IMG/VR virus record: IMGVR_UViG_3300025012_000086 | Location: 1-63,871 of that record | Source: a virus | Length of the DNA stretch: 63,871 bases | Strand: one strand, 5' to 3' | Shown here: one piece after another, positions 1 through 63,871 of the stretch | How positions within the stretch are numbered: position 1 is the stretch's first letter | How the letters are laid out: every line of letters begins with the position of its first letter | Made by a program: the position numbers and the translations under genes | Notes under the pieces: model-generated | What the model was told of the DNA's origin: nothing | The model's input: only the letters and a program-made list of their open reading frames with translations | Databases searched by the model: none

Positions 1-1520
1 TGACAGCCAAAGAGGAAGACGTTTCCAGCCAGGTGAAGAGGGAGGAAGCCAGAAAGAAGCTCTTCCCCGAGGAGTGGACCCCGAGGGCTGAGAAAGAACT
101 CCAAGATGCCAAGGCTGCAGCAGCTGCAGTAGCCAGGCCCAAAGTCGTCACCGCCCCAGGGTCGGTTGCTGTCGGCAGGTATTTCAAGACTACACCAAAT
201 AGCTCGACCATTGAGGTGGCGAAGCTACTTCCCAGGAGCGAACGTATCGATCCTGGGAAATTGGCGTCGGCTCAGTCGTTGATGGATAAAGCGGTAGCTG
301 GTATTGGTCAGAAAAGAGAACCGTTACGAGTTATTAAAAGGGATGACGGGACAATTAAGGTGTTGGACGGAAATACCACCATACACGAGTTGGCGGCTCG
401 TGGTGAGAAATATGCAGAGGTGCAGTTCGTCCAGAAAGCCACACAGGGTAAGTCTGCCAGCAAGAGCATGGATGCTTTATACGATAGCGCCATGGCGGCT
501 GTCGGCTCAATAAATAAGCATGTTGGCGAAATAGCCGAGGAAACTGGTGGGACGGTAAAATTACGCCCGTTCGAGGGTGGTCTTAAGAAAAGAGAGACAG
601 CAGAGCTGAAGCTTAAAAACAAATACGGTGGTAACGTTTCGATGATTGACGATGTGGTGGCGGCAACAATCATCTACAAAGATTACGACCACATGAAGGG
701 GGCTTTTGACAAGATAAAGAAACAGGAGAATGTTCTGTCGTGGAAAAACAGATACGACCAGGAGAGTTTGGGCGGGTATAGAGATATCCAGTTCACTATG
801 ATCGCCGACAATGGGCATATTTACGAGATGCAACTCAACACAGAACCCATGATGCAGGCTAAAAAACAACTACATGCCCTATACAAGGTGACAGGACTCC
901 TGACTCACGAAAATATAGATAGTGAAATAAAAGCATCGGCACTAGACAGGCTCAACGATCTCATGAATTACGGTTATGATGCCGCACTATCATTAGCCAA
1001 TGGTGGCAGTCAGGATGCTGTCGAAGATTTTCGCTCTGAATTATCTGGCATCGCTGAAGATTCGGCAAGAATTTTAAGTTTAGTTAATGAGTCTGTGACC
1101 TCTGACCGTCTCTCCCCGTCAACCAAGAAGATTCTCCTTGATTTTGTGTCCAGAACAAATAAATCACTACCGTCACCTAACAACACTTCCGTTGATACCA
1201 TATCAGACCCCCTTGTCGCTGGCTCTACTCCAGTGAATATTTTAACCAAACAAAATAATAATGTCAACAGAAATCTAAGTGAGGGCCAAGGTGGGCAAAA
1301 AGCTGCCGAGAAAATTGCCCCAAAAACCAGGCAATTTGAGGGCAACAAAGTCTTTACCGCCGACAAGGTGGAGAGCGCCAGGAAGAGCCTCAAGGATGCC
1401 CGTGGTAGGCTGAGCGCCGGAGTTGACCCTGAGCTGCTGGGTCACGTCATCACTATCGGTGGGGCTTATTTTGAGCAGGGCGTAAGGGATTTCGCCGAGT
1501 GGTCGGGCAAGGTGATCGCC
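1..1520. repeat. Left copy of terminal homology with RelA/SpoT cassette
   Basis: Positions 1-176 align to 62940-63115 with 27 mismatches counted by eye, and about 1309-1520 align to 63660-63871 with about 7 mismatches in 207 bases. The intervening 177-1308 has no counterpart in the right copy. Both blocks are in the same reading frame of the polyvalent gene, and the two copies differ in length by 588 bases, a multiple of three. Confidence 0.9.
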
Positions 1521-4500
1521 GACGCAGGGGAGCATTACCGCAAGTACCTCAAGGAGGGATTCGAGATAGTAAGGAACCATCCTTCATTCTCGAAACAAGA
1601 AAAGAAGATCGGCGATTTCTTTAACTGGGAGCCGCCGACAGACGCCAATGGCAAGATCAAGGGGGCGCCGCCGAACGTCAATTCCAAGGAAGATCTCGAT
1701 AGGATGAGGCTGAAAATCTCACGGCTCCTGAAGGAGGGCGAGGTGGGCCGCTTCTGGTACGAGAATTCCTCCAATGCCATTCTCAAGGCGATGAACGGCG
1801 ACGTAGCCAAGGCCGAGAAATTCATCCAGCTCATAGCCATCTACTCGCCGCAAGCCCAGGTCCAGGCCAATACGGTGTTCGCCGTCAAGGCATGGAACCA
1901 GTTCGTCAACAACGTTCCGAGGGATCAGTTTAAGGTCAAGACCGCAGACCAGGATGGAAAAGCGGTCGATGTTCTCTATGACAACAAGCCATTCGACGGC
2001 AGGAAGACCAACAGTTTCTATATCAATCTCGTCAGCCAGATCATCTACAACGACCCGACAGCCATCGCCAAGATGGACCTCGACTCCTCCACCGTTGCGC
2101 TACTTAAGGAAAAGGCCACAATCGACATGTGGATGAAGCGGGCTTTCGGCTACGACGACATCGTTGTCAGGGACGATAAGGGCACCGGTCAGTACTCATT
2201 CATGGAGAACGAGATACTCAGGGTAACCGATAGGCTGAACGCCAGTCTCAAGAGGGGCGACAAGAAGTGGATTCCGTTCCAGGTGCAAGCCGCTGTTTGG
2301 ACGGCGATGAAGGCCAGGTATGAGGATGCCGTGGTCAAAACCAAGACCTGGAGCGAGTCGGTCAAGAAGGGTTACTCATTTATCGGAGATAACGGCAGGC
2401 CAGAGTTCAAGAAGGACGCAGAGTCACTGAAGCAACACCGTAAGATCTGGCACCGGCAGGCCATGTTACTACCGGCGAGAAAGGCCAGGGAGAATGCAGA
2501 ACTTACCGCAGCAGATTTCTCGACGTTCATCAACAGGGCTACATCGACAATCACCTGGGAGGCGATCCCTAGCTCTTCGTTTGAGTACGATATATTCAAT
2601 GCCTCGCCAGCAGTTAAGCGCATGTTTACTTCTGAGGCTAGGGGGCTGCTGCTGTCGAATGACGGCGCTGACATGTTAGCGCAGAGACTCGGGGTGTCAA
2701 TCTCCTTCGTGAGCGATGGAGCTGGTGCCTACGGTGGTAACGTCAACCCTAACAGTCTCAGCCATGTGGTCCTGGCGAAAGAGGGCGGTGAGTTTGTCCG
2801 CGACAACGCCAGGGATTACGCTCTCGCGATCCAATACATTTTTAAACAGGATGCGGTTCCATGGTTCAGGGCTGATGCGGCTATGCTGTCGAAGGTCAAT
2901 CAGGATAAGCAGAAATTCCGGGTGGTCAACGAGAGGGGCACAACTATCTCACGTCACAATTCCCTGGCCGAAGCCCAGGCTGCAGCGGCAAAACGCGGTG
3001 AATCATTCTCCGTGAAGGGCGGTAAATATGCTCGGGGTGTGGTGGTAGAATTCTCGGAAAACATCACAGAAAACCTAGAAAATAAAGTCCTGGCAGCACT
3101 CGGTGAAGGAGCTGGATTTACTAGGATTTCTAACAACCAGATCGCGATAATAAATTTCAGGGACGACTCGACGGGTGTGCCGTTCGTAGATGACGAAACT
3201 TTCATGGGCGGGGTCCAGTCATTCCTCGACAACCATGGTGCCGATCTCGGTGTTGCCGAGGCGAAATCCATGTGGGCCGAAGGGGAATATGGATACGTCC
3301 ACAACTGGAGCGAAGACGGTAATGGCGAAACGATTCTCGATAAAGGAAGCATCGGTGAACGATCAGATCTACAACGGTGGCTTCGTGATAGGCGGTCAGA
3401 CTTCGAAAGTCTTATCCAGCAATACTCGGGCGAAAACCTCAAGCTCCGTGAGCAAGAAGTCAAGGAATTCGAAAAGCTCGGTGGAATAAAATTCCAGGCC
3501 ATAGAGGTTTCAATCCCCCTCGACTCAGACGGAAATATGAACCTGGTTCACTGGTCACCAGTTCCAGGTATGAAGACTATTGATCCAGACAGATACGGAG
3601 AAGGCATTTCAGGGGCCGAGGCGAAGAGACAGCATGCCGATCCAGACAACTGGGTCAACAGGACATATTACGGGATAGGGGGCGGTGGATACCGCAAGGA
3701 AGTGGGCCTCGGCCAATACCGATACGAGGCCAAGGTTCCTCCCTCGAAGATGTACGATTTTGCCAAAGACCCAGAAGGGCTTAGAGCTAAAGCTCAGGCG
3801 GCTAGGACACAGAATCCATTCATTAATGCTACCAACCTGTACGAGAAATTCATCAAGGACGCTGGATATCTTGGCTACTGGTCAGACATGAATGGTGGAA
3901 AGGTGGCTGCTATTTTTGGCAAGATCACCCCAACCAGGGAGACATTACAACCAGAGGCCGGGGTTAAGCTGCAGGCTGGACTTGGTAAACTCTCTTCAGG
4001 GCTTCCGCGAACAGTATTCGATAGCCTCCTCTCTAGCCTAAGCCCTGGCCAAAGGAGTGTGGCATCCAAGCTGGTAAGCAGCGGCAAGGTGGTGCTTATG
4101 ACAACCGACGAAGCCATAGCCGAAGCCAAGGAAGCCGGATATTCCAAGGCCGAGCTTGATGCAAATCTCGTGCCAATCGGAATAGAGATTCCCGGAAAAA
4201 CCATACTGGTTCCCGAGAACATCCCCAGCGGCGAGTTATGGGGGTCACTGCGTCACGCAATAGGCACCCATATCGGCAGGATGATGGCCAATAGCGCTGA
4301 ATTCCAGATGATGAAGAAAACCATCGATAGGCGGCGCGGAGAAAAGTCAGACACCGGGGATGCTATCAGGCGGGCAATCGAGCAGATTCCAACCGGCACG
4401 GCCAAGGAGGATTTCAGCGAGGAGATCCTTGCCTACATGGTGAGTACGTCAGAGGACGTCGGGATCGTCAGGCGCATTATTGCGATGATAAAAAGTATGG

Positions 4501-7500
4501 TCACGCGCTTCGGAGTTTCGTACAAGATCTTCAACGAGAAGGACTTCAAGGCTCTGGCGGATCTCGCGATCAGGAGGGAAGCACGCAGTGACAAGCCGAC
4601 AATGTTTGACATCGAAGGGATAAAGTTCCAGATGGCTGGCAGGGAAAGCCTCACCACCGGCATCAATATGAGAGACGCCAAAATCTTCCTACGAGATAAA
4701 GGCGTACAGTTGAGTAACGTAGAGCCAGACGATTATCTTAAGCTCGCAGTGTCTCACGGCTACCTCAAGGACGAGGGCAAGCAGCTTTCCCTAATGGAGA
4801 AAGCCCAGGCGATGAAGGAGGGTGGTGCTGACAGGAAATCGATATGGGATGAAACCGGCTGGTGGGAGATGGTTCCAGGTGAATGGCAGTACGAGATTGA
4901 CGACTCCACCGGTAAGTGGGACGCCAGGACTTGGGGCATGATGAAGCCCAATGCAGCCGTGCCTCTTCCTGAGGTTTACAATAATCCACCGCTGTTTAAG
5001 GCGTACCCGTATCTCAAGGAAGTGAGGGTCATTGCAGCGAAGCTCGATCAGGGCCATCTCGGCGGCTGGGACCAGGAGGGAAATATCAGAATCAATATAA
5101 CCCTGTTTGACCCAGCAGCAAGAACAGTCCTTGAGCACGAGATGCAGCACGTCATTCAAGATATCGAGAACTTCTCGAAGGGCGGAAACGTCGCCAATCA
5201 GATCAAGAAGAACCAGGATAAACTCACTCAGCTCGATAGGCAGATAGCCAGTATCAACGAACAAATGTCGTGGATCGCAGCAAACGGGCCACAATACCAG
5301 GGCCAGCTCGTACCTGAGGCCAGGAAGCTCTACGATTCCCTCATGGAAAGCCGAAGCGTACTTGGCGCTGAGTGGGTCGTACTGTCTGGCAACATCAACA
5401 GTATCAGCCACAACGAATACAAACGGTTGACGGGTGAGGTACAGGCCAGGCTGACACAGGCCAGGCTTGGCATGTCGAAAGCGGACAGAAAGAAACATCC
5501 GCCGTGGGAGACTCTTGAGGGAATGCTCATGGGTGAGGGGCTGATGGGTATGAATCAGAAGCCAGAGGATATCCTCATCTCCCGGAAGGACGCTACTTCC
5601 GCAGGTTGGGCTGACTCATACACGCCTACCCCGGCAGTCGGCTCAGTACATCCTGCAGTGACCTTCCTGGATAGGATGGCCAATACAGTTGATTTCAAGG
5701 GCAAGTTTGACGAGATCGCCACCTACTTCTGGAACAGGGATAAAGCGATTGAGCGGGTGCAGGAGAGTATAGGTCCGCAGCCAATCGAGCGGGATCATGC
5801 CACCCTGAAAGGCCTTGTCGGCAAGATTATGGCCAACGACGTTAAGCAGTTTGACAAGAATGTCCTGCAGCCGTTCCTCGATTTCCTGGCAAAGCACAAG
5901 ATCTCTATCCAGGATGTTGAGGAGCTGGCACATGCCCAACACGCACCTGAACGCAACCTGCAGATGCGCCGGGTAAACGCCAGGCGGTACGTTGACAACC
6001 TCCTTATTTTCATGACCGACGCCGAGAAGCGCCCGTGGCAAGACAAGCTCGGGCTTATCCAGGATGAATTCGTCATGAACGACCAGACCAGAAACAAGAG
6101 GCGCGACAACACAATTGCCCTGGTTGAGGAGATGGCCGACACCGTGCGGAGTCAGCGGGCGCAGGTTGACCAACTCGCCAAAGAATTTGCCGCTAGGGTC
6201 TTCACCGCTGAAGAGATCAAAAAAGGCACACCGGAATTCCTGCAAAACCGTCTGCTCAATATGTATGAGAGGCTGGAAAAACGCGAGTCCATTATCGCCC
6301 ACTGGGATGATGTCAAGGGTAGACTCTCGGGAATGACAAATGGACAGGCCAGAGCTATAGAGGACAGATTCCAGGGAAGACAAGAGGTTTACCGGGCAGC
6401 AGAGATGATGCGGTCAATCAGTCGTGCCGCTCTCGATATCAACCATGAGGCAGGGGAACTGACCGATGACGAGTACTCGGCGATCATCGGCACCTATCAG
6501 TACCACGTGCCCCTCATGAGGGAAGAGGCCGATGAAGGGAAGACGCCAACCGGCAAGGCCGGGGTAGGGCCACTTGGCAAGCCGATAAAGATCGCCTATG
6601 GATCTACCAAGGGCGTGGCGCACATACTTGGCCACGTGGTTGACAGATACCAGTCCGCCCTCACACGGAGGCGTAAATTAGAGGCTGGAAGGGCGCTGTA
6701 CGAGATGGTGAAACAAAACCCTGATGAAGGTCTATGGTCAATCGGCGAGCTTGAGAAGGCCCCATATCTCGATAACGAGGGCAATGTCAGATTCTACCCG
6801 GACCAGCAGCTGGACCCGAAATACCAAACCTACGTCAAGGTCGATGGCGTCAAGCACATTATCGAGGTGGCGAAGGATAACCCTATGGCGGTTCGCTTCA
6901 TGGAGGCTATCAATCGCCAGGTCACCCCGCTCGGTCCAATTATCAGGGCGTCTGGTCATGTCACGAGGATACTCGCCAGGCTGTCCACCACATGGACCCC
7001 AGAGTTTACCCTGCCAAACTTTATCCGCGACTTACAGACAGCCATGGTCAATATGTCATCGACCGAAGCAGCTGGTATGCAGTCGAAAGTATTCGGGAAT
7101 ATCCGTAGCGCTGTTGCTGGTATCTACCGCGAGGAGCGCGGGAAACCTTCAGGCCAGTGGGGCGCTATCTACCGTGACGCTGCAGAGAACGGCGTCATTA
7201 TGGGATGGATGCGGTCGTATGATGACGTGGCCCAGTTGTCAGAGAAGATCCAGTCGGACCTTGAGATGAAGAAGGGCGGGCACAAGATCAAGGAGAACTT
7301 CATGCGTCTCGGTAATTTTATCGAGAGCGTCAACCTATCTGTCGAGAACGGCGTCAGGGTGGCAACATATCAGGCCCTGGTAGAATCAGGGATCGACAAG
7401 CGTAACGCGGCCCGTATTGCCTCCAACCTGACAGTTGATTTCACGAAACACGGTACGGCAGGGCCAGCGATGAACTCGCTCTGGATGTTCGCCAACGCCG

Positions 7501-8537
7501 GAATACAGGGCAACGTGCGGATACTACAGGCCGTAACATCCTCGCCGACTGTCAGAAAAACGGTAGTTGGTATCGCTGCATTTGGAGCATTCGCAAGCTT
7601 CCTTGGCGCTATTGCTGGCGGTGACGACGATGACGGGGAGTCCTACTATGATAAGCTGAAGCGGACAAACCCGGCGCTGTTTGAGCGCAACATAGTGCTC
7701 ATGGTTCCCGGTGGCGAGGGCAAACATATCAAGGTTCCTATGGCCTACGGGTACAATATCTTCTTCAAGTTTGGCGAAGAGATAGGTAGCGTCATGCGGG
7801 GGCAGAAGCCCGTAGAGGCGGCTATCAGATGGGGCAAGGCCTTCATTAATAACTTTAACCCACTGGCCGCTGGCACCATCCTGCAAACCGTGGCACCTAC
7901 CCTTCTGGACCCGCTTGCCCAGGTAAGAGAGAATGCTGCATGGCACGGTGGTCCTCTCATGCCTGCCGGTAACCCGTGGGCGAATCAGCCAGACAGCGAG
8001 CTTTATTTCAAAGATGTAAACCCGGCGTCTAAGGCGGTGACCGAGTGGCTCAATAGACATACCGGTGGTAGTAAGTACCGGGAAGGGGCGATCTCTGTTT
8101 CGCCCGAAACTATCGAGATGCTGGTCGAGACATTTACTGGCGGTGCCGGTAAGATGGCCAAAGACGTACTGAATCTTCCGTTCGCAGTAGCAGATGGCGA
8201 TCTGTCGATCCGAAATGTCCCAATAGCCAGGAGGTTGATAGGCACCATGCCCACAGGAATAAACCGTCAGATCTACTTTGAGAACCGCGAGGAGATGAGC
8301 ACCTTCGTTCGCGAGCTGAAGAGTGCAACCAAGGACGACAGACCAGGACTGATTCGCGAGCCGCTATACAAGATGGTCGGTGCCTTTGAGAGGACCGAAG
8401 AGAGAATCCGGGATCTCAATAGGCAGAAAAAAGAGATCGTCAGTAAGAAGGGCAATACTGATAGGATCGATAAGCTGATCGAGGACGCGCAAGTCGATTT
8501 TAATAAAAGATACAACAAGGCCCTTGGCCGAGATTGA
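3..8537 (+). CDS. Giant polyvalent virion protein, C-terminal part (5' end outside window)
   Basis: The frame is open to the left edge, so this is a fragment; a GTG at 33 is not its true start. Segments in order: ParB-like (about nt 201-430, with a DGNTTIHEL motif); RelA/SpoT-like nucleotidyltransferase (about 543-897, with GYRDIQ and EMQLNTEPM); a conserved helical block (1366-1575); several unnamed domains; an ADP-ribosyltransferase-like segment (about 3538-3930, HWS and RTYYGI motifs); a zincin-like segment whose HExxH reads HAIGTH (4254-4271); an intact zincin with HEMQH (5136-5150), like LPD23; long helical regions; and a C-terminal LPD38-like domain (about 6990-8530) with a hydrophobic helix near 7549-7630. 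Such proteins are packaged in phage heads and injected with DNA (known of the family). Its N-terminus is probably the gene starting at 61100, across the circle junction. Enzyme activities are inferred from motifs only. Confidence 0.9.
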   Translation, partial: TAKEEDVSSQVKREEARKKLFPEEWTPRAEKELQDAKAAAAAVARPKVVTAPGSVAVGRYFKTTPNSSTIEVAKLLPRSERIDPGKLASAQSLMDKAVAGIGQKREPLRVIKRDDGTIKVLDGNTTIHELAARGEKYAEVQFVQKATQGKSASKSMDALYDSAMAAVGSINKHVGEIAEETGGTVKLRPFEGGLKKRETAELKLKNKYGGNVSMIDDVVAATIIYKDYDHMKGAFDKIKKQENVLSWKNRYDQESLGGYRDIQFTMIADNGHIYEMQLNTEPMMQAKKQLHALYKVTGLLTHENIDSEIKASALDRLNDLMNYGYDAALSLANGGSQDAVEDFRSELSGIAEDSARILSLVNESVTSDRLSPSTKKILLDFVSRTNKSLPSPNNTSVDTISDPLVAGSTPVNILTKQNNNVNRNLSEGQGGQKAAEKIAPKTRQFEGNKVFTADKVESARKSLKDARGRLSAGVDPELLGHVITIGGAYFEQGVRDFAEWSGKVIADAGEHYRKYLKEGFEIVRNHPSFSKQEKKIGDFFNWEPPTDANGKIKGAPPNVNSKEDLDRMRLKISRLLKEGEVGRFWYENSSNAILKAMNGDVAKAEKFIQLIAIYSPQAQVQANTVFAVKAWNQFVNNVPRDQFKVKTADQDGKAVDVLYDNKPFDGRKTNSFYINLVSQIIYNDPTAIAKMDLDSSTVALLKEKATIDMWMKRAFGYDDIVVRDDKGTGQYSFMENEILRVTDRLNASLKRGDKKWIPFQVQAAVWTAMKARYEDAVVKTKTWSESVKKGYSFIGDNGRPEFKKDAESLKQHRKIWHRQAMLLPARKARENAELTAADFSTFINRATSTITWEAIPSSSFEYDIFNASPAVKRMFTSEARGLLLSNDGADMLAQRLGVSISFVSDGAGAYGGNVNPNSLSHVVLAKEGGEFVRDNARDYALAIQYIFKQDAVPWFRADAAMLSKVNQDKQKFRVVNERGTTISRHNSLAEAQAAAAKRGESFSVKGGKYARGVVVEFSENITENLENKVLAALGEGAGFTRISNNQIAIINFRDDSTGVPFVDDETFMGGVQSFLDNHGADLGVAEAKSMWAEGEYGYVHNWSEDGNGETILDKGSIGERSDLQRWLRDRRSDFESLIQQYSGENLKLREQEVKEFEKLGGIKFQAIEVSIPLDSDGNMNLVHWSPVPGMKTIDPDRYGEGISGAEAKRQHADPDNWVNRTYYGIGGGGYRKEVGLGQYRYEAKVPPSKMYDFAKDPEGLRAKAQAARTQNPFINATNLYEKFIKDAGYLGYWSDMNGGKVAAIFGKITPTRETLQPEAGVKLQAGLGKLSSGLPRTVFDSLLSSLSPGQRSVASKLVSSGKVVLMTTDEAIAEAKEAGYSKAELDANLVPIGIEIPGKTILVPENIPSGELWGSLRHAIGTHIGRMMANSAEFQMMKKTIDRRRGEKSDTGDAIRRAIEQIPTGTAKEDFSEEILAYMVSTSEDVGIVRRIIAMIKSMVTRFGVSYKIFNEKDFKALADLAIRREARSDKPTMFDIEGIKFQMAGRESLTTGINMRDAKIFLRDKGVQLSNVEPDDYLKLAVSHGYLKDEGKQLSLMEKAQAMKEGGADRKSIWDETGWWEMVPGEWQYEIDDSTGKWDARTWGMMKPNAAVPLPEVYNNPPLFKAYPYLKEVRVIAAKLDQGHLGGWDQEGNIRINITLFDPAARTVLEHEMQHVIQDIENFSKGGNVANQIKKNQDKLTQLDRQIASINEQMSWIAANGPQYQGQLVPEARKLYDSLMESRSVLGAEWVVLSGNINSISHNEYKRLTGEVQARLTQARLGMSKADRKKHPPWETLEGMLMGEGLMGMNQKPEDILISRKDATSAGWADSYTPTPAVGSVHPAVTFLDRMANTVDFKGKFDEIATYFWNRDKAIERVQESIGPQPIERDHATLKGLVGKIMANDVKQFDKNVLQPFLDFLAKHKISIQDVEELAHAQHAPERNLQMRRVNARRYVDNLLIFMTDAEKRPWQDKLGLIQDEFVMNDQTRNKRRDNTIALVEEMADTVRSQRAQVDQLAKEFAARVFTAEEIKKGTPEFLQNRLLNMYERLEKRESIIAHWDDVKGRLSGMTNGQARAIEDRFQGRQEVYRAAEMMRSISRAALDINHEAGELTDDEYSAIIGTYQYHVPLMREEADEGKTPTGKAGVGPLGKPIKIAYGSTKGVAHILGHVVDRYQSALTRRRKLEAGRALYEMVKQNPDEGLWSIGELEKAPYLDNEGNVRFYPDQQLDPKYQTYVKVDGVKHIIEVAKDNPMAVRFMEAINRQVTPLGPIIRASGHVTRILARLSTTWTPEFTLPNFIRDLQTAMVNMSSTEAAGMQSKVFGNIRSAVAGIYREERGKPSGQWGAIYRDAAENGVIMGWMRSYDDVAQLSEKIQSDLEMKKGGHKIKENFMRLGNFIESVNLSVENGVRVATYQALVESGIDKRNAARIASNLTVDFTKHGTAGPAMNSLWMFANAGIQGNVRILQAVTSSPTVRKTVVGIAAFGAFASFLGAIAGGDDDDGESYYDKLKRTNPALFERNIVLMVPGGEGKHIKVPMAYGYNIFFKFGEEIGSVMRGQKPVEAAIRWGKAFINNFNPLAAGTILQTVAPTLLDPLAQVRENAAWHGGPLMPAGNPWANQPDSELYFKDVNPASKAVTEWLNRHTGGSKYREGAISVSPETIEMLVETFTGGAGKMAKDVLNLPFAVADGDLSIRNVPIARRLIGTMPTGINRQIYFENREEMSTFVRELKSATKDDRPGLIREPLYKMVGAFERTEERIRDLNRQKKEIVSKKGNTDRIDKLIEDAQVDFNKRYNKALGRD

Positions 8538-8562
8538 TTGTCAAGAAAAAAGAAACTATATT
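8534..8562 (+). promoter_or_regulatory. Sigma70-like promoter after the polyvalent gene
   Basis: TTGATT (8534-8539), 17-base spacer, TATATT (8557-8562), followed 31 bases later by the ATG of the next gene with a GGAGGA ribosome site. It overlaps the stop of the polyvalent gene. The -35 box matches at four of six positions and the -10 at five of six. Confidence 0.5.
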
Positions 8563-8593
8563 CTTTAAACAAGGATTTTACCGGAGGACTCCA

Positions 8594-8854
8594 ATGGCAG
8601 CACCTAAAGATTTTCTAAGAAAGAATGGCGAGATGGTTCAGGCGTTCCCGCTCTACTCGGGACAGGTTAATATCCTTGCCGCCGCAGGGGCAAAGCACAC
8701 GAACTGTTTCTGTTGTGCTATCGATGGAACATTTACTGTGACATTCGCAGATGCAGTTTCTGCGTCGATAGCTATGTTCGCTGGTGATGTGTTTTCAATT
8801 CCTGGTGGCGGGACCGTATTGGCCACTGGTGGCGCATCATTCCATTATGTATAA
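8594..8854 (+). CDS. Small hypothetical protein, possible virion decoration protein
   Basis: An 86-residue protein starting at ATG 8594 after a strong CCGGAGGA site. It is rich in Gly, Ala, Phe and beta-branched residues, with an NCFCC motif near residue 37 and short alternating hydrophobic stretches that suggest a compact beta fold. It follows the polyvalent gene and precedes a 565-residue structural-looking protein, so a virion surface or accessory role is likely. That role is inferred from context; no family is recognised. Confidence 0.7.
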   Translation: MAAPKDFLRKNGEMVQAFPLYSGQVNILAAAGAKHTNCFCCAIDGTFTVTFADAVSASIAMFAGDVFSIPGGGTVLATGGASFHYV

Positions 8855-8863
8855 GGTGCGGCT

Positions 8864-10561
8864 ATGATACACACAAGATCGATATCGATGGCAGGTATGC
8901 GTCGGAATAATAACCCGCCAAGATACGGTATGGTTGCCGGTTTTTCTACAAGGGGTGGATTGGTTGATTATATCGGCGAATCAAGCATCCTCTACCAATC
9001 CGGTGATGCCTCGACATGGCAAACTACAGCGGTGTGGGGTTTCGAGCGCAACGCTGTAACCATCGCCTTGGATACCGCTCTTGGTGGCGGGGTCCTGTTC
9101 GTAGGTGAGACTCCCAAATATATGACCTGGGGGCAATGGATGATCATTGCCGAAATCAACGTTGATTATTTGTTTATCGGACTGAGGGGGATTGCCGGCT
9201 ACGACACGGATCAGGCGGCAAACGCAACGAGTATCAGGCGATACTTGAACTCAGTCGATGAGGAGTTGTTCATCTCCGATATCTTCAACGGCTTCGACCT
9301 CAATGGCTACACTGCTGCGAATCCTCCTGTTGTGCCGGATCAGGATGGTAAGCTGAGGATCTCTGCTGCCGGAAATATTGCAGTATCAGGAGGGTTGTTT
9401 GTCGAGGCAAGCAGCACATGGCTAGAGAAAACCCCTGCACCCACCAAGAAAACCATCCGCACCCTCACAGGCTCCAAGGTCATCTACGCTGATGCCGATC
9501 CGACTGCATGGAGACGTGCTGCTATTTCCCCCACCCGGACGAACAAATGCACATGCCGGAAAATTAATCCAGTAGATACGACCAATATCTCAAAGGGCGG
9601 GGCTGCTGCTGCTACCCTAGCGGTTGTCGATTATGCAGCTGCTCTGGCTACAGCCGGATTAGATAAAATTTGCACAAGCGGAAAGGTCTACAAACTGGAC
9701 AACAGCGCAGGGACAGGAGCAGCATCGGTTTCGATTGGTGGACAATGCGGAAATACTAACCCGCACAGTTTGTCGATATGGGTAGCTGGCTCTGGAACAT
9801 ATCGCTTCGGGCATAGCGGGGCTGCTGGCTCTTATGGGGCTATACCAGCAAATCTAACGGCGGTGGTACGAGAAAACCAAACTGTAGATAATGTAGTAAG
9901 GCAAGCTTATTTGGAGATTGCACAGGGATCATTAGTTTACTTTATTCTCCCGCAACTCGCAGAGGGAGCGTTCTGTGTCGGACCAATAATCGCCGCCGCC
10001 GATCCACTGGCGTCTGTCACCAGCACCGGCGCGGCGATGTCGAAATCAACCACTGGATTGCTTCCGATGGTGAGTGCAACCGAGGCGCAGAATTTTGGGA
10101 TTTATGCACGATTCAATCTCAAGGCGGCTGGGCAGGTTGCAAAACTCCTGGCATGTTATACGGATGCGAACAACTGCACTTGCCTTGATGTCACGGCAAC
10201 CACTGTCGTTTTTAACAAGCGCCTGGCCGGTACTGACATTCCTGTAAACCGCGCACTCACCCACGCTGCAAACGCGCCGATTGATGTGCTGGCCATTCAA
10301 ACCGATATGGGCATGTCTATCAAGGTTAGGTCGTATTCAGGCGGGTCGTGGAGTGCCTGGAGTGCCTGGACCGACGACGAGACTGCAAGCGGGAAACTCG
10401 CAGCAAAAATAGCGGCAACTCTCGAACTCGGTGCGGCAAACTCAGCGAGTCATATGTACGGCAATGTTCCGCTCGAATCCATCCTCAGACTAGGCAACCG
10501 AACAACCCTTGCTGAATACCAAGCAGTAGCCGAAGCGGAGGTTAACAAGATCAATGCATAA
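8864..10561 (+). CDS. Putative structural or receptor-binding protein
   Basis: A 565-residue protein rich in Gly, Ala, Ser and Thr, with many predicted short beta strands and no obvious membrane segment. The C-terminal third (from about residue 400) contains a GSWSAWSAWTDDE stretch and resembles concanavalin/laminin-G-like jelly rolls found in phage fibres and surface proteins; this is a weak visual match. The start ATG 8864 follows AAGGTG. It lies between a small beta protein and a small acidic protein whose start overlaps its end by 8 bases. It could instead be a head fibre. Confidence 0.65.
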   Translation: MIHTRSISMAGMRRNNNPPRYGMVAGFSTRGGLVDYIGESSILYQSGDASTWQTTAVWGFERNAVTIALDTALGGGVLFVGETPKYMTWGQWMIIAEINVDYLFIGLRGIAGYDTDQAANATSIRRYLNSVDEELFISDIFNGFDLNGYTAANPPVVPDQDGKLRISAAGNIAVSGGLFVEASSTWLEKTPAPTKKTIRTLTGSKVIYADADPTAWRRAAISPTRTNKCTCRKINPVDTTNISKGGAAAATLAVVDYAAALATAGLDKICTSGKVYKLDNSAGTGAASVSIGGQCGNTNPHSLSIWVAGSGTYRFGHSGAAGSYGAIPANLTAVVRENQTVDNVVRQAYLEIAQGSLVYFILPQLAEGAFCVGPIIAAADPLASVTSTGAAMSKSTTGLLPMVSATEAQNFGIYARFNLKAAGQVAKLLACYTDANNCTCLDVTATTVVFNKRLAGTDIPVNRALTHAANAPIDVLAIQTDMGMSIKVRSYSGGSWSAWSAWTDDETASGKLAAKIAATLELGAANSASHMYGNVPLESILRLGNRTTLAEYQAVAEAEVNKINA

Positions 10562-10898
10562 GACAATCATATTTAAAATTCTCGGAGATCCTGAAGCCTC
10601 CCTCCCGCTGGCCGCTCAGGAATGCATAGCACTCCTCGGAGCAGGTGCAAATACCGATCCTGGCATAATTGAGGAAACATTTGCCCTCTGTAACACTCCG
10701 GTGCAAAACGGCTATATCCGCGTGGTTGCAACTGAGGAGTTCGCCAATGCACTGGAGCAGGTCAATGCCTCGGGCTACCAATCCCCGTACATGCAGATGG
10801 TTATGGTAGAACACGACGGACAGACTGAGTTTGTCACTGCTGAATCTGAGGGTGCGCGAGAATTGCTCGGGTATATGGCGGATTTGCCGATTATATGA
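10554..10898 (+). CDS. Hypothetical small acidic protein
   Basis: 114 residues, acidic, mixed alpha/beta in appearance. Its start overlaps the preceding gene by 8 bases and its stop overlaps the next start (ATGA), so it is translationally coupled on both sides. I recognise no family. Coupling to a structural-looking gene upstream and a small zincin downstream suggests an accessory protein of that unit. Confidence 0.65.
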   Translation: MHKTIIFKILGDPEASLPLAAQECIALLGAGANTDPGIIEETFALCNTPVQNGYIRVVATEEFANALEQVNASGYQSPYMQMVMVEHDGQTEFVTAESEGARELLGYMADLPII

Positions 10899-11290
10899 AG
10901 TCTAGATATATCACTATAAATGGTACAGCAGAGCAGCAGGCAGCACTACTCGCTAAACTGCACATGCCTCTCGACGAGATAGTGGAGCGGGTGGAAAACG
11001 CTCTTGATATGTGGCCGGATAACCTGCGTATCAGCCTCTTGCTTCGAGACAAAGCTAAAGGGGTACAGGACATCTACAAGCAGAGATACGGCAAAGAGAG
11101 CGACTACAAGGCATTTATCAGCCTGGGCAGGCTGGAGATTGTGCTGTCGATAGCTGATACCTCTATCCAGGTGCTGGCTCATGAGATCGGGCATGCTGTT
11201 GTCGAGCGGTTTTTTGGTAAGGAAAAGCGGCCACCGTATCACATCCATGAATTGTTGGCACAGTACGCTGAGAAGCATTTCAATGACTGA
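10895..11290 (+). CDS. Small zincin metallopeptidase-like protein
   Basis: 131 residues with an intact HExxH zinc-binding helix (AHEIGHAVVERFFG, about residues 90-103) and a downstream glutamate-rich helix (HELLAQYAEKHF) that could supply the third ligand. This is the pattern of minimal phage zincins. The start ATGA overlaps the upstream stop. It is probably a soluble protease; its target is unknown. It may process a virion or host protein, or belong to the release module, since a holin-like gene follows. Confidence 0.7.
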   Translation: MKSRYITINGTAEQQAALLAKLHMPLDEIVERVENALDMWPDNLRISLLLRDKAKGVQDIYKQRYGKESDYKAFISLGRLEIVLSIADTSIQVLAHEIGHAVVERFFGKEKRPPYHIHELLAQYAEKHFND

Positions 11291-11341
11291 TTAGAAACTA
11301 TAATCGGTCATCGCAATATAACAATTTAATGGAGTATTTAT

Positions 11342-11566
11342 ATGTTGAAGTCAGGATTCAAATCGTCAGAGTTTTATGCCATTGCTGGATACGCTGCAGC
11401 GAATTATCTGCATATCGATCTCAATAAGGTCATGACTGCAGCAACCGGGATCGAGGGGGCGATTACCAATGGCGTGGCCGGTATTGACGACCCGTTTATC
11501 AAGGCCCTGGTCGGTGGATTCGTAGCATTCCGCTTCTATCTGAAGTACAAGGAAGCCCAAAAATGA
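11342..11566 (+). CDS. Holin-like small protein
   Basis: 74 residues. The N-terminus (LKSGFKSSEF) matches the KxGxKTxEFW start common in a group of small phage holin-like proteins. It is followed by a moderately hydrophobic first segment and a clearer second one near residues 50-68, then a basic tail. The hydrophobicity of the first segment is low for a classic holin. GGAG lies upstream of the ATG. The gene overlaps the next start by 4 bases. The lysozyme is far away at 28504, so the role is tentative. Confidence 0.5.
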   Translation: MLKSGFKSSEFYAIAGYAAANYLHIDLNKVMTAATGIEGAITNGVAGIDDPFIKALVGGFVAFRFYLKYKEAQK

Positions 11567-11955
11567 AATACCTGAAGGGCTTGAAATACGTCACCGCTGA
11601 ACCAATTGTCAGGCAGACCAATATCAAGGGGCACTCTATCCTAACAAGGTTTGGGAGTCTCGACGTTGATGGGAAGCTTACGATATTTGACTGGTTCCCG
11701 TGGGACGGCAACTCAGGCCCTGTTCCAAACTGGAGGTCAACACTCGAAGCGTCTGCGGTCCACGACATACTTTGCAACTGGATCAACGACGGACTATTGC
11801 CGATATCACTTCAACCAATGGTTGATCAAGAATACTACAACATCTGTGTCGAGCACGGCCTGTGGGAGTGGGTGGCTAAGGTCCGCCTTATCGCCATAAG
11901 ATGGTATATGCTCGGTAAGAAGAAGAGCTTCCACCGGAAGGTATACGAAGCGTGA
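11563..11955 (+). CDS. DUF1353-like protein
   Basis: 130 residues. The order of features matches the phage DUF1353 family: an N-terminal beta region (KYVTAEPIVRQTNI), a central DWFPWDGNS stretch, then a helix with an SAVHDILCNW motif and a C-terminal WYMLGKKK. Family members are common next to phage lysis or tail genes, with no established activity; the conserved His-Asp suggests a small hydrolase or structural site. It overlaps the holin-like gene by 4 bases. Confidence 0.6.
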   Translation: MKYLKGLKYVTAEPIVRQTNIKGHSILTRFGSLDVDGKLTIFDWFPWDGNSGPVPNWRSTLEASAVHDILCNWINDGLLPISLQPMVDQEYYNICVEHGLWEWVAKVRLIAIRWYMLGKKKSFHRKVYEA

Positions 11956-11963
11956 GGTACGTT

Positions 11964-12239
11964 ATGAATCTATTTCAGGAATATTGGCAAATATTTCTCG
12001 GGCTACTTGCTGGCACGGTGTGGTCTATCCGTCTGGAGGGCAAGGTCCAGGGGATGGAGAAGAGGGAGAAGGAAGATCCGGCAATCCGCAAACAGCTATT
12101 TGAGCTTTATGCCAAGACCGAGAGGGAGAATGTCACCCTGCGCCTCGATATCCTGGCTGGAGAAGTGAAGGCCCTGAAGGACACGGTCGAGGGTAATCAT
12201 AGTGAGGTCCTCGACCGTATAGCAGAATTAAAGAAGTGA
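11964..12239 (+). CDS. Membrane-anchored coiled-coil protein
   Basis: I chose ATG 11964 (GAGGT site 8 bases upstream) over the GTG at 11952. The 91 residues form one N-terminal membrane segment (about residues 5-20), then a charged heptad-rich helix to the end. This topology is shared by inner-membrane spanins and by other small phage membrane proteins. It is the last gene of the rightward unit and abuts the stop of the convergent gene. An i-spanin role is only a possibility. Confidence 0.6.
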   Translation: MNLFQEYWQIFLGLLAGTVWSIRLEGKVQGMEKREKEDPAIRKQLFELYAKTERENVTLRLDILAGEVKALKDTVEGNHSEVLDRIAELKK

Positions 12240-12248
12240 TTACTTCTT
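12231..12248. terminator. Hairpin at convergent stop codons
   Basis: AAGAAGT, loop GATT, ACTTCTT: a perfect 7-bp stem spanning the adjacent stops of two convergent genes. There is no clear T-tract, so termination is uncertain. Confidence 0.35.
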
Positions 12249-12464
12249 GGCAAGCCCAACCATCGCAGCGATTCCGTCAGCCACGGCGTCGCTGAGCTTT
12301 TCCTTCGTCACGAGCAGATTGGAGTAGTCGATCATCTGCTGTTCAAATCGCTCCCATTCATAATCCCTCCCACCGGCAGGGTTTACAGCCACCCCAGGCA
12401 TATTGATGCCCATTATGTTTGCTATCCTCGCCAGAAGAAACGCGTGACATCCTTCCTTGTTCAT
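12240..12464 (-). CDS. Hypothetical small protein
   Basis: 74 residues, last gene of the leftward recombination/replication operon. Its ATG overlaps the stop of the RuvC-like gene by 4 bases. It looks helical, with an amphipathic N-terminus and a charged middle (RDYEWERFEQQMIDY). No family recognised. Co-translation with the RuvC-like nuclease hints at a role in the same pathway. Confidence 0.6.
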   Translation of the reverse strand: MNKEGCHAFLLARIANIMGINMPGVAVNPAGGRDYEWERFEQQMIDYSNLLVTKEKLSDAVADGIAAMVGLAKK

Positions 12465-12973
12465 ATTGACCTTTGTAATTTGAATTCAGATTTCTTTCCA
12501 CCTATGAGCACGGCATGACGTATGAGAATGGCGTCGGCAATATGCTCAAAGTCCTTCTTAAATTTCGGGAAAGCTGCATGCGGGTATTTGGCCCTGGCCC
12601 AGTTCATCACGTCGTCCTTGTCGGCCATGCTATCGTGGAGTACCCTCTTCTTGGCCTCCCGTGGGTATACCCCAGTGATAGGGATGTTCCTGGAGTCGAT
12701 CACGCCAATGACTACTCCAATTGCCAGGTACATGGTGGTGCAGGCCTTGGACGACAGTGACCCGGTCGGAAATTCCATATTGACACCGGATACATCCATG
12801 AGTAGGTCGCGAACGCTGACGGTCAACTCCGAGGCATTCAAGGCGTATCCGGTGCTTACGTCGCAGCACCCGCATTCTACGATTCCTATGCATCCGAAGT
12901 CGGCCAGGCACTCCTCCTCCCAGAGCGCCCAGCCGGTATGTCTCAGTGCAACGTCGAGTGACAGGTATCTCAC
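12461..12973 (-). CDS. RuvC-like Holliday-junction nuclease
   Basis: 170 residues with an RNase H/RuvC arrangement: first strand SLDVALRHTGWAL supplies the leading Asp, a central VNMEFPTGS supplies the Glu, and a C-terminal helix HIADAILIRHA supplies the last Asp. Phage RuvC relatives cut branched DNA before packaging. It sits in an operon with SSB and a ParB-like protein, overlapping both neighbours by 4 bases. Catalytic residues look complete. Confidence 0.75.
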   Translation of the reverse strand: MRYLSLDVALRHTGWALWEEECLADFGCIGIVECGCCDVSTGYALNASELTVSVRDLLMDVSGVNMEFPTGSLSSKACTTMYLAIGVVIGVIDSRNIPITGVYPREAKKRVLHDSMADKDDVMNWARAKYPHAAFPKFKKDFEHIADAILIRHAVLIGGKKSEFKLQRSI

Positions 12974-13818
12974 TGCAGATCCTCGTAAGTCTCCTGGAGA
13001 ACCATCCGATCCTTCACACCAGCCAGGGACATGTTGACGCCAGACGGGAGGAGTATAGCCCTTACATCGTGGGCCTTCGACGGAAAGCCAGCAGCGGCCA
13101 GCACGGCCAGGGCGTGGATCACACCGGCAGCGAAGCCGTCATTGTAGATCGAAATCAGCGATGGGCTGTCCTTCGGAATGACGTCGTTGATTGAGGCCTT
13201 GGTCTTTCCCTCGTCCTTGGCCTTCTCGACAGCCTCCTCAATCCTCTTCTCGCCATCCTTGGCACCGTGCTTCCTGATAGCGCGAGCCGCCGTAGTAGGA
13301 GACACCTCGCCCTTTACGATCATCTCAGTGACCGCTGGCGACGCAGACGAAAGCGCCAGGATATCCTGCAGTTTCGACGGAGAGAAGCCGGTCTTGGCGC
13401 AGATCTCTTTCGAGGTCCAGCCGAAGTCGAGAAGCTGACGCACCGGCCTTGCCATCTCGTGAGGGGTAAGTGGTTTGCCGCCATTACGGACAAGCATGGA
13501 AAAGATGTGTTCGGCGGGCGTGGCATGGCGATCCTCTACGCGCACCGGGACTCGTTTGATTTCCGCCCCCTCAGAAAGCGCCAGGTTGACCGCTGCTAAA
13601 CGACAGTGACCGTCCGTGACTATGGGTACATCTCCGTCCATGCGCACCGTGAGGGGCTGTTTGACGCCAACCTCCTTGATACTGTCGGCCAGCTCCCTGA
13701 TATGCTCACGAAGAGCCGGGGTATCGTCACGGACATTCCACCCAGGTTCCTCCCTGAGCAGTAGCGGGTTGATCCAGAACTCGTCCTTCCTGTCGGCAAT
13801 ACTCTTGATTCCAGCCAT
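12970..13818 (-). CDS. ParB/Spo0J-like nuclease-HTH protein
   Basis: 282 residues. The N-terminal ParB/sulfiredoxin-like domain (about 10-105) holds VTDGHCRLAAV, the counterpart of the ParB phosphate-binding motif. A central helix-turn-helix follows (TSKEICAKTGFSPSKLQDIL), then a charged linker and a C-terminal helical domain. It is a solo ParB with no ParA partner nearby, as in many lytic phages, where such proteins may act as DNA-binding regulators or nucleases rather than in partition. Operon position is between HNH and RuvC-like genes. Confidence 0.8.
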   Translation of the reverse strand: MAGIKSIADRKDEFWINPLLLREEPGWNVRDDTPALREHIRELADSIKEVGVKQPLTVRMDGDVPIVTDGHCRLAAVNLALSEGAEIKRVPVRVEDRHATPAEHIFSMLVRNGGKPLTPHEMARPVRQLLDFGWTSKEICAKTGFSPSKLQDILALSSASPAVTEMIVKGEVSPTTAARAIRKHGAKDGEKRIEEAVEKAKDEGKTKASINDVIPKDSPSLISIYNDGFAAGVIHALAVLAAAGFPSKAHDVRAILLPSGVNMSLAGVKDRMVLQETYEDLQ

Positions 13819-13821
13819 TGT

Positions 13822-14241
13822 TTATTTAACCTCCTGCCCATGCAGTTTTCTGTGATGTTTAAAACATAGCCACTTAACCACCAGTGGCAACGAATAGTCG
13901 TCGTGGTGGGCCTCAGACTTGGTATCTCCGCACACCTCGCACGGCATCCTTATAACCCTGCCGTCCCTTACGGCGTTGCCAAGGATCTGGTTAGCCTTGT
14001 ATCTGTCGCGGTGCAGAGTTCTGCGCCTTGCCTGATATTGGATTTTCTTTGCACGACGCTCCGGTATCTGCTGCCTATTGCGGTCATAGGCTTTGTGTTT
14101 TTCCGGATCATCTGCATAGTTCATTGCGGCATCCGCCCTGGTGCATTCCTTGCACTTATTGAGATGGCCGTCGGCCATTTTTGGGTGCTTATAAAAATCA
14201 TCCAAATCTTTCTCACCACCACACTTGAAACATATCTTCAT
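13822..14241 (-). CDS. HNH endonuclease with zinc-binding cysteines
   Basis: 139 residues. An N-terminal CFKCG...CKEC pair forms a zinc knuckle, a basic middle follows, and the C-terminus has CEVCG, then EAHHDDYS and CFKHHRKLH, a classical HNH with structural zinc. It lies between ssb and the ParB-like gene in the leftward operon. It is likely a homing-type or nicking endonuclease. It belongs to a different HNH subtype from the three AP2-containing proteins in this genome. Confidence 0.85.
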   Translation of the reverse strand: MKICFKCGGEKDLDDFYKHPKMADGHLNKCKECTRADAAMNYADDPEKHKAYDRNRQQIPERRAKKIQYQARRRTLHRDRYKANQILGNAVRDGRVIRMPCEVCGDTKSEAHHDDYSLPLVVKWLCFKHHRKLHGQEVK

Positions 14242-14265
14242 AAGTACCCGAAATGGTTATATATT

Positions 14266-14667
14266 CTAAAATGGGACATCTTCTCCGGTTCCGGTATATC
14301 CGTTCGGAGTCTCAGGTTCCCCACCGGCTGACTCGCCCTTGTCGTTGGCAAATTTGACAACCTCCATCTCGGCAAGGATGATCTCGACATTGTACCGCTC
14401 AACGTTAGCCTGGTCCTTCCATTTCTTGGTCTGGATCTTACCGGTAACGAGGATCTTATCTCCCTTATGCAGGATGTCGCCGCAGATCTCGGCAAGCTTA
14501 CCCCAGGCTACGCACCGATGCCATTCAGTCTGCTCCTGCCGGTTACCCTCCTTGTCCTTATACCGCTCAGATGTAGCCATGGAGAAGTTACTGACGGCAG
14601 TGCCGCTTTGAGTGTAGCGAATCTCCGGATCTTGGCCAACGTTTCCCGACAAAATTACTTTGTTCAT
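14266..14667 (-). CDS. ssb: Single-stranded DNA-binding protein
   Basis: 133 residues with a bacterial-type OB fold (about 1-105): the N-terminus NKVILSGNVGQDPEIRYT, the EWHRCVAWGKLAEI stretch and KILVTGKIQTKKW are all family hallmarks. A short Gly/Glu-rich linker leads to an acidic tip ending DVPF, the usual docking peptide for recombination and replication partners. It sits in the recombination operon and would protect single strands for the annealing protein and exonuclease encoded upstream. Confidence 0.95.
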   Translation of the reverse strand: MNKVILSGNVGQDPEIRYTQSGTAVSNFSMATSERYKDKEGNRQEQTEWHRCVAWGKLAEICGDILHKGDKILVTGKIQTKKWKDQANVERYNVEIILAEMEVVKFANDKGESAGGEPETPNGYTGTGEDVPF

Positions 14668-14697
14668 CTTACTCCTTTTTGTAACTGATTTTTGATA

Positions 14698-15444
14698 TCA
14701 GTAAACGATTTTCAGAAGGTCTGTTTGACCAGTCGCCACCCTTACGATGACGGATCTTGCAGCACCCTCAGACACCCCGCACTCAAGCAGGAACTCCATT
14801 ACCTTGATATTCACCTGACGCTTGCGGTCGATGCTCGGGTCAAGCGGTTGAATTATTCCACCGGGATTCCCGCCAATATCAGCCGCTGGTTTGGCACCGA
14901 CGATCTTGGCTACCTCTTCGGCCACCTTCACCTTCATTTCCGCAGCCTGGACCCGGCTGTTCGCCTCATCGATCAGCCGCCTGGTATTGTTGTGCTCGAT
15001 TGCAGCGTCCCAGTCGGCGAGATATTTCTCCTTCGCCAGGGCCTCTTGCTGCAGGCGCTCAGCTTCCGCCTTGTATGCGTTTACCGGGGTAAGAACTTCC
15101 TGGCGCAGCACCTCAAGGTAATCGCGAGCCTCCTTGCGCTTGTCGTCAGTTACCTTGATTGCCTTCTTCTGTCCAGCAACAAGGCTTTTGCCGAAGCCGT
15201 CGATCAACTCAGAGGTCTTGTTTATTTTTGTACCAAGCGCAGCAAGTTCTTTCCTCCCCCCTGGCGTGGTCGAGTCAATCGTGATGACGATAGAGTCGGT
15301 TCGCTTCCTGACCTCCGCAAGCACTGTGGGCAGGGTGGCAGGGTCGGTATATACCTTCGCCAGAGTTTGTTCGTTGAGGACCGCCACCAAGGAATTCTCG
15401 ACTGCATCTGCTCTAACCTCATTCCCATCCATTTCATTCATCAT
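14698..15444 (-). CDS. Coiled-coil protein of the recombination operon
   Basis: 248 residues, mostly helical and strongly charged. The middle (about 60-170) is a long coiled coil (GRKELAALGTKINKTSELIDGF onwards). The architecture is reminiscent of DUF1351-type proteins that accompany phage recombinases, but I cannot assign it firmly. The start has GGGGGT upstream. It lies directly upstream of ssb in the operon, which suggests a role in recombination or replication. Confidence 0.6.
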   Translation of the reverse strand: MMNEMDGNEVRADAVENSLVAVLNEQTLAKVYTDPATLPTVLAEVRKRTDSIVITIDSTTPGGRKELAALGTKINKTSELIDGFGKSLVAGQKKAIKVTDDKRKEARDYLEVLRQEVLTPVNAYKAEAERLQQEALAKEKYLADWDAAIEHNNTRRLIDEANSRVQAAEMKVKVAEEVAKIVGAKPAADIGGNPGGIIQPLDPSIDRKRQVNIKVMEFLLECGVSEGAARSVIVRVATGQTDLLKIVY

Positions 15445-15524
15445 TACCCCCTTTTATTGATAGTCAGTTACAATCAACCAACAGGCGGCAAGTAAGATTT
15501 GCTACCGTCTGCTGTGTATTTCAG

Positions 15525-15815
15525 TTATATCGAAACCAACTTCCTGCCATTGTTTTCGTCGTCAGCAATTTTAACTCCAGGGACAAACGTAATAGCCTCA
15601 GCGACAGAATAAGTCCCATCTATGTTGCGTTGCTGTGTGGTCACCTGAACAATACACCCGTGAGGCACCTCACATGCTTTTGTGCTTTTCATCCATCCTT
15701 CGTTTTCGCTTGATGCCTTGCAGAGAAGTCGAAACATGTCTCCGTTGCCGACTACCCTGATGTCTTTTACGTTTTGTCTTGCGCCAGATACGTCCGAATT
15801 GTGTAGTGTTTTCAT
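15525..15815 (-). CDS. Hypothetical protein
   Basis: 96 residues, predicted mostly beta, with CKASSENEGWMKSTKACEV in the middle. That stretch suggests a small beta barrel of the kind seen in phage proteins of unknown role. GGAATAAC lies upstream of the ATG. It is in the leftward operon upstream of the coiled-coil gene. No family recognised. Confidence 0.6.
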   Translation of the reverse strand: MKTLHNSDVSGARQNVKDIRVVGNGDMFRLLCKASSENEGWMKSTKACEVPHGCIVQVTTQQRNIDGTYSVAEAITFVPGVKIADDENNGRKLVSI

Positions 15816-15832
15816 GAGTTATTCCTTTTTTG

Positions 15833-16009
15833 TTATTTGGCTTTTTCAGCTAGTGCATCAAGCGTTGCGGCTATCTCGCTAAAGTCTCTCTCTACGTAAG
15901 CCATTGATTGGCCCAACGCTTCCCTTTGTTTGTTCTCTGATTTCATCCCTTCCATTCTTGCCACTTCTGCCATTGCTGAAATAAATATTTCAACCTGCCA
16001 ATCAAGCAT
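15833..16009 (-). CDS. Hypothetical 58-residue helical protein
   Basis: A short gene with a GGAGAAACAA site before its ATG at 16009 and a TAA at 15833-15835. The product is nearly all helix with acidic and Ala/Glu-rich repeats (EVARMEGMKSENKQREAL). It fills what would otherwise be a gap in the operon. No family recognised. Confidence 0.6.
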   Translation of the reverse strand: MLDWQVEIFISAMAEVARMEGMKSENKQREALGQSMAYVERDFSEIAATLDALAEKAK

Positions 16010-16050
16010 TTGTTTCTCCTTTGCTTTGGTTGATACTACTTTCTAATCAA

Positions 16051-16266
16051 TTAGCCCTTTATCGTATACCCGCGTTCGAAAGCTATTTCAAGCTCACCTA
16101 CCGAAGCGTCGAGGATCTTGCCGCCGTCGATAGAAACCATCACCAGTATCTGGCCCAATGGGCCATAGTGGAAATCGAGAGACATGTCGCGGTGACTTGC
16201 GACACCCGTGGCGCGAGAAACTGCGCGTGAAGCGATCTGATCTATTAGGAATTCTTGCCTGTTCAT
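16051..16266 (-). CDS. Hypothetical small protein, first gene of the ssb operon
   Basis: 71 residues with GAGAGGTGG before the ATG. An N-terminal helix (NRQEFLIDQIASRAVSRA) is followed by beta segments. It is the first gene after the promoter at 16344-16371. No family recognised. Confidence 0.6.
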   Translation of the reverse strand: MNRQEFLIDQIASRAVSRATGVASHRDMSLDFHYGPLGQILVMVSIDGGKILDASVGELEIAFERGYTIKG

Positions 16267-16343
16267 AATCCACCTCTCTGTCTAAGTATTCGGAGGGAAG
16301 CCCGCCGACCGGATCAAGTATTGTGGATACTCTTCTTACCTCC

Positions 16344-16371
16344 ATCTTACACTATACAGCGTGGAGGTCAA
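16344..16371 (-). promoter_or_regulatory. Leftward promoter for the ssb operon
   Basis: On the minus strand TTGACC (16366-16371), 16-base spacer, TAAGAT (16344-16349). Just upstream lies the AT block ATTTTTATC, shared with the promoters at 20141-20169 and 23891-23919. It sits between the terminator of the preceding operon and the first gene. Confidence 0.65.
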
Positions 16372-16392
16372 GATAAAAATGCAATGGCAAAC

Positions 16393-16422
16393 AAAAAAGG
16401 GTGCCCCAGATTAAGGCACCCT
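16393..16422 (-). terminator. Rho-independent terminator of the NinB-to-phosphoesterase operon
   Basis: On the minus strand AGGGTGCC, 9-base loop, GGCACCCT (stem 16398-16405 with 16415-16422), followed by six T residues. It lies 9 bases past the metallophosphoesterase stop. Confidence 0.85.
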
Positions 16423-16430
16423 GTAAGGTG

Positions 16431-17321
16431 TTAATATATTTCACCACCCTGGATCTTAAACAACTTGGCATGGAACGTCCCGTTGCGGCCATAGTCAACA
16501 GTGGCAAAACCCTGTGACCAATTGTTGAGTGGGGCGTAGTCCATTGGTCCGCCCAGATATCCGACAGCGCCAACCCATAGCGTTGACCCGTCTATTCGTT
16601 TGAATATTTTTTCCTGCACCCTGTGATGGTGGCCAAAGATGCAATGGTCGAGGACATATTTGAACATGACGTTGGTGACGTAGTCAGCGTTTCCACCAGT
16701 AGGTTTCTCGTGCCCGTGGAGATACCAAAGTTTGCCGATAGAGAAGAAGTCCTTGCGGTATTCGATATCGAGGGCGCTAAGGTCCAGCTTATTGATCAAC
16801 AGATCATCCACTAGGTCTGCTATTTCCACAGCGTTTTCCAGTACGTAGCGCTCAAGGTGGCTCTCGTGGTTACCCTCCTTGAAAATCATCTTAGCCTTCG
16901 GGTGTCGCTTGCGCAGATCGGTTAGGAATTCACGCCCCATTTTCAGCTCGCCCTTGATATCGTGCTTCCCTGTCTTCTTGGTGAATCTTGAGCACTTGTA
17001 AAAGTCCATCATGTCGCCGTCGATAACTATGGTGTCTGGCTTGTACTCATCAGCATAGCCGAGGGCTGCGTCAACAGCTATCTGGTCGTGAAAAGGGATG
17101 TGGATGTCGCAAATCAAAAACACCTTCTGACCAACGAATGAATTATCGTTCTGTACCTTCAGCTGAATTATATCCTTATGCTTCAAACCCCAGTCGTATA
17201 GACGAGCCTGTGCCGTACTACAGCCCATTGTCTCTCGTATCTTGTTGCGGGAAAATATTTCATCCCGCCTTCTGAATTCCCTGTCAAGGGCTATAAGGTG
17301 CTGCCATTGGCCTCTATCCAT
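16431..17321 (-). CDS. Calcineurin-like metallophosphoesterase
   Basis: 296 residues. After an N-terminal helix-turn-helix-like segment (about 20-50, RNKIRETMGCSTAQARLY) comes a complete two-metal phosphoesterase core: CDIHIPFHD, DGDMMDF, EGNHESH, LHGHEK and FGHHHRVQ. Phage members act on DNA ends or on cyclic and nucleotide substrates; an SbcD-like or nucleotidase role cannot be separated from sequence alone. It is the last gene of the recombination operon, with an HNH gene overlapping its start by 8 bases and a terminator after it. The DNA-binding-like N-terminus favours a DNA substrate (inference). Confidence 0.85.
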   Translation of the reverse strand: MDRGQWQHLIALDREFRRRDEIFSRNKIRETMGCSTAQARLYDWGLKHKDIIQLKVQNDNSFVGQKVFLICDIHIPFHDQIAVDAALGYADEYKPDTIVIDGDMMDFYKCSRFTKKTGKHDIKGELKMGREFLTDLRKRHPKAKMIFKEGNHESHLERYVLENAVEIADLVDDLLINKLDLSALDIEYRKDFFSIGKLWYLHGHEKPTGGNADYVTNVMFKYVLDHCIFGHHHRVQEKIFKRIDGSTLWVGAVGYLGGPMDYAPLNNWSQGFATVDYGRNGTFHAKLFKIQGGEIY

Positions 17322-17847
17322 TTGTCTTCCCCCGAAATTGTTTTATAAACGCTGCAGCGGACGAGTTGTTGTCGTCATACGGGAAACCGAGACACTGCTC
17401 TGCGGCATACCTATGACATACCGCTTCGGCGATGTCGTGGAATCTGCCAAGGAACACCTGCTTGCCATGGATGGCTATTTGCGCCTGCCATCTCCCCCGG
17501 CTTCTGCATATTCCACAGACCCCAGTAGTGTTGTTGCTGTTGAGGCTTCTGTTTCTCTGCTGCTGCTGGTGTGTCACAACCCGCAAATTTTTACGCCAAT
17601 TATGATGCCTAATTCTGTCTTCATGGTCAACGGTGTCACAGTTATCAATATAACCATCGGTATATATTATAGCTAGTCGATGCGCACCATACATATAACC
17701 ATCTATTTTCACAACAACATATCCATCGCTATTAACACAACCTGCGACTTCACCAACGGTAGCGCCGTGAACATACTTTCTCCACGTGAACAAGCCAGTG
17801 TTCATGTCGTAACAAAGTAGCTCCCTCAACCTGTCTTGCGTTATCAT
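17314..17847 (-). CDS. HNH homing endonuclease with AP2-like domain (copy 1)
   Basis: 177 residues. An N-terminal helix and strand are followed by the HNH_3-type core (TVDHEDRIRHHNWRKNLRVVT) and a C-terminal AP2-like DNA-binding beta sheet (GVCGICRSRGRWQAQIAIHG) ending in a RYAAEQCLGF helix also present in the 40310 copy. The ATG overlaps the exonuclease stop (ATGA) and its end overlaps the phosphoesterase start by 8 bases, an unusually tight fit for a mobile gene. A free-standing homing endonuclease is the likely identity. Confidence 0.85.
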   Translation of the reverse strand: MITQDRLRELLCYDMNTGLFTWRKYVHGATVGEVAGCVNSDGYVVVKIDGYMYGAHRLAIIYTDGYIDNCDTVDHEDRIRHHNWRKNLRVVTHQQQQRNRSLNSNNTTGVCGICRSRGRWQAQIAIHGKQVFLGRFHDIAEAVCHRYAAEQCLGFPYDDNNSSAAAFIKQFRGKTNG

Positions 17848-18440
17848 TTCATCCTTGATACAAGCTCGTCAAGCTCGCGACAGAAACAAATTAGTTCGTG
17901 GCGTAATTTCGAGATAAGAATCTCATCTCTGGGTATTCTCAGGATTAATGGCACCTCGCTCTCGTGGTATGAGATGAAGTACCACCACGGCCTGCCGGTC
18001 ACCAACATGCAGCCCTGGACCTGCAGAAGATACTTCGAGGGAAGGACGCCACGGCGCAGGTATTCAATATGGGTCTTTTGCTCGGGAGATTTGGCCTCGC
18101 ATCCTCCTTCCTGGCCGATAAGACCATCGGGGGAACAGCCGTAGAGCCGGTCATCAGACAGACAGAATCCGACAGGGGTAATCTCCACATCCTCCACCAT
18201 GGAGAGCACGGCCAGCGCCTTAGGCTCATTGCGAATGCCGTCAGACATGGGGTTGGACACGAAGGCCTCCTGCATCTGCCCGGTTATGCGCTCCTGGGCG
18301 AGGATCTTCATGTAGCCGTCACGCTGACCGCTCCTCGCCCCCTTGGTTGTCATGATATGAGAGAACTTCGAGGCGGTGGGCCTCCCTACCCTCGCCTCGT
18401 ACCATTCCGGGGTCCGTTGATCACAGTCGATTATGATCAT
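17844..18440 (-). CDS. YqaJ/lambda-exonuclease-type recombination nuclease
   Basis: I chose ATG 18440 because it overlaps the upstream stop (ATGA) and begins MIIIDCDQRTPEWYEAR, the usual start of this family; a longer reading adds 35 non-conserved residues. The 198 residues carry the PD-(D/E)xK core: NEPKAL, then CSPDGLIG and CEAKSP, then the LLQVQGCMLVTG helix. It should degrade one strand of duplex DNA to feed the annealing protein encoded just upstream. Confidence 0.85.
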   Translation of the reverse strand: MIIIDCDQRTPEWYEARVGRPTASKFSHIMTTKGARSGQRDGYMKILAQERITGQMQEAFVSNPMSDGIRNEPKALAVLSMVEDVEITPVGFCLSDDRLYGCSPDGLIGQEGGCEAKSPEQKTHIEYLRRGVLPSKYLLQVQGCMLVTGRPWWYFISYHESEVPLILRIPRDEILISKLRHELICFCRELDELVSRMK

Positions 18441-19282
18441 TTTTTCTGCCCCTCTTTGAATTCCTTGTAAGCCTTGCATTCGCCTGAGCAGGTAGCCGCC
18501 GAGCACATTTCCCCGGAGAGCATGAGGCCTGGAACTTGCGGGCACTCGAAGGTTGCGACCGCTGGCTTCTCCTCGACCTTAGTTTCGGTCTTGGTTTCCG
18601 GCTTTTTCCCGGCCATCTCCTTCTCTTTCTTCTTCTTTTTGATAGCGATCTGCTTCATCAGACCGGCTACATTCTTCGCCTCGATCTCGCTAAGCTCTTT
18701 GACGCCAGCCAGGTCTTTGAATTTGATCATATCCGCGCCGCTATCAACCAGCTCCTTCTTCATCGTTTCGAGCTGGGAGGCACTGATAAACACCTTCTTG
18801 TCCTCAGGTTTTTCGCCTTCGACTTCTCTGTACTTGGAACCGTCCCATAGTCCAGCATAGACGTCAGCAGCGACACCGAGCATCTTCATAGCTACCGACA
18901 GGGCGTCGGTAATAGCCATCTTGAAAGCCTCGTCGGAGGAGTAGAGTCCATTGGTTTCTTTCGCCGTGAACATGGAGCCACCAAGGCCCGGTATCGGTTC
19001 AGACCACACACCGTCAAGCTTGTACAGAAGCTCGATAGTGGCGAACGCGCACACTTGACCATCGACCGCAGCTTCAAGCCACTTTTCGGTAACCCTGTAC
19101 TTCCAGCCGAAGCCGCACGGCCCAAAGGTTTGCGTCATGGCCATGTAGCGCCACTGGGGGTTGATGTCGGTCTTGCCCTTCAGCCTGCCAGCCTGAATCG
19201 GGCGCAGGAATTGACCTGGGGGCTTCTCGACGCTATTCCATACCCTCATGTTTTTGTCAACGCTTTCTTCTTTTTCCGCCAT
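18437..19282 (-). CDS. Rad52-superfamily single-strand annealing protein
   Basis: Start ATG 19282 has AAAGGAG upstream; an in-frame ATG at 19318 lacks one. The 281-residue protein has an N-terminal core with TFGPCGFGWKYRVTEKW and a later SDEAFKMAITDALSVAMKML helix, as in Rad52/DUF1071-type phage recombinases. A lysine-rich linker follows, then a C-terminal Cys segment (CPQVPGLML...CSAATCSGECKAY) that may bind zinc. It is coupled to the exonuclease by a 4-base overlap, forming the classic annealase-exonuclease pair. Confidence 0.8.
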   Translation of the reverse strand: MAEKEESVDKNMRVWNSVEKPPGQFLRPIQAGRLKGKTDINPQWRYMAMTQTFGPCGFGWKYRVTEKWLEAAVDGQVCAFATIELLYKLDGVWSEPIPGLGGSMFTAKETNGLYSSDEAFKMAITDALSVAMKMLGVAADVYAGLWDGSKYREVEGEKPEDKKVFISASQLETMKKELVDSGADMIKFKDLAGVKELSEIEAKNVAGLMKQIAIKKKKKEKEMAGKKPETKTETKVEEKPAVATFECPQVPGLMLSGEMCSAATCSGECKAYKEFKEGQKK

Positions 19283-19574
19283 GGATGTCTCCTTTGATTG
19301 GTATGAGTCCGTTCTCATACATTATTTCCTGGGTACGAAACACACCTTCGTGATGCATAATCAGCAGCTCTTCACGGGTGAATCCCGGATGGCCATGATG
19401 TAAAACATTATGACACGACGAGCAACAATATGCAATAAAAAAATCAAGTCTTTTTGTCCCGACGCCACCGCCGTCAAGATGCGCCGGTACGGTAGTCTCG
19501 GGGTTGAAATTACACACCCCTGGAATCCTAACCTGGCACATCTGCCCCTTGGCGCTGTCGGTTAATTTACTCAT
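19257..19574 (-). CDS. DUF1364/YbcO-like nuclease
   Basis: 105 residues starting at ATG 19574. The pattern KLTDSAKGQMCQVRIPGVC, AHLDGGGVGTK and CCSSCHNVLH is the signature of DUF1364, whose YbcO member is a His-Cys HNH-like endonuclease in the lambdoid nin region. The gene overlaps the annealing-protein start by 26 bases. Its presence next to a NinB-like gene echoes lambda nin-region organisation. Confidence 0.85.
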   Translation of the reverse strand: MSKLTDSAKGQMCQVRIPGVCNFNPETTVPAHLDGGGVGTKRLDFFIAYCCSSCHNVLHHGHPGFTREELLIMHHEGVFRTQEIMYENGLIPIKGDIHGGKRRKR

Positions 19575-19681
19575 CAGAACACGAACGATACCAGGCCAGT
19601 GGCGATACAGGCGACAATTACCAGGAGTGTCCAGCCGATGTCGGCCCATCCGTAAATCCCAAACTCAGCAAGCTTTTTCAT
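19574..19681 (-). CDS. 35-residue single-pass membrane peptide
   Basis: A very short gene with GGAGGG before ATG 19681 and a TGA that overlaps the next start. The product has a basic N-terminus and one membrane span (about residues 17-34, WTLLVIVACIATGLVSFVF). It overlaps the NinB-like gene by 4 bases. The function of a membrane peptide inside a recombination operon is unknown. Confidence 0.6.
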   Translation of the reverse strand: MKKLAEFGIYGWADIGWTLLVIVACIATGLVSFVF

Positions 19682-20118
19682 CTTCCCTCCTTCTCTGCCT
19701 GTTCCAGCATAGCGTTCCACATCTCGTCCTCGTTTGGCTCGGGAATGTAAAGGCTCAGGAACTCCGCAGCAAACTGTATGATCTGCCGGTAATAGGCTAT
19801 GAACTCCTTGGTTGACAGTGAAGTTGTTGACTTCACGGTGGGGATCGGCCCCTTGTCATAGGACTTCAAGAACTTATCTTTAAAGAAGGCGTGGATTGAT
19901 TCCTTCTCCTGCCCGGTAAACTCGGAGATCATCTTATATGGTCCGCCGAACAGATAGCTATTCTGCTGGATCGATCTCTTCTTCTTTTTTGGACCGACAG
20001 TCATGGTCACTTCAGTTCCCTCGAAAATCTTCAACGCAGTCGTCCAGTTATACCGATTACTCGGCACGAAAGCGCCATCCTGGATACCACCATCAACTTG
20101 TACGTCACGTTTTCCCAT
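19678..20118 (-). CDS. NinB/Orf-like recombination mediator
   Basis: 146 residues. KKKKRSIQQNSYLFGG, the IHAFFKDKFL helix and STTSLSTKEFIAYYRQI match the order of motifs in NinB (lambda Orf), which binds single-stranded DNA and helps load recombinases. It is the first gene after a strong leftward promoter and opens the annealase-exonuclease operon. Confidence 0.85.
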   Translation of the reverse strand: MGKRDVQVDGGIQDGAFVPSNRYNWTTALKIFEGTEVTMTVGPKKKKRSIQQNSYLFGGPYKMISEFTGQEKESIHAFFKDKFLKSYDKGPIPTVKSTTSLSTKEFIAYYRQIIQFAAEFLSLYIPEPNEDEMWNAMLEQAEKEGR

Positions 20119-20140
20119 AGGGTCACCTCACTTTTCCTAC

Positions 20141-20169
20141 AATATACCGGGCAGGAAAGATTGTGTCAA
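20141..20169 (-). promoter_or_regulatory. Strong leftward promoter for the recombination operon
   Basis: On the minus strand TTGACA (20164-20169), 17-base spacer, TATATT (20141-20146). It is preceded by the shared ATTTTTATC block, and lies 23 bases before the ATG of the NinB-like gene. Confidence 0.8.
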
Positions 20170-20183
20170 GATAAAAATAACCG

Positions 20184-20212
20184 TTGACATTTTTTTTTAT
20201 TGGTGGTAAGAT
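20184..20212 (+). promoter_or_regulatory. Rightward promoter for the helicase-primase unit
   Basis: TTGACA (20184-20189), 17-base T-rich spacer, TAAGAT (20207-20212). It is back to back with the leftward promoter; the two -35 boxes are only 14 bases apart, so polymerase binding may be mutually exclusive. Confidence 0.75.
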
Positions 20213-20244
20213 TCCATCAAATACTTAAGCGATTGGAGATAGAT

Positions 20245-20787
20245 ATGATAGACCATTCTGAATTACGTAAGCTGGTAAAGTATAGTAAAATCACCGGATT
20301 ATTCACGTGGAAAAAAGCCAGGCCTGGTGTCGGCGTCGGCGAGCAATGTGGCCACGTGGACAAGGACGGCTATGTCCGCATACGGCTGGCTGGGCGAAAA
20401 TACTACGCTCAAGTCCTGGCGTGGTTCTACGTTACGGGCGAATGGCCAACTGGCCAAGTCGATCACCGCGACAGGGTGCGGACCAATAACAAATGGAGAA
20501 ACCTACGGGATGTTGAGCCAGTCGTCAACGCCAATAATCGAGGGAAGTTCTCGACCAACACGTCGGGAGTTTCCGGCATTGATCGTTCCAGGGGCAAATG
20601 GAGGGTTCGAATCACGGTCGAGGGGAGGAGGGTTCAAGTCGGGATGTTCAGCAGGTTTGACAAGGCTCGATCAGCTCGACGGGAAGCCTTGTTGTCGGTG
20701 TCGGTCGATCAATCTTCTTTCTCTTCCCCGGCTCAGTCTTTTTCTCTTTCGGCCAGGAAGGAAGTTTCTAATGGCTCAGATGTTTGA
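20245..20787 (+). CDS. HNH homing endonuclease with AP2-like domain (copy 2)
   Basis: 180 residues from ATG 20245 (GGAGAT upstream). It shows the same plan as the genes at 17314 and 40310: GLFTWKK start, HNH core QVDHRDRVRTNNKWRNLRDV, and AP2-like segment GVSGIDRSRGKWRVRI. Its C-terminus is Ser-rich and lacks the RYAAEQCLGF helix of the other two, so it may be a diverged or altered end. It is the first gene after the rightward promoter. Confidence 0.85.
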   Translation: MIDHSELRKLVKYSKITGLFTWKKARPGVGVGEQCGHVDKDGYVRIRLAGRKYYAQVLAWFYVTGEWPTGQVDHRDRVRTNNKWRNLRDVEPVVNANNRGKFSTNTSGVSGIDRSRGKWRVRITVEGRRVQVGMFSRFDKARSARREALLSVSVDQSSFSSPAQSFSLSARKEVSNGSDV

Positions 20788-20962
20788 TCAAGCTATTTGC
20801 CTTCATCCAGTTCTTTCCTGGCTGGAGAATCCTAAGACCGCTCAAGCACTCCCTACGGCACTATACAAAACTATCGCTCCGAAAATTTCAACTTCAAACA
20901 ACTGTTTGAAAGACAGTAATTACAATAATATACAAGGCAAAATGTATCATAAGTATCTGTAA
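20771..20962 (+). CDS. Hypothetical 63-residue protein
   Basis: ATG 20771 follows an AGGAAGGAAG ribosome site and overlaps the end of the HNH gene by 17 bases. No family is recognised. The N-terminal half looks helical, while the C-terminal half is Asn/Lys-rich and low in complexity. The strong ribosome site is the main support. Confidence 0.45.
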   Translation: MAQMFDQAICLHPVLSWLENPKTAQALPTALYKTIAPKISTSNNCLKDSNYNNIQGKMYHKYL

Positions 20963-20983
20963 TCTCATAGGAACACAAGAAAA

Positions 20984-22510
20984 ATGGTAAAATCTTATTC
21001 AAGTGAAAAAATATTCGAGAAAAGACAATATCAGCTTGACGCCGTCGAGAAAGCAAGGTACAATGTAGGGCTTGGTCATAAGCGTATTATAATTCACGCT
21101 CCGACCGGTTCCGGCAAGACCAAGATCGCAAGCGACATCACAGTGTTAGGGAGGGCCAGGCAGAAGAAGATCCTGTTCCTGGCAAACCGGCGCGAGCTTA
21201 TCTTCCAGGCGAAGAACACCCTTGAGGAAACCGGCCTCAACTGCGGCCTGATTATGGCTGGTGAGCCGCACAATCACGATGCCGATATTCAGATCGCCAG
21301 TATGCAAACGTACATCAGGCGGATGGACCTTGACGAACTGAAGTTCAATCGGTGGTGGCATGACGCGGATATCATTTTCGTTGACGAGTGCCACACCTCG
21401 ATCAGTCCCTCGTACATGAAGATCCTTAAGGCGTACGGAGATAGGGCGGTGGTTATCGGCCTCACCGCAACCCCTTGCAGATCTGACGGCAGAGGCCTGG
21501 GAGAATACTACTCCAAGATAGTCAAGACTGTCAGTATCGGCGAGCTTATCAAGCTTGGGTACTTAGTACCATTTCGGTATTTCGCGCCATCTATCCCTGA
21601 TTACTCTGATGCCCCTCCTCTCGTGAATGGTGACTACGCCATCGGCTACTTGGGACAGAAGCTCAACCAGAAGAAACTGATCGGCGACATCTACGACAAC
21701 TGGTCACAGATCTGCCCAGACCGCCCGACGATAGTCTTCGCAACCACCATCGCCCACTCTATCGCGCTCGAACAGCAATTCCTCTCACGTGGCATAGACG
21801 CCAGGCACCTTGACCATAAGACCCCCAAGGACTACCGGGCGGACTCGCTCGACAGGTTTAATAATGGGCGGCTGCAGGTTCTGATCAACCACGGGATTCT
21901 CTGCGAGGGAACTGATCTACCACCGGCCTCGTGTATCATCCTTGCCAGGGGCACTAAGTCGTTAGGCAGGTACATCCAGATGGGTGGTCGTGGTTCCAGG
22001 ACCAGTATGGAAACTGGCAAGCGCGACTGTATTATCCTCGACCACGGCGGCTGCATAAACGAGCACGGCTTTCTGGAGACTGATTACGAGTGGACCCTGG
22101 ACGGCACCAAGAAGGCATGGCAGGAACAGAAGCACGAAGTAGAGGAACATAAGCCTATGATCTGCTCCTCCTGTGGTGCTGTTATGGACGGCCTGACCGT
22201 GTGTCCAGACTGCGGATCTCCCATGAAAAGGTATGGCAAGATTCGCGAGGTCCAGGACGGCGAGTTGAAAGAAGTCGGAAAGAAAGAATTTACCATGGCC
22301 GACAAGAGGCAATTTTACGGCATGTGCGAATTCTACCGCATTGAAAAGGGATATAGCGAGGGTTGGGCCTCCCATAAATATCGTGATAAATTCGGGGTCT
22401 GGCCAAACCAGATCAAGGACACAATGCCAATACAGCCAGATCAGAAGTTCTTGAACTGGATCACGTATTGCAATATCAAACATGCGAAATCAAAAGGCAA
22501 ACATGCGTGA
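20984..22510 (+). CDS. SF2 DEAD/DEAH-box helicase
   Basis: 508 residues with the full superfamily 2 motif set: Walker A HAPTGSGKTK, DECH Walker B, LTATPCR (motif III) and QMGGRGSRTS (motif VI). A C-terminal four-cysteine zinc ribbon (CSSCG...CPDCG) is followed by a basic helical tail. Similar proteins serve as phage replication or recombination helicases. It is directly upstream of, and overlaps, the primase gene, so together they probably open and prime the phage origin; no phage polymerase is present. Confidence 0.9.
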   Translation: MVKSYSSEKIFEKRQYQLDAVEKARYNVGLGHKRIIIHAPTGSGKTKIASDITVLGRARQKKILFLANRRELIFQAKNTLEETGLNCGLIMAGEPHNHDADIQIASMQTYIRRMDLDELKFNRWWHDADIIFVDECHTSISPSYMKILKAYGDRAVVIGLTATPCRSDGRGLGEYYSKIVKTVSIGELIKLGYLVPFRYFAPSIPDYSDAPPLVNGDYAIGYLGQKLNQKKLIGDIYDNWSQICPDRPTIVFATTIAHSIALEQQFLSRGIDARHLDHKTPKDYRADSLDRFNNGRLQVLINHGILCEGTDLPPASCIILARGTKSLGRYIQMGGRGSRTSMETGKRDCIILDHGGCINEHGFLETDYEWTLDGTKKAWQEQKHEVEEHKPMICSSCGAVMDGLTVCPDCGSPMKRYGKIREVQDGELKEVGKKEFTMADKRQFYGMCEFYRIEKGYSEGWASHKYRDKFGVWPNQIKDTMPIQPDQKFLNWITYCNIKHAKSKGKHA

Positions 22511-23429
22511 CATCAAAGAAGAAGTAATCGGTAGATGGACGTCGATCTTCGAAAAATTCGGCATCAATGTCGGCGACGGCAGGCATACAGAATGCCCCTT
22601 ATGTGGATCACCAGGCCACAAGAAGCCCTTCAGGTACGACAATATTGACGGAACAGGTTCGTGGATCTGCAACTACTGCGGCGCTGGAGACGGCTGGCGA
22701 CTCCTCATGCAAAAGCTCGGAGTGGACTTTGCCGGTGCGGTCAAGGAGGTGTCGAACGTGATAGGGGTGTGTGAGGTCCGGAAGGGTGGCAGCGAAAGCA
22801 AAGCCTCCCCGGAAGCGCTTAGGAACCTGTTTAAGAATTCGGCCCCATTACGTCACGGAGACATCGCCAGTTGGTATCTGCAGAACAGGGGGCTTAGTGT
22901 ATTCCCTCCGACCCTGCGATCAACCAAGAGGTGCTGGGAAGCCGAGAAAAGGGCATTCCGTGATGCGCTACTGGCAGTGTTTCACTCTCACCAGGGCCAG
23001 GCCCTCACCATTCATCGTACCTACCTCAACAGCGACGGCGAGAAGCTTGGCGACATCCCTGACCCCAAGCGGATCATGCCGTCTCTCGGAAAACTCTCTG
23101 GCGGTGCCGTGCGGATCTTCGAGGCAACAGAAGTCCTTGGGATAGCCGAGGGGATAGAGACATCCATAGCAGCCTATCAGCTCTTCGACGTTCCGGTGTG
23201 GGCAGCTCTTACAGCTCAGCTCCTGGAGTCGTTCGAGCCTCCCGAGACGGTAAAGGTCATGCACATATTTGCCGATAACGACAAGAATTACCACGGACAA
23301 AAGGCCGCATACGCCCTGGCTCATCGCCTTATAATTGAGGCAGCTCGCGCCAAGAGGGAGATTGAGGTATTTGTCAGGGTTCCCGAGGCGGTTGACACGG
23401 ACTGGCTGGACGTCCTGAACGCAAGGTAA
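22503..23429 (+). CDS. Primase with zinc finger and Toprim domain
   Basis: 308 residues from ATG 22503 (AAAGG upstream, 8-base overlap with the helicase stop). The N-terminal zinc-binding site ECPLCGSPG...CNYCGAG resembles P4-type primases; the C-terminal half is a Toprim domain with GIAEGIETS and FADNDKN. It has no helicase domain, which the upstream SF2 gene may supply. A strong hairpin terminator lies 5 bases after the stop. Confidence 0.88.
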   Translation: MRDIKEEVIGRWTSIFEKFGINVGDGRHTECPLCGSPGHKKPFRYDNIDGTGSWICNYCGAGDGWRLLMQKLGVDFAGAVKEVSNVIGVCEVRKGGSESKASPEALRNLFKNSAPLRHGDIASWYLQNRGLSVFPPTLRSTKRCWEAEKRAFRDALLAVFHSHQGQALTIHRTYLNSDGEKLGDIPDPKRIMPSLGKLSGGAVRIFEATEVLGIAEGIETSIAAYQLFDVPVWAALTAQLLESFEPPETVKVMHIFADNDKNYHGQKAAYALAHRLIIEAARAKREIEVFVRVPEAVDTDWLDVLNAR

Positions 23430-23433
23430 AAGA

Positions 23434-23467
23434 AAAGGGCCGTCAAGATCAAACCTGACGGCCCTTT
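23434..23467. terminator. Bidirectional terminator between convergent genes
   Basis: AAAGGGCCGTCA, 10-base loop, TGACGGCCCTTT. The 12-bp stem lies between the primase stop and the stop of the convergent 23490 gene. The T-tract is better on the minus strand. Confidence 0.85.
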
Positions 23468-23489
23468 AGTAATCTGAAACCTGCAGCAA

Positions 23490-23834
23490 CTACTGAACTA
23501 TCTCATTCCCCCAGTTTTCCCAGGAGTGGTCGATCATGATTTCTTTCGGCGCGACTCCATAGCCGCCATCGGTGATCCACCACGGCATCGAGTCAACCGG
23601 CACCAGGAAGAATTCGTCAAGCTTCTCGTGTCGGATAGTCTGTCTGAATTGCACATCACGTTCACGCCTGTCGTTATCAATCCATGCCGGTGGTTTGATC
23701 CCCATTACTCCGTGGACCCAAAGCCACTGATCGAGACGCCTGCAGCACAGGGTCATGTTGGCCATTGCCGTCCCGACGATATGTTCACGCTTGACCTTCT
23801 TTGTAGGTGCCGGTAAGAGGATGATGTCGCCCAT
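23490..23834 (-). CDS. Hypothetical protein under a consensus promoter
   Basis: 114 residues, Trp-rich and with a basic N-terminus (APTKKVKREH). It stands alone as a single-gene unit between a near-perfect promoter and a strong terminator, so it should be highly and early expressed. No family recognised. Such isolated, strongly expressed small genes are often host-takeover or anti-defence factors (inference). Confidence 0.7.
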   Translation of the reverse strand: MGDIILLPAPTKKVKREHIVGTAMANMTLCCRRLDQWLWVHGVMGIKPPAWIDNDRRERDVQFRQTIRHEKLDEFFLVPVDSMPWWITDGGYGVAPKEIMIDHSWENWGNEIVQ

Positions 23835-23890
23835 TAAAACCTCCAGTAGAATGTTGTTTGTTTTCGGGGTGATTCCCCATTCATGTCACC

Positions 23891-23919
23891 ATTATATACC
23901 GATATAACTTCTATGTCAA
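23891..23919 (-). promoter_or_regulatory. Perfect consensus leftward promoter
   Basis: On the minus strand TTGACA (23914-23919), exactly 17 bases, TATAAT (23891-23896), with the shared ATTTTTAT block just upstream. It drives the single 23490 gene. Confidence 0.9.
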
Positions 23920-23933
23920 CATAAAAATAAATG

Positions 23934-23962
23934 TTGTATTTTCCCCGTTATCATGTTATATA
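23934..23962 (+). promoter_or_regulatory. Rightward promoter for the MazZ-like unit
   Basis: TTGTAT (23934-23939), 17-base spacer, TATATA (23957-23962), 44 bases before the ATG at 24007. It is back to back with the consensus leftward promoter. Confidence 0.6.
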
Positions 23963-24006
23963 AATACATAAGGACATAAGTTTTCAACCACAACAACGGA
24001 GGCCCC

Positions 24007-24417
24007 ATGAGAGAGTTCGAGACAGGAGCGACACGTGATGACGATGACGGAAAATTCGACTATGAAGGTTTCTTGGCACCGACCGTACTGGAGAGGTTCG
24101 CGGCCTACATGCACTTTCACCGCAAGCAGGCCAATGGCCAGTTCAGGGACTCAGATAACTGGCAGAAGGGAATCCCGAAGAAGCAGTACATGAAATCGAT
24201 GTATCGCCATTTTATGGACGTGTGGATGTTCCACCGTGGATACACGAGTCGAAACGGGGTGCTTATAGATATCGAGGAATCACTCTGCGCTCTGATGTTC
24301 AACGTTATGGGATATCTCTACGAAGTGCTCAAGAAGCGAGAGAGTGAGCGCAATGTCTTCGAGGTGGCTCGTCGGATGTGCGCGGAAAGAAATCACCCAG
24401 ACGAAGGGAGTTATTAA
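24007..24417 (+). CDS. MazZ-like dATP/dGTP diphosphohydrolase (N-terminal-type domain, DUF5664)
   Basis: 136 residues. The MREFETGATRDDDDGKFDYEGF start and SDNWQKGIPKKQYMKSMYRHF are diagnostic of the DUF5664/MazZ family, which hydrolyses deoxynucleoside triphosphates to monophosphates. In phages it adjusts nucleotide pools and in some supports diaminopurine genomes. No PurZ homologue is in this window, so ordinary pool control is more likely. The gene starts with GGAGG upstream and leads a rightward unit of small genes. Confidence 0.85.
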   Translation: MREFETGATRDDDDGKFDYEGFLAPTVLERFAAYMHFHRKQANGQFRDSDNWQKGIPKKQYMKSMYRHFMDVWMFHRGYTSRNGVLIDIEESLCALMFNVMGYLYEVLKKRESERNVFEVARRMCAERNHPDEGSY

Positions 24418-24432
24418 TTCAAAGGCTGTGCC

Positions 24433-24690
24433 ATGAAACTTACAAAAAAACAACTGACGGAGGAATTCGGTGCGCACTGGATAATCAGAAAAATTGATGT
24501 TTTCGCCGCTTCGGAACACGGCAGGACCACCTGGACCTTCAACCTGAGAAACGTAAAACATCAAGGGATGGTTATCTACCTGAACGAGATCCAGGGCGGT
24601 GCCGTGTTTATCGAAGAGGTCTACGAAAGGCTTTTAGATATTCACGAGGAGATGGAAAATGTGCAGATGCAAGGGAGAATCAGGCAATGA
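24433..24690 (+). CDS. Hypothetical small protein
   Basis: 85 residues, alternating beta segments and a C-terminal helix (EEVYERLLDIHEEMENVQ). AAAGG lies upstream of the ATG. It overlaps the next gene by 4 bases. No family recognised. Confidence 0.65.
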   Translation: MKLTKKQLTEEFGAHWIIRKIDVFAASEHGRTTWTFNLRNVKHQGMVIYLNEIQGGAVFIEEVYERLLDIHEEMENVQMQGRIRQ

Positions 24691-24998
24691 GTCAGATAAT
24701 TCAGGGCAAAAAGGGCGAAAGGACGGACAATGTGGCGATTCTGGAGCAGGTTGCCCTTGTCGAGGGGGTGGAGACAGTTCTCCTTGCTGTGGGGGAAATT
24801 GTCGAGACGAGCAGGGGGCGGGAGGTTGTCCCTGTAGCGGAGATCCAGGGGATGGCAATCCCAAAGGCGGCAATTGACGACGGCACCTGTAACAAGCAGG
24901 CCATGTACGAATGTCTCATGCAGGACTGGCTGAACTTCAAGTACGGCATGCGCCCGGTCCGCAACGAAAGAATCATCATCCCAGGAGGCCGAGCGTGA
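24687..24998 (+). CDS. Hypothetical protein
   Basis: 103 residues. The N-terminal two thirds are Val/Glu-rich and repetitive (VALVEGVETVLLAVGEIVET); the end is KYGMRPVRNERIIIPGG. It is coupled to both neighbours by 4-base overlaps. No family recognised. Confidence 0.6.
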   Translation: MSQIIQGKKGERTDNVAILEQVALVEGVETVLLAVGEIVETSRGREVVPVAEIQGMAIPKAAIDDGTCNKQAMYECLMQDWLNFKYGMRPVRNERIIIPGGRA

Positions 24999-25225
24999 GA
25001 ATGCATCCTTCGATCATGGCTCTGATATGTTTCGTCTCACTTATCGTCTGCGCCATGATAGCCGACACGGTACAGAAGCGCGATAGGTCGCAAGTGGTAA
25101 AGAATTCTCCCCCGGTAGATATAACCCTGACAATCCAAATGCAGGATACAAGCGGAAAGCTTACGCCAGTGCTATCGGGGTGCCTTATTATTCCTGGCCA
25201 GGAGGATGAAGATGAGCACAGTTAA
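24995..25225 (+). CDS. Single-pass membrane protein
   Basis: 76 residues. I prefer GTG 24995, which overlaps the upstream stop and sits 6 bases after AGGAGG; ATG 25001 is the alternative. One membrane span (about residues 6-24, IMALICFVSLIVCAMIA) is followed by a soluble beta-rich tail. No family recognised. Confidence 0.6.
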   Translation: MRMHPSIMALICFVSLIVCAMIADTVQKRDRSQVVKNSPPVDITLTIQMQDTSGKLTPVLSGCLIIPGQEDEDEHS

Positions 25226-25475
25226 GAATACCAAGGAAAAGTCATGGTGGGAGATCGAGGCTGACGGCAAGATCATCGGGATTATGGAAGAGTCAGGATC
25301 TACCCCCGGAGAGATCAAACGCCTTGAAAATCTGCAAGGCATATCGATCAGGCCAGCAACCCCGGAAAGCCTTATTAAGTTTGGGGCCAAGACCGTCATA
25401 CCGAAGAGTAAGGTGATGCAGTTTGAGCTTGCCTTTGAGATCAGCGAGTCGAAGAAGAAGAGGTATTATTCTTGA
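25212..25475 (+). CDS. Hypothetical protein
   Basis: 87 residues from ATG 25212, six bases after AGGAGG; ATG 25206 sits too close to that site. Sequence is mixed and basic at the C-terminus. Its stop overlaps the -35 box of the promoter at 25472. No family recognised. Confidence 0.6.
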   Translation: MSTVKNTKEKSWWEIEADGKIIGIMEESGSTPGEIKRLENLQGISIRPATPESLIKFGAKTVIPKSKVMQFELAFEISESKKKRYYS

Positions 25476-25500
25476 CATATCGCGATTAAAGAGGTAGGAT
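25472..25500 (+). promoter_or_regulatory. Rightward promoter
   Basis: TTGACA (25472-25477), 17-base spacer, TAGGAT (25495-25500), within a small-gene array and 95 bases before the next ATG. The leader between contains the partial inverted repeat GCGATACTGGCCATTC/GAGTGGCCAGTAC. Confidence 0.7.
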
Positions 25501-25594
25501 ACAGGATAAGGATAGCGATACTGGCCATTCGGTATATCGCGAGTGGCCAGTACTTCATCGACCTCTACAACTTCATTAGGATATGGAGGGGATT

Positions 25595-25837
25595 ATGGCG
25601 GTAGAAATAGACTGGGGGCAGAATCAATGGTTCGTGAAGAACGCCCATGACTTGCTCACTGAAGAGTTTAAGGAGTGGTGGATAGACACCGAAGGAGATC
25701 CGCCAGACCCGAGGGAGGAGTCAAAGAAAACCTGCGGCGAGTACTGGCGTAAGTGCGGTTATTGCTTGATAGGGTGGCATGCTCACCAGATGGAATCGGG
25801 CGACGACTGCGAAGTTCAACCTCTTGATTTCGGGTAA
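25595..25837 (+). CDS. Hypothetical acidic Cys-containing protein
   Basis: 80 residues from ATG 25595 (GGAGGGG upstream). Strongly acidic, Trp-rich, with KKTCGEYWRKCGYCLIGWHAH and a later Asp-Cys, a possible metal site. First gene after the promoter at 25472. No family recognised. Confidence 0.6.
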   Translation: MAVEIDWGQNQWFVKNAHDLLTEEFKEWWIDTEGDPPDPREESKKTCGEYWRKCGYCLIGWHAHQMESGDDCEVQPLDFG

Positions 25838-25839
25838 TC

Positions 25840-26193
25840 ATGTCCGAGCAAAGAAAACCAGACGAGGTATATCTCAAGAGGGTCAATCGGGATGATTTCG
25901 TTGGCAGGACCGAGGCCTTCAGTATGAAGATCGAGGCCTTCCTGGCGTGGCACTGGGCAATGAACTGGACGCCATCGAGCGTTCTGTTCTGGCCAAAGCC
26001 TCCCCTTAAAAACGACGACCGTAGAGACTTCTGGCGCTCAATGTATAGGGTCAGGATCGACGGCAAGTGGTTTGGCAAGAATACCAAGTACACGCTCCTT
26101 ACCAGGGATCAATTCATTGATCTGCTCGGCAAGGCAAGCCCGGAATACATGAGTACTCACACCTGGGAGGGTGACGATGGTGGAGATGACTGA
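25840..26193 (+). CDS. Hypothetical Trp-rich protein
   Basis: 117 residues with several aromatic clusters (AFLAWHWAMNW, FWRSMYRVRIDGKWFG) and an acidic end. It starts 2 bases after the previous stop. No family recognised; the aromatic content suggests a binding protein. Confidence 0.6.
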   Translation: MSEQRKPDEVYLKRVNRDDFVGRTEAFSMKIEAFLAWHWAMNWTPSSVLFWPKPPLKNDDRRDFWRSMYRVRIDGKWFGKNTKYTLLTRDQFIDLLGKASPEYMSTHTWEGDDGGDD

Positions 26194-26569
26194 TTTCCTT
26201 GGAAACTCAATCCAGTTCTGCGACGTATGCCCTGAATGCAAACAACGGCCCGACATATACCATATGGGGCCAGACTGGTGGACGGCAATATGCTCTGATA
26301 GCTGGTGCAGCTCTCGTCCTGCTGCTCTTGGTTCGACCAAGAAAGAGGTTATCAAAAACTGGAACACAAAAATGGAGGCGTTACGCTATGAGTCGGAAAA
26401 GAGAATATCGTCCGAGGAGCAGAAACCAAATCAGCCTGGATTATCTCACGGACTATCGGAGGCCGAGAAAATTGTGGTGGGTCAAGAAGCCAGCGAAGCC
26501 GCATCCGGAAATAACTCAGGTCGTCGCTCTGACGGCTGGAGGACGTCACGCCTGGTGCGCAACGATTGA
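26177..26569 (+). CDS. Lar-like zinc-ribbon protein
   Basis: The first 60 residues match the restriction-alleviation (Lar) pattern: CPECKQRPDI, a CSDSWCSS pair, then STKKEVIKNWNTKM, as in EAIEAWN. Lar-type proteins modulate type I restriction (known for the Rac member; here only inferred). I chose ATG 26177 with GGGAGGG upstream. After residue 70 the sequence becomes low-quality and overlaps the next gene in another frame for about 180 bases, so the true end may be nearer 26390 with a frameshift. Confidence 0.55.
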   Translation: MVEMTDFLGNSIQFCDVCPECKQRPDIYHMGPDWWTAICSDSWCSSRPAALGSTKKEVIKNWNTKMEALRYESEKRISSEEQKPNQPGLSHGLSEAEKIVVGQEASEAASGNNSGRRSDGWRTSRLVRND

Positions 26570-26621
26570 CGGCTCACTGATCCGTAAGCCAGTTGACAAG
26601 GTGCCAAGACACCTCTGTTAA
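26388..26621 (+). CDS. Small basic protein overlapping the Lar-like gene
   Basis: 77 residues from ATG 26388 (GGAGGCG upstream). Very basic N-terminal half (SRKREYRPRSRNQISLDYL) and a C-terminal TAGGRHAWCATIDGS segment. It overlaps the 3' half of the Lar-like frame out of phase. A bidirectional terminator follows the stop. Which of the two overlapping frames is used in the shared region is uncertain. Confidence 0.5.
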   Translation: MSRKREYRPRSRNQISLDYLTDYRRPRKLWWVKKPAKPHPEITQVVALTAGGRHAWCATIDGSLIRKPVDKVPRHLC

Positions 26622-26629
26622 AAGGGCAA

Positions 26630-26676
26630 AAAAATAACGGGGTCGGCTGGAATTACCAACCGACCCCGTTATTTTT
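26630..26676. terminator. Bidirectional rho-independent terminator
   Basis: AAAAATAACGGGGTCGG (26630-26646) pairs perfectly with 26660-26676; T/A tracts on both sides serve the convergent genes ending at 26621 and 26683. Confidence 0.92.
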
Positions 26677-26682
26677 CGAGAT

Positions 26683-27141
26683 CTACTTTATAATATAGAA
26701 GTTATTCCCGTCTCTGGTCCATCCCTGCTCTCTCATGGCCTCTGCAGGGGGCACAGCTACGAAATGCCCGGTAAGCGGCTGAACCGTGTGAGTCCTCATC
26801 CAGTGCAGGCTGGCAGAACGCCCAAACTCTGAACGAGGTTCGAGGATCAGGACACTTTCCTGGTCATGCAGTTTGGCGAGCTGAAAAACAGCATCGCTGG
26901 TGGCTTTGTAGTACAGCCACTCGTCGGCCTTCGGGAAAACCGCGTAACTAATTTCCCTCTTACCATCCCAGCTACCTTCGACCTGCTTGATATTGGCGCA
27001 GCGACCGAGACGAGCCTTCACATACTCCATTTCCTGGCTGGCATTCCCAGAGGTATTGACGGCGAAGATGAAGCATACGTCGTTGAATCCACCTTCACTG
27101 TTGTTATGCCGTGCCTTAAACTCCTGTAAGCTATTCCCCAT
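26683..27141 (-). CDS. Hypothetical protein
   Basis: 152 residues from ATG 27141 (GGAGGT upstream). Mixed alpha/beta soluble protein with no recognised family; EQGWTRDGNNFYII at the end resembles a small beta hairpin. It is the last gene of the leftward unit 28073-26683 and is followed by a strong terminator. Confidence 0.65.
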   Translation of the reverse strand: MGNSLQEFKARHNNSEGGFNDVCFIFAVNTSGNASQEMEYVKARLGRCANIKQVEGSWDGKREISYAVFPKADEWLYYKATSDAVFQLAKLHDQESVLILEPRSEFGRSASLHWMRTHTVQPLTGHFVAVPPAEAMREQGWTRDGNNFYIIK

Positions 27142-27152
27142 GACAACCTCCG

Positions 27153-27362
27153 TTAATAGTTGAAGGACCATTCCTCGTAATTGTCGTTTTCCGTGGCTAG
27201 CTCAACCTGATACCAGTCGAGTCTGTTCGCCCAGAAATCGAACTCTTCCATATCGACGCACTGAGCAAGCTTAATCCGGTGTTCCCGGATCTCTTGCTCA
27301 AGGTGCGCCACCAGATCTTGGTGCCACAGGATCTTTTCCGTGGCGCTTGGTCGGAATTTCAT
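27153..27362 (-). CDS. Hypothetical acidic helical protein
   Basis: 69 residues, nearly all helix with aromatic positions (FDFWANRLDWYQVE). GGAGG before the ATG. Overlaps the upstream gene by 4 bases. No family recognised. Confidence 0.6.
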   Translation of the reverse strand: MKFRPSATEKILWHQDLVAHLEQEIREHRIKLAQCVDMEEFDFWANRLDWYQVELATENDNYEEWSFNY

Positions 27363-27568
27363 AAGGCCTCCATCATGTGAAAGACACAGAAGCCGATTAT
27401 GACCGCCAGCCTCATGAGACTTTCGTCCTCATCAACATGGATAGTCAGTACCCCGTCATCGGGATTGATCGCCCCCCAGACACACTTTCCAGGGTTTTCG
27501 TCAACAAGCTTCATCAGCTCGGCAGTTTCGAAAGCTGTCGGCAGTCTATGCGAATGAGATTGCGTCAT
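27359..27568 (-). CDS. Hypothetical protein with hydrophobic C-terminus
   Basis: 69 residues; acidic N-terminal half, then a hydrophobic end (LMRLAVIIGFCVFHMMEA) that could be one membrane span. Overlaps both neighbours. No family recognised. Confidence 0.55.
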   Translation of the reverse strand: MTQSHSHRLPTAFETAELMKLVDENPGKCVWGAINPDDGVLTIHVDEDESLMRLAVIIGFCVFHMMEAL

Positions 27569-27758
27569 GACCTTCAGTCTCCTCTACCATGTTGCTATGG
27601 GAAGTGAATTGTATCCCGTTATCTCTGCCCCAGCGAACCGCGTCCATCCTGACCCTGAAGCCTTCCTTTACCGTCTTGACGATCTTGCCAGTCTGGTCAT
27701 CCCGAAGGAGGACAGACCAGCTCTTGTAACTGGTACGTTCCGCAACGTAATATCTCAT
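27546..27758 (-). CDS. Hypothetical small protein
   Basis: 70 residues; beta-strand-rich start (RYYVAERTSYKSWSVLLRDD) reminiscent of small phage beta-sheet proteins. Aligned in the leftward tiny-gene operon with GAGGAGG upstream. No family recognised. Confidence 0.6.
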   Translation of the reverse strand: MRYYVAERTSYKSWSVLLRDDQTGKIVKTVKEGFRVRMDAVRWGRDNGIQFTSHSNMVEETEGHDAISFA

Positions 27759-27761
27759 GGC

Positions 27762-27896
27762 CTACCTCCTCGCAATCTGCTCAGCCAGTTGGACGGCGAA
27801 TTCAGCCGCCTCCTGTATCGAGTCACAGCTCACTGTGATTTTCAACTCGTCACACTTTACTATCCAGTAGACATCAAATTCTATTGTTATCTTCAT
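27762..27896 (-). CDS. 44-residue hypothetical protein
   Basis: ATG 27896, TAG at 27762. A beta hairpin (ITIEFDVYWIVKCDELKITVSC) then a helix (IQEAAEFAVQLAEQIARR). It fits between the 27546 and 27900 genes with only a few bases on each side. No family recognised. Confidence 0.6.
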   Translation of the reverse strand: MKITIEFDVYWIVKCDELKITVSCDSIQEAAEFAVQLAEQIARR

Positions 27897-27899
27897 GGC

Positions 27900-28073
27900 C
27901 TATCCTCTTGCGTTGCACAGGCCCATGTCGATAAGGTCGGAAGCCAGTCGGCCATACGACCCTTGGAGGTGCCAAACCGTTCCCTCGTCTATAAGCTCTT
28001 GGAAGAACTCAACGATTTCTTCGTCTGTCATCTCGCCATTCTCATAAGCAATAATCTTGTCAATGTAATCCAT
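27900..28073 (-). CDS. Small phage protein of the MDYIDKIIAYENGEM type
   Basis: 57 residues from ATG 28073 (GGAGAA upstream). The sequence DYIDKIIAYENGEMTDEE followed by VEFFQELIDEGTVW and LQGSYGRLA is a pattern I recognise as recurrent in unrelated phages, annotated as a DUF of unknown role. It is the first gene of the leftward operon from the promoter at 28175. Confidence 0.75.
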   Translation of the reverse strand: MDYIDKIIAYENGEMTDEEIVEFFQELIDEGTVWHLQGSYGRLASDLIDMGLCNARG

Positions 28074-28174
28074 AGTAATTCTCCTTAGTTAAGTATACTT
28101 ATTATTAAAATCTTCGGGTCTTGATTAGCCTCGCCTTTCGTCGTCCAGTCTCGCCCTGGGTCATTCTATGTCTC

Positions 28175-28203
28175 CAATGTACACCTTGGTCCGGACGGTG
28201 TCA
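28175..28203 (-). promoter_or_regulatory. Leftward promoter of the tiny-gene operon
   Basis: On the minus strand TTGACA (28198-28203), 17-base spacer, TACATT (28175-28180), about 100 bases before the first ATG. It lacks the ATTTTTAT block of the other leftward promoters. The 28074-28372 region has no gene. Confidence 0.75.
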
Positions 28204-28231
28204 ATAGCTTTTTTTCGTGAATGCGATTTTT

Positions 28232-28259
28232 TTTGTGCATGGTCCGCAAGTATGTATTA
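28232..28259 (+). promoter_or_regulatory. Possible rightward promoter before the lysozyme unit
   Basis: TTGTGC (28232-28237), 16-base spacer, TATTAA (28254-28259). A weak match, but a start signal is expected here for the rightward genes from 28373. A GGCCGTG...CACGGCC hairpin with an A-rich loop near 28331-28357 lies in the leader. Confidence 0.3.
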
Positions 28260-28372
28260 AGGTTGTCTTATAAACACAGCACCACCGCCGTACCAAGGCG
28301 TCGTTGCAGCAGGATTCGCTACCTGTCTCAGGCCGTGGCCTTAAAAAAGTCACGGCCACTTGCGAGGAATAA

Positions 28373-28516
28373 ATGGCAAAACGAAAACTTAAAACCTGCT
28401 GGTCCTGCGTCTGGCATCATGAGCACAGATACCGGCTGACCGCGTTCCTGTGCTGCAAGGTAGCCTGCGCCTGCTACTGGCTGAAATACTACTGGAGGAA
28501 GGCATGGGATCGATAA
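28373..28516 (+). CDS. 47-residue Cys- and aromatic-rich peptide
   Basis: ATG 28373 with GAGGAAT upstream and TAA at 28516. Very basic ends, with a hydrophobic Cys/Tyr/Trp-rich centre (LTAFLCCKVACACYWLKYYW) that could insert in a membrane. Its 3' end overlaps the lysozyme start by 13 bases in another frame. The position just before the endolysin makes a small holin or lysis-timing role possible (inference). Confidence 0.5.
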   Translation: MAKRKLKTCWSCVWHHEHRYRLTAFLCCKVACACYWLKYYWRKAWDR

Positions 28517-28941
28517 AGAGGGACACAATCGACGTCATCAGGGGAGCGGCCAGATCGGTCAAGCGTGAAGAGAATTATGAGCGCCATATGTACAAGGATT
28601 CCATGGGGATCTGGACCATAGGCTACGGCTTCAACCTTGAGATAGGCATAAGCGAGGATCTGGCGTCGAGGATCTGCGAGATGATCATCGAAGACCGGGT
28701 GAACGACGTGCTCACCGCCTGGCCATGGATGGAGAACCTGACCCCGGCCCGCCGCGAGGTGTTCTATGAGATGGCGTACCAGATGGGGGTTGAAGGGCTT
28801 TCTGAATTCAAGGACACCCTCAAGGCCGCAGAGGCTGGCGACATTCCCGGAGTTGTAGCCGGGATGAAGGATAGCTTGTGGTATCGTAAACAGGCCAAGA
28901 ATCGAGCTGGCCGACTCATCAAAAAATACGAAAAAGGATGA
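28504..28941 (+). CDS. T4-type lysozyme (endolysin)
   Basis: 145 residues from ATG 28504 (GGAGGAA upstream). The catalytic region carries KREENYERHMYKD (Glu) and GIWTIGYGFNL (Asp-Thr type GH24 pattern, with Thr in TIGYG), as in T4 gpe and related muramidases, which cleave the MurNAc-GlcNAc bond. No signal peptide, so a holin is needed for export. It is followed 3 bases later by a lipoprotein gene. Confidence 0.88.
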   Translation: MGSIKRDTIDVIRGAARSVKREENYERHMYKDSMGIWTIGYGFNLEIGISEDLASRICEMIIEDRVNDVLTAWPWMENLTPARREVFYEMAYQMGVEGLSEFKDTLKAAEAGDIPGVVAGMKDSLWYRKQAKNRAGRLIKKYEKG

Positions 28942-28944
28942 AAC

Positions 28945-29511
28945 ATGACAAAGATCACCAGTATTATTCTCGGCATCGCGCTCGGCCTCATGGCCATGTC
29001 GCTCACCGGCTGCATCCAGGGATTGACCGGTAATATCGGCGAAACCAACAAGCATATAGCCACCTCGAACGAAAATATGTTCAAAGGGTTCGCCTCTGCC
29101 GTCCAGGCCTGCAAGACAGAGTCCTGTGTCACGGCAATCGGCATGGCCTTTGCCGGTGGCATGGGCAGACAGCAGTTCATGCGACCAGACACCCTGCTTG
29201 ACTGGATTCGGGCGCTCAATCAACCGCTCGACACGCTACTCCGTTACACTGACAGGCGCGGCCAGGAAGGCGGTGGCGGCGCTACCGGTAGCCTGGTGCT
29301 GAAAGGCAACCAGAACGTTGTTAACGTCGGCAATACCGCAGAGGTCAAAGGCGGCGGATCTCTCATCCAGGATCTGAGTACCGACTCGAAGCCATTCCAC
29401 GAGCAGCACACCTGGAACCAGGATGGGCAAAGCAGCGGCAACGGCACCACCGACAGGCACGACGTCAATCCTCCTCCTGTAGAAGAGGCACCGGTCGGAG
29501 AGGCCCTGTAA
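28945..29511 (+). CDS. Lipoprotein, possible outer-membrane spanin or lysis accessory
   Basis: 188 residues with a lipoprotein signal: basic start, hydrophobic IILGIALGLMAMSL, then lipobox LTGC at residue 23. The mature part is Gly/Thr/Asn-rich with a low-complexity middle and a Pro-rich end (NPPPVEEAP). Position directly after the lysozyme suggests a lysis role, but it is longer than usual o-spanins and has no obvious partner beside it. Superinfection exclusion is an alternative. Confidence 0.6.
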   Translation: MTKITSIILGIALGLMAMSLTGCIQGLTGNIGETNKHIATSNENMFKGFASAVQACKTESCVTAIGMAFAGGMGRQQFMRPDTLLDWIRALNQPLDTLLRYTDRRGQEGGGGATGSLVLKGNQNVVNVGNTAEVKGGGSLIQDLSTDSKPFHEQHTWNQDGQSSGNGTTDRHDVNPPPVEEAPVGEAL

Positions 29512-29512
29512 C

Positions 29513-29788
29513 ATGCACGGCATCGAAACCATTCAACGGATGAACGAGGACCGGCAGAAGATTGCGGACCTGGAGCGTCAGGTCAAGCAGCTCAAAATTA
29601 ATGAGCATTTCCTCCTTGATGCCGTAGATCAGATCCACGACTGCATATGTCCAGGGAAAGATGGCGACTGGCAGGCGAGGGCCAGGCAGGCGGTCCAGGA
29701 GGCCAGGAGTCTGAAGGTCATGCTTAACGACCGAAGACGGCTGTCGGAATACAACAGGGTTTCCGACGAGTTTGGCAATGAGTGTTAA
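29513..29788 (+). CDS. Hypothetical coiled-coil protein
   Basis: 91 residues. An N-terminal coiled coil (QKIADLERQVKQLKINEHFLL) then a CICPGKDGDW turn and a second helix. Resembles small phage coiled-coil proteins of unknown role. Overlaps the next tiny gene by 11 bases. Confidence 0.65.
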   Translation: MHGIETIQRMNEDRQKIADLERQVKQLKINEHFLLDAVDQIHDCICPGKDGDWQARARQAVQEARSLKVMLNDRRRLSEYNRVSDEFGNEC

Positions 29789-29900
29789 GAAGGTAGCTTC
29801 CGATATATCGGAAATCATATGGGGCGGCATAGCATGGGGGGCTATATGTTATGTCGTCCTCGATCAAGCAATCATATTGTTCGCGAGGTACTATGGCTGA
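29778..29900 (+). CDS. 40-residue membrane protein
   Basis: ATG 29778, TGA at 29900. One span of aliphatic and aromatic residues (IIWGGIAWGAICYVVL) near residues 13-28. Overlaps both neighbours. A ribosome site is not obvious, so translation may be coupled. Confidence 0.45.
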   Translation: MSVKKVASDISEIIWGGIAWGAICYVVLDQAIILFARYYG

Positions 29901-30075
29901 AGAGGCGATCATGAGCAGGGCAGAATTGATGGAGGCCCTGAGGAGATCCGAGAAGAAGGTGGAGGAGTTGCTCACTTCCATCCTGGCTGGCAATATCGCT
30001 CCGAAGTGTGATGAGTGTCAAAAAAAGAGGAATGACTTCCTCGCAAATGCCCTGGATGAGGGCGCAAGGAGATAA
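29893..30075 (+). CDS. 60-residue protein with CxxC
   Basis: ATG 29893 with GAGGT upstream. N-terminal helix (ELMEALRRSEKKVEELLTSI) then a KCDECQKKRNDF zinc-binding-like pair. Overlaps the previous tiny gene by 8 bases. No family recognised. Confidence 0.55.
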   Translation: MAEEAIMSRAELMEALRRSEKKVEELLTSILAGNIAPKCDECQKKRNDFLANALDEGARR

Positions 30076-30080
30076 GCAAC

Positions 30081-30563
30081 ATGTATCCCGAGTTTCAAGA
30101 CCTTCCGAAATACCGTTCCCATAAGATCGTTGCCGCTCTCAAGATCGGCCAGGTAAGCTGCAGCTACCAGGACATTGATAACGAGGGCCACAGGGCCATG
30201 ACCGACGTACTGATCACCCCGGACAACGAAAAATTCGCACCGTTCAACGTGACCCCCGACTGGTGGCATAAACACCTCCCGGCAGCGGGCGGCTACTTCG
30301 TCGTCTATAAAGACGGGTACTCGTCCTACTCCCCGGCCCCGGCATTCGAAGAGGGCAATGCCGAATGCCCAGATCTCGACCCCGATTGGCGCGAAAAGGC
30401 CCTCCGCAAGGCCTTGCTGTCGGTTGCCGCTATCGAAGACACCGTCGAAAGCCTTGAGGTGATGCTCGACACCACGAAGGCTATGGCCTGTATGGTAACC
30501 CCGGACATCAGCGAGCCGATAATCAACGCTGTGAAAATTCTGATCGAGACAAGGCGGGGGTAA
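30081..30563 (+). CDS. Phage protein of the 'KYRSHKIVAALKI...SYSPAPAFEEG' type
   Basis: 160 residues. The first 90 match a family I recognise from many phages: SHKIVAALKI, then a beta region with FAPFNVTPDWWHKHLPAAGGYFVVY, ending in a DGYSSYSPAPAFEEG motif. The C-terminal helical part is extra. Role unknown. GGAGATAAGC precedes the ATG. Confidence 0.75.
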   Translation: MYPEFQDLPKYRSHKIVAALKIGQVSCSYQDIDNEGHRAMTDVLITPDNEKFAPFNVTPDWWHKHLPAAGGYFVVYKDGYSSYSPAPAFEEGNAECPDLDPDWREKALRKALLSVAAIEDTVESLEVMLDTTKAMACMVTPDISEPIINAVKILIETRRG

Positions 30564-30565
30564 CC

Positions 30566-30832
30566 ATGGCTATTCGGATTGGTCACAAGGGTGTATGCGG
30601 AGGACTCTGCGGTTTCTGGCGGCAGGAGCCTGACTACAACCCGAAGTGGCCATCCGATAACTATGTCGGCCCCAGCGGTCTTGCCGTTGAGCCTGGCGAG
30701 GACATCCACTGCGGAAAGTGCGGATGCCGGGTGGAGATATCGGACATGGTCTGGCAGGGCAAGATTGTCACCCCGGACTTCTCAAGGATGCTCAGCCAGA
30801 ACCGCACCGATGGTCGAGGATTCACTTCATAG
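30566..30832 (+). CDS. Hypothetical zinc-ribbon-like protein
   Basis: 88 residues with CGGLCG and a later HCGKCGCRVEI cluster, giving four or more candidate zinc ligands. Rich in Gly, Trp and Pro. GGGGGTAACC precedes the ATG. No family recognised. Confidence 0.6.
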   Translation: MAIRIGHKGVCGGLCGFWRQEPDYNPKWPSDNYVGPSGLAVEPGEDIHCGKCGCRVEISDMVWQGKIVTPDFSRMLSQNRTDGRGFTS

Positions 30833-30841
30833 GAGTTAAGC

Positions 30842-31009
30842 ATGTGTAATCACAATAGAGTTCAGGTTCTTCGTCGTGACGGTAAAGTCAGCCTGTTTGA
30901 GTGTATAGACTGCCTGCTGGTCACTGAACACCCAGGCAGGACCGAGTGGAGAAGCCGTAAGGCTGAAGACCCGGAAGCCAAGAAGCCCGAAGAAAAGAAG
31001 GCCGAGTGA
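30842..31009 (+). CDS. 55-residue protein with Cys pair and charged tail
   Basis: ATG 30842, TGA at 31009, GGAG upstream. Begins MCNHNRVQVLRRDGKVSLFECIDC, a plausible zinc knuckle, then a Lys/Glu/Pro tail. No family recognised. Confidence 0.5.
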   Translation: MCNHNRVQVLRRDGKVSLFECIDCLLVTEHPGRTEWRSRKAEDPEAKKPEEKKAE

Positions 31010-31017
31010 AAAAATGA

Positions 31018-31046
31018 TTGACACCTCTGGATTATAGTGGTAACAT
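31018..31046 (+). promoter_or_regulatory. Rightward promoter for the HD hydrolase
   Basis: TTGACA (31018-31023), 17-base spacer, TAACAT (31041-31046), 45 bases before the GTG at 31091. Confidence 0.75.
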
Positions 31047-31090
31047 GGCCTTAAGTATGGTTGATGTTAAACTTAATCTGGAGGGTCAAA

Positions 31091-31654
31091 GTGAGCAATG
31101 CAACAATAGTCACGGTTCGAGGAAGAGTATTCGACTACCACAAGCCGCACAGCTATGAGTACGACATCTACGATATTTCCCATTCCCTTTCCAAGATCTG
31201 CCGGTTCGCCGGTAACACCTCAAGCTTTTACTCTGTCGCTCAGCATTCGGTGATCGTCGCCAAACTGGCAGCGAAGATCCATCCGGCACTGGCCAAGATG
31301 GCCCTGCTTCACGACGCGTCCGAGGCATTCATGAATGACATGCCGTCACCGCTCAAGAAGCTTTTTCCGGAATTCTCAGCAATCGAAGACAATATCCTGG
31401 TGGCGGTGTATAATTACTTCGATGTCAATATGCCGACAGATTACCCCGAGGTGATAAGTCCAGTGGTTAAAAAGATCGACCGGGAAGTTGGTATTGCCGA
31501 GATGCGCGACTTGTTCGACGGGAGAAATAGTCTTGTGACTGCAATTATTGGTGAGGCAGAGTACATACCTCAGATAGTTCCGCTCAACCACGAGGACGCT
31601 AACGGCATGTTTCTCCGGGCATTTTTCGACATCTGTAAAGGGAAATTTAATTGA
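31091..31654 (+). CDS. HD-domain nucleotide phosphohydrolase (YfbR-like)
   Basis: 187 residues from GTG 31091 (GGAGGG upstream). His-Asp metal site: AQHSVIVAKLAA, ALLHDASEAFMNDMPSPLKKL, then a distal Asp helix (KKIDREVGIAEM). Family members are 5'-deoxynucleotidases or dATP triphosphohydrolases (DatZ is one). With the MazZ-like gene at 24007 this makes two nucleotide-pool enzymes. It has its own promoter upstream and another just after it. Confidence 0.85.
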   Translation: MSNATIVTVRGRVFDYHKPHSYEYDIYDISHSLSKICRFAGNTSSFYSVAQHSVIVAKLAAKIHPALAKMALLHDASEAFMNDMPSPLKKLFPEFSAIEDNILVAVYNYFDVNMPTDYPEVISPVVKKIDREVGIAEMRDLFDGRNSLVTAIIGEAEYIPQIVPLNHEDANGMFLRAFFDICKGKFN

Positions 31655-31678
31655 CATTAGGCCATAAGTATATAGAAT
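31651..31678 (+). promoter_or_regulatory. Rightward promoter very close to the 31686 gene
   Basis: TTGACA (31651-31656), 16-base spacer, TAGAAT (31673-31678). The next ATG (31686) is only 7 bases after the -10 box, so its transcript would be nearly leaderless. Confidence 0.65.
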
Positions 31679-31685
31679 ATAAGAT

Positions 31686-31913
31686 ATGGCCAGGACTTAC
31701 AGAAAATATCTCACGAGGACACCGCGCAGGGAAATGGTGCGCGAGCCACGGCGAATGAAAATATGGCAGGACCGAGAGTCAAGAAATAGGCGTCCAAGTC
31801 GTGGATGTCTAAATCATGGCTCATGTGAATACTGCGAACGCCAGCGGAGATATAATTCAATCAGAAGGATAGAAGCTGCTATCCAGGAGATGAAAGACCA
31901 TGGCACCGAATAG
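31686..31913 (+). CDS. Highly basic Arg-rich small protein
   Basis: 75 residues, extremely Arg-rich (TRTPRREMVREPRRMKIW), with CLNHGSCEYC in the middle as a possible zinc site. Likely nucleic-acid binding (inference). Probably translated from a leaderless or very short-leader transcript. Overlaps the next gene by 14 bases. Confidence 0.55.
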   Translation: MARTYRKYLTRTPRREMVREPRRMKIWQDRESRNRRPSRGCLNHGSCEYCERQRRYNSIRRIEAAIQEMKDHGTE

Positions 31914-32058
31914 ACCGCACAGGAAGGGCAGAATCACCCCGAATATGGAAGGCAATGCAGCGTACAAAGCCCTCTCCAAGAAGCCGCGCAATAAAAACTT
32001 GTTCAAGATCCCTGGACCGACCGAATACGAGAAGAAGAATCTGTGCGATAAACCATGA
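31900..32058 (+). CDS. 52-residue basic protein
   Basis: ATG 31900 with AGGAGA upstream, TGA at 32058 overlapping the next ATG. Lys/Arg/Asn-rich throughout (NRPHRKGRITPNMEGN). No family recognised. Confidence 0.5.
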   Translation: MAPNRPHRKGRITPNMEGNAAYKALSKKPRNKNLFKIPGPTEYEKKNLCDKP

Positions 32059-32540
32059 ATTACATCAGCAATAACGCCCATATATCACTGGATGGCCAGT
32101 ATCGATACACCCTGGAAAGAGAGTGGGACACCGGCCAGGGAACATGCGTTTTTATCGGCCTCAATCCGTCCACCGCTGACGCCAAGGACGACGACCCAAC
32201 GATTAGGCGATGCGTGGCTTTTGCCAAGAGTTGGGGGTATAAACGCCTCGTGATGGTCAACGCCTATGCATTCAGGGTTACCGACCCCAGGCATCTCAAG
32301 ACGCTGACTGACCCGGTTGGCCAGGTAAATGACATAGTTCTCAGGGGCATCTGCAGTGAAGCCAAAATGGTAGTAGCCTGCTGGGGAAATAATATTGAGA
32401 GAATCCGCCAGGACAATATACTCCTCCTGCTGGACAACCTACACGTACTTCGACTGACCAAGAAAGGCTTCCCCGCACATCCACTTTATCTCCCCGGCAA
32501 CCTTACCCCGGTTGTATGGGATCACTATCTGAGGTTCTGA
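32055..32540 (+). CDS. DUF1643-family protein
   Basis: 161 residues. YRYTLEREWDTG, FIGLNPSTADAKDDDPTIRRC, and later VNAYAFRVTDPRHL with CWGNN are the family hallmarks. DUF1643 proteins are widespread in phages and bacteria with unproven activity; a fold near uracil-DNA glycosylases has been suggested. Overlaps the upstream gene by 4 bases and abuts the ParB-like gene. Confidence 0.88.
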   Translation: MNYISNNAHISLDGQYRYTLEREWDTGQGTCVFIGLNPSTADAKDDDPTIRRCVAFAKSWGYKRLVMVNAYAFRVTDPRHLKTLTDPVGQVNDIVLRGICSEAKMVVACWGNNIERIRQDNILLLLDNLHVLRLTKKGFPAHPLYLPGNLTPVVWDHYLRF

Positions 32541-32888
32541 ATGAAGATCGAGAAATGGCCGGGTCCAGGCGAACAAACATGTTCCACTGGCGGGCACAAG
32601 TTTTCCGTGGCAAGGCTGATCGAGCTGTCGAAGAGTCTCCCGGTAATGGAGATCCCGCTCGACCACCTAAACGTCTATTACACCTACAAGAACATGTCCC
32701 TGCGGATGTTCGTGTCCCATATGCAGGCTGTGCTGGATGCCGACATGTCGTGCCCCATTATCCTGGACGAGGATGGAGAGATCCTGGACGGCAGACACCG
32801 GGTAATGAAGGCCATGCTCCATGGCGACAAGACGATAAAAGCTGTCCGCTTTGACGAAAACCCAACACCCGACTGGATTGAGCCATGA
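32541..32888 (+). CDS. Small ParB/sulfiredoxin-like protein
   Basis: 115 residues. The segment PIILDEDGEILDGRHRVMKAM is the ParB-N motif (phosphate/nucleotide-binding DGxHR); the rest is a minimal domain with no helix-turn-helix. Such stand-alone domains are found as phage nucleases or NTP-dependent enzymes. Directly follows DUF1643 and overlaps the next gene by 4 bases. Confidence 0.8.
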   Translation: MKIEKWPGPGEQTCSTGGHKFSVARLIELSKSLPVMEIPLDHLNVYYTYKNMSLRMFVSHMQAVLDADMSCPIILDEDGEILDGRHRVMKAMLHGDKTIKAVRFDENPTPDWIEP

Positions 32889-33235
32889 AAGGAAAAAGCT
32901 CTTGCCATATCCCGAGCGACAAATACCGGGACGGCTGGGACAGGATCTTTGGCCGTGAGGAGAAACCTGCAATGAAGATGAAGAGAATTTTTCCACCAGT
33001 GCCAATCGGCGGCAAGCTCTGGGCCTACGACATTCCCAAGGCTGTATATGAAACCATCCGGGACGAAGTCATCGCAGCCATTGGCCAGGAGGCCGAGAAG
33101 ACGTACCTGAAAGCGGTAGCCGATGGAAGCCCAGACCTTACCGAGGTTATCCATGAACTGCAGGCGTATCTGAGGAAGTTGTCCGATAGGGGTTATCAGG
33201 CGAGGAATAACTTCCATGTGCTTGAGGGAACATGA
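32885..33235 (+). CDS. Hypothetical protein
   Basis: 116 residues; basic N-terminus, then two helices (KAVYETIRDEVIAAIGQEAEKTYL and DLTEVIHELQAYLRKL). No family recognised. Coupled by 4-base overlaps on both sides. Confidence 0.65.
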   Translation: MKGKSSCHIPSDKYRDGWDRIFGREEKPAMKMKRIFPPVPIGGKLWAYDIPKAVYETIRDEVIAAIGQEAEKTYLKAVADGSPDLTEVIHELQAYLRKLSDRGYQARNNFHVLEGT

Positions 33236-33489
33236 AACCGTTGAATGGTACTAAGTACAGGAAGCTGTCGAAGGTGGCTCAATCAATCCTGGCCGACATT
33301 GCCAGATCACCTATACCATGCTTAGAATTAAATCCAGGAGTGGTGAACAGGCTAGTAGGCGGCGGATACACGAACGTCATGCACTGCCCTTCACCATACA
33401 AATCACATAACGGTGGGACTTGTCCCTTCCTGGTGATAACATCGAAAGGCATGAGAGAGGTACAGCAATGGCAGCTCCGAGAAAGGTAG
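33232..33489 (+). CDS. Hypothetical winged-helix-like small protein
   Basis: 85 residues; LSKVAQSILADIARSPIPC and NRLVGGGYTNV followed by FLVITSKGMREVQQW have the spacing of a small winged helix with a restriction-like 'TxKG' end, as seen in phage MarR-like minis. Overlaps the small terminase gene by 22 bases. Confidence 0.6.
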   Translation: MKPLNGTKYRKLSKVAQSILADIARSPIPCLELNPGVVNRLVGGGYTNVMHCPSPYKSHNGGTCPFLVITSKGMREVQQWQLRER

Positions 33490-34133
33490 ACTACAAAAGC
33501 ATTGAACCAGACTGGATAGCCGGGATCAAGTCGATACAGGAACTATGTTCAGAGTATGAGGCGCGAACGGGCACCAAGGTAACCAAGGCGTCACTGATCA
33601 AGCACTTCAATAAAGCTCAAATACCTCGCGACGTTAAGGCAAGAATCATCGCTCGCGCAGAGGCCATGGTAACCGAGAGAGAGGCCATGGTAACCATCAA
33701 AGAAGAGCGATTGAATGAGATGGACCGTAAGCAGCGGAACAGAGCTGTTGAGGACGCCACGGTACTGAACATAGCTGACCGGATATCAGCCGAGAGATCC
33801 GATGTAGTCAAGGCCAGGAACATAGTCCAGAAGATGTGGGACAAGGTATCCGCCATGGATGACATGGAAGCCGAGCTGCAGACCCTTGGCGAATACCTTC
33901 GAGATCCGTCTGAGAGCTTCGACAAGCTGAACGACATCTACGCCAAGGTCATATCCTTCCCCGGCCAGGTTGATTCGATCAAGAAATTGGTTGACTCGCT
34001 TCGCAATTTAGTGTTGCTCGAACGTGAGATCTATGGTATAAAGGTAGGTGAAGGCGAGGGCAATAAGCGCCACGAGAGTATCACGATCAGGTGCGTCCCG
34101 GCCCCGAGGCGAGACGAGGAGGATGACGAATGA
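33468..34133 (+). CDS. Terminase small subunit
   Basis: 221 residues from ATG 33468. The start RKVDYKSIEPDWIAGIKSIQEL, a helix-turn-helix (KVTKASLIKHFNKAQIPRDV), then VVKARNIVQKM and KVISFPGQVDSIKKLVDSLRNLVLLEREIYGI match a terminase small-subunit family of podoviruses and siphoviruses. It binds the packaging site and delivers DNA to the large subunit. The large terminase gene is almost 5 kb downstream, separated by 17 small genes, an unusual separation. Confidence 0.85.
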   Translation: MAAPRKVDYKSIEPDWIAGIKSIQELCSEYEARTGTKVTKASLIKHFNKAQIPRDVKARIIARAEAMVTEREAMVTIKEERLNEMDRKQRNRAVEDATVLNIADRISAERSDVVKARNIVQKMWDKVSAMDDMEAELQTLGEYLRDPSESFDKLNDIYAKVISFPGQVDSIKKLVDSLRNLVLLEREIYGIKVGEGEGNKRHESITIRCVPAPRRDEEDDE

Positions 34134-34336
34134 GGCGTGGTGAAATCCTCCCCGGCATGTACGTTGAATACCAGGGAGCGACCGGCGTTGTCATGTACCC
34201 GCTTAATATAAGCGAGAAAGGCCTCGTCACCATACTCTTAGACGAGGGGTATCAAGAGCGCTGGCCGCTGTCTGGAATCAAGGAAGTTTTCTGCATAGCC
34301 CTACTGGAGGAGCCAGATGCAACTGGGGAAGTATAA
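34130..34336 (+). CDS. Hypothetical small beta protein
   Basis: 68 residues with an SH3/KOW-like pattern (EILPGMYVEYQGATGVVMYP, VTILLDEGYQERWPLSGI), i.e. a small barrel. Overlaps the terminase stop (ATGA). No family named. Confidence 0.6.
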   Translation: MRRGEILPGMYVEYQGATGVVMYPLNISEKGLVTILLDEGYQERWPLSGIKEVFCIALLEEPDATGEV

Positions 34337-34508
34337 GGTCGAGAAGAAGGTGGCGAAGACCGGCAAGTGGGCCTCCACCAGCTTTGACGGAAAAGTATTC
34401 ATCAAGCTCTTCGGCATTGAGCGGCAGGTTGACGCTGAGCACAACCAGACCCTCATGTATTTCATCATCATCGGCAAATATGCCATTACCATTGAGAGGA
34501 CCAAATAA
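34317..34508 (+). CDS. Hypothetical small protein
   Basis: 63 residues, basic, beta-rich at the end (LMYFIIIGKYAITIERT). GGAGGAG before the ATG; overlaps the upstream gene by 20 bases. No family recognised. Confidence 0.6.
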   Translation: MQLGKYKVEKKVAKTGKWASTSFDGKVFIKLFGIERQVDAEHNQTLMYFIIIGKYAITIERTK

Positions 34509-34720
34509 TGGAAGGAGAGGCTAAGATCTGCAGGATATGCCACAGTAAAGAGCAAGACCTGTTCCTGTGCGACGGGCTTGTGTCGCCGACATTCCCCAAG
34601 CTGGCCAAGAGCCTGAAGTGCCTCTACGGCCATTTCGATATCGACTTTGTCGAACTTGGTCCTGCCGCTGTTGGTTTCTGGCGCAACCTGCTCAAGGTCC
34701 AGCTTGAGGTCCGGTCATGA
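34508..34720 (+). CDS. Hypothetical Cys-containing small protein
   Basis: 70 residues starting at TAATG overlap. CRICHSKEQDLFLCDG could bind zinc. No family recognised. Confidence 0.6.
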   Translation: MEGEAKICRICHSKEQDLFLCDGLVSPTFPKLAKSLKCLYGHFDIDFVELGPAAVGFWRNLLKVQLEVRS

Positions 34721-34908
34721 TGATGGTAATGATGCTCCTACAATGGAGTGACGCCTCGATTATGCCACACAACCGGGCAACCAACAAGCTAGTGAATACC
34801 CTTACCGGCAGGCTGACCTTCGACCAGTGCATCTTCATGGTGGAGCTGATGTGGCCCGACTACGCCAGTGACGTGAAGAGGAAGAGCGGAGGCTCGCTGC
34901 ACCTATAA
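34717..34908 (+). CDS. Small Met-rich protein, paralogue of the next gene
   Basis: 63 residues. MMLLQWSDASIMPHNRATNKLVN lines up with MMLYQWAECAGYNNYNQTTRYVM in the 34931 gene, so the two are probably tandem duplicates. GAGGT before the ATG. No family recognised. Confidence 0.55.
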   Translation: MMMVMMLLQWSDASIMPHNRATNKLVNTLTGRLTFDQCIFMVELMWPDYASDVKRKSGGSLHL

Positions 34909-34930
34909 TCCTGGCTCGAGAAAATCCGGA

Positions 34931-35104
34931 ATGACACTCGCAATGATGCTGTACCAATGGGCCGAATGTGCTGGTTATAACAACTACAATCAGACGACCC
35001 GCTACGTCATGGCCGTGGTGATGACCAGGATGAAACAAGGTGCGTGGCGCAAGGTCCGTTACGAGATAATGAGCGGCTGGAAAAGCGGCGACAACAGGTG
35101 GTAG
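34931..35104 (+). CDS. 57-residue paralogue of the preceding gene
   Basis: ATG 34931, TAG at 35104. Shares the MMLxQWxxxA...N start and a C-terminal Trp segment with its neighbour. The ribosome site is weak (CCGGA). No family recognised. Confidence 0.5.
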   Translation: MTLAMMLYQWAECAGYNNYNQTTRYVMAVVMTRMKQGAWRKVRYEIMSGWKSGDNRW

Positions 35105-35106
35105 CT

Positions 35107-35373
35107 ATGAAAACAATGCGTGAGCTGGTAGAAGACAAAGTCATGGAGCTTTTCAGGGAGGGCTACGAAGAGGGCCTGGAGGCCTTCCACGAGCCGGTCA
35201 AGGTGACGGATATAGAGAGACGCATTTTGGCTTATCCGCACCCCAGGGTGATCGTTATCAACCCTGGACACCTTGAAGCGCTCTTCACGATGATCGAGGC
35301 CAGGGTCAAGTGCGCATATGACGCCGAGCTGCTCAAGGTGCTCGACGCCCAACTCTGTCAAGCATACAGGTGA
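35107..35373 (+). CDS. Hypothetical helical protein
   Basis: 88 residues from ATG 35107 (AGGTGG upstream). Helical and acidic with a YPHPRVIVINPGHLEALF strand-turn in the middle. No family recognised. Confidence 0.6.
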   Translation: MKTMRELVEDKVMELFREGYEEGLEAFHEPVKVTDIERRILAYPHPRVIVINPGHLEALFTMIEARVKCAYDAELLKVLDAQLCQAYR

Positions 35374-35376
35374 GCC

Positions 35377-35583
35377 ATGCCGCACGGTAAGAACGTCATA
35401 CACCGCATACACGACGGTATGCAATTCTTCTTCTCCCCCGAGTCTGCACGGTTCGAGTTTGTCGGCTTCTATTTCGACCACGACAACATCTGCAGGCCAA
35501 TCCATGCCCAGTCGATCTACGGCCAGCACATCATGGCGTGGTTGGGCATCGAAACCGATGACAGCGGAATGCCGATAATATGA
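35377..35583 (+). CDS. Hypothetical small protein
   Basis: 68 residues rich in His, Phe and Ile (HDGMQFFFSPESARFEFVGFY). AGGTGA upstream; overlaps the next start. No family recognised. Confidence 0.55.
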   Translation: MPHGKNVIHRIHDGMQFFFSPESARFEFVGFYFDHDNICRPIHAQSIYGQHIMAWLGIETDDSGMPII

Positions 35584-35954
35584 GAGATCCCATAGACATC
35601 AACAGGGTAATTCACAAGATGTGGCCAGACAAGTACCGGGTGAACGCCAGGATCAGCGTCAAGAGCTACGTTCGCCACATGCCCGACATCGACAAGGAGA
35701 TCCGCGCCATGCTTTCCCACGGCATAGCCGACGCCTTAGTTAATCGCCTGAAGGACGGCGGATTTTTTGAGCGCATTATCCCGGACCATGATAGAGTGAA
35801 TTGCAAATACTGCAGAGAGGAAGAGTATTCGTACGGCCCTCGCGCCGTGGACTGGAGAGACGATATCCTGTACCACGGAGAGGTATACGCGTTCACCAAA
35901 GAGGAGCTGAGAGAATTCCTGGTGGCTGTGTTAGGTGAGGCCCTATCGGAATAA
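35580..35954 (+). CDS. Hypothetical protein with CKYC pair
   Basis: 124 residues, helical N-terminal half, CKYCREEEYSYG in the middle, helical end (TKEELREFLVAVLGEAL). Coupled to both neighbours. No family recognised. Confidence 0.65.
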   Translation: MRDPIDINRVIHKMWPDKYRVNARISVKSYVRHMPDIDKEIRAMLSHGIADALVNRLKDGGFFERIIPDHDRVNCKYCREEEYSYGPRAVDWRDDILYHGEVYAFTKEELREFLVAVLGEALSE

Positions 35955-36376
35955 TGGGATTCGTTTACGCTATTCATCATACGCCTACTGGTTCAAGGTA
36001 TATCGGCAGCACGGTAAACTTCGCCAGGCGCACCAAGGACCACGTCAACAGGCTTCGCAGTGAAAGGCATCATTGCGAGGCCCTGCAGTCGTTATGGAAT
36101 TCCTGTGCGCAGTCCGAATTCGAGTGGTATGTTATCGAGGAAACTGATCGGCACGAGGAGCGGGAACAGTTCTGGATAGACTTCTTCGGCGAAACCCTCA
36201 ATACCATTAAGATAGTTGGTGAGGTTCCGACGTGTCGCCGTAGGCCTAAGCCAGCTAAAGCTGAGTCCAGGATTGATCGATGGCGCAAGAAGGAGGCTGA
36301 CAGGCTCGAAAGAGAGGCTATGGCCGAAGTTGAGATGTATGTTAGGTACTTCCCCGATAGGTGCCGAACCAAGTAA
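35954..36376 (+). CDS. GIY-YIG endonuclease
   Basis: 140 residues. FVYAIHH and SRYIGSTVNFARRTKDH are the GIY-YIG signature with the catalytic Arg; the YVIEETD strand and EREQFWIDFF Glu helix complete the core. A basic Arg/Lys-rich tail may bind DNA. Probably a free-standing homing endonuclease in the small-gene array between the terminase subunits. Confidence 0.88.
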   Translation: MGFVYAIHHTPTGSRYIGSTVNFARRTKDHVNRLRSERHHCEALQSLWNSCAQSEFEWYVIEETDRHEEREQFWIDFFGETLNTIKIVGEVPTCRRRPKPAKAESRIDRWRKKEADRLEREAMAEVEMYVRYFPDRCRTK

Positions 36377-36427
36377 CTGTTATCCGACAACTATCAAAAG
36401 TTCAACAAACCAGCCAATGGAGCGAGA

Positions 36428-37114
36428 ATGAAACTGAAAAGAAAGGTCAGGCGTCTGGAGCAGGGCATCACCATGCTTCGTGTTGACATGAGCAAGAAGC
36501 TGTCCAGGATCGAAGGTCTGCTCAAGGTCTTCATGAAAGACATCGGAGTGGACGTGCCCACTGATCACGAGGGGGCTTGCGTAGCCGCCTTCAAGAAGAT
36601 GCTGGATCAAATCGAGCCACCCATCATGCTCCCCAAGGCTATGCCCGAAGTGAAAGGCGACACCATCCGCTTCCGCCGCCGTGAGCTGCCTGGCGCTGAC
36701 ATCCTGGTATCCGAAGGCCTGACACCTACTCCCGAGACAATCAAGGACTTTAATGACGACATGCTTTGCCAATGCCCGCAATGTCGTGAGTACCGAGCCA
36801 ATGAACGTGTCAGGGAGCGCTTCGAGGGTATGCTACTTTCGAGCGAGGACGTAGCAGCCAGCCTTATCAACTTCCCGGACGACCCGGTCATGTGGCCCGA
36901 GGACTGCCAAGTGTTTATCGGCATCGACCCAGGCGTTGAAGACTGGAGTGGCATTGCCATGGTCAGGGATAACCCGGATGACGCGATGATCGACGCCATG
37001 ACATTCGGCACCGGCCTTTACAGAAGCTTCGGCCCTATCAAGACCGGAACCTACTTCACCGCATTGGCAACAGAGTCCACGGTCATGAAGGCTCTCAAGG
37101 AGATGAATGAATAA
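36428..37114 (+). CDS. Hypothetical protein with coiled coil and RuvC-like strand
   Basis: 228 residues. N-terminal basic coiled coil (about 1-40), a linker, CQCPQCREYRANE near residue 115, then VFIGIDPGVEDWSGIAMV near 165, which looks like the first strand of an RNase H/RuvC fold. The protein stops before the rest of such a fold could fit, so it may be a truncated fusion or chance similarity. No family assigned. Confidence 0.6.
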   Translation: MKLKRKVRRLEQGITMLRVDMSKKLSRIEGLLKVFMKDIGVDVPTDHEGACVAAFKKMLDQIEPPIMLPKAMPEVKGDTIRFRRRELPGADILVSEGLTPTPETIKDFNDDMLCQCPQCREYRANERVRERFEGMLLSSEDVAASLINFPDDPVMWPEDCQVFIGIDPGVEDWSGIAMVRDNPDDAMIDAMTFGTGLYRSFGPIKTGTYFTALATESTVMKALKEMNE

Positions 37115-37271
37115 AGATAACTGGGAACGCAAGCTGGTAAAGTATTGGTCAGGCATGAACTACTCGCTGGTTCAGGTCCAGCCGAGAAAGATCATCGGTG
37201 CCAAGATGAGGGTGTTCGTGCATAACGTGCTTTCAATCCCTGGCCAGAAGAGACTATTAGAGGGCAGATGA
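37107..37271 (+). CDS. 54-residue basic protein
   Basis: ATG 37107, TGA at 37271, overlapping both neighbours. Lys/Arg/Trp-rich with KIIGAKMRVFVHNVLSIPG. No family recognised. Confidence 0.5.
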   Translation: MNKDNWERKLVKYWSGMNYSLVQVQPRKIIGAKMRVFVHNVLSIPGQKRLLEGR

Positions 37272-37387
37272 TCGGCAAAATCCTTCTGTTCACATCGCTG
37301 TGGATAATCATAGGCCTCATCATCTTCCGTGTCTGCAATGACGCCAAGAGGGACGGCTGGTGGCTTCACGACGAAGATCCGGAATGA
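37268..37387 (+). CDS. 39-residue membrane peptide
   Basis: ATG 37268 overlaps the previous stop. One span (LLFTSLWIIIGLIIFRVC) then a charged WWLHDEDPE tail. No family recognised. The following 37388-37602 stretch has no convincing gene but ends in a perfect inverted repeat. Confidence 0.55.
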   Translation: MIGKILLFTSLWIIIGLIIFRVCNDAKRDGWWLHDEDPE

Positions 37388-37547
37388 GCGACATGCATAG
37401 ATGGTCACGACCATGGAAGGCGGCGAGGAGCACAGGGGAATAACCAAGTACCCGTCAATATATAACCGGCTCGATTCGACTGCGACATCCCTCTCGTCGG
37501 GGGTAAATCGCCTCTGCGTTTTTTCTGTGCAACCGATCAATGGTCAT

Positions 37548-37583
37548 GGTACTGTACAATCTAATGATGAATTGTACAGTACC
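37548..37583. promoter_or_regulatory. Perfect 13-bp inverted repeat (operator or attenuator)
   Basis: GGTACTGTACAAT (37548-37560), 10-base loop, ATTGTACAGTACC (37571-37583), followed by TTTTCCTTTT and GGAGG before the ATG at 37603. It could be an RNA hairpin terminator/attenuator or a dimeric repressor site. Confidence 0.6.
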
Positions 37584-37602
37584 TTTTCCTTTTGGAGGAC
37601 CG

Positions 37603-37839
37603 ATGAAAGAGATTATCAAATTTGTTACAGAGGATGGCCAGGAGTTTGTCTCCGAGAACGACGCGCTGAATCACGAGATCAATGTTGACCTCATGATGCT
37701 CATGCCGGATAGCGAGGATTCCAGAGCCATGAACTGGACCAGGTTAGAGATCGCAATGTGGGTCAGGCGTAACATTGCGGCAATTAATGTAGCTATCTCC
37801 ATGGACCGGATCGAGTACCGGATTCCCAGGATCGAATAG
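37603..37839 (+). CDS. Hypothetical protein behind an inverted repeat
   Basis: 78 residues from ATG 37603 (TTTGGAGG). KFVTEDGQEFVSENDALNHE then helices; such 'F..EDG..F.....A..HE' starts recur in small phage proteins of unknown role. Its expression may be controlled by the inverted repeat 20 bases upstream. Confidence 0.65.
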   Translation: MKEIIKFVTEDGQEFVSENDALNHEINVDLMMLMPDSEDSRAMNWTRLEIAMWVRRNIAAINVAISMDRIEYRIPRIE

Positions 37840-37879
37840 CCGACAAGAAACACCACAAGCAGAGGAGCTTCACGGTAGT

Positions 37880-38089
37880 ATGAAAGTATGCAACGACTTA
37901 CGAGAGCGGCAGTTTACGACCAACAGTACGACAGGCAAGCGCTGCCGCTACATTGATGAGTTTGACGAGCTGGACATAGGCACGGTGTACGACCACGGTG
38001 ATGGCTGGTACATCGTAGAGAAGAAGTATCAGAACGGTGACGAGCTGGTAGACGTCCCGGCTGAAAACGTCAAGGAGGTAGAACGTTGA
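37880..38089 (+). CDS. Hypothetical small protein
   Basis: 69 residues, beta-rich (DELDIGTVYDHGDGWYIVEKKY), acidic. Its stop overlaps the TTG start of the next gene. No family recognised. Confidence 0.55.
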   Translation: MKVCNDLRERQFTTNSTTGKRCRYIDEFDELDIGTVYDHGDGWYIVEKKYQNGDELVDVPAENVKEVER

Positions 38090-38271
38090 CACTGAAACAG
38101 AAGATCTGTGGATTCAAAGGCCATGAGTTTGAGCTATTCGCTGCGCCCACTGCAGCCAAGCGCACTGCACACGTCAGGCTTATCTGCAGCAAATGCGGAT
38201 TCGGCACCGCCTGGTATTCACTGCGCAAGGCCACGAAGACGACTGACCTGCTGCAGGCCAAGGAGGAATGA
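38086..38271 (+). CDS. Zinc-ribbon-like small protein with TTG start
   Basis: 61 residues. The TTG at 38086 sits at proper distance from AAGGAGG and overlaps the upstream TGA, so a TTG start is supported. ICGFKGHEF and later RLICSKCGFG form a likely zinc site. No family recognised. Confidence 0.6.
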   Translation: MTLKQKICGFKGHEFELFAAPTAAKRTAHVRLICSKCGFGTAWYSLRKATKTTDLLQAKEE

Positions 38272-38696
38272 TGGACGGCAATATCTTTCGTGGCCTCTTC
38301 GCGAGACTGGAGGCAAACCGCAAGGCCGCTCTCGACAAGCAGGCCGAGGCCGAGAAGGACAGCAAGGAGCTTCTCGACCTGGAAAAGGCCCAGCACAGCC
38401 AGTTCCGCGCCAGGATGGAAGGCCTGCGCATCAAGTGCGAATTCTTCCGTGAGAAAACACCCCATGGGTCTTTCGAGATACTCATGGGCCGCAAGGTCAT
38501 GGTAGAGAGAATCTACGTTGACCCCGAATTCATGGACGTCGGCGTCTGCTTCGTATTCTGGGACAACACCGGTATCATGAGACGCAACCGCATGTCCATT
38601 GAGAACTTCAGCGCTGGATGTGACCGCAGCAGTCACTGGTCACCAACCCAGCAAATCACCGCCAATCAAGGCCCAATGATCACACCTATCTATTGA
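38271..38696 (+). CDS. Hypothetical protein
   Basis: 141 residues from ATG 38271 (AAGGAGG at better distance than ATG 38268). N-terminal coiled coil (about 10-50), then a beta-rich half with EILMGRKVMVERIYVDPEF. No family recognised. Confidence 0.6.
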   Translation: MDGNIFRGLFARLEANRKAALDKQAEAEKDSKELLDLEKAQHSQFRARMEGLRIKCEFFREKTPHGSFEILMGRKVMVERIYVDPEFMDVGVCFVFWDNTGIMRRNRMSIENFSAGCDRSSHWSPTQQITANQGPMITPIY

Positions 38697-38706
38697 GAGG
38701 AGTACC

Positions 38707-38838
38707 ATGAAACTCGAAAGACTGAATCCGATTATCGTTCCCACCAGCCAAAGCTACAACTCGGTCAAAGCCGCCCTCCTTCCCCAGCCAGATTCCGGAG
38801 AAGCGTCCGTCGACAGAACAAATGTGAATGCCCCATAG
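38707..38838 (+). CDS. 43-residue hypothetical peptide
   Basis: ATG 38707 with GGAG upstream, TAG at 38838. Pro/Ser-rich (IIVPTSQSYNSVKAALLPQP). Last gene before the structured leader and terminator. No family recognised. Confidence 0.45.
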   Translation: MKLERLNPIIVPTSQSYNSVKAALLPQPDSGEASVDRTNVNAP

Positions 38839-38945
38839 GTGTTGATGGCAACACCAGAGATCCGGCGAATACCAGGCTCACAACCTGGTAGCCGTTTAAC
38901 CCACTTGAGCCAACTTACCTGGAACCGGCTCAAGTGGGTTTTTTT
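38838..38945 (+). ncRNA. Three-hairpin structured RNA ending in the terminator
   Basis: Stem-loop 1 GGTGTTG/CAACACC with loop ATGG (about 38839-38856); stem-loop 2 TACCAGG/CCTGGTA with the 7-base loop CTCACAA; stem-loop 3 is the 14-bp terminator. Loop 2 looks like a tRNA anticodon loop, but no acceptor or T arm fits. Possibly a small RNA or a structured 3' end. The noncoding call is tentative. Confidence 0.35.
38898..38945 (+). terminator. Strong terminator before the large terminase
   Basis: AACCCACTTGAGCC (38898-38911) pairs perfectly with 38927-38940 and is followed by a run of Ts. It separates the small-gene array from the morphogenesis unit. Confidence 0.92.
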
Positions 38946-38946
38946 A

Positions 38947-38975
38947 TTGACCTAGCAATAAGCATGCCATATATT
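38947..38975 (+). promoter_or_regulatory. Promoter of the morphogenesis unit
   Basis: TTGACC (38947-38952), 17-base spacer, TATATT (38970-38975), starting right after the terminator T-tract. The terminase ATG is only 7 bases past the -10 box, which implies a leaderless or near-leaderless transcript. Confidence 0.7.
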
Positions 38976-38982
38976 TTCCGGT

Positions 38983-40302
38983 ATGATCAAGACGTATTCA
39001 CAAAGAGATCTTGTCCTCGACATACCGGATAAATTCCTCTTCCTGTTCCAGCCAAAAGACTTCAAGGTGGCCAAGGGTGGACGGTCAAGCGCCAAGTCCT
39101 GGAGCTTCGCCCGCGCTCTCGTCGTCATAGGCTACGCCGAAGAGAAGCGTATCCTCTGCACTCGTGAAGTCCAGAACTCCATTGACGAATCGGTATACCA
39201 GCTACTCAAAGACCAGATCCGCCTACTTGGCCTGGACTGGTTCTATACCCCGTTCCGTGACAGGATTGTCGGCCAGAATGGTACGATCTTTGCATTCGAG
39301 GGACTGGCCACTCACACTATCACCTCCCTGAAGTCATACGAGGGATTCGATATCTGCTGGGTAGAGGAGGCTCACGCCGTCAGTAAGCGGTCATGGGACG
39401 TCCTAATCCCGACCATCCGGAAGGAAGGGTCCGAGATCTGGGTCACCTTCAACCCCGAGCTGGAGAGCGACGAGACGTACAAGAGGTTCGTTACCGAAGC
39501 TACGCCTGACCGGTATTATGTGGTTCATGTCACCTGGCGGGATAATCCCTTCCTCACCGCAAAATCGAATGCAGATCGCCTGGAGTGCAAGCTCAAGCGC
39601 CCAGACGACTACGACAACATCTGGGAAGGCCGCTGCAGGCCTGCCGTGGCTGGAGCCATCTACTACAAGCAGATGGACGAAATGCTGCGACAAGGCCGCA
39701 TATGCAACGTTCCTTACGACCCCTTCCTGAAGGTACACGTCATATCCGACATCGGCCTGAACGACACCACAGCGCTTATCATGGCACAGCGCCGCGCCTC
39801 CGAGATCAGGATTATCGATTACATAGAGGACAACCGTAGGACGTGGGACTCGTACTCAATCGAGCTGAAAGAGCGCAAGTACAACTGGGGTAGGCTCTGG
39901 CTCCCACATGATGGCTTCGCCGCCGATATGAAGAGCAACGGCAAGTCGTCCGCAGACATCCTTCGCAAACTTGGCTGGGACGTGCCAGACCGGGAGGAGA
40001 TCGTAGAGCGTTCTATCGAGGAGGGCATTAAGGTCGCTCGCATGACCATGCCCAGGATCTACGTCGATGTGAAGAAGGCCGCACGGCTCATCGAATGCCT
40101 CAAGCGGTACAGGCGGCACGTCTCGAAACAGACCCTCGCCGAGACAGGCCCGGTCCACGACGAATTCAGCAACGGTGCCGACTCCTTCCGCTACCTCTGT
40201 CTCAACATCGAGAAGATGACCAATGAGGAACGCCGTGGCATGCGCATGCCGAACAGGTTTACTCGCTACGGTCAGCCGCTGGATGACGGCGTCGGTTATT
40301 AG
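38983..40302 (+). CDS. terL: Terminase large subunit
   Basis: 439 residues. ATPase: Walker A-like KGGRSSAKSWSFARAL, Walker B DICWVEEAH, coupling motif TFNPE. Nuclease: HVISDIGLNDTTALIMAQ and later DGFAADMKSNGKSSADIL. The layout is the Terminase_3/PBSX-type translocase-nuclease that docks on the portal. No ribosome site fits the space between promoter and ATG, and no good in-frame start follows before the conserved core. It is followed by an HNH gene and then the portal. Confidence 0.95.
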   Translation: MIKTYSQRDLVLDIPDKFLFLFQPKDFKVAKGGRSSAKSWSFARALVVIGYAEEKRILCTREVQNSIDESVYQLLKDQIRLLGLDWFYTPFRDRIVGQNGTIFAFEGLATHTITSLKSYEGFDICWVEEAHAVSKRSWDVLIPTIRKEGSEIWVTFNPELESDETYKRFVTEATPDRYYVVHVTWRDNPFLTAKSNADRLECKLKRPDDYDNIWEGRCRPAVAGAIYYKQMDEMLRQGRICNVPYDPFLKVHVISDIGLNDTTALIMAQRRASEIRIIDYIEDNRRTWDSYSIELKERKYNWGRLWLPHDGFAADMKSNGKSSADILRKLGWDVPDREEIVERSIEEGIKVARMTMPRIYVDVKKAARLIECLKRYRRHVSKQTLAETGPVHDEFSNGADSFRYLCLNIEKMTNEERRGMRMPNRFTRYGQPLDDGVGY

Positions 40303-40309
40303 GAACTAT

Positions 40310-40840
40310 ATGAAAATATTGGATAAATTTAAAGAAGTACTTATCTATAACGAAACTACCGGGGTTTTCACGTGGAGAGTAACCACAAGCTCCAGGGCAT
40401 TGGCAGGAAGCGCGGCTGGATGTGTCAGCAGTAGTGACGGCTATATCTACATCCAGTACGCCGGAGATAAGGTCCAGGCCCACAGGTTGGCTTGGTATTT
40501 TATCCACGGCTATGACTCGGAATTTGAGATCGACCACCGCGATAGGGTGAGGACGAATAATGCACCAGACAATTTGCGTGAGGCGTCGAGGCAATGCCAG
40601 TCCCGAAATTGCGGTATGCTGTCAAACAATACGTCAGGAATTAAGGGCGTATCGTGGTACAAGCAAACCAACAGGTGGCAGGTCCACATAAAAGTCAACG
40701 GTAAACAAATTCGCCTGGCCTATGTCAAGAACCTACTCGATGCAGCTTACCTTCGCTACGCTGCCGAGCAATGTCTTGGGTTCGCTGATTGCGACACCAT
40801 GTCCAGCGCGAAGGCCTATATCGACTCCCACAAATACTGA
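40310..40840 (+). CDS. HNH homing endonuclease with AP2-like domain (copy 3)
   Basis: 176 residues from ATG 40310 (AGGAAC upstream). HNH core EIDHRDRVRTNNAPDNLREAS, then GIKGVSWYKQTNRWQVHIKVNG and the shared RYAAEQCLGF helix. Inserted between large terminase and portal genes, a frequent homing site in phages. It leaves both neighbours intact. Confidence 0.88.
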   Translation: MKILDKFKEVLIYNETTGVFTWRVTTSSRALAGSAAGCVSSSDGYIYIQYAGDKVQAHRLAWYFIHGYDSEFEIDHRDRVRTNNAPDNLREASRQCQSRNCGMLSNNTSGIKGVSWYKQTNRWQVHIKVNGKQIRLAYVKNLLDAAYLRYAAEQCLGFADCDTMSSAKAYIDSHKY

Positions 40841-40853
40841 TTGCCTCAAATAC

Positions 40854-40883
40854 AGGGCAAAATTTCACCTACTTTTTTGCCCT
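40854..40883. other. Hairpin after the HNH gene
   Basis: AGGGCAAAA (40854-40862) pairs with TTTTGCCCT (40875-40883). There is no T-tract after the stem, so it is a weak terminator or a processing site. The 40841-41014 gap also holds TTGACA at 40957-40962 without a good -10 box, and a TCACCA/TGGTGA hairpin. Confidence 0.35.
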
Positions 40884-41014
40884 TCAACCGCAGCATGCAT
40901 TTTTCTTGCCATTTTTACGAATAATACTTGTCTTCACCAATCTGGTGATTAGAATTTTGACATGAACGTAATTAGTACGATTCTTGCAATAGCATAATCC
41001 ATGCCGAGAACAAT

Positions 41015-43531
41015 ATGACACCGGAAGATAACGAGCGGAAAAAAGTTATAAGAGAGATGCAGCGCGAAGCCGAAGGGCTGCTTGCTCAATCCGGTCTGCA
41101 TGAGATGCCAGACGGAACCCTCATGAACAATGAGGAGATGGCCGTTGATTCCAGTAGCCAGTACGAGCCGCAACAGGAGCACGGGCCGTCAGACAATCCC
41201 ATGGAACCTGACATAGAGGACGATGAGGCCAGCGAGGCCCAGCAAGAGGCCATCATGGCCATTGCCCATTCGATTCTGAAGACCAGGGAAGAGGCCATCC
41301 AGTACCGCTCAAACTCCGGTATCGAGCGCTGGTGGAGGATCAGTGAGCAGATGCTCGACTACTCCCAGGATCTGGAAATGGCACCGGCAATGATCGACTA
41401 TGCTGCAGGCACCGCCCCCGTCCCGAACACCGGGGTCCGCCGCTCAAGAGTCGTTATGAATTTGGTAAGGGGCCGATGCGAGGTTTCACTCGGTCGCTTC
41501 GAAGATATCCTTCTTCCGGTTAGGGATCGGAACTGGGGATTCAAGATTACGCCGAACCCCGAGGTCATGAAGATGGTTGGGGATCTGCGCATGGCTACGT
41601 CAGGCGGTGCCCCCGTCATGATGTCGAACGGCGCACAGGCTAATATGGACCAGGTCGCAAAGGCGATCAAGGCCAAGGCCGAGAAGGCTATGGTGGGTAT
41701 GGAGAAGGTTGTCCACGACGCCCTGACCGAGTGCAGCTTCAACAGCGAAGAGCGTAAGGTTATGGAGAACGCCGTCAACCTTGGCACCGGCATCCTCAAA
41801 GGACCGTGCATCTCCCGCAAGCTCAAGAAGGTATGGAAGCGTCAGCAGTCCGCCAACCCGGTGGAAGGTGGACCTCCTGTGTGGGTTAGGAACCTGGAGT
41901 ACAAGGAAGACAATAAGCCGATATCGGTATCCGTTTCGCCATGGAATGTGTATCCTTCTGCGGACTGCAAGGGTGAGCCGAGCAAGGGCAGCTACGTCTG
42001 GGAGAAGGACACGATCCGCCCCAGGGATGTTCAGCGCCTCATAGGTTTACCAGGCTACAGCACCAAACAGCTTGAAGCAGTGCTCGAAGAGGAGCCGAAA
42101 CGGATCATGGTCACCTACGACCAGCACGGCAACTACATGAAGATCCAGGAGGAGAATGCAAACCTGGGTGAGGTTTATGACCTCTGGGAGTACAACGGAG
42201 AGGTCAGGCGCGAGTACATGGAGCTGTTGGGCTGCACATGTCCCATCGGTAGACCCGTATCAGCCAGGATAGTATTTATCAACGACCGCCCAGTAAAGGC
42301 CACGCTGAACCTGCTCGACACTGGCGATCTTCCCTACGACTTCTTCACCTGGACCAATATCTCTGATGTCCCGTGGGGAGCTGGCGAGCCGATCAAGATC
42401 ATGTGGGCACAGCGTATCATCAATGCCGTATGGCGGCAGATGTGCGACAATGCCGGTGACTCTGCGGGCGCGAATATCGCGATCATGGGCCTTGAGCCTG
42501 ACGATGGCGTCTGGGAAATCAGCGGCAAGAAGTTGTGGAGATGGGACGGCGAGACGGACCTTGACGATATCCGCAAAGCCATTACCCAGGTCCAGGTAGA
42601 GAACAATCAAGCCCCCCTTCAAGCCATGCTTGAGCTGGCCCTGAAATTCATCGACTTGATGACGGCCACTCCAACCATATTCCAGGGTGAGGCCAAAGAG
42701 GCACCCGACACTCTCGGTGCCACTAATATCGTGGTTGACTCCTCGAACGTCACCTTCCGCTCCAAAGTGAAGCGATGGGATGACCAGGTAACCACTCCGC
42801 ACCTTCGGAGATGGTACGATTTCGAGATGCAGTACCATGAGGACGATTCGATCAAGGAAGACCTCGACGTTGATCCACGTGGCGCTTCGGTCCTGTACGA
42901 GAAAGACCAGATGCGTCAGCAGATCCTCCAGATCTTCCAGCTGAAAGCAGACCCTGACATCAACAGGAAGACCGACTGGGACAAGGCTATCGAGCTGTTC
43001 TACTCAGCCAGCCACCTGGACATTATCAAGGATCAACCGGCAGAGGGTGAGCAGCAGCCACAAGGACCGCCGAGTCCTGACCAGATCCAGCTACAGGTTG
43101 CGCAGGTACGGGCCGACAGCCTTATGCAGGTAGCCATGCTTAAGCAGCAGCAAGCCGAGGCAGAGATGGCCTTCAAGTCCACTGAGGCCGACAAAGAGCG
43201 ACAGCATGAAGCGGCTATGAAGCAAGCCGACCTCCAGATCAAGATGATGGAGTACGCCGAGAAGCGGAATATCAACCTCGACAATCTCAGGGTCCAACTG
43301 GCTCTTGGCGGCGAGGGGATGAACATGCAGTGGAAACTGGCCAACCAGGGCCGACAGGATTCCATACAGGAGCGACAGGAAGGCCGACAGGATTCGAAAG
43401 AAGAGCGAGCTGAAGAGATGAACGAGCGTAGGGTAGAGCGATCAGAAAATCGTGTCGCCACCCCGCAAGTCGCCACCCCTCCGACCGAACCTCCAGGCAG
43501 GGCACCCGTAGGTGAGGCCTACCCGAGATGA
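41015..43531 (+). CDS. Portal protein (P22-like)
   Basis: 838 residues. The N-terminal acidic region, the AIQYRSNSGIERWWRISEQML start of the portal core, the EEPKRIMVTYDQHG region and the RIINAVWRQMCDNAGDSA helices match podovirus P22-type portals. After about residue 650 the chain becomes a long Gln/Glu-rich coiled coil with short repeats (RQDSIQERQEGRQDSKEER), like the P22 portal barrel. It forms the dodecameric ring through which DNA and ejection proteins pass. Its stop overlaps the next start. Confidence 0.88.
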   Translation: MTPEDNERKKVIREMQREAEGLLAQSGLHEMPDGTLMNNEEMAVDSSSQYEPQQEHGPSDNPMEPDIEDDEASEAQQEAIMAIAHSILKTREEAIQYRSNSGIERWWRISEQMLDYSQDLEMAPAMIDYAAGTAPVPNTGVRRSRVVMNLVRGRCEVSLGRFEDILLPVRDRNWGFKITPNPEVMKMVGDLRMATSGGAPVMMSNGAQANMDQVAKAIKAKAEKAMVGMEKVVHDALTECSFNSEERKVMENAVNLGTGILKGPCISRKLKKVWKRQQSANPVEGGPPVWVRNLEYKEDNKPISVSVSPWNVYPSADCKGEPSKGSYVWEKDTIRPRDVQRLIGLPGYSTKQLEAVLEEEPKRIMVTYDQHGNYMKIQEENANLGEVYDLWEYNGEVRREYMELLGCTCPIGRPVSARIVFINDRPVKATLNLLDTGDLPYDFFTWTNISDVPWGAGEPIKIMWAQRIINAVWRQMCDNAGDSAGANIAIMGLEPDDGVWEISGKKLWRWDGETDLDDIRKAITQVQVENNQAPLQAMLELALKFIDLMTATPTIFQGEAKEAPDTLGATNIVVDSSNVTFRSKVKRWDDQVTTPHLRRWYDFEMQYHEDDSIKEDLDVDPRGASVLYEKDQMRQQILQIFQLKADPDINRKTDWDKAIELFYSASHLDIIKDQPAEGEQQPQGPPSPDQIQLQVAQVRADSLMQVAMLKQQQAEAEMAFKSTEADKERQHEAAMKQADLQIKMMEYAEKRNINLDNLRVQLALGGEGMNMQWKLANQGRQDSIQERQEGRQDSKEERAEEMNERRVERSENRVATPQVATPPTEPPGRAPVGEAYPR

Positions 43532-43791
43532 GCGAGATCGACAACCAAGAAATTGAGCTGGTAATTCCCGCCTATTTTGACGAGAGTTCCCAGACGTGGG
43601 CTGCAATCAAGGAGATGCTCGAATCCCTCCTGGCCGAAACAAGGAAGCGAAACGACTCTTTCCGCAATACGCCGGATCAAACCGCCGCCATTCGTGGAGA
43701 GGTCAAGCTGTTAAAGCAACTGTTGAAGATACCTGAGAAGGTAAGAAAAGGCCGCGAAAAGCGCCCACAAACTATCCGCCAGGACTTTTAA
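43528..43791 (+). CDS. Small helical protein between portal and scaffold
   Basis: 87 residues, all helix (TWAAIKEMLESLLAETRKRNDSF, then EVKLLKQLLKIPEKVRKGREK). Coupled to the portal stop (ATGA). Position suggests an assembly or decoration helper; no family recognised. Confidence 0.7.
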   Translation: MSEIDNQEIELVIPAYFDESSQTWAAIKEMLESLLAETRKRNDSFRNTPDQTAAIRGEVKLLKQLLKIPEKVRKGREKRPQTIRQDF

Positions 43792-43817
43792 GCCGCTGCC
43801 GGGGAGAGGAGTAATCC

Positions 43818-44723
43818 ATGTTCGAGGAAGAAACCGTAGTACCGCAAATGTCGCAAGAAGAGATCGACCTCCGGAATGAACTGAATAAGGAAGTTTTCGA
43901 AGGGGCCGAAGGTATTGAAGCGCTGCCGCCTGCACAAGCCGCCAGTGAGGAAGATGCCGCTGCCCTCGAAGCCGCCAAGAAAGCAGAGCAGGAGAAAGAG
44001 GTTGACCCATGGGAGGGTGTTGCACCAGTCCTTCGTCAGGCGATTGAGAGTATCCAGTCGAGACTTGGCGGATTTGACGCTTTCGGCGAACGGTTGAAAC
44101 AGGCCGAGAATCGGGTTGGTGGAATTGATAACAGGCTTCGGGATATGAAGGCCGCATTCCCGGCTGCAAAGCAACCAACCAGACAAGATGTAGAAGCCGC
44201 CCTGGCGAGCAATGCTGGATTCAAGGTATTCAGCGAAGACTTTCCTGATCACGCAAACGCCTTCAAAGAGATCCTGATCGCCACCTCATCCGGTGCCGGT
44301 CCCGCTGGGATGTCGATGGAGGATGTTCAGAAAATGCGCGATGAGATGAACACCAACTTCGAGGAACGCCTGAATAAACAGCAGCTCGGATTCGAGCTAA
44401 AGCTTCTCCGTAGCAAGTACAAGAACCATGTCGCACTGATCAAGGAGCCGACCTTCGAGCCGTGGCTACAGACTCAGTCTCCCGAGATGAAGGCGAAATT
44501 TGGTTCATTTGATGCCCTGGATGGTATCGACCTCCTTGACGAGTACACAGCGTATAAGGCGAAAGCCGCAGCGCTGCCGAATACCGCGAAGGAGCGACAA
44601 GATAGGCTGGCATTAGCCGCCGAAAATAAACGTACCACCACGGCAGTGAAACAAAAATCCGAGGCTGACATGACCGAGGCAGAATACCGCGATCATGTAT
44701 CCAAACAAATTTGGGGGAAATAA
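43818..44723 (+). CDS. Scaffolding protein
   Basis: 301 residues, acidic and Ala/Glu/Lys-rich coiled coil. The region between portal and capsid genes, the strongly acidic N-terminus (EEETVVPQMSQEEIDLRNEL), and a basic helical C-terminus (KSEADMTEAEYRDHVSKQIWGK region) fit a P22/N4-type scaffold that is removed during maturation. GGAG before ATG. Confidence 0.8.
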   Translation: MFEEETVVPQMSQEEIDLRNELNKEVFEGAEGIEALPPAQAASEEDAAALEAAKKAEQEKEVDPWEGVAPVLRQAIESIQSRLGGFDAFGERLKQAENRVGGIDNRLRDMKAAFPAAKQPTRQDVEAALASNAGFKVFSEDFPDHANAFKEILIATSSGAGPAGMSMEDVQKMRDEMNTNFEERLNKQQLGFELKLLRSKYKNHVALIKEPTFEPWLQTQSPEMKAKFGSFDALDGIDLLDEYTAYKAKAAALPNTAKERQDRLALAAENKRTTTAVKQKSEADMTEAEYRDHVSKQIWGK

Positions 44724-44726
44724 GCA

Positions 44727-45758
44727 ATGGCCACTCAAACCTATTCTCTTGTTCCGGGCAGGAACCTGATTCGAGCAGAACTCGAAATGCTGAAGTATGC
44801 CGAACCCTACTTTGTGTTGGGATCTTTCGGTATGCAGAAAGAAATGCCGCTCAACAAAACGGAGACGCTGGTCTTCCGTCGAGTTGACCCGTACAATATG
44901 GCCGCAAACGGAATCGCCAATATCACCGCCACCGACTTCCTGTTGGCAGAGGGTGCTATCCCGACTCCTTCGACCATTAGCTACACCGACGTTTCCGTCA
45001 CCCTGAAGCAGTACGCCGTCCTCTTCAAACTGACCTCCAAGGCCGCTTTGATGTACGAGGATGACATCCCGAACGACATGAAAATGCTCACCGGGAAGAC
45101 CATGGGTGAGGTTGCCGAACTCGTCGCATTTGGCGAATTCAAGGCAGGAACGACCGTCGTGTATGCGAACGGGGCCAGCCGTGGAGCTGTTAACACCGCG
45201 ATCTCCATCAGCAAACTCCGGTCCATTACCCGTACCCTGGAGAACAACCTGGGTGCGAAAGTGACGACTTCCATCAAACCGGGTCCGAACTTCGGTACGA
45301 CCGGTGTCGCCCCCTGCTTCGTCGTCTTCTGTCATACCGACTGCGCCGCTGACGTCCGGGATCTCCCGAACTTCACCGACCGCATCAAGTACGGCACCGC
45401 GATCAAGCCGGTACACGACAGGGAATTCGGTGCATGCGAGGAATTCCGGTTCGTAAGCTCGGCCCTGCTCCGTCCTTTCCTGGCCGCTGGATCTGCCACC
45501 CTTAACGGGATGAAGAACAGCTCCGCAGCCGTTGACGTCTACCCTTGGCTCGTTATCGCCGAGGAGGCATGGGGCCACGTATCCCTCAAGGGTCATGGCA
45601 AGACTTCCATCTCTCCGACCTATCTGCCGCCCAGCCAGAAGAGTCATGCAAACCCCAGCGGAACCTTCGGGTACGTTGGTGCTGACTTCTGGTATGCGCC
45701 GGTACGGGCAAACGAGAACTGGTTCGTCCGCTTCGAGTCTGGCGTAACTGACCTGTAA
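44727..45758 (+). CDS. Major capsid protein (N4-gp56 family)
   Basis: 343 residues. RAELEMLKYAEPYFVLGSFG, the PLNKTETLVFRRVDPYNM segment, and the later YTDVSVTLKQYAVLFKLTSKAALMYEDD and AELVAFGEFKAG stretches identify the N4-gp56 HK97-fold capsid family. Starts 3 bases after the scaffold. A 12-bp inverted repeat lies just past the stop. Confidence 0.92.
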   Translation: MATQTYSLVPGRNLIRAELEMLKYAEPYFVLGSFGMQKEMPLNKTETLVFRRVDPYNMAANGIANITATDFLLAEGAIPTPSTISYTDVSVTLKQYAVLFKLTSKAALMYEDDIPNDMKMLTGKTMGEVAELVAFGEFKAGTTVVYANGASRGAVNTAISISKLRSITRTLENNLGAKVTTSIKPGPNFGTTGVAPCFVVFCHTDCAADVRDLPNFTDRIKYGTAIKPVHDREFGACEEFRFVSSALLRPFLAAGSATLNGMKNSSAAVDVYPWLVIAEEAWGHVSLKGHGKTSISPTYLPPSQKSHANPSGTFGYVGADFWYAPVRANENWFVRFESGVTDL

Positions 45759-45772
45759 GATCTGACCGCGTA

Positions 45773-45813
45773 ACTGACCAAGCTCTGACCAAGTTTTGAC
45801 GAGCTTGGTCAGT
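45773..45813. other. 12-bp perfect inverted repeat after the capsid gene
   Basis: ACTGACCAAGCT (45773-45784) pairs with AGCTTGGTCAGT (45802-45813); the 17-base loop repeats CTGACCAAG. No T-tract. It may stabilise the capsid mRNA 3' end or be a processing site. Confidence 0.55.
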
Positions 45814-45846
45814 AGCGGATACAAACCCTTTGAGAGGTAAACGAAA

Positions 45847-47148
45847 ATGGCTGAGAGTATCAAAAAAAGAGCGTCGAGCCTGGCAAACATCGCCGACGCC
45901 TTTCATATCAGAAAAATCTGGGAGTCGATCAAGACCGAGCTGGACGCCCTGCGAACCGTAGCTAACGAACTTCGCACCGACCACGCCACGTTCAAGACCG
46001 CTGCAGATGGGGTTGAAACCCTTATTGAGGAGCTGCATGACGACCATGCTACCGCCGTGACCTGGATGACTGAGGTTGACGCGGATAGTGACGTCATGGG
46101 CAATATCGTCTCGTTCAACATGGCTGACGGTGTCATCGGTGGCGACTTCACTATCGCTGGAACCGCAGCAGTAACCCTGCTCGGTGCCGGTCACATCCGC
46201 TATCGTATCGGCGGGCAGGAATACTACGCAAACCTGGACACCACGATCACCTTGCAAGACTCGGGCGATATCGTGCAGAACAAGTACGGCGCATGGAGAA
46301 TTCTGATCGACCGAGCCGGGGTTGTCACCACCCAGGATACTGGCGCTCAGATGGCTTTCGATAACGCAGAGGACGCATTGCTGTGTCTGTCCGCAGTAGC
46401 GCCGACCGCCAATACCGCAATCATTGGATACTTCACGGTAACCGACGCCGGGGCTGGTGGTTTCAATATCGGCACCACGAACACTACTGGCGGCACCGCC
46501 ACCGAAGTGGTGTATACCGTACGGAATGCCCCCAAGAAGGCCACTGGTTTGACCGTAGCGAACGGCGCAGCCACTGCCGTAGGTACTACCCCGGAACGGT
46601 ATGCAACTGGCACCAAGGACGTCATGCTGAACGGTGTGAGGATTTCCCAAATCGCAGCAGAGGCCGACAAAGTATTCGATGACGCAGACACCATCGGTCA
46701 GGCACAATTCGGCGGATGGCTTATCGTTACGAACCTGGCCCAGAACGCAACCTACGCCCTGGCCTCAAACGGCATCGCCGGAACCGTAAGCGCAATGACT
46801 CACGCCAGCGCCGCAGCAGCGGACACAGCCCTTGGTCTTGTGGCTGATCGCCTCCCGCCCATGTTCTGTCCCATCGCAAAGCTGGTGGTAGAGAACCTGA
46901 AGGGCGGTGGCTGGGCTGCGAATACCGATGACCTCGACGGGGTTGACGGCAACGCTACCTTCACCGACGCAACCGTAGGCACCTGGAGTAGAACCGCCCT
47001 TACCGGCTTTGACTCCCACAAAATCACCCCGGATTCCATCCCGGCAAACATTACCGCACCGTTGGTTGCTGGCCTCACGGCACCGAAACCGGCATCGGCA
47101 CCTGCGACTCTTTCCGCCGCAGCAACAACTGAAGTCCTGACTTCATAA
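45847..47148 (+). CDS. Putative head decoration or structural protein
   Basis: 433 residues. An N-terminal helical coiled region (about 1-80, KKRASSLANIADAFHIRKIWESI) precedes a Gly/Thr/Ala-rich beta region containing a RIGGQEYYANLDTTITLQDSG segment like that in the 47186 protein. The C-terminus is Pro/Ala-rich. GAGAGGTAAACG upstream. Following the capsid gene, it is likely a head surface or vertex protein (inference). Confidence 0.75.
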   Translation: MAESIKKRASSLANIADAFHIRKIWESIKTELDALRTVANELRTDHATFKTAADGVETLIEELHDDHATAVTWMTEVDADSDVMGNIVSFNMADGVIGGDFTIAGTAAVTLLGAGHIRYRIGGQEYYANLDTTITLQDSGDIVQNKYGAWRILIDRAGVVTTQDTGAQMAFDNAEDALLCLSAVAPTANTAIIGYFTVTDAGAGGFNIGTTNTTGGTATEVVYTVRNAPKKATGLTVANGAATAVGTTPERYATGTKDVMLNGVRISQIAAEADKVFDDADTIGQAQFGGWLIVTNLAQNATYALASNGIAGTVSAMTHASAAAADTALGLVADRLPPMFCPIAKLVVENLKGGGWAANTDDLDGVDGNATFTDATVGTWSRTALTGFDSHKITPDSIPANITAPLVAGLTAPKPASAPATLSAAATTEVLTS

Positions 47149-47185
47149 CAGTATAGAGAAACTAACAATCTCAAGGAGTAAGATT

Positions 47186-47662
47186 ATGAATAACCTGAAT
47201 GACGATCCCCGTGGCGGAACCATGTGCCTGTCGAAAGCCGGTCTTGTGATCGGTGACGGTGCCAAAACTGGACCCGCGATTGCCGCGCCGAATGGAGCCG
47301 GTATCGACTTCGTGATCGACGGTATCGCCTATCACAAAGCAGACGCTGCAACCGTCCTGCCCTTGTCGGCTGACACTGTACAGGCTGCAGATACCACCTG
47401 CATCTACCTGATGCAGGTTGACTCTGGTGGAAACGTCACCAGCGTCAAGGGCGTCGAGGTTCTGAATACCAGGCTGGTTGCCGGTATTGGCCGTCTCGAA
47501 TGGCCTACCCCCGACGCGAACAAGTGCCCGTTTGGCGCAGTCAAGGTGAAAACCGTGGCGGTGACCTTCACCCCCGGAACCACCGCGCTCGACGCTGCTG
47601 GTGTAACCGAAACCTATTACGACATCGCAATGGGCGTTCCGCTGGTTGGTTTGACGTCCTAA
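47186..47662 (+). CDS. Structural protein sharing a beta domain with the previous one
   Basis: 158 residues, all beta: VIDGIAYHKADAATVLPL, DTTCIYLMQVDSGGNVTSV, and a KCPFGAVKVKTVAVTF end. The same strand order is found in residues of the 45847 protein (YYANLDTTITL...GAWRILIDRAGVV...LLCLSAVAP). AAGGAG before the ATG. Probably another head or head-tail accessory (inference). Confidence 0.72.
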   Translation: MNNLNDDPRGGTMCLSKAGLVIGDGAKTGPAIAAPNGAGIDFVIDGIAYHKADAATVLPLSADTVQAADTTCIYLMQVDSGGNVTSVKGVEVLNTRLVAGIGRLEWPTPDANKCPFGAVKVKTVAVTFTPGTTALDAAGVTETYYDIAMGVPLVGLTS

Positions 47663-47665
47663 GAT

Positions 47666-47734
47666 AAGTCATATTATAGGTATGACTTGGTAAACTATAA
47701 TGGCCGGGAGTGTTATTATGCTTCCGGCCATTAT
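47666..47734. other. Two consecutive hairpins
   Basis: AAGTCATA/TATGACTT (47666-47688), then ATAATGGCCGG (47697-47707) pairing with CCGGCCATTAT (47724-47734). There is no strong T-tract after the second. Possible partial terminator or mRNA-stability element between structural genes. Confidence 0.5.
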
Positions 47735-47757
47735 TCTAAAACAGTAAGGAGAATATC

Positions 47758-48210
47758 ATGGCCCGTAAAGAAACCGACGTAACCATTAAAAATGCAGGTC
47801 AACCACTTACCATGCCAGAGATCGGCACTGGCGGCAGAAATATCGAGGTCATCCATGATTTCGACCCGACGCAGATTGAGGACTTCGAGGCCTTTATGAA
47901 TCAGATCCTGGTGATTATGGTTTATGAAGACAACCAGGAAGGCGCACTCAGAGTTATCACTCCTAACGTGAATGGCAACACTCAGCCTATCATGCGTGGA
48001 GTCAAGCAGAAAGTAAAGCGGAAATACGTCGAGGCCCTGGCCCGTTCCGTTGTAACGAAGTTCGACCAGAGACGGCAAGATCCTTTCGACCCGGCAAGCC
48101 TGGTTATGGTGCCTGTCACAAGACAGACCTACCCGTTCACGATCATCGCAGACCCTGACCCGCGTGGCGGAATCTGGCTTGAGATGGTAATGACCCAAAC
48201 CATGAGGTAA
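47758..48210 (+). CDS. Hypothetical protein, probable head-tail accessory
   Basis: 150 residues, mixed beta; KFDQRRQDPFDPASLVMVPVTRQTYPF near the end. AAGGAGAATATC before the ATG. Two bases separate it from the adaptor. No family recognised; context implies a virion protein. Confidence 0.7.
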   Translation: MARKETDVTIKNAGQPLTMPEIGTGGRNIEVIHDFDPTQIEDFEAFMNQILVIMVYEDNQEGALRVITPNVNGNTQPIMRGVKQKVKRKYVEALARSVVTKFDQRRQDPFDPASLVMVPVTRQTYPFTIIADPDPRGGIWLEMVMTQTMR

Positions 48211-48212
48211 TT

Positions 48213-48881
48213 ATGGATCGTCTGTTGATGTCGCAGAGATTAAGCAGGAAGGCCGGTGTGAACTTCGCCGGTCCTACCACAACCTTGGGTCAGACAGGTC
48301 AATTCCTCCAACTCATCGACTGGCTGGACGAGGCTTATAACGACATCCAGGGTATTCACACGACCTGGCAATTCCTGCGGAAGGAATTCAGTAAGGTGTT
48401 GACCCCGGCTGACGGATCTTATACTGCGACAGATCTGAGTATATCAGACTTCCAGGAGTTTGCGCCAGAGGACTGGCGGATCTTCCTGAATGCATCAGAC
48501 GAATCAGAGATCTACTACATGGAATGGAAGGACTTTCGGCTTGCCTATCAGATCGGCACCAGCTTGACCCAGACGGGCAGGCCGATAGCTTTTTCCATCA
48601 AACCTGACGATACTGTCGTCCTTTACCCCATCCCTGATCTGGCCTATACCCTCAAGGGGGAGTACTTCCGCGCCCATCACGAGATGACTGCAGACGCACA
48701 CGAGCCTCTATTTCACAAGGATTACCACTGGATAGTCATATGGAAGGCCCTGACCTACTATGCTGTCGAGTATGGAGAGCCTGACAAGTTCGCTACCGGA
48801 ACCAGGGAGTGCAGGAAGCTGCTTCGCCGAATGGAGAAGAAGTACCTCCCTAGAGTGACGTGGGGGGAACCGTTGGTATAA
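48213..48881 (+). CDS. Head-tail adaptor (P22 gp4-like)
   Basis: 222 residues. A helical start (QLIDWLDEAYNDIQGIHTTWQFLR), a beta middle (YYMEWKDFRLAYQIG, SIKPDDTVVLYPIPDLAYTLKGEY) and a helical end (DYHWIVIWKALTYYAVEYGEP) match portal-capping adaptors of podoviruses. It should attach to the portal and receive the nozzle protein, whose start overlaps its stop. Confidence 0.72.
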   Translation: MDRLLMSQRLSRKAGVNFAGPTTTLGQTGQFLQLIDWLDEAYNDIQGIHTTWQFLRKEFSKVLTPADGSYTATDLSISDFQEFAPEDWRIFLNASDESEIYYMEWKDFRLAYQIGTSLTQTGRPIAFSIKPDDTVVLYPIPDLAYTLKGEYFRAHHEMTADAHEPLFHKDYHWIVIWKALTYYAVEYGEPDKFATGTRECRKLLRRMEKKYLPRVTWGEPLV

Positions 48882-50944
48882 TGGCTAGGCAATCTTCCGC
48901 CCCAAGGGTGGACACGAAATACATCGAATACAAGGGCGGGCTTGACACCGAGACAGCCAGGGTGCAAATACCCTCTGGCACAGTCAGGGAGTCGAAGAAC
49001 GTCTATCAGCGCATCAATGGCGGCTACCGTACCACTGGCGGTTACGAGCGCTTCAGCGGGAAACCCAAGCCTCATGACGCGGTGTATCAAATCATCGCCG
49101 TCACCATTACCGGGTCCATCAACGCGGGCGACACAGTCACCGACAACGACGCCTCAGGATCTGCCGTGGTTATCGTCAACGCCACCACCTACCTCGTGAC
49201 CACGAAACTCTCAGGCACCTGGCACCTCCACGGTGGAGAGGTCAAGGTGGGCGGTGTCACGCAGGCCACCATGAGCGCCATCCCGGCTGCTCTGGCCGCT
49301 TCCACGAGACTACTTGACGCCCAGTACCTGAATCTCGCCGCCGACAACTACAGGGCCGATATAGCCCCTCCTACGGGGTCAGGATCGATCCTTGGGGTAT
49401 GGTTCTTCAAAGACAACTGGTACTGCTTTCGAAACAACGCAGGCGGCACCGCAGTCGGTATGTGGAAAGCTTCGGCTGCAGGATGGGCCGCAGTGGCCCT
49501 TGGCCTCAGGCTGGACTTCACGTCTGGCGGAACCTACGTGATCGCGGATGGAGACACTATTACCGGGGAAATCTCAGGCGCAACCGCAGTTGTCGGCAGG
49601 ACTGCCCTGGCTACAGGATCATGGGCCGCTGGCACGGCTGCAGGGCGGATGGTATTCGCGTCCCAGACCGGCACCTTCCAGGCAGAAACCCTGAGGGTTG
49701 GAGCCAACCTGAACGTTGCCACCATAGCCGGGGATTCGGCTGCTATCACCATCCCTAATCCTGGCGGGAGATATGAGTTTGCGAACGGTAACTTCACCGG
49801 ATCTGAAGATACCCAAAAGATGTACGGGTGCGACGGCAGGAATCTTGGCTTCGAATTCGACGGCACAAACTACATGCCAATCGAGACAGGGATGACCTCC
49901 TACCCCACTCACATCTTTATCCACAAGCAGCAGCTATTTTTCTCCTTCCGTGGGTCAGCGCAACATTCACAGCCTGGACTTCCGTATGAATGGACTCTGG
50001 TTCTCGGCGCAGGCGAAATCGGCCTTGGTGATCACATTACCGGGTTTATTTCCCAGCCAGGATCTGATGGAACAAGCGCATTGACGATATTCAGCACAAG
50101 CGAGGTATCGATCCTGTACGGGTCTAATATCAGTGACTGGAACCTCGTCTCATTTAAGCAGAATCTTGGTGCCCTTGAGTGGACTTCCCAGAGGATAGGC
50201 GATACGATATTCGTTGACAACCGTGGAATTACCAAACTGAGCGCCGCGCAGGTATACGGCAACTTCTCCGATTCCACTATGTCTGTGAAGTTTGACAGCT
50301 ACATGGATTCGAAGAAAAATCAGATCACCGCCACAGCGATCAGCCGCGAGAAGAACCTCTATATGATCTTCTTCGATGATAAGACCGCCCTATTCTGCAC
50401 CATAGTTGGCACTAAACTTGTGTCTGCTATGGAGCAGGAGTTCAACGACAAGGCGGTATGCATCTGCTCGGCAGAGGACAGCGGCGGTAATGAGTTTGTA
50501 ATGATCGGAAGCGACGACGGAAACGTCTACGAACTGTTCCAGGGAACCAGCTTCGACGGAGACGCAAGGGCCTGGTATTTCTACCTTGCCCACGACAGTC
50601 TTGGTAGTCCGACGTTCTACAAGAGATACATCGTCACGACACTAGATGTTACAGGGTTAGGGTACGCAAGCTTTCAATTTGGCTACAGTCTGGAATATGA
50701 ATCTGCCTACACACCGCAGCCAGCCCTAACAACCAGAGAGATTACTCTCGGAGACGTATTCTGGGGGTCTTTCACTTGGGGGCAGTTTTATTGGGACGGC
50801 CAGGTTCTGGTGCCAGAGAAATTCCCCACCATGGGACTTGCCACTAATATCGGCCTGAAGTTCGCAGGGTCCAGCGACTATGATGCAGAGCTTACGTTCA
50901 ACGGGAGCCTACTGCAGTTTTATATGACAAAGAGCACGAGGTGA
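48881..50944 (+). CDS. Tail nozzle/hub protein (P22 gp10-like)
   Basis: 687 residues from ATG 48881, which overlaps the adaptor stop (TAATG). KYIEYKGGLDTETARVQIPSGTVRESKNV and GGYRTTGGYERFSGK are the usual N-terminal pattern of podovirus nozzle proteins; the remainder is beta-propeller-like. A GTG at 48860 would extend it by 7 residues. It connects adaptor and fibres. Confidence 0.82.
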   Translation: MARQSSAPRVDTKYIEYKGGLDTETARVQIPSGTVRESKNVYQRINGGYRTTGGYERFSGKPKPHDAVYQIIAVTITGSINAGDTVTDNDASGSAVVIVNATTYLVTTKLSGTWHLHGGEVKVGGVTQATMSAIPAALAASTRLLDAQYLNLAADNYRADIAPPTGSGSILGVWFFKDNWYCFRNNAGGTAVGMWKASAAGWAAVALGLRLDFTSGGTYVIADGDTITGEISGATAVVGRTALATGSWAAGTAAGRMVFASQTGTFQAETLRVGANLNVATIAGDSAAITIPNPGGRYEFANGNFTGSEDTQKMYGCDGRNLGFEFDGTNYMPIETGMTSYPTHIFIHKQQLFFSFRGSAQHSQPGLPYEWTLVLGAGEIGLGDHITGFISQPGSDGTSALTIFSTSEVSILYGSNISDWNLVSFKQNLGALEWTSQRIGDTIFVDNRGITKLSAAQVYGNFSDSTMSVKFDSYMDSKKNQITATAISREKNLYMIFFDDKTALFCTIVGTKLVSAMEQEFNDKAVCICSAEDSGGNEFVMIGSDDGNVYELFQGTSFDGDARAWYFYLAHDSLGSPTFYKRYIVTTLDVTGLGYASFQFGYSLEYESAYTPQPALTTREITLGDVFWGSFTWGQFYWDGQVLVPEKFPTMGLATNIGLKFAGSSDYDAELTFNGSLLQFYMTKSTR

Positions 50945-50948
50945 TTCG

Positions 50949-52280
50949 ATGCCGAATGAATATTACGACAGCACTGGGGCGCCAGCGAATAACTCGCTCG
51001 GCAATCCGGCATTGATAAGAGCTGAATTCGACGCCATCGAAACCGGCTTCGCCAAATTGCCACCGCTCGCCACTCACGCCAATGAAGCGGTGTTCGTTAA
51101 TGCCGGTGCCACTGCCCTTGAATCACTCACTGCAGCCAACGCCAGAACTAGGCTGGGTGCCGAGGCTTCCGCTAATAAGGATGCCAGCGGCGGATTTGTG
51201 GGCCTCACTTTGTTGAAAATCAATTTCAAGAACGTACTCGACACATTCACGTCATTCCTGACAAACTCTAATACAGCGTCAAGAACATACACTTTCCCGG
51301 ACAGCGACGGAACGATAGCGCTAACCACCGACATGCCGCTGAATGGGAGAAAGAATTGGATTATCAACGGAGACTTCAGGTTATGGAGGAGGAATACTTC
51401 CCATACGGTAACCGGTTACGGATCTGACGACAGGTGGTATGTAGGCAGTAATGGGACAACGTTCACCAATAGTAGGCAGGAGTTCTCCCTAGGGCAAACA
51501 GACGTGCCGGATCAGCCAAGATATTACTGTAGGCTGGTTACCGTGTCTGCGGCTGGCGCTGCTAATTATTGCAACAAGGAACAGCGCATAGAAGGAGTCC
51601 ACGTGTTGGCTGGGACCAGCGTAACCCTGTCATTCTACGCCAAGTCCAGCGTCGCCTCCAATATATCCGTTGAATTTGTACAGAATTTCGGTACTGGGGG
51701 TGCTCCGTCAGCTACGGTCACCGGGATAGAGGTAAACAAGATCGCTATCACAACCAACTGGGCGCAGTATACAGTAACCGCCTCGATACCGAGTATTGCC
51801 GGAAAGACACTGGGAACGGACGATAATGATTACATGGCAGTAATATTCTGGGTTGATGCTGGGGCTGATTTCAACGCAAGAACCGACACTCTCGGTCAGT
51901 CTAGTAATACCTATGAATTCTCTCATGTCCAGCTTGAGATTGGCTCATCATCCACCGAGTTCGAAAGAAGAATGGTTGGTGAGGAACTGGAATTGTGCCA
52001 GAGATATTTTCTCGGAAATTCATATGCTTCAGACACTCCAAGATTAGCATTTTCCGGAGACGTTACAACGGCTATAGACTATATAGCTAAGGGGAATTTC
52101 CCGGTAGCGATGAGGATAGCCCCAACAGTTACGCTTACACATAGCGCCAGCAGTAGGTTTGATGCAGTCGCTGGCACTGCGGTAGTTACATCTGTGTCGG
52201 TGGAGGAAACCAGGACCAGCACCAGTACCGGGTCTGCTGGATATTTCGTTAGCACGTATACAGCAGACGCGGAGTTGTGA
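50949..52280 (+). CDS. Tail fibre protein A
   Basis: 443 residues. The PNEYYDSTGAPANNS start anchors it to the tail; a phage-fibre repeat (NSNTASRTYTFPDSDGT) follows. Then comes an N-GDFRLWRRN...YGSDDRWY jelly-roll-like region typical of carbohydrate-binding fibre tips, ending with LELCQRYF. It shares a 54-nt identical stretch with the next gene. Receptor specificity cannot be read from sequence. Confidence 0.85.
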   Translation: MPNEYYDSTGAPANNSLGNPALIRAEFDAIETGFAKLPPLATHANEAVFVNAGATALESLTAANARTRLGAEASANKDASGGFVGLTLLKINFKNVLDTFTSFLTNSNTASRTYTFPDSDGTIALTTDMPLNGRKNWIINGDFRLWRRNTSHTVTGYGSDDRWYVGSNGTTFTNSRQEFSLGQTDVPDQPRYYCRLVTVSAAGAANYCNKEQRIEGVHVLAGTSVTLSFYAKSSVASNISVEFVQNFGTGGAPSATVTGIEVNKIAITTNWAQYTVTASIPSIAGKTLGTDDNDYMAVIFWVDAGADFNARTDTLGQSSNTYEFSHVQLEIGSSSTEFERRMVGEELELCQRYFLGNSYASDTPRLAFSGDVTTAIDYIAKGNFPVAMRIAPTVTLTHSASSRFDAVAGTAVVTSVSVEETRTSTSTGSAGYFVSTYTADAEL

Positions 52281-52283
52281 TTT

Positions 52284-53618
52284 ATGCCAAACGAATACTA
52301 TAATCCAACCGGCGTTCCTGCGGACGGCTCCAGGACTGGCAGTCAGCCTGTCAGGGCGGAATTCGACCTAATTGAGGCTGGAGCTAACAAGCTTCCGCTT
52401 ATAGCCAGCCATGGTAGCCAGGGGATTTCCGTTAACGGAGCAGCAGATGGTCTTGAGTCGATTTCCAACGCCGCATACAATTCAAGAATAGGATCTCTCG
52501 ACAGCACCAAGAAGGATGCCGCAGACGGTTACGCAGGCTTGACCCTGTTGAAAATTAACATAATTAACGCTATTGGAACCATAGCCTCATTTTTCACAAA
52601 CTCTAATACAGCGTCAAGAACATACACTTTCCCGGACAGCGACGGAACGGTGCTGACCAAAGAGAATACCCTTAACTGGGCTAGGAGAAATGTAATAATA
52701 AACGGCGGATTCAATATATGGCAGAGGGCAACCACCCAGGTTGATACCGATGGGTATTACTCTGACGACAGGTGGCTCAACGGTAGATGGCAATCGCTTG
52801 CTACACACACCAGAGAGAGCTTTACCAATGGCCAAACCGACGTACCTGGAAATCCAAAGTTCTTCTCAAGAACCGTGGTTGCGTCGTCACCTGGCGCAGA
52901 TCATTACTGCCACAAGGAACAGAAAATAGAGAATGTTGAGACGTTGTCTGGGGGGATGGCGACGCTATCTTTTTGGGCCAAATCAGACGCCATTAGGAAT
53001 ATGGCGATTGAGTTGTATCAATTCTTCGGAACTGGAGGGGTGGTTCCGTCCGATACGGTATACGGCATAGGCTCACAAAAAATAAGTTTAACTGCTTCGT
53101 GGCAGAAGTTTACGCTGTCCATCGATATACCATCCGTCTCTGGAAAGATAAAAGGCAATACGTTCGACGAATGGAATGGTAACGACTACCTATCTCTGGT
53201 ATTCTGGTTTGATGCTGGTGGTGATTTCGACTCAAGGACTGCGTCTCTTGGCCAGCAGTCGGGTACTTTTGACATAGCTAACGTACAACTAGAGAAAGGT
53301 TCGTCGGCTAGCGAGTTCGAATTATACTCACCGCAGACAGAGTTGAAAATGTGCCAAAGATACTACCAAACTGTCGAGGTGTTATTTAGCGGCAAAGTTA
53401 CCTCTGGACAGACCTACAGAATGATAACCGACCTGCCGGTAATGCCAAGGGCGTATAATTACGGCAGGGATACTTTGTCGTCTAGCGATATAAACTTTGG
53501 CACAACAAGTTCCATTGGTGCATGGACTCACTTCTATTATTTTACGGCAGTTGCCAACGGGTCGGGCATGGGGCAATATAGGTCTACAATATATATTGAT
53601 GCTGAGCTGGAAAACTAA
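52284..53618 (+). CDS. Tail fibre protein B (paralogue of A)
   Basis: 444 residues with the same plan as the preceding gene: PNEYYNPTGVPADGS start, the identical NSNTASRTYTFPDSDGT segment, INGGFNIWQRATTQ...DDRW, and LKMCQRYYQ near the end. The binding region is diverged, so the two may recognise different receptors or form a hetero-assembly. Starts 3 bases after the previous stop. Confidence 0.85.
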   Translation: MPNEYYNPTGVPADGSRTGSQPVRAEFDLIEAGANKLPLIASHGSQGISVNGAADGLESISNAAYNSRIGSLDSTKKDAADGYAGLTLLKINIINAIGTIASFFTNSNTASRTYTFPDSDGTVLTKENTLNWARRNVIINGGFNIWQRATTQVDTDGYYSDDRWLNGRWQSLATHTRESFTNGQTDVPGNPKFFSRTVVASSPGADHYCHKEQKIENVETLSGGMATLSFWAKSDAIRNMAIELYQFFGTGGVVPSDTVYGIGSQKISLTASWQKFTLSIDIPSVSGKIKGNTFDEWNGNDYLSLVFWFDAGGDFDSRTASLGQQSGTFDIANVQLEKGSSASEFELYSPQTELKMCQRYYQTVEVLFSGKVTSGQTYRMITDLPVMPRAYNYGRDTLSSSDINFGTTSSIGAWTHFYYFTAVANGSGMGQYRSTIYIDAELEN

Positions 53619-53646
53619 GCAGGATAGTTAACTTGAGAGTATAATT

Positions 53647-54099
53647 ATGTATGAATTCGAGGACGGCAGTAGGAAGAGGGTCAGAAACACCATTACTGGG
53701 GAGAGAAATATTTGTCCTGGAAGCTGGAAATGGGATGAATATAGGAGATGGGTCAATGGTGGCGGTATGACCAATGATTTCAAGGTCGATAAAACCGATG
53801 AGATAGAGCGCGATGTCGCCAGTGCCATAGCCGACCTTGAATCTGCGATGCATGAAGATGTTATGGTAGACGGTGAGCTTATCAGGGCCACCCCGATGGA
53901 GAGATCCAGGTTGGCTGGAATGCTCGCCATGGCTTCGCTCGGATTGCTACCAAACTCTGAGATCATGATGTCGAATGGAAAGGTCAAGGCTGTTGGAAGG
54001 GACGAGCTTCAAAAGATAATCACCGCTATCCTGGCTAGGGATAATGAGCTTTTAAAGTCTGCGGTTGATTCCGTAGCTACTGCAAGAAAGGCCAAATAA
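53647..54099 (+). CDS. Putative tail-fibre assembly protein (DUF4376-like)
   Basis: 150 residues. The C-terminal half (MERSRLAGMLAMASLGLLPN...GRDELQKIITAILARDNEL) resembles DUF4376 proteins that often follow fibre genes and assist or cap fibres. The N-terminal half starts YEFEDGSRKRVRN. Weak family call; position supports it. Confidence 0.5.
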   Translation: MYEFEDGSRKRVRNTITGERNICPGSWKWDEYRRWVNGGGMTNDFKVDKTDEIERDVASAIADLESAMHEDVMVDGELIRATPMERSRLAGMLAMASLGLLPNSEIMMSNGKVKAVGRDELQKIITAILARDNELLKSAVDSVATARKAK

Positions 54100-54103
54100 G
54101 CAC

Positions 54104-56668
54104 ATGGCATTTCGTGGCTTCAATTCAATCAACGAGTGGCAAAACGCAATATCTCCACTCGTTGATGATTACAAGAATCTTAGGTATGATTACGATGCTA
54201 AGGACGCAGAGATAAACCAGCTTAATCTGGCAGCGTACAATTTTCGCATGGCCAATAAGGAGGCCTTCGATAAATTCAGAGATGCTCACAATAAATCAGA
54301 AGAACTGTATCGTAAACTTATAAGCGATGGTATTGACGCTTATTCGATACAAACAGATCCGTCACACGGCTGGATTGCCGCCAGGGCCGAGCGTGACAAC
54401 CTCGCCATACTGTCAGAGAATCATCCAGATTATGAGTCTATAAAGGCTGGCAGGGTTAACGCCATAAAAGAGAAGACTGCCATCGACATTAAAGCCAAAG
54501 AAGTGGCGAGGAGCATAGAGTCTGTCGGAGATAGAATTAATGTTTCCGGCGGATACGAGTCTTCTGGAAGAAAGTCTGACTTCGAAATGGAGTTCGACAA
54601 ACAGCTTAGTGAAATAAATACAAAAAAACAAGAGATAAAACAGGAGTACGAGAGGGTTACCGGCGAGCCATATGACAAGATGTCAAAGGCAAGCCCAGCC
54701 TCATCAGTTGCCATCAGGGCGTTGGCTGAATTACAGGAGAGAGAGAGGGTTCTTTGGGCATTCAGGAAGTCGCAACCAAAGCAGCTCGCCCCAAGGACAG
54801 ACCCCACGCCTAGCAATATCGATAAGATGGATTCTCAGATAGAGGCTATGAATAATGAAATAGCAGAGCTTGAGAAAATTTGGCTTTCTGGTAACAAGTA
54901 CGATCAGCATCTTATCCGATTGATAGCCAGCGGTGTAAGGACCGACGTTGGTATTCTAAGCGCAAGGCGCGACGCTGTCGTAACCGAATTCCAGAAGCTT
55001 CCGCAAAAACCAAGCATATCTGGCCAGCCAAGCAAGACATACAAAACTAAGGCTCAGGTGACGGCGTCTGGAGGAGCGACTAAGACTAAGGCCATTCCTG
55101 TTTATGGAAAGTTGAAGATAACGCCGTTGCCACGCGGCCAAAAACCTGATACAGAAATAGAGCTTCCTGAAGCGTCTATCGATCCAGTCCTCGACCCGCA
55201 AGACGCAGTATTGGATATGCCGCTTCCCGAGTCTGACGTACAGCCAGCCACGCAGGACCAGCCAGAACAACCACAGACCTACGATGACATCGACTCTCAG
55301 CTTCGTGATATAAACGAACAGAGAGCGGCATTGATAAAAGATTATGAGGCAGCAACTGGGCAGCGGTATACCGGAACTCTGAAGGGAGAAGAGGCTTCGG
55401 CCTACGTTCCACTACTCAGGGAGCTTCAGGAGAAGGAGCGTATCTTGTGGGCCTCCAGAAGGGCGGTTTCTGGCCAATTCGAGCTTCACGACGCAGACGA
55501 TATACAACCCAGCCAGGAAGACGCGCCTGTAGCGGATATCATAGAGCCAACTCCGCAACCAGTCCAGCGTGGTGCGGCAGAACAGAACGTCATACTCGAT
55601 GAGCAGACATTCACCGACCCCCGGAAGTTATACGCAGACAGATTGTCACCAGAAAGGCTGGCCTCAATAGAAGAGGCGTTCTCTTCCATCGCTACATTAA
55701 AGGGCTTTCTCTCCAGTCAGAATATCGACTATAGCGAACAGGATATCCAGGTTGGCGGGATTAACGCTGAGCCTAGTGGTGGTGAACTACTTTTGCGTGA
55801 CCAGGTGGTTATCGATTATCAGCCACCTCCCAGCCAAGGCGGTATTACTATTGAGCCTGAATTGACTTTAAGGCCCACCGGCTTTACAGTTACTAGAGAA
55901 AAACAACCGAAATTGAAATTGCCAAGGGGGGCTACCTATATGGCGGAACCGGATTATTTCGAACAAGTTCCTGGATTCAAGCTGCCGCAGGGCCAGTCAA
56001 CCCAGTCGGCGGCGACACCAGTAAAACCAGATGAATCATATATCAAGCCAGGACTCGCCACCGTTGAGGGGCGGGTTGAAAACCTTATCAGGACCGATAA
56101 TCCGCTTACTCAGGCGGCTGCTGCTGCCGCTGAAAGGAAGTATCAGGCTAAGGGGCTACTGCAATCGTCAGGTGCCGTCCAGGCCGGGGTTGGTGCTGCT
56201 ATGGAACAGGCTGTCCAGATCGCAACGCCTGACGCAGCGCTCTATGGAGGTCTTGCGCAACAGCGGCAACGTACCGACCTTGAGACATCCGTCAACAACC
56301 AACTCGCAGAAATCGAGCGGAAGAAGTTTGAAAACAACGCGCTGATCACAGCCTCCCTGTCTTCTCAGGATATTTCCGGGAAAAAGGAACTCCAAACCCT
56401 GGCCGATACCGCAGCCAAGGAGAGGATACAGCTTGAGAATGAGTGGAAGGACTACCTGTCTCAGAGCCAATACGACACCGCTGAAACCCAGGCCCTCATG
56501 CAGTCAGCTGGGGCGATGGGCCAGGAGCTTACCGGCAGTATCGAGCGCCTGCTCAGGGATACCAATATCGTCAATAAGCAGGACGCCATCGCTGCCCTTA
56601 TGGCCCAGTATAAGGCGCAGCTCAACACTGTGGCCGCTACCGCAGGCATAACTCTTGAATGGGACTGA
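54104..56668 (+). CDS. Large internal/ejection protein with coiled coils
   Basis: 854 residues, mostly helical. It contains two copies of one 60-residue unit: about nt 54593-54772 (FDKQLSEINTKKQEIKQEY...ERERVLWAFRKS) and 55289-55465 (IDSQLRDINEQRAALIKDY...EKERILWASRRA). The C-terminal half is helical with GAVQAGVGAAMEQAV. It opens the gene run leading to the polyvalent protein, like the internal-core proteins of other podoviruses. No catalytic domain is recognised. Confidence 0.72.
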   Translation: MAFRGFNSINEWQNAISPLVDDYKNLRYDYDAKDAEINQLNLAAYNFRMANKEAFDKFRDAHNKSEELYRKLISDGIDAYSIQTDPSHGWIAARAERDNLAILSENHPDYESIKAGRVNAIKEKTAIDIKAKEVARSIESVGDRINVSGGYESSGRKSDFEMEFDKQLSEINTKKQEIKQEYERVTGEPYDKMSKASPASSVAIRALAELQERERVLWAFRKSQPKQLAPRTDPTPSNIDKMDSQIEAMNNEIAELEKIWLSGNKYDQHLIRLIASGVRTDVGILSARRDAVVTEFQKLPQKPSISGQPSKTYKTKAQVTASGGATKTKAIPVYGKLKITPLPRGQKPDTEIELPEASIDPVLDPQDAVLDMPLPESDVQPATQDQPEQPQTYDDIDSQLRDINEQRAALIKDYEAATGQRYTGTLKGEEASAYVPLLRELQEKERILWASRRAVSGQFELHDADDIQPSQEDAPVADIIEPTPQPVQRGAAEQNVILDEQTFTDPRKLYADRLSPERLASIEEAFSSIATLKGFLSSQNIDYSEQDIQVGGINAEPSGGELLLRDQVVIDYQPPPSQGGITIEPELTLRPTGFTVTREKQPKLKLPRGATYMAEPDYFEQVPGFKLPQGQSTQSAATPVKPDESYIKPGLATVEGRVENLIRTDNPLTQAAAAAAERKYQAKGLLQSSGAVQAGVGAAMEQAVQIATPDAALYGGLAQQRQRTDLETSVNNQLAEIERKKFENNALITASLSSQDISGKKELQTLADTAAKERIQLENEWKDYLSQSQYDTAETQALMQSAGAMGQELTGSIERLLRDTNIVNKQDAIAALMAQYKAQLNTVAATAGITLEWD

Positions 56669-56669
56669 G

Positions 56670-57203
56670 ATGTTTATAGCCAAGCCATCGATACACCGAT
56701 ACTCCATCATCGACGCCGGGCGACTTACCAGGTTATTCAGATCTGACGGAATATTTTTTGCTTCAGGTGATGATTTTTCCGACATAACCAAGCTCGCAGC
56801 TTTCGTTGAGAATAACCTGCGAACTGACCACGTGTATATTCTCGGAAAAGACCCCAGGTATGAGGCTTTTGTTTTCCTGCCGATGCACACTACCTCGTGC
56901 TTCTCTGCGCATTTCGCCGTCAAGGACGGGCACAGGGGTAGGGAGGCATTCGGCCATCTCGTGGAATCCGCCAAATGGGTATTCTCAAACACGCCATGCA
57001 GGGCCATAATGGGATTCATTCGAGCGGCAAACAAGGAGGCTCGCATGATGGCTTCACATGTTGGGATGAAGAGGATTGGGAGAACAAATGGAACCATGAA
57101 GTTTAATGGAGAGATGGTTGATGAAATTATCTACCAATGTACCATTAATGACTTTAATGAAAAATATGGCCGCACCCTTGGGGCCATAGTGAAGGAGATC
57201 TGA
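56670..57203 (+). CDS. GNAT-like acetyltransferase (DUF2824-type)
   Basis: 177 residues from ATG 56670, one base past the upstream stop. HFAVKDGHRGREAFGHLVESAKWVF and GFIRAANKEARMMASHVGMKRIGR correspond to the GNAT acetyl-CoA-binding loop and following helix. Similar proteins lie among ejection genes in P22-like phages. The substrate is unknown; it may modify a virion or host protein. Confidence 0.72.
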   Translation: MFIAKPSIHRYSIIDAGRLTRLFRSDGIFFASGDDFSDITKLAAFVENNLRTDHVYILGKDPRYEAFVFLPMHTTSCFSAHFAVKDGHRGREAFGHLVESAKWVFSNTPCRAIMGFIRAANKEARMMASHVGMKRIGRTNGTMKFNGEMVDEIIYQCTINDFNEKYGRTLGAIVKEI

Positions 57204-57205
57204 TT

Positions 57206-58207
57206 ATGCCTTGGTTTGGAGCGATAGGTGCATATGTTGCTGGTGCCGTAGGGGTCGCCTTGGCTTCCGCCAGTATTGCTGCTGTTGTAGTTGGTGTTGT
57301 CGCGACCGCCGTTGTCGGAGCTGCTGTTGGCGCTTTGTATGCAGGAGTTACTGGCGGTAACATCGGCAAGGGGGCTTTGTGGGGGGCATTTGGCGCTGTG
57401 GCCCTGGTTGCCGGTGGGTCAGTTATATCCAGCCTTGTTGGCGGTGGAGCTGCCGCTGGCGGCGGTGCGGTGACTGTCGGCAATACTGTTGGCGGCGGTA
57501 CAACAACAATAGGCACTGGCGTGATAGGAGGCGGCGGCGCTGCTGGTGGTGGTCTTTTTACCGCCTCAAACGTAGTCGGAGCGGCAACCGTTGTCTCGTC
57601 TCTCGGCTCAGCCTTTATGAAGGGAAAGGCCGAAACCAGCAATATGGAAAGCACTATCCAAGGCCAGAAAGACATGCAGGCTGAATCGCTCGCTTCGGCT
57701 GAAAGGATCGCCGCAGCAAACCGCGAGGCAGCAATGAAGCAGGCCGAGCTTTCCGCCCAGGTTTCCAGAGAGAAGACCGCAGCAGAGGTCGCCCAGGCAG
57801 AAGCAGAGCGGGGGCAAAAGGCAGAACAGTTCTCTAAGGAATTCGAAGAGAGCGTGTTCCGTGATAGGACCGACAGGGAAGAGAAAGAAAAGGCCAGATT
57901 GGCTCTTGAAAAAGGGGTGACCGAGGGAGCGCAATATGCTGCGGGAACCACTGTAACGGCCTCCCCGGTAGAGGTCAACCGGAGGCGTAAGGAGTTGCTC
58001 AAACCTTCCTGGCTGGCTGCTGAAGAAACCCAGGCAGGAGTAACGGCCACTGGTCCGCAGGAGGGACTCACCCCAGGAGGCCCTGGAGGGGCACCGGCTC
58101 CAGGGGCACAGCAACAGGTCGCTCAGCAGGCTGGGCCAGCACCAGGTACACCGACTGTAGTTCCTACTGTGCAGCCGCCCCAAACCGGGTTGCTTGGAGT
58201 TGCGTAA
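57206..58207 (+). CDS. Membrane-active ejection protein with Gly zippers
   Basis: 333 residues. The first 130 are Gly/Ala/Val-rich with repeated GxxxG spacing and 3-4 membrane segments (GAVGVALASASIAAVVVGVVA, then GAVALVAGGSVISSLVGG). A charged coiled coil follows (about 150-230), then a Pro/Gln/Gly tail. This resembles T7 gp14-type proteins that form a channel in the outer membrane during DNA entry. AAGGAG before the ATG. Confidence 0.72.
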   Translation: MPWFGAIGAYVAGAVGVALASASIAAVVVGVVATAVVGAAVGALYAGVTGGNIGKGALWGAFGAVALVAGGSVISSLVGGGAAAGGGAVTVGNTVGGGTTTIGTGVIGGGGAAGGGLFTASNVVGAATVVSSLGSAFMKGKAETSNMESTIQGQKDMQAESLASAERIAAANREAAMKQAELSAQVSREKTAAEVAQAEAERGQKAEQFSKEFEESVFRDRTDREEKEKARLALEKGVTEGAQYAAGTTVTASPVEVNRRRKELLKPSWLAAEETQAGVTATGPQEGLTPGGPGGAPAPGAQQQVAQQAGPAPGTPTVVPTVQPPQTGLLGVA

Positions 58208-59293
58208 ATGGCCGCGAGCGAATCGACAAAGGCCAAGGTGGCCGCGCTGCTGCAGCGGGCAGAAGAAAGGAAGACCGGCAAAAGCTCATCCGCCACTGTA
58301 CCACAGCAGACCGCCAGGGAGGCGTACGGAGATTACGTACCGTTGGAGTGGGGCAAATACTATCACTTCAACACCCCCCAGAAGCAGTACCAGGAGAACC
58401 AGGGAATCCTTTCGGTCGAGGCCGACCCACTGGCATTTGATCAAGTTGCGGCAGACAGCCTCGCCGTTGACTTTGATCCGCTATCGCCTGAAGCCTCAAG
58501 GAGGGTTGCGAGCAAGTATAAAAACTACAGCAACATAGCGATGCTCCCAGAAGAGGCTGCGGCGTTCAACGTAAATCTCGATGCGCACAGAGAAGCCGAC
58601 CAGCGGGCATACGATATATTGAAGGGATACCACGGCCAATTTAGGCAATCACTTGACGCCCGTGATTCACAGGAAAAAACTTTATTCAACCAGGCTCTTG
58701 GAGACATAAGCGCGGCTGCGGCAAGCATGAGGCCTGGCTCGGTTAGTATGAATGTGCCGATGGTAAATGTCAGGGTTGTCAGTGGTGGTAGTAATATTGA
58801 GGCTACATATAACGTTCCCCAGGCGGTTGCCGATGCCCTTGCCAAGCAAAAGAATTTATATACCACCCAGACCGACGAGGGTTTCAACGTCGATGTCAGG
58901 ATGAAGGGCGGGGAGAAAATTGGCCAGAAGCTGCACGACGCCTTACGGGACGCAGAGATCCAGACAAGGGAGAAGCTGGCGCAGTCGAAGTCGCAGGCCC
59001 AGGCAGCGGCAGAGGCCGCTGCTGCATCAGCTCGCGAGGATTTCAAGTACGGGCAATACCAAGGGCTTGTCAACGCCATAAACGAGAGTAGGACGCAGCG
59101 AAACATCCAGGTGGCTGCATTCGATCAGGAGTTTACGCAGGGCCTCGACCAGTATAGGCAAATAGGCCAGCAGTGGGGTAGCTACCTTAACGATAAGATT
59201 GTCGATCAGGCAAAAACCAAGGAAAGTACCGGTAAGGCCATTGCCCAGGTAGCTGGCAGCGGCATACTCGGCTATTCATTGAAGAGAGGATAA
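58208..59293 (+). CDS. Internal virion protein, helical
   Basis: 361 residues starting at the upstream stop, helical throughout. A Tyr-rich N-terminal stretch (YGDYVPLEWGKYYHFNTPQKQY) is followed by Ala/Gln-rich helices (SQAQAAAEAAAASAREDF) and a Gly-rich C-terminus. No enzyme motif. Member of the ejection-protein cluster by position and composition. Confidence 0.65.
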   Translation: MAASESTKAKVAALLQRAEERKTGKSSSATVPQQTAREAYGDYVPLEWGKYYHFNTPQKQYQENQGILSVEADPLAFDQVAADSLAVDFDPLSPEASRRVASKYKNYSNIAMLPEEAAAFNVNLDAHREADQRAYDILKGYHGQFRQSLDARDSQEKTLFNQALGDISAAAASMRPGSVSMNVPMVNVRVVSGGSNIEATYNVPQAVADALAKQKNLYTTQTDEGFNVDVRMKGGEKIGQKLHDALRDAEIQTREKLAQSKSQAQAAAEAAAASAREDFKYGQYQGLVNAINESRTQRNIQVAAFDQEFTQGLDQYRQIGQQWGSYLNDKIVDQAKTKESTGKAIAQVAGSGILGYSLKRG

Positions 59294-59294
59294 A

Positions 59295-60065
59295 ATGGCA
59301 CAGGAAATGCAGATGAGTCCCAACGCCGCAGCAGCGAAAGAGGAACCGGGGATGTCGGGACAGTTACGGCCTGGTATTCTGGCTGGCAAGGGTGTTGTTC
59401 CTGAGCCTACCGAAAAGATAGAGGAGATCGATCAGGACATGTCGAGCGCCAAGGAGCAGTTGACCCCGGAGGAAGTGGCTCAGCTTGACGCCTACGCCGA
59501 CAATGCCACCAACCTGATATTCTCCGAGAAGACGCAACCGGCGATACTGCAGCAACTGCAGGCAAGGAAGAATCCGGTGGAGAATGTGGCTTATACCGCA
59601 AATCACGTCCACAAGATCCTGTTCGATGGACTCACGAAAAACGGTGAGAGCATGACCGACAAGACCATGTTTCTGGGAGCAACCCATGTCGTATCAGAGC
59701 TACATCTTCTTGCCGAGGCCGCTGGTCTGTTCACGCTCTCGAACGAAGAGAAGCTGAACGCCTTCCAGTACACCCTGCTCATCTACTTCAAAGAGGGGAT
59801 GGAGAGCGGTAAGATCGACCCGGTGGAGCTTCAGAAGGAACTTGAGCCGTTGATGACCGACGAGCAGCGACAGTACGGCATGATGGCCATGTCGCAAATG
59901 GACGACATTTCCAAGACGGCACCGCCCAGCGGTCAGAGATGGGCAACCCCTGTCGGCAAGATGCAGCCTGGCGCAAAACCCCAGCCTGGACAACAGCAAC
60001 CACAGCCAGCTCAACGGGCTTCGGCTGAGATCCCACCTGGACTTATCGGTCAGGGAGGTATGTAA
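59295..60065 (+). CDS. Internal virion protein, acidic N-terminal and Gln/Pro-rich C-terminal
   Basis: 256 residues. Helical core (LDAYADNATNLIFSEKTQPAIL and LHLLAEAAGLFTLSNEEKLNAF) with a Pro/Gln tail. The core pattern resembles small structural proteins of the Bcep22-like ejection cluster (weak). The stop overlaps the next ATG (TAATG). Confidence 0.65.
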   Translation: MAQEMQMSPNAAAAKEEPGMSGQLRPGILAGKGVVPEPTEKIEEIDQDMSSAKEQLTPEEVAQLDAYADNATNLIFSEKTQPAILQQLQARKNPVENVAYTANHVHKILFDGLTKNGESMTDKTMFLGATHVVSELHLLAEAAGLFTLSNEEKLNAFQYTLLIYFKEGMESGKIDPVELQKELEPLMTDEQRQYGMMAMSQMDDISKTAPPSGQRWATPVGKMQPGAKPQPGQQQPQPAQRASAEIPPGLIGQGGM

Positions 60066-61096
60066 TGGCTAAAGACTACGCAGCGTGGGCCGGGCTTCTC
60101 GGAGGGGTTGCAGACCTTGGGAAGGATTATCAGAAGCGGCAGCAAGCCCTGGAGGACGAACAATTGCGCGTCACCCAGGAGATGAGGAAGGAACAGGCCA
60201 TGCTTACCAGACAGCAAGCTCTGGCTAAATTCCAGTACGACCTTGGTGCGGACGAGAGGGCAGCTGAGCGTGCCCATAAATTCACCAAAGAAGAGCAGGA
60301 AGCCGAGGACAAGAGGGCTGAGCGTGAGGAGCGCAAGTCTGAACGAGAGGAGCGGTCCAAGCGTGAAGAGCGTCAGGAGAAGAGATCCCAGGAATCCCTT
60401 GATATTCAGCGGAAACAGGCTGATAAACCTGGGGAGCTGGAGCGTAAGCTTGAACAGATCGAGAAGTCTGATCTCTCCCCGGAAGAAAAGGCTACCGCCA
60501 AAAGGAATGCCCTTGGTGCCACAAAGGGGAACCTGACCGAATTCCAGGAGTCGAGGCTTCGCTCCGATCTGGCCAAGCTCGAAGATACCGGGATCGATGA
60601 AACCAATATAGCGCAGGTTAACAGGTTGCGTCAGCAGTTAGGCGAACCACCCCTCTCGAAGAAGGTTAAAACTCCTGCAAAAAAAGGAATATTGGGATTC
60701 GGAAGCCAAGATGAGGAAGTGGAGTTTACAACTGACCAACCCGGTGGTATAGTATCTTCTGGAGGGGGATCAGAAGCCGCCGCTCCTGGACTCGACAAGT
60801 ATCAGTCGATGCTCAAACAGTCTGGCGGTATAGTTGAGATGGCCGGTCCTCCACCGACAGCACCCGCTCCACCCGCAGGCGAAACAGCGATGACGCCAGG
60901 CGAAGAAGGTGGCGGGCCACTCATCGCGCCAGAACAACTGGAGAAACTGGATACAATGACAGTTCCCCAGCTCCAAGCCCTGAAGATGGGACTTCTCGAA
61001 AGCGGTGATAAAGCTGCCATACAGTCAGTAGAGGGACAAGCCCTACTGCAGCGGATCAATCAGTTGATCCAGCAGAAATCACAACTCGTGAGATGA
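60065..61096 (+). CDS. Internal virion protein, charged coiled coil
   Basis: 343 residues. The first 30 are mildly hydrophobic (AAWAGLLGGVADLGKDY), then a long Arg/Glu coiled coil (about 55-130, ERKSEREERSKREERQEKR), then a Pro/Gly region and a C-terminal helix. No catalytic motif. Directly precedes the polyvalent gene. Confidence 0.65.
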   Translation: MAKDYAAWAGLLGGVADLGKDYQKRQQALEDEQLRVTQEMRKEQAMLTRQQALAKFQYDLGADERAAERAHKFTKEEQEAEDKRAEREERKSEREERSKREERQEKRSQESLDIQRKQADKPGELERKLEQIEKSDLSPEEKATAKRNALGATKGNLTEFQESRLRSDLAKLEDTGIDETNIAQVNRLRQQLGEPPLSKKVKTPAKKGILGFGSQDEEVEFTTDQPGGIVSSGGGSEAAAPGLDKYQSMLKQSGGIVEMAGPPPTAPAPPAGETAMTPGEEGGGPLIAPEQLEKLDTMTVPQLQALKMGLLESGDKAAIQSVEGQALLQRINQLIQQKSQLVR

Positions 61097-61099
61097 TCA

Positions 61100-63871
61100 A
61101 TGATCCCATTCGAGCAGATCGAAGGCCTACCTGAATATCAGAGTGCCACCCCGGAACAAAAGCTCTCAGTCCAGAACGAATACGCCAAAGACTTCTGGAC
61201 TGAGGTTTATCAAGACCAGGAATTCCAAGCAGCACCAGAAGAAGAGCGGAACCAGCTGATCAGCACTTTCGACCAGCGTTTCGGCCCAGACGTCCGTGGT
61301 TTTGTAGAGGAACAGATCGAGGGAAGCCGTCGAGGGTTTCTGGCGAATATGTTCGCCCTCGTGAAGTCCGGTGGAAAGGCGACTCTGGCAGCTTCCAGGA
61401 TTGCCGACGACATGGCCAGCGGTGAGCTTGACAGCAATACAGCCTCCATCCTGGCCGAAAGCATCCTTGCCGAACAGAAGAAATATACCCCGGAAGAATT
61501 GCGAGAGCTACAGGAGGCAGTGGTCGAGCCGTCCGAGGAATGGGAGAAGGCCGAGGGCCTTAGCGAGAAAGCCAAGGCCGCATGGGACATGATCAAGGCT
61601 GTTGCCGGTCAGGCTGCTTTCAACCCCAAGGGCATGGCCTATATGACCGCCGAGCAGGCTGGCAACATCGTTCCTGGTATGGCCGGTATGGTTGGCGGTG
61701 CGAAGGCTGGGGCCGGTGTCGGTAGTGTCGTTCCAGGCGTAGGGACAGCCGCTGGCGCGACGATAGGCGGTGTCGTAGGTGGCTTTCTTGGACAGTGGGG
61801 GATCGAGGCTGGATCTGAATTTCGTGGCATGGTGGCACAGGAATTGCAGAGACGAGGCCTGCAGCCAACCGAGGAGAACGTCCTTGAGATACTGGCTGAC
61901 GATAAATTCGTTGAGGAGTCAATCGATAACGCCAGGGATAAGGCCACGGCCACATCCGCCGTAAGCGCAGCAATGAACGTTGCCACCGGCAGGATTGCCT
62001 CCGTCCCTTTCAAGGCAGCGCAAAAAGAGGCCATCGCCAGATTGGGTGCCGATGCTACGGCTGACCAGGTCAGTATGGCCACCAAGGAGATCCTCGCCTC
62101 CAGGACACTGACGCAGCGGGCAGCTACCGGCGCAAAGGCCTACGGAGCACAGGTTGCCGAGGAACCATTATCAGAGGCCGCTGGCCAATATGCCGGATAT
62201 GGCAAGGTTGATCTGGGGGAAGTTGGCCTTGAGACTCTTGGCGGCATAGGTGGATCTGTCGCAGAAACGCCAGCAGCCATCTCTTCATTCGGTGAGGGCG
62301 TCAAGGCTGGCACTCAGCAGCAGGCACCTCCTCCACCCCCTGAACCTATTGATGTAAAACCGGTCGAGCCGGTATCTATTCTGGCCGCAGAGAGCCTTGA
62401 GGAGGCTATAGGCGCTTTCAGGAATTCCCTCAACGTGAACCAGGAGCCAACTCCAGGAGCAGAGCCAATAGCGACGCCGTGGGGAACAACCGCAGAGGAT
62501 TCCGCCAGAGTATTCGAGGAGGCTGGTATCACTCAGGCCGAAGAAGACATAGCGGCGCGTGAGGCCGAAGGCGACATAAGAACAAGGAGACAGGCCGACC
62601 TTGAAGAGGCGTTTGCCGGGGAGTTACAGCCGTCATCTGCGCAGGAATCAGCCGAGGTGTTCGCCGCCTCGCCAGAGACAGGTCTTGAGCAGAAGCTTGG
62701 CCGGGTCGAAGAGGGTGCAAAATTCGCCGGTACTGAATACGCTAAGCCGCCAGTGGCCAAGACCGAGAGGCGTGAAGCTGCGGAGGAGGCATTCACGGAA
62801 GCGCCTGCAGAATTTGCCAGATCGAGCGGTGCCCCATTTTCGAGCGAGAAGGCCCTCAGGACGAGCGCTAAGCAACGCGGGGTGGATCTATCAGGTTACA
62901 ACGTGATCGAGCGACAGGGTGGCTTTGTGGCTACTCCTGTGGCAGCTAAAGAGGAAGACGTTTCGGCGCAGGTAAAAAGGGAGGAGGCTAGGAAGAAGCT
63001 GTTCCCGGAGGAATGGACCCCCAGAGCCGAGAAAGAACTTCAGGACGCCAGGGCTGCAGTCGCTGCAGTAGCCAGGCCCAAAGTCGTCACCGCCCCTAAG
63101 TCAGTTGCTGTCGGCCAGGAAGTTGCAGTGGAGCCAACCGAACCGCAGAAAGAGGCCGGGAATTATAAAAAAGCACATGTCTCTATCGACGGCCTTGATA
63201 TCAGCGTGGAGAATCCGGTAGGCAGTGTTCGTAGTGGAATCAGCAAAGAGGGCGAGCCGTGGTCAACCGAGATGAAGAGCGACTACGGATATGTCCGTGG
63301 AACCAAGGGGTACGACAAGGATCATCTCGACGTATTCATCAAGCCAGGCCATGCTGGCGGAAGCGAGAATGTCTTTGTCGTCAACCAGTATAACCAGGCT
63401 GGGAAATTCGATGAACACAAGGTCGTGCTCGGTGCTCAATCCGAGAGAGAGGCCATGGAGATCTACAACTCCAACTATGCGAAAGGGTGGACTGGCGGAA
63501 AGTCGGTAGTCTCTATGCCGATGGCCGAATTTAAGGAGTGGTCTAAGAGTGGGGGGCCTGCTCGTGGCGCTCTTACACAGGGGGCGGTCAAGACCGAACC
63601 CACCAAGGCCGAGCCGCAGGAGGCTGACGTTGCCGAGATAGTAGAGCAAAAAACTGCAGAGAGAATTGCCACAAAAACCAGGCAATTTGAGGGCAACAAA
63701 GTCTTTACCGCCGACAAGGTGGAGAATGCCAGGAAGAGCCTCAAAGATGCCCGTGGTAGACTGGGCGCCGGGGTTGACCCTGAGCTGCTGGGTCACGTCA
63801 TCACTATCGGTGGGGCTTATTTTGAGCAGGGCGTAAGGGATTTCGCCGAGTGGTCGGGCAAGGTGATCGCC
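61100..63871 (+). CDS. Giant polyvalent virion protein, N-terminal part (3' end outside window)
   Basis: 924 codons, open at the right edge. I chose ATG 61100 over 61093, which overlaps the upstream stop out of frame. Residues 1-130 are helical; 189-238 form Gly zippers (MVGGAKAGAGVGSVVPG) that may insert in a membrane. A long Glu/Ala/Pro-rich linker follows. At nt 63179-63552 lies an inorganic-pyrophosphatase-like (InPase, polyvalent-type) domain with SDYGYVRGTKGYDKDHLDVF. The last 200 bases match 1309-1520, placing this as the other end of the gene beginning the window. Likely packaged and injected with the DNA. Confidence 0.9.
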   Translation, partial: MIPFEQIEGLPEYQSATPEQKLSVQNEYAKDFWTEVYQDQEFQAAPEEERNQLISTFDQRFGPDVRGFVEEQIEGSRRGFLANMFALVKSGGKATLAASRIADDMASGELDSNTASILAESILAEQKKYTPEELRELQEAVVEPSEEWEKAEGLSEKAKAAWDMIKAVAGQAAFNPKGMAYMTAEQAGNIVPGMAGMVGGAKAGAGVGSVVPGVGTAAGATIGGVVGGFLGQWGIEAGSEFRGMVAQELQRRGLQPTEENVLEILADDKFVEESIDNARDKATATSAVSAAMNVATGRIASVPFKAAQKEAIARLGADATADQVSMATKEILASRTLTQRAATGAKAYGAQVAEEPLSEAAGQYAGYGKVDLGEVGLETLGGIGGSVAETPAAISSFGEGVKAGTQQQAPPPPPEPIDVKPVEPVSILAAESLEEAIGAFRNSLNVNQEPTPGAEPIATPWGTTAEDSARVFEEAGITQAEEDIAAREAEGDIRTRRQADLEEAFAGELQPSSAQESAEVFAASPETGLEQKLGRVEEGAKFAGTEYAKPPVAKTERREAAEEAFTEAPAEFARSSGAPFSSEKALRTSAKQRGVDLSGYNVIERQGGFVATPVAAKEEDVSAQVKREEARKKLFPEEWTPRAEKELQDARAAVAAVARPKVVTAPKSVAVGQEVAVEPTEPQKEAGNYKKAHVSIDGLDISVENPVGSVRSGISKEGEPWSTEMKSDYGYVRGTKGYDKDHLDVFIKPGHAGGSENVFVVNQYNQAGKFDEHKVVLGAQSEREAMEIYNSNYAKGWTGGKSVVSMPMAEFKEWSKSGGPARGALTQGAVKTEPTKAEPQEADVAEIVEQKTAERIATKTRQFEGNKVFTADKVENARKSLKDARGRLGAGVDPELLGHVITIGGAYFEQGVRDFAEWSGKVIA
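62940..63871. repeat. Right copy of terminal homology with pyrophosphatase cassette
   Basis: Positions 62940-63115 align to 1-176; about 63660-63871 align to 1309-1520. The unique part (63116-63659) encodes the InPase-like domain in place of the ParB/RelSpo segment of the left copy. The frame is preserved at both joints. Confidence 0.9.

Follow-up and report, generated by a model that had tools for sequence, protein, structure and literature searches.

Polyvalent proteins of phages and conjugative elements were described by Iyer et al. in 2017 (PMC5512222). In the domain descriptions of that paper, pyrophosphatase, RelA/SpoT, ddrB-ParB, and LPD38 are among the domains found only in the phage-type proteins, and the authors propose two alternative roles for the pyrophosphatase, removing pyrophosphate or cutting signaling nucleotides, and suggest that RelA/SpoT sets off an alarmone-like response. 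The same paper reports up to 50 domain combinations for the jhp1044-type proteins of Helicobacter prophages (PMC5512222). Domain turnover in polyvalent proteins has so far been inferred from between-species comparisons.

The DNA analyzed here, which we call the window, is the whole of IMG/VR virus record IMGVR_UViG_3300025012_000086 (63,871 bases). Comparison of its two ends by blastn identified two shared stretches, flank 1 and flank 2, and no match joining the ends beyond these two (Table 1). The copies of flank 1 are identical at 149 of 176 positions (85%; E 1e-51) and those of flank 2 at 216 of 226 (96%; E 3e-102), E values that exclude chance similarity. The original prediction had put flank 1 at about 85%, as found, and had given about 97% identity between 1309-1520 and 63660-63871; the second similarity is real, but its head copy starts at 1295 rather than 1309. 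Between the flanks lie 1118 bases at the head and 530 at the tail, unrelated in sequence and differing by 588 bases, or 196 codons, with the frame open in both, just as had been predicted. The head frame spans 2844 amino acids and is open on its 5' side; the tail frame spans 924 amino acids and is open on its 3' side. Because the flank 1 copies differ by 18 synonymous and only 5 nonsynonymous codons, both are under coding constraint.

Three contigs carry the close relatives of the megaprotein gene that our protein scans recovered: G001 (IMG/VR contig 3300025009_000110; 60,676 bases), which is near-identical to the window in places; G002 (3300025009_000102), a distant relative; and G003 (3300025087_000064; 61,666 bases). 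G001 and G002 each align collinearly with the window when it is drawn as a circle, and they are opened elsewhere, at about 31.7 kb and about 24 to 28 kb of the window, respectively. The first bases of G001 fall at 31.5 to 31.9 kb of the window and its last at 31.7 to 32.5 kb; the 126 bases with which it opens are found again near its end. This collinearity indicates that the window ends are adjacent and lie inside one gene, and G001 indeed runs across them as a single frame of 3441 amino acids. The suggestion that the genome is circular or permuted is thus borne out. The window's terminase large subunit is 45% identical to that of Pseudomonas phage H66, which we take to be an F116-like phage. 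The F116 genome is circularly permuted and terminally redundant, and headful packaging is expected for F116 relatives (PMC5217972). A permuted genome would therefore also be expected from the packaging type, and by analogy the window phage probably packages by a headful mechanism. The contig is best explained as a phage genome (about 62 kb) that is circularly permuted and nearly complete and that the assembler opened inside the megaprotein gene. Isolated phages gave no near DNA match to the window, and an exact 42-base probe from the head copy of flank 1, used to seek near-identical contigs, gave no match in the records searched, from which near relatives may be missing.

Table 1. Coordinates of features in the window
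Feature	Position	Strand	Basis or remark
Flank 1 beside cassette A	1..176	+	blastn against tail copy
ParB-like domain	174-437	+	Weak profile and fold matches
Cassette A, ParB-like plus RelA/SpoT-like	177..1294	+	Profile and fold matches
RelA/SpoT-like alarmone synthetase domain (putative)	453-1022	+	PF04607, Tas1 profile, fold
Flank 2 after cassette A	1295..1520	+	blastn against tail copy
C-terminal chassis of megaprotein, shared	1521..8537	+	Domain matches and motif
DUF7178-like	1743-2312	+	Profile match below cut-off
LPD23	4779-4913	+	E 2.4e-12, above Pfam cut-off
HExxH motif as in zincin metallopeptidases	5136-5150	+	Residue 1712 of head protein
LPD38	7686-8222	+	E 9.5e-35, above Pfam cut-off
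RuvC-like Holliday junction resolvase	12464..12973	-	phrog_159 match
YqaJ-type viral recombinase/exonuclease	17847..18545	-	PF09588; candidate for cassette exchange
Terminase large subunit	38983..40302	+	45% identical to Pseudomonas phage H66
N-terminal domain and low-complexity linker, megaprotein gene start	61100..62939	+	Common to G001, G002, G003
Flank 1 beside pyrophosphatase cassette	62940..63115	+	85% identical to 1-176; related stretch in G003
Cassette B, inorganic pyrophosphatase PF18823	63116..63645 (best stretch 63143-63547)	+	E 7e-51
Flank 2 after cassette B	63646..63871	+	Linker domain common in phage polyvalent proteins
Terminal 99 bases	63773..63871	+	Exact copy of 1422-1520; sole repeated 99-mer; read as assembly-graph junction

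The two window frames of 2844 and 924 amino acids abut in the relatives as one gene of 3441 to 3542 amino acids. Over its first 300 residues, the N terminus is 89% identical in amino acids to that of G001 and 56% to that of G002; the match to G003 is best over the first 76 residues. An HExxH motif is present in the megaproteins of the window and of all three relatives, and those of G003 and G002 also match the putative metallopeptidase DUF6782 below its cut-off. A search of NCBIfam gave no match. By its number of domains, its length, and its LPD domains, the predicted protein is of the phage polyvalent type. Like the proteins of Iyer et al., it is very large and multidomain, with an HExxH motif, LPD38, a pyrophosphatase, and putative ParB-like and RelA/SpoT-like domains; LPD23 is the only domain type of the window that we did not match to the descriptions in that paper (PMC5512222). 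Orthologous megaproteins with rearranged domains, including RelA/SpoT and ParB, also characterize the jhp1044-type Helicobacter proteins, but as described there that case centers on PBECR RNase domains, whereas in the window a pyrophosphatase alternates with ParB plus RelA/SpoT in one slot (PMC5512222). Large proteins of Stx phages and Vibrio phages (phrog_616 and relatives) align with the C-terminal 740 residues at about 28% identity. Such proteins cover 26% of the window protein, and the chassis adjoining the slot was not found in them. A Spirochaetales MAG contig (JAAZAT010000158.1) carries a relative of that part of the chassis at 38% identity, a possible hint of related prophages or hosts. 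Directly downstream of the megagene, the genes at 8855-11283 lack a detectable counterpart in G001, and a 565-amino-acid frame among them has no family match.

The pyrophosphatase of cassette B matches PF18823 over the full length of the profile (172 bits against a cut-off of 26.8; positions 2 to 135 of 135). For the second domain of cassette A, sequence and model comparisons support assignment as a putative RelA/SpoT-like alarmone synthetase. It matches PF04607 with 24.8 bits (E 2.8e-5), under the curated cut-off of 27, and Tas1 in a profile comparison (E 5.7e-6). A structural model of modest confidence (pLDDT 64) has small alarmone synthetases as its best Foldseek matches (8vx3; E 2e-6). Alignment to Tas1 further shows that a conserved Tyr (GY) and a Glu-x-Gln motif (ExQ) are kept in all three RelA/SpoT-like sequences. 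Assignment of the preceding domain as ParB-like is weaker, with phrog_1033 as the sole profile match (E 0.07), weak ParB and sulfiredoxin folds in Foldseek, and no match in Pfam. The RelA/SpoT cassette was not found in sequenced prokaryote genomes or isolated phages. For the DarB-like family phrog_10089, the profile matches flank 2 as well as the window pyrophosphatase and the sequence around it, but not the RelA/SpoT cassette itself; we ruled it out as a family with pyrophosphatase and RelA/SpoT in tandem, as its second match is due to flank 2.

The slot of G001 and of G002 contains ParB and RelA/SpoT and no pyrophosphatase, and that of G003 contains a pyrophosphatase, after a flank-1-like stretch, and no RelA/SpoT. 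None of the three has both cassettes, so the two window ends match two architectures that each exist alone. Flank 2 itself occurs widely as a linker in polyvalent proteins and is present in a single copy in 104 of the 105 megaproteins that carry it. Together with the single occurrence of bases 1-99 in the window, these comparisons favor two alternative alleles of one polyvalent-protein slot in a circularly permuted phage, a reading that we consider probable. The original prediction had proposed two alleles at a domain-exchange site and had advised looking for each cassette at this locus in related genomes; the relatives support the proposal, with one cassette apiece.

Tandem duplication, the alternative named alongside that proposal, is disfavored by the same data. 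A true tandem gene would read flank 1, pyrophosphatase, flank 2, a gap, flank 1, ParB-RelA/SpoT, flank 2, and chassis, with the assembly broken in the repeat. Polyvalent proteins can gather many domains, and domain duplications are described in Helicobacter prophage proteins (PMC5512222); a repeat within one genome would also yield an overlap of 99 bases at a contig end (PMC10914622). Such a gene would nonetheless encode at least 3768 amino acids (924 plus 2844), above all three full-length relatives (3441, 3542, and 3451 amino acids, each with one cassette). Two cassettes or two copies of flank 2 occur in 0 of these 3 relatives, and two pyrophosphatases in one protein in 0 of the 105 flank-2 megaproteins. 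In a clonal tandem gene, moreover, the head of the contig should start inside the repeat, yet bases 1-99 are not repeated. We therefore regard a tandem gene as unlikely.

The break at the tail of the contig points to the assembly graph. The terminal 99-mer is the only one present twice in the whole window, and the copies mismatch at the first base outside it. In simulations, metaSPAdes and MEGAHIT leave shared ends of maxK bases where repeats break contigs, and IDBA_UD leaves maxK-1; the same paper, which presents COBRA, also simulated within-population variation as a second cause of contig breaks and used a length of 99 (PMC10914622). The repeated 99-mer is thus a strong hint, although not proof, that a short-read assembler met a branch. 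The start of the contig calls for something more, since bases 1-99 are unique: either a haplotype beyond the two alleles or a gap in coverage. The assembler may also have chosen how cassette A joins the chassis. If assembly halts at the first 99-mer that two branches share, the last 99 bases of the contig are bound to be identical, so the contrast between 85% and 97% that had been taken to mark a recent recombination edge is partly an artifact. Flank 2 without these bases (1295-1421) is identical at 117 of 127 positions (92%), which leaves that interpretation unsupported; the small remaining contrast dates nothing.

We also considered a chimeric assembly, in which one cassette would come from a distantly related phage joined through a short identical stretch. 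The exact shared stretch is just 99 bases, and the COBRA authors state that their contig-based method is blind to chimeras made during assembly (PMC10914622). Against this, 92% identity persists in flank 2 upstream of those 99 bases, and at the opposite edge of each cassette the flank 1 copies agree at 85%, which places both cassettes in copies of one gene that are closely related. A false join would still leave both alleles in the sample beside near-identical flanks. A chimera accordingly seems quite unlikely, and two alleles of one slot remain our preferred reading. A more distant megagene, at 3745-6390 of contig 3300025000_001060 (L022), ends with its contig inside the pyrophosphatase domain, perhaps at another assembly break in the slot; with an N terminus 28% identical and an incomplete domain, it was left out as a further pyrophosphatase gene of the window type.

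The distribution of flank 1 bears on the history of the head allele. Flank 1 is present at the head, at the tail, and, diverged, in G003; it is absent from G001 and G002, in which ParB directly follows the N-terminal linker. This pattern suggests that the head allele is a gene of the pyrophosphatase type in which ParB plus RelA/SpoT took the place of the enzyme while flank 1 stayed. The low GC3 of cassette A (0.37 to 0.52, versus 0.65 for the head chassis and 0.63 for the pyrophosphatase) fits such a replacement. Alignment with G001 shows sharp edges around the slot: there are 2 mismatches over 60174-61426, identity then falls to about 75% through the slot to about position 1925, and it is perfect over 2047-2870, so that the divergent block sits between tracts of about 99.8% identity. 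Throughout the window, tracts of about 100% identity to G001, mismatch-free for up to 1.2 kb, alternate with tracts of 75 to 90%, a mosaic pattern which suggests that coexisting relatives recombine often. Because the slot block is one of many such tracts, ordinary homologous recombination among co-infecting relatives would suffice to explain it.

Two in-frame alternatives with shared flanks do resemble the layout of a shufflon, in which a site-specific recombinase would swap the cassettes within one genome. However, the cassette borders contain no direct or inverted repeat of at least 11 bases, no second stored copy of either cassette was found elsewhere in the window, and no serine or tyrosine recombinase was present among the window proteins scanned, which represent part of the open reading frames. 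Given also that the whole genome is mosaic relative to G001, a programmed switch is highly improbable, and we did not class the locus as a shufflon or site-specific cassette switch, as border sites were not found, nor was a recombinase among the scanned proteins.

Other local features of the window emerged from these comparisons. A clean stretch of 2775 bases (34802-37576) is absent from G001, where the flanking matches adjoin at a single base. The stretch includes a GIY-YIG endonuclease gene (35954-36376) and resembles an insertion of a mobile endonuclease. At 26630-26676 lies a 47-base imperfect palindrome, 89% self-complementary, that also matches G001 at 4993-5038 on the opposite strand. 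The adjacent genes at 50949-52280 and 52284-53618 encode 443 and 444 amino acids and are probably tandem paralogues, sharing a 142-base stretch of 77% identity (51174-51314 and 52509-52649); the 443-amino-acid product has a weak carbohydrate-binding match.

The generality of the slot was surveyed with Pfam in the 400 residues before flank 2 of 65 nonredundant megaproteins. A pyrophosphatase was recognized in 13 to 14 of the 65 and a C5 DNA methylase in 3, with ddrB-ParB, an ADP-ribosyltransferase, and an RQC domain in 1 each; the others had no Pfam match, and the RelA/SpoT cassette of the window type was seen in 0 of 65. Assorted modules therefore precede flank 2, with pyrophosphatase the commonest recognized. 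That the slot is a dedicated site at which a single phage lineage trades enzymes for nucleotide pyrophosphates (pyrophosphatase for alarmone synthetase), kept polymorphic in one population by selection that host defense or metabolism imposes instead of drifting with the mosaic genome, is an idea that we consider rather doubtful.

Domain mosaicism in polyvalent proteins is already published, and the window is a new case of it. What is new here is the allele pair between near-identical flanks and the resolution of its boundaries to the base. Unlike the between-species comparison described by Iyer et al. (PMC5512222), the window presents two cassettes between near-identical flanks in apparently one sample. 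The near-identical flanks and the G001 tracts of about 99.8% identity give exchange boundaries at base resolution. In practical terms, a lack of simple end repeats need not mean that a virus contig is incomplete: the genome can be circular and essentially whole, with the contig broken where the population is polymorphic.

The ends of the window thus probably represent a population caught swapping enzyme modules. The sampled population would hold two alleles of the slot, pyrophosphatase and ParB-like plus RelA/SpoT-like, between an N-terminal region with flank 1 and a C-terminal chassis preceded by flank 2. The alleles would sit in different molecules, and the assembler would have begun the contig in one and finished it in the other, stopping at the first 99-mer at which they rejoin. 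Co-infecting phages may exchange cassettes by homologous recombination through the matching flanks, possibly with the aid of the exonuclease and resolvase that the phage itself encodes. By analogy with its family, the megaprotein may be packaged in the virion, enter the cell with the DNA, and be cut by its own putative metallopeptidase. A swap would then change the nucleotide-active enzyme delivered at the start of infection, from cleavage of pyrophosphate or nucleotides to alarmone synthesis or the reverse, and the two unrelated in-frame cassettes provide a natural allele pair for testing the use of each module to the phage.

Follow-up and report, generated by a model that had tools for sequence, protein, structure and literature searches.

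InPase and RelA/SpoT-like domains occupy the same slot in a giant phage polyvalent protein

Results

A giant gene split across the two ends of a phage contig

The window, by which we mean the whole stretch of 63,871 nt analyzed here, begins and ends inside one and the same gene of ~3,300 to 3,500 codons that encodes a giant polyvalent protein. The N-terminal 924 codons lie at the contig end (61100–63871, plus strand, as are all parts of this gene given below) in an open reading frame (ORF) that runs off the window. The C-terminal 2,844 codons lie at the contig start (3–8537), where a cassette with a RelA/SpoT-like domain (hereafter RelSpo) is followed by a backbone in which Pfam recognizes DUF7178-like, LPD23, and LPD38 domains. 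Complete homologous genes of 3,441 to 3,542 codons are found on 3 phage contigs (L082, L086, and L087); the N-terminal part of the ORF at our contig end is homologous to these genes (85% for L082, 53% for L086), and in all 3 this part is joined to the piece found at our contig start in one uninterrupted gene.

Within the window, the polyvalent gene follows the structural genes and closes their block, and the terminase has its nearest relatives in Caudoviricetes sp. and Pseudomonas H66-like phages (45–48%). A Pfam scan of the window protein matched no methylase or helicase family, a PADLOC run gave no meaningful match, and a genome-wide profile search of bacterial genome contigs found no prophage homologs of the backbone.

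Elsewhere in the window, the ORF of the terminase large subunit (38983–40302) overlaps another (40223–40840) that matches HNH endonucleases (phrog_99, E = 1.7e-56) and may be an insertion of the homing type next to terL. Two neighboring ORFs (50949–52280, 443 aa, and 52284–53618, 444 aa) look by eye like diverged tandem copies that both begin with MPNEYY, have inner motifs in common, and perhaps encode tail-fiber or appendage proteins. A 182-aa ORF (56655–57203) that resembles GNAT acetyltransferases by eye lies after the structural genes and ahead of the polyvalent gene.

The contig end encodes an InPase domain

The N-terminal part of the polyvalent protein contains an InPase domain (PF18823; 63143–63547) with an OB fold like that of family I inorganic pyrophosphatases (PPases), as recognized by Pfam, AlphaFold2, and Foldseek. 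The Pfam match spans protein residues 682 to 816 and 134 of the 135 profile positions (E = 7.4e-51, 172 bits against a cutoff of 26.8). The domain was found again in a whole-record search (E = 1.1e-53), and the same profile search matched none of 14 control genomes; chance is excluded as the source of the match. The first-pass annotation of this DNA had named an InPase domain at 63179–63552 and pointed to the polyvalent InPase family profile as a check; with a full-length match above the cutoff its identification stands, and the extent is slightly larger than proposed. The curated Pyrophosphatase profile (PF00719) gives a match below threshold (E = 0.11, 12.8 bits versus 23.5).

The domain itself is of a known kind in a known kind of protein. 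We recorded 344 confirmed InPase stretches in viral contigs, 465 phage records with the domain, and 299 stretches in bacterial genome contigs. Among the fetched loci, 161 of 162 InPase ORFs are at least 800 aa long, and a relative of the downstream region designated C1 follows InPase in 40 of them. InPase upstream of C1 is therefore a widespread arrangement, and RelSpo is the rarer one here.

An AlphaFold2 model of the domain based on an alignment of 68 InPase domains (A1) reached a mean pLDDT of 88.6. The best 50 PDB matches in Foldseek were all family I inorganic pyrophosphatases (best E = 1.3e-4), and the 50 VIA-align matches listed were likewise inorganic pyrophosphatases, with Z scores up to 7.9 (rmsd 3.3 over about 110 aligned residues); a Z below 8 is weak taken alone, and the sequence evidence agrees with it. 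What we found was thus a family match together with a pyrophosphatase fold, rather than the missing match and different fold that had been named as speaking against the domain. The A1 profile picks up PPases at the same motif (E 0.03–0.4), and hhalign (E about 1e-5) pairs SDYGYVRGTKGYDKDHLDVFI with the YGY...DxDxxD stretch of E. coli PPase. The motif YGYVRGTKGYDKDHLDVF, the peptide cited in the first-pass annotation, was located at 63284–63337 and aligns with Y55-G-Y57 ... D65-x-D67-x-x-D70 of this enzyme.

A largely conserved predicted metal site with an incomplete pyrophosphate-binding set

The roles of the E. coli PPase residues are established for family I PPases, and we took their numbering from solved mutants. 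The alignment is confident for the Y55–D70 stretch, in which Y48, D58, D60, and D63 of InPase are the equivalents of Y55, D65, D67, and D70; all other equivalences are looser. Invariant in the 68 sequences are E23, R30, D58, D63, D90, E91, K93, Y108, and N111, and D60 is found in 67. Under the looser equivalences, the invariant E23 lines up with E20, the invariant D90 (or the likewise invariant E91) with D102, and R30 occupies the position of K29. The equivalent of E31 is lost, with a glycine (G32) there throughout the 68 sequences, and position 81, the probable equivalent of D97, is Asp in 55 and Asn in 13 of them, including the window copy. For R43 and K142, no conserved equivalent stands out in the 68 domains, and the alignment at K104 is uncertain. 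InPase domains are described as lacking a beta hairpin of characterized family I PPases; here, the segment that separates the equivalents of K29 and Y55 is several residues shorter than in the E. coli enzyme.

By this alignment, the metal site is mostly kept, whereas the pyrophosphate-binding set survives only in part. Catalysis is thus plausible, and metal-dependent hydrolysis of a phosphoanhydride is the most likely activity to be deduced from the conserved residues; the Asn at the D97 position, the loss of E31, and the want of clear equivalents of R43 and K142 point to an altered substrate or weak PPase activity. The same features, together with the poor conservation of the basic PPi-binding positions, would also fit a domain that kept the pyrophosphatase fold, lost its chemistry, and now serves to bind nucleotides or phosphate or acts on another phosphoester. 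We regard this as unlikely, though deserving of serious attention, since the acidic cluster D58/D60/D63/D90 is near-perfect in 68 diverse sequences and argues for a retained metal-dependent site. Nothing in this analysis pointed to an ADP-ribose substrate. Our literature search found no enzymatic assay of the InPase family and no solved structure of the domain; among PDB chains, InPase was found only in the portal of phage Pa193 (9B41), which lacks density for residues 529–765, where the domain lies (PMC11042391).

Two cassettes between matching flanks

The segment upstream of InPase (62940–63115, ending in SVAVG) matches the first bases of the contig (1–176) with 85% identity (E = 8e-52). The downstream flanks of the two cassettes, 63641–63871 on the InPase side and 1290–1520 on the RelSpo side, match with 96% identity from 63646–63871 to 1295–1520 (E = 2e-102). 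Between these flanks, the sequences are unrelated: the end of the contig encodes InPase, its start RelSpo.

The alternative cassette (177–1289) consists of an N-terminal segment, ParB-like by eye only and without a match in the libraries searched, and a RelA/SpoT synthetase-like domain (Pfam match about 603–887). The window copy scores just under the Pfam RelA_SpoT cutoff of 27 (23.7–25.3 bits, E = 5.9e-5), and the best of three homologs of this domain reaches E = 1.1e-5. In Foldseek, a model of the domain matches a small alarmone synthetase (E = 5e-6) as well as Tas1 and CapRel, at a pLDDT of only 63.7. The reading of this segment as RelSpo in the first-pass annotation is thus supported by both family and fold matches. 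A search of the annotated phage collection turned up no relatives of the RelSpo cassette.

The last 99 bases of the contig (63773–63871) are an exact direct repeat of 1422–1520, with a mismatch at base 63772. Most likely, this repeat is a k-mer overlap left by the assembler where two alleles meet; the contig wraps around the phage genome. Because an exact overlap of this kind is expected where an assembler joins two alleles, the two cassettes are, as judged from the contig structure, probably two alleles in the sampled population and not a pair within one genome. The earlier claim that InPase exactly replaces RelSpo is accordingly correct with regard to the flanks, and its "alternative cassette" is most likely a population allele. 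An exact-pattern search of viral contigs with the window's own flanks gave no match, and the InPase allele beyond 63871 was not recovered. Joining the contig end straight to its start as one tandem ORF was considered and rejected, since the reading frame would not continue: a full codon closes the ORF at 63871, and the other frame starts at base 3.

Related genes carry one cassette each

The complete gene of L082 (a 60.7-kb contig) has the order N-terminal part of the window, RelSpo cassette, and C-terminal part of the window. Its identity to the window is 74% over residues 1–619 and 85% at the N-terminus; the C-terminal part shares 90%, and most of what follows the slot shares 97%. The order of parts is the same in L086 (63.6 kb), at 45–55% identity to the window. 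The complete gene of L087 (61.7 kb; 3,451 codons) has InPase at residues 670–805, followed 35 residues later by the same downstream region, and the more distant L005 and L012 have InPase after a recognizable N-terminal region. Across the whole records, L082 and L086 have RelSpo alone, L087, L005, and L012 have InPase alone, and L084 has neither; L005, L012, and L084 are fragments in which an absence means little. Among the related records compared, the window alone has both domains, and these lie at opposite contig ends. The complete homologs, with RelSpo only in L082 and L086 and InPase only in L087, establish the slot.

These comparisons also bear on 2 other explanations of the contig. One is a single phage genome in which the gene is duplicated or in tandem, holds the two cassettes, and switches between them. 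One contig does hold both with homologous flanks, and Iyer et al. suggested cassette recombination in polyvalent loci for kinase modules; however, the end-to-start join breaks the frame, the 99-base overlap fits an assembly junction, and the 3 related full-length genes have one cassette each, which makes such a genome highly improbable. The other, that misassembly brought in the end segment from an unrelated phage, is scarcely credible: the contig end is indeed an assembly junction, but ORF 61100–63871 has no interruption, L082 and L086 have homologs of its N-terminus, and in L087, L005, and L012 the same N-terminal region leads into InPase at the corresponding position.

The RelSpo domains provide a record of exchange at the slot. 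Their identity is only 62.5% between the window and L082 and 76% between L082 and L086, whose backbones (N-terminal and slot-adjacent) share about 51%. In a count of three-taxon sites, the RelSpo domain favors L082 with L086 (37 sites) over the window with L082 (9 sites; p = 4e-5), but in backbone segments it is the window and L082 that pair (p < 1e-25). Cassette and backbone thus give conflicting trees, and the cassettes are therefore exchanged by recombination.

The RelSpo domain of L086 (aa 690–897) and L082 (aa 703–910) is better conserved than the adjoining backbone, a sign of cassette transfer.

The SVAVG that precedes InPase at the window end also ends the upstream flank of the window's RelSpo allele; L005 and L087 have SVALG or SLALG as a leader before InPase, and L082 is without it. 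This suggests that RelSpo entered an InPase-type allele, a direction that rests on one allele.

In the distant proteins L089, L094, L099, L101, and L103–L105, Pfam finds neither InPase nor RelA_SpoT before DUF7178 (1,449 residues scanned in L089), and slot exchange is therefore documented for the close group only. These distant proteins share the DUF7178-like backbone and have long N-terminal regions; LPD22 is present in two of them and LPD23 in one.

Discussion

InPase was placed in phage polyvalent proteins by Iyer et al. (2017), who predicted its role and proposed that it clears PPi or attacks nucleotide signals (PMC5512222). What the locus described here adds is modest but new: a well-resolved exchange of domains at one fixed slot.

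Our favored reading, which we hold to be fairly likely, is that InPase fills an exchangeable effector slot of a giant tailed-phage polyvalent protein that exists in two alleles, is ejected into the host, and there binds Mg2+ and hydrolyzes a phosphoanhydride. Depending on the homologous gene, the slot holds InPase or a pyrophosphokinase cassette of the RelA/SpoT type. The genome would have been assembled as a circle with the contig ends inside the polyvalent gene, where two coexisting alleles diverge, and this would place both cassettes in the window. The protein is probably packaged and ejected together with the DNA, as suggested by gene position and the precedent of the family. Once in the cell, InPase would bind Mg2+ through its conserved acidic residues and hydrolyze a phosphoanhydride; acting early, it may clear PPi arising from phage nucleic acid synthesis or break down a nucleotide signal of the host. 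The product of RelSpo alleles, by contrast, would be a pyrophosphorylated nucleotide or RNA.

The mutual replacement of InPase and RelSpo in closely related proteins is a natural experiment and suggests that both bear on one and the same aspect of host physiology. A bolder version sees the slot as a dedicated pyrophosphate/alarmone cargo bay, in which recombination lets phages of one population trade an enzyme that transfers pyrophosphate (RelSpo) for one that hydrolyzes pyrophosphate or alarmones (InPase), two ways of meeting a single nucleotide-based defense of the host; we think this improbable, but if true it would make InPase an injected anti-alarmone enzyme. In any case, the slot alleles supply matched pairs of proteins for assays.

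The domain agrees with PF18823 InPase as described by Iyer et al. (PMC5512222) in its full-length profile match and its place inside a giant multidomain phage protein. It differs in that the slot is filled with RelA/SpoT in other alleles and homologs and in the Asn at the D97 equivalent. With family I PPases (PF00719, E. coli Ppa), it shares the predicted fold as well as the YGY and DxDxxD motifs, but identity to E. coli Ppa is about 15–20%, the domain is shorter at about 135 aa, E31 is lost, and it is part of a giant protein. In antirestriction polyvalent proteins of the DarB type (phrog_10089, P1 DarB), InPase and the downstream C1 follow in the same order, though the window protein is without a Pfam methylase or helicase match. 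Polymorphic toxins (PMC3482391) likewise swap effector domains on a conserved backbone by recombination; the slot described here is internal and not C-terminal, and nucleotides or pyrophosphate are the predicted targets of its cargo.
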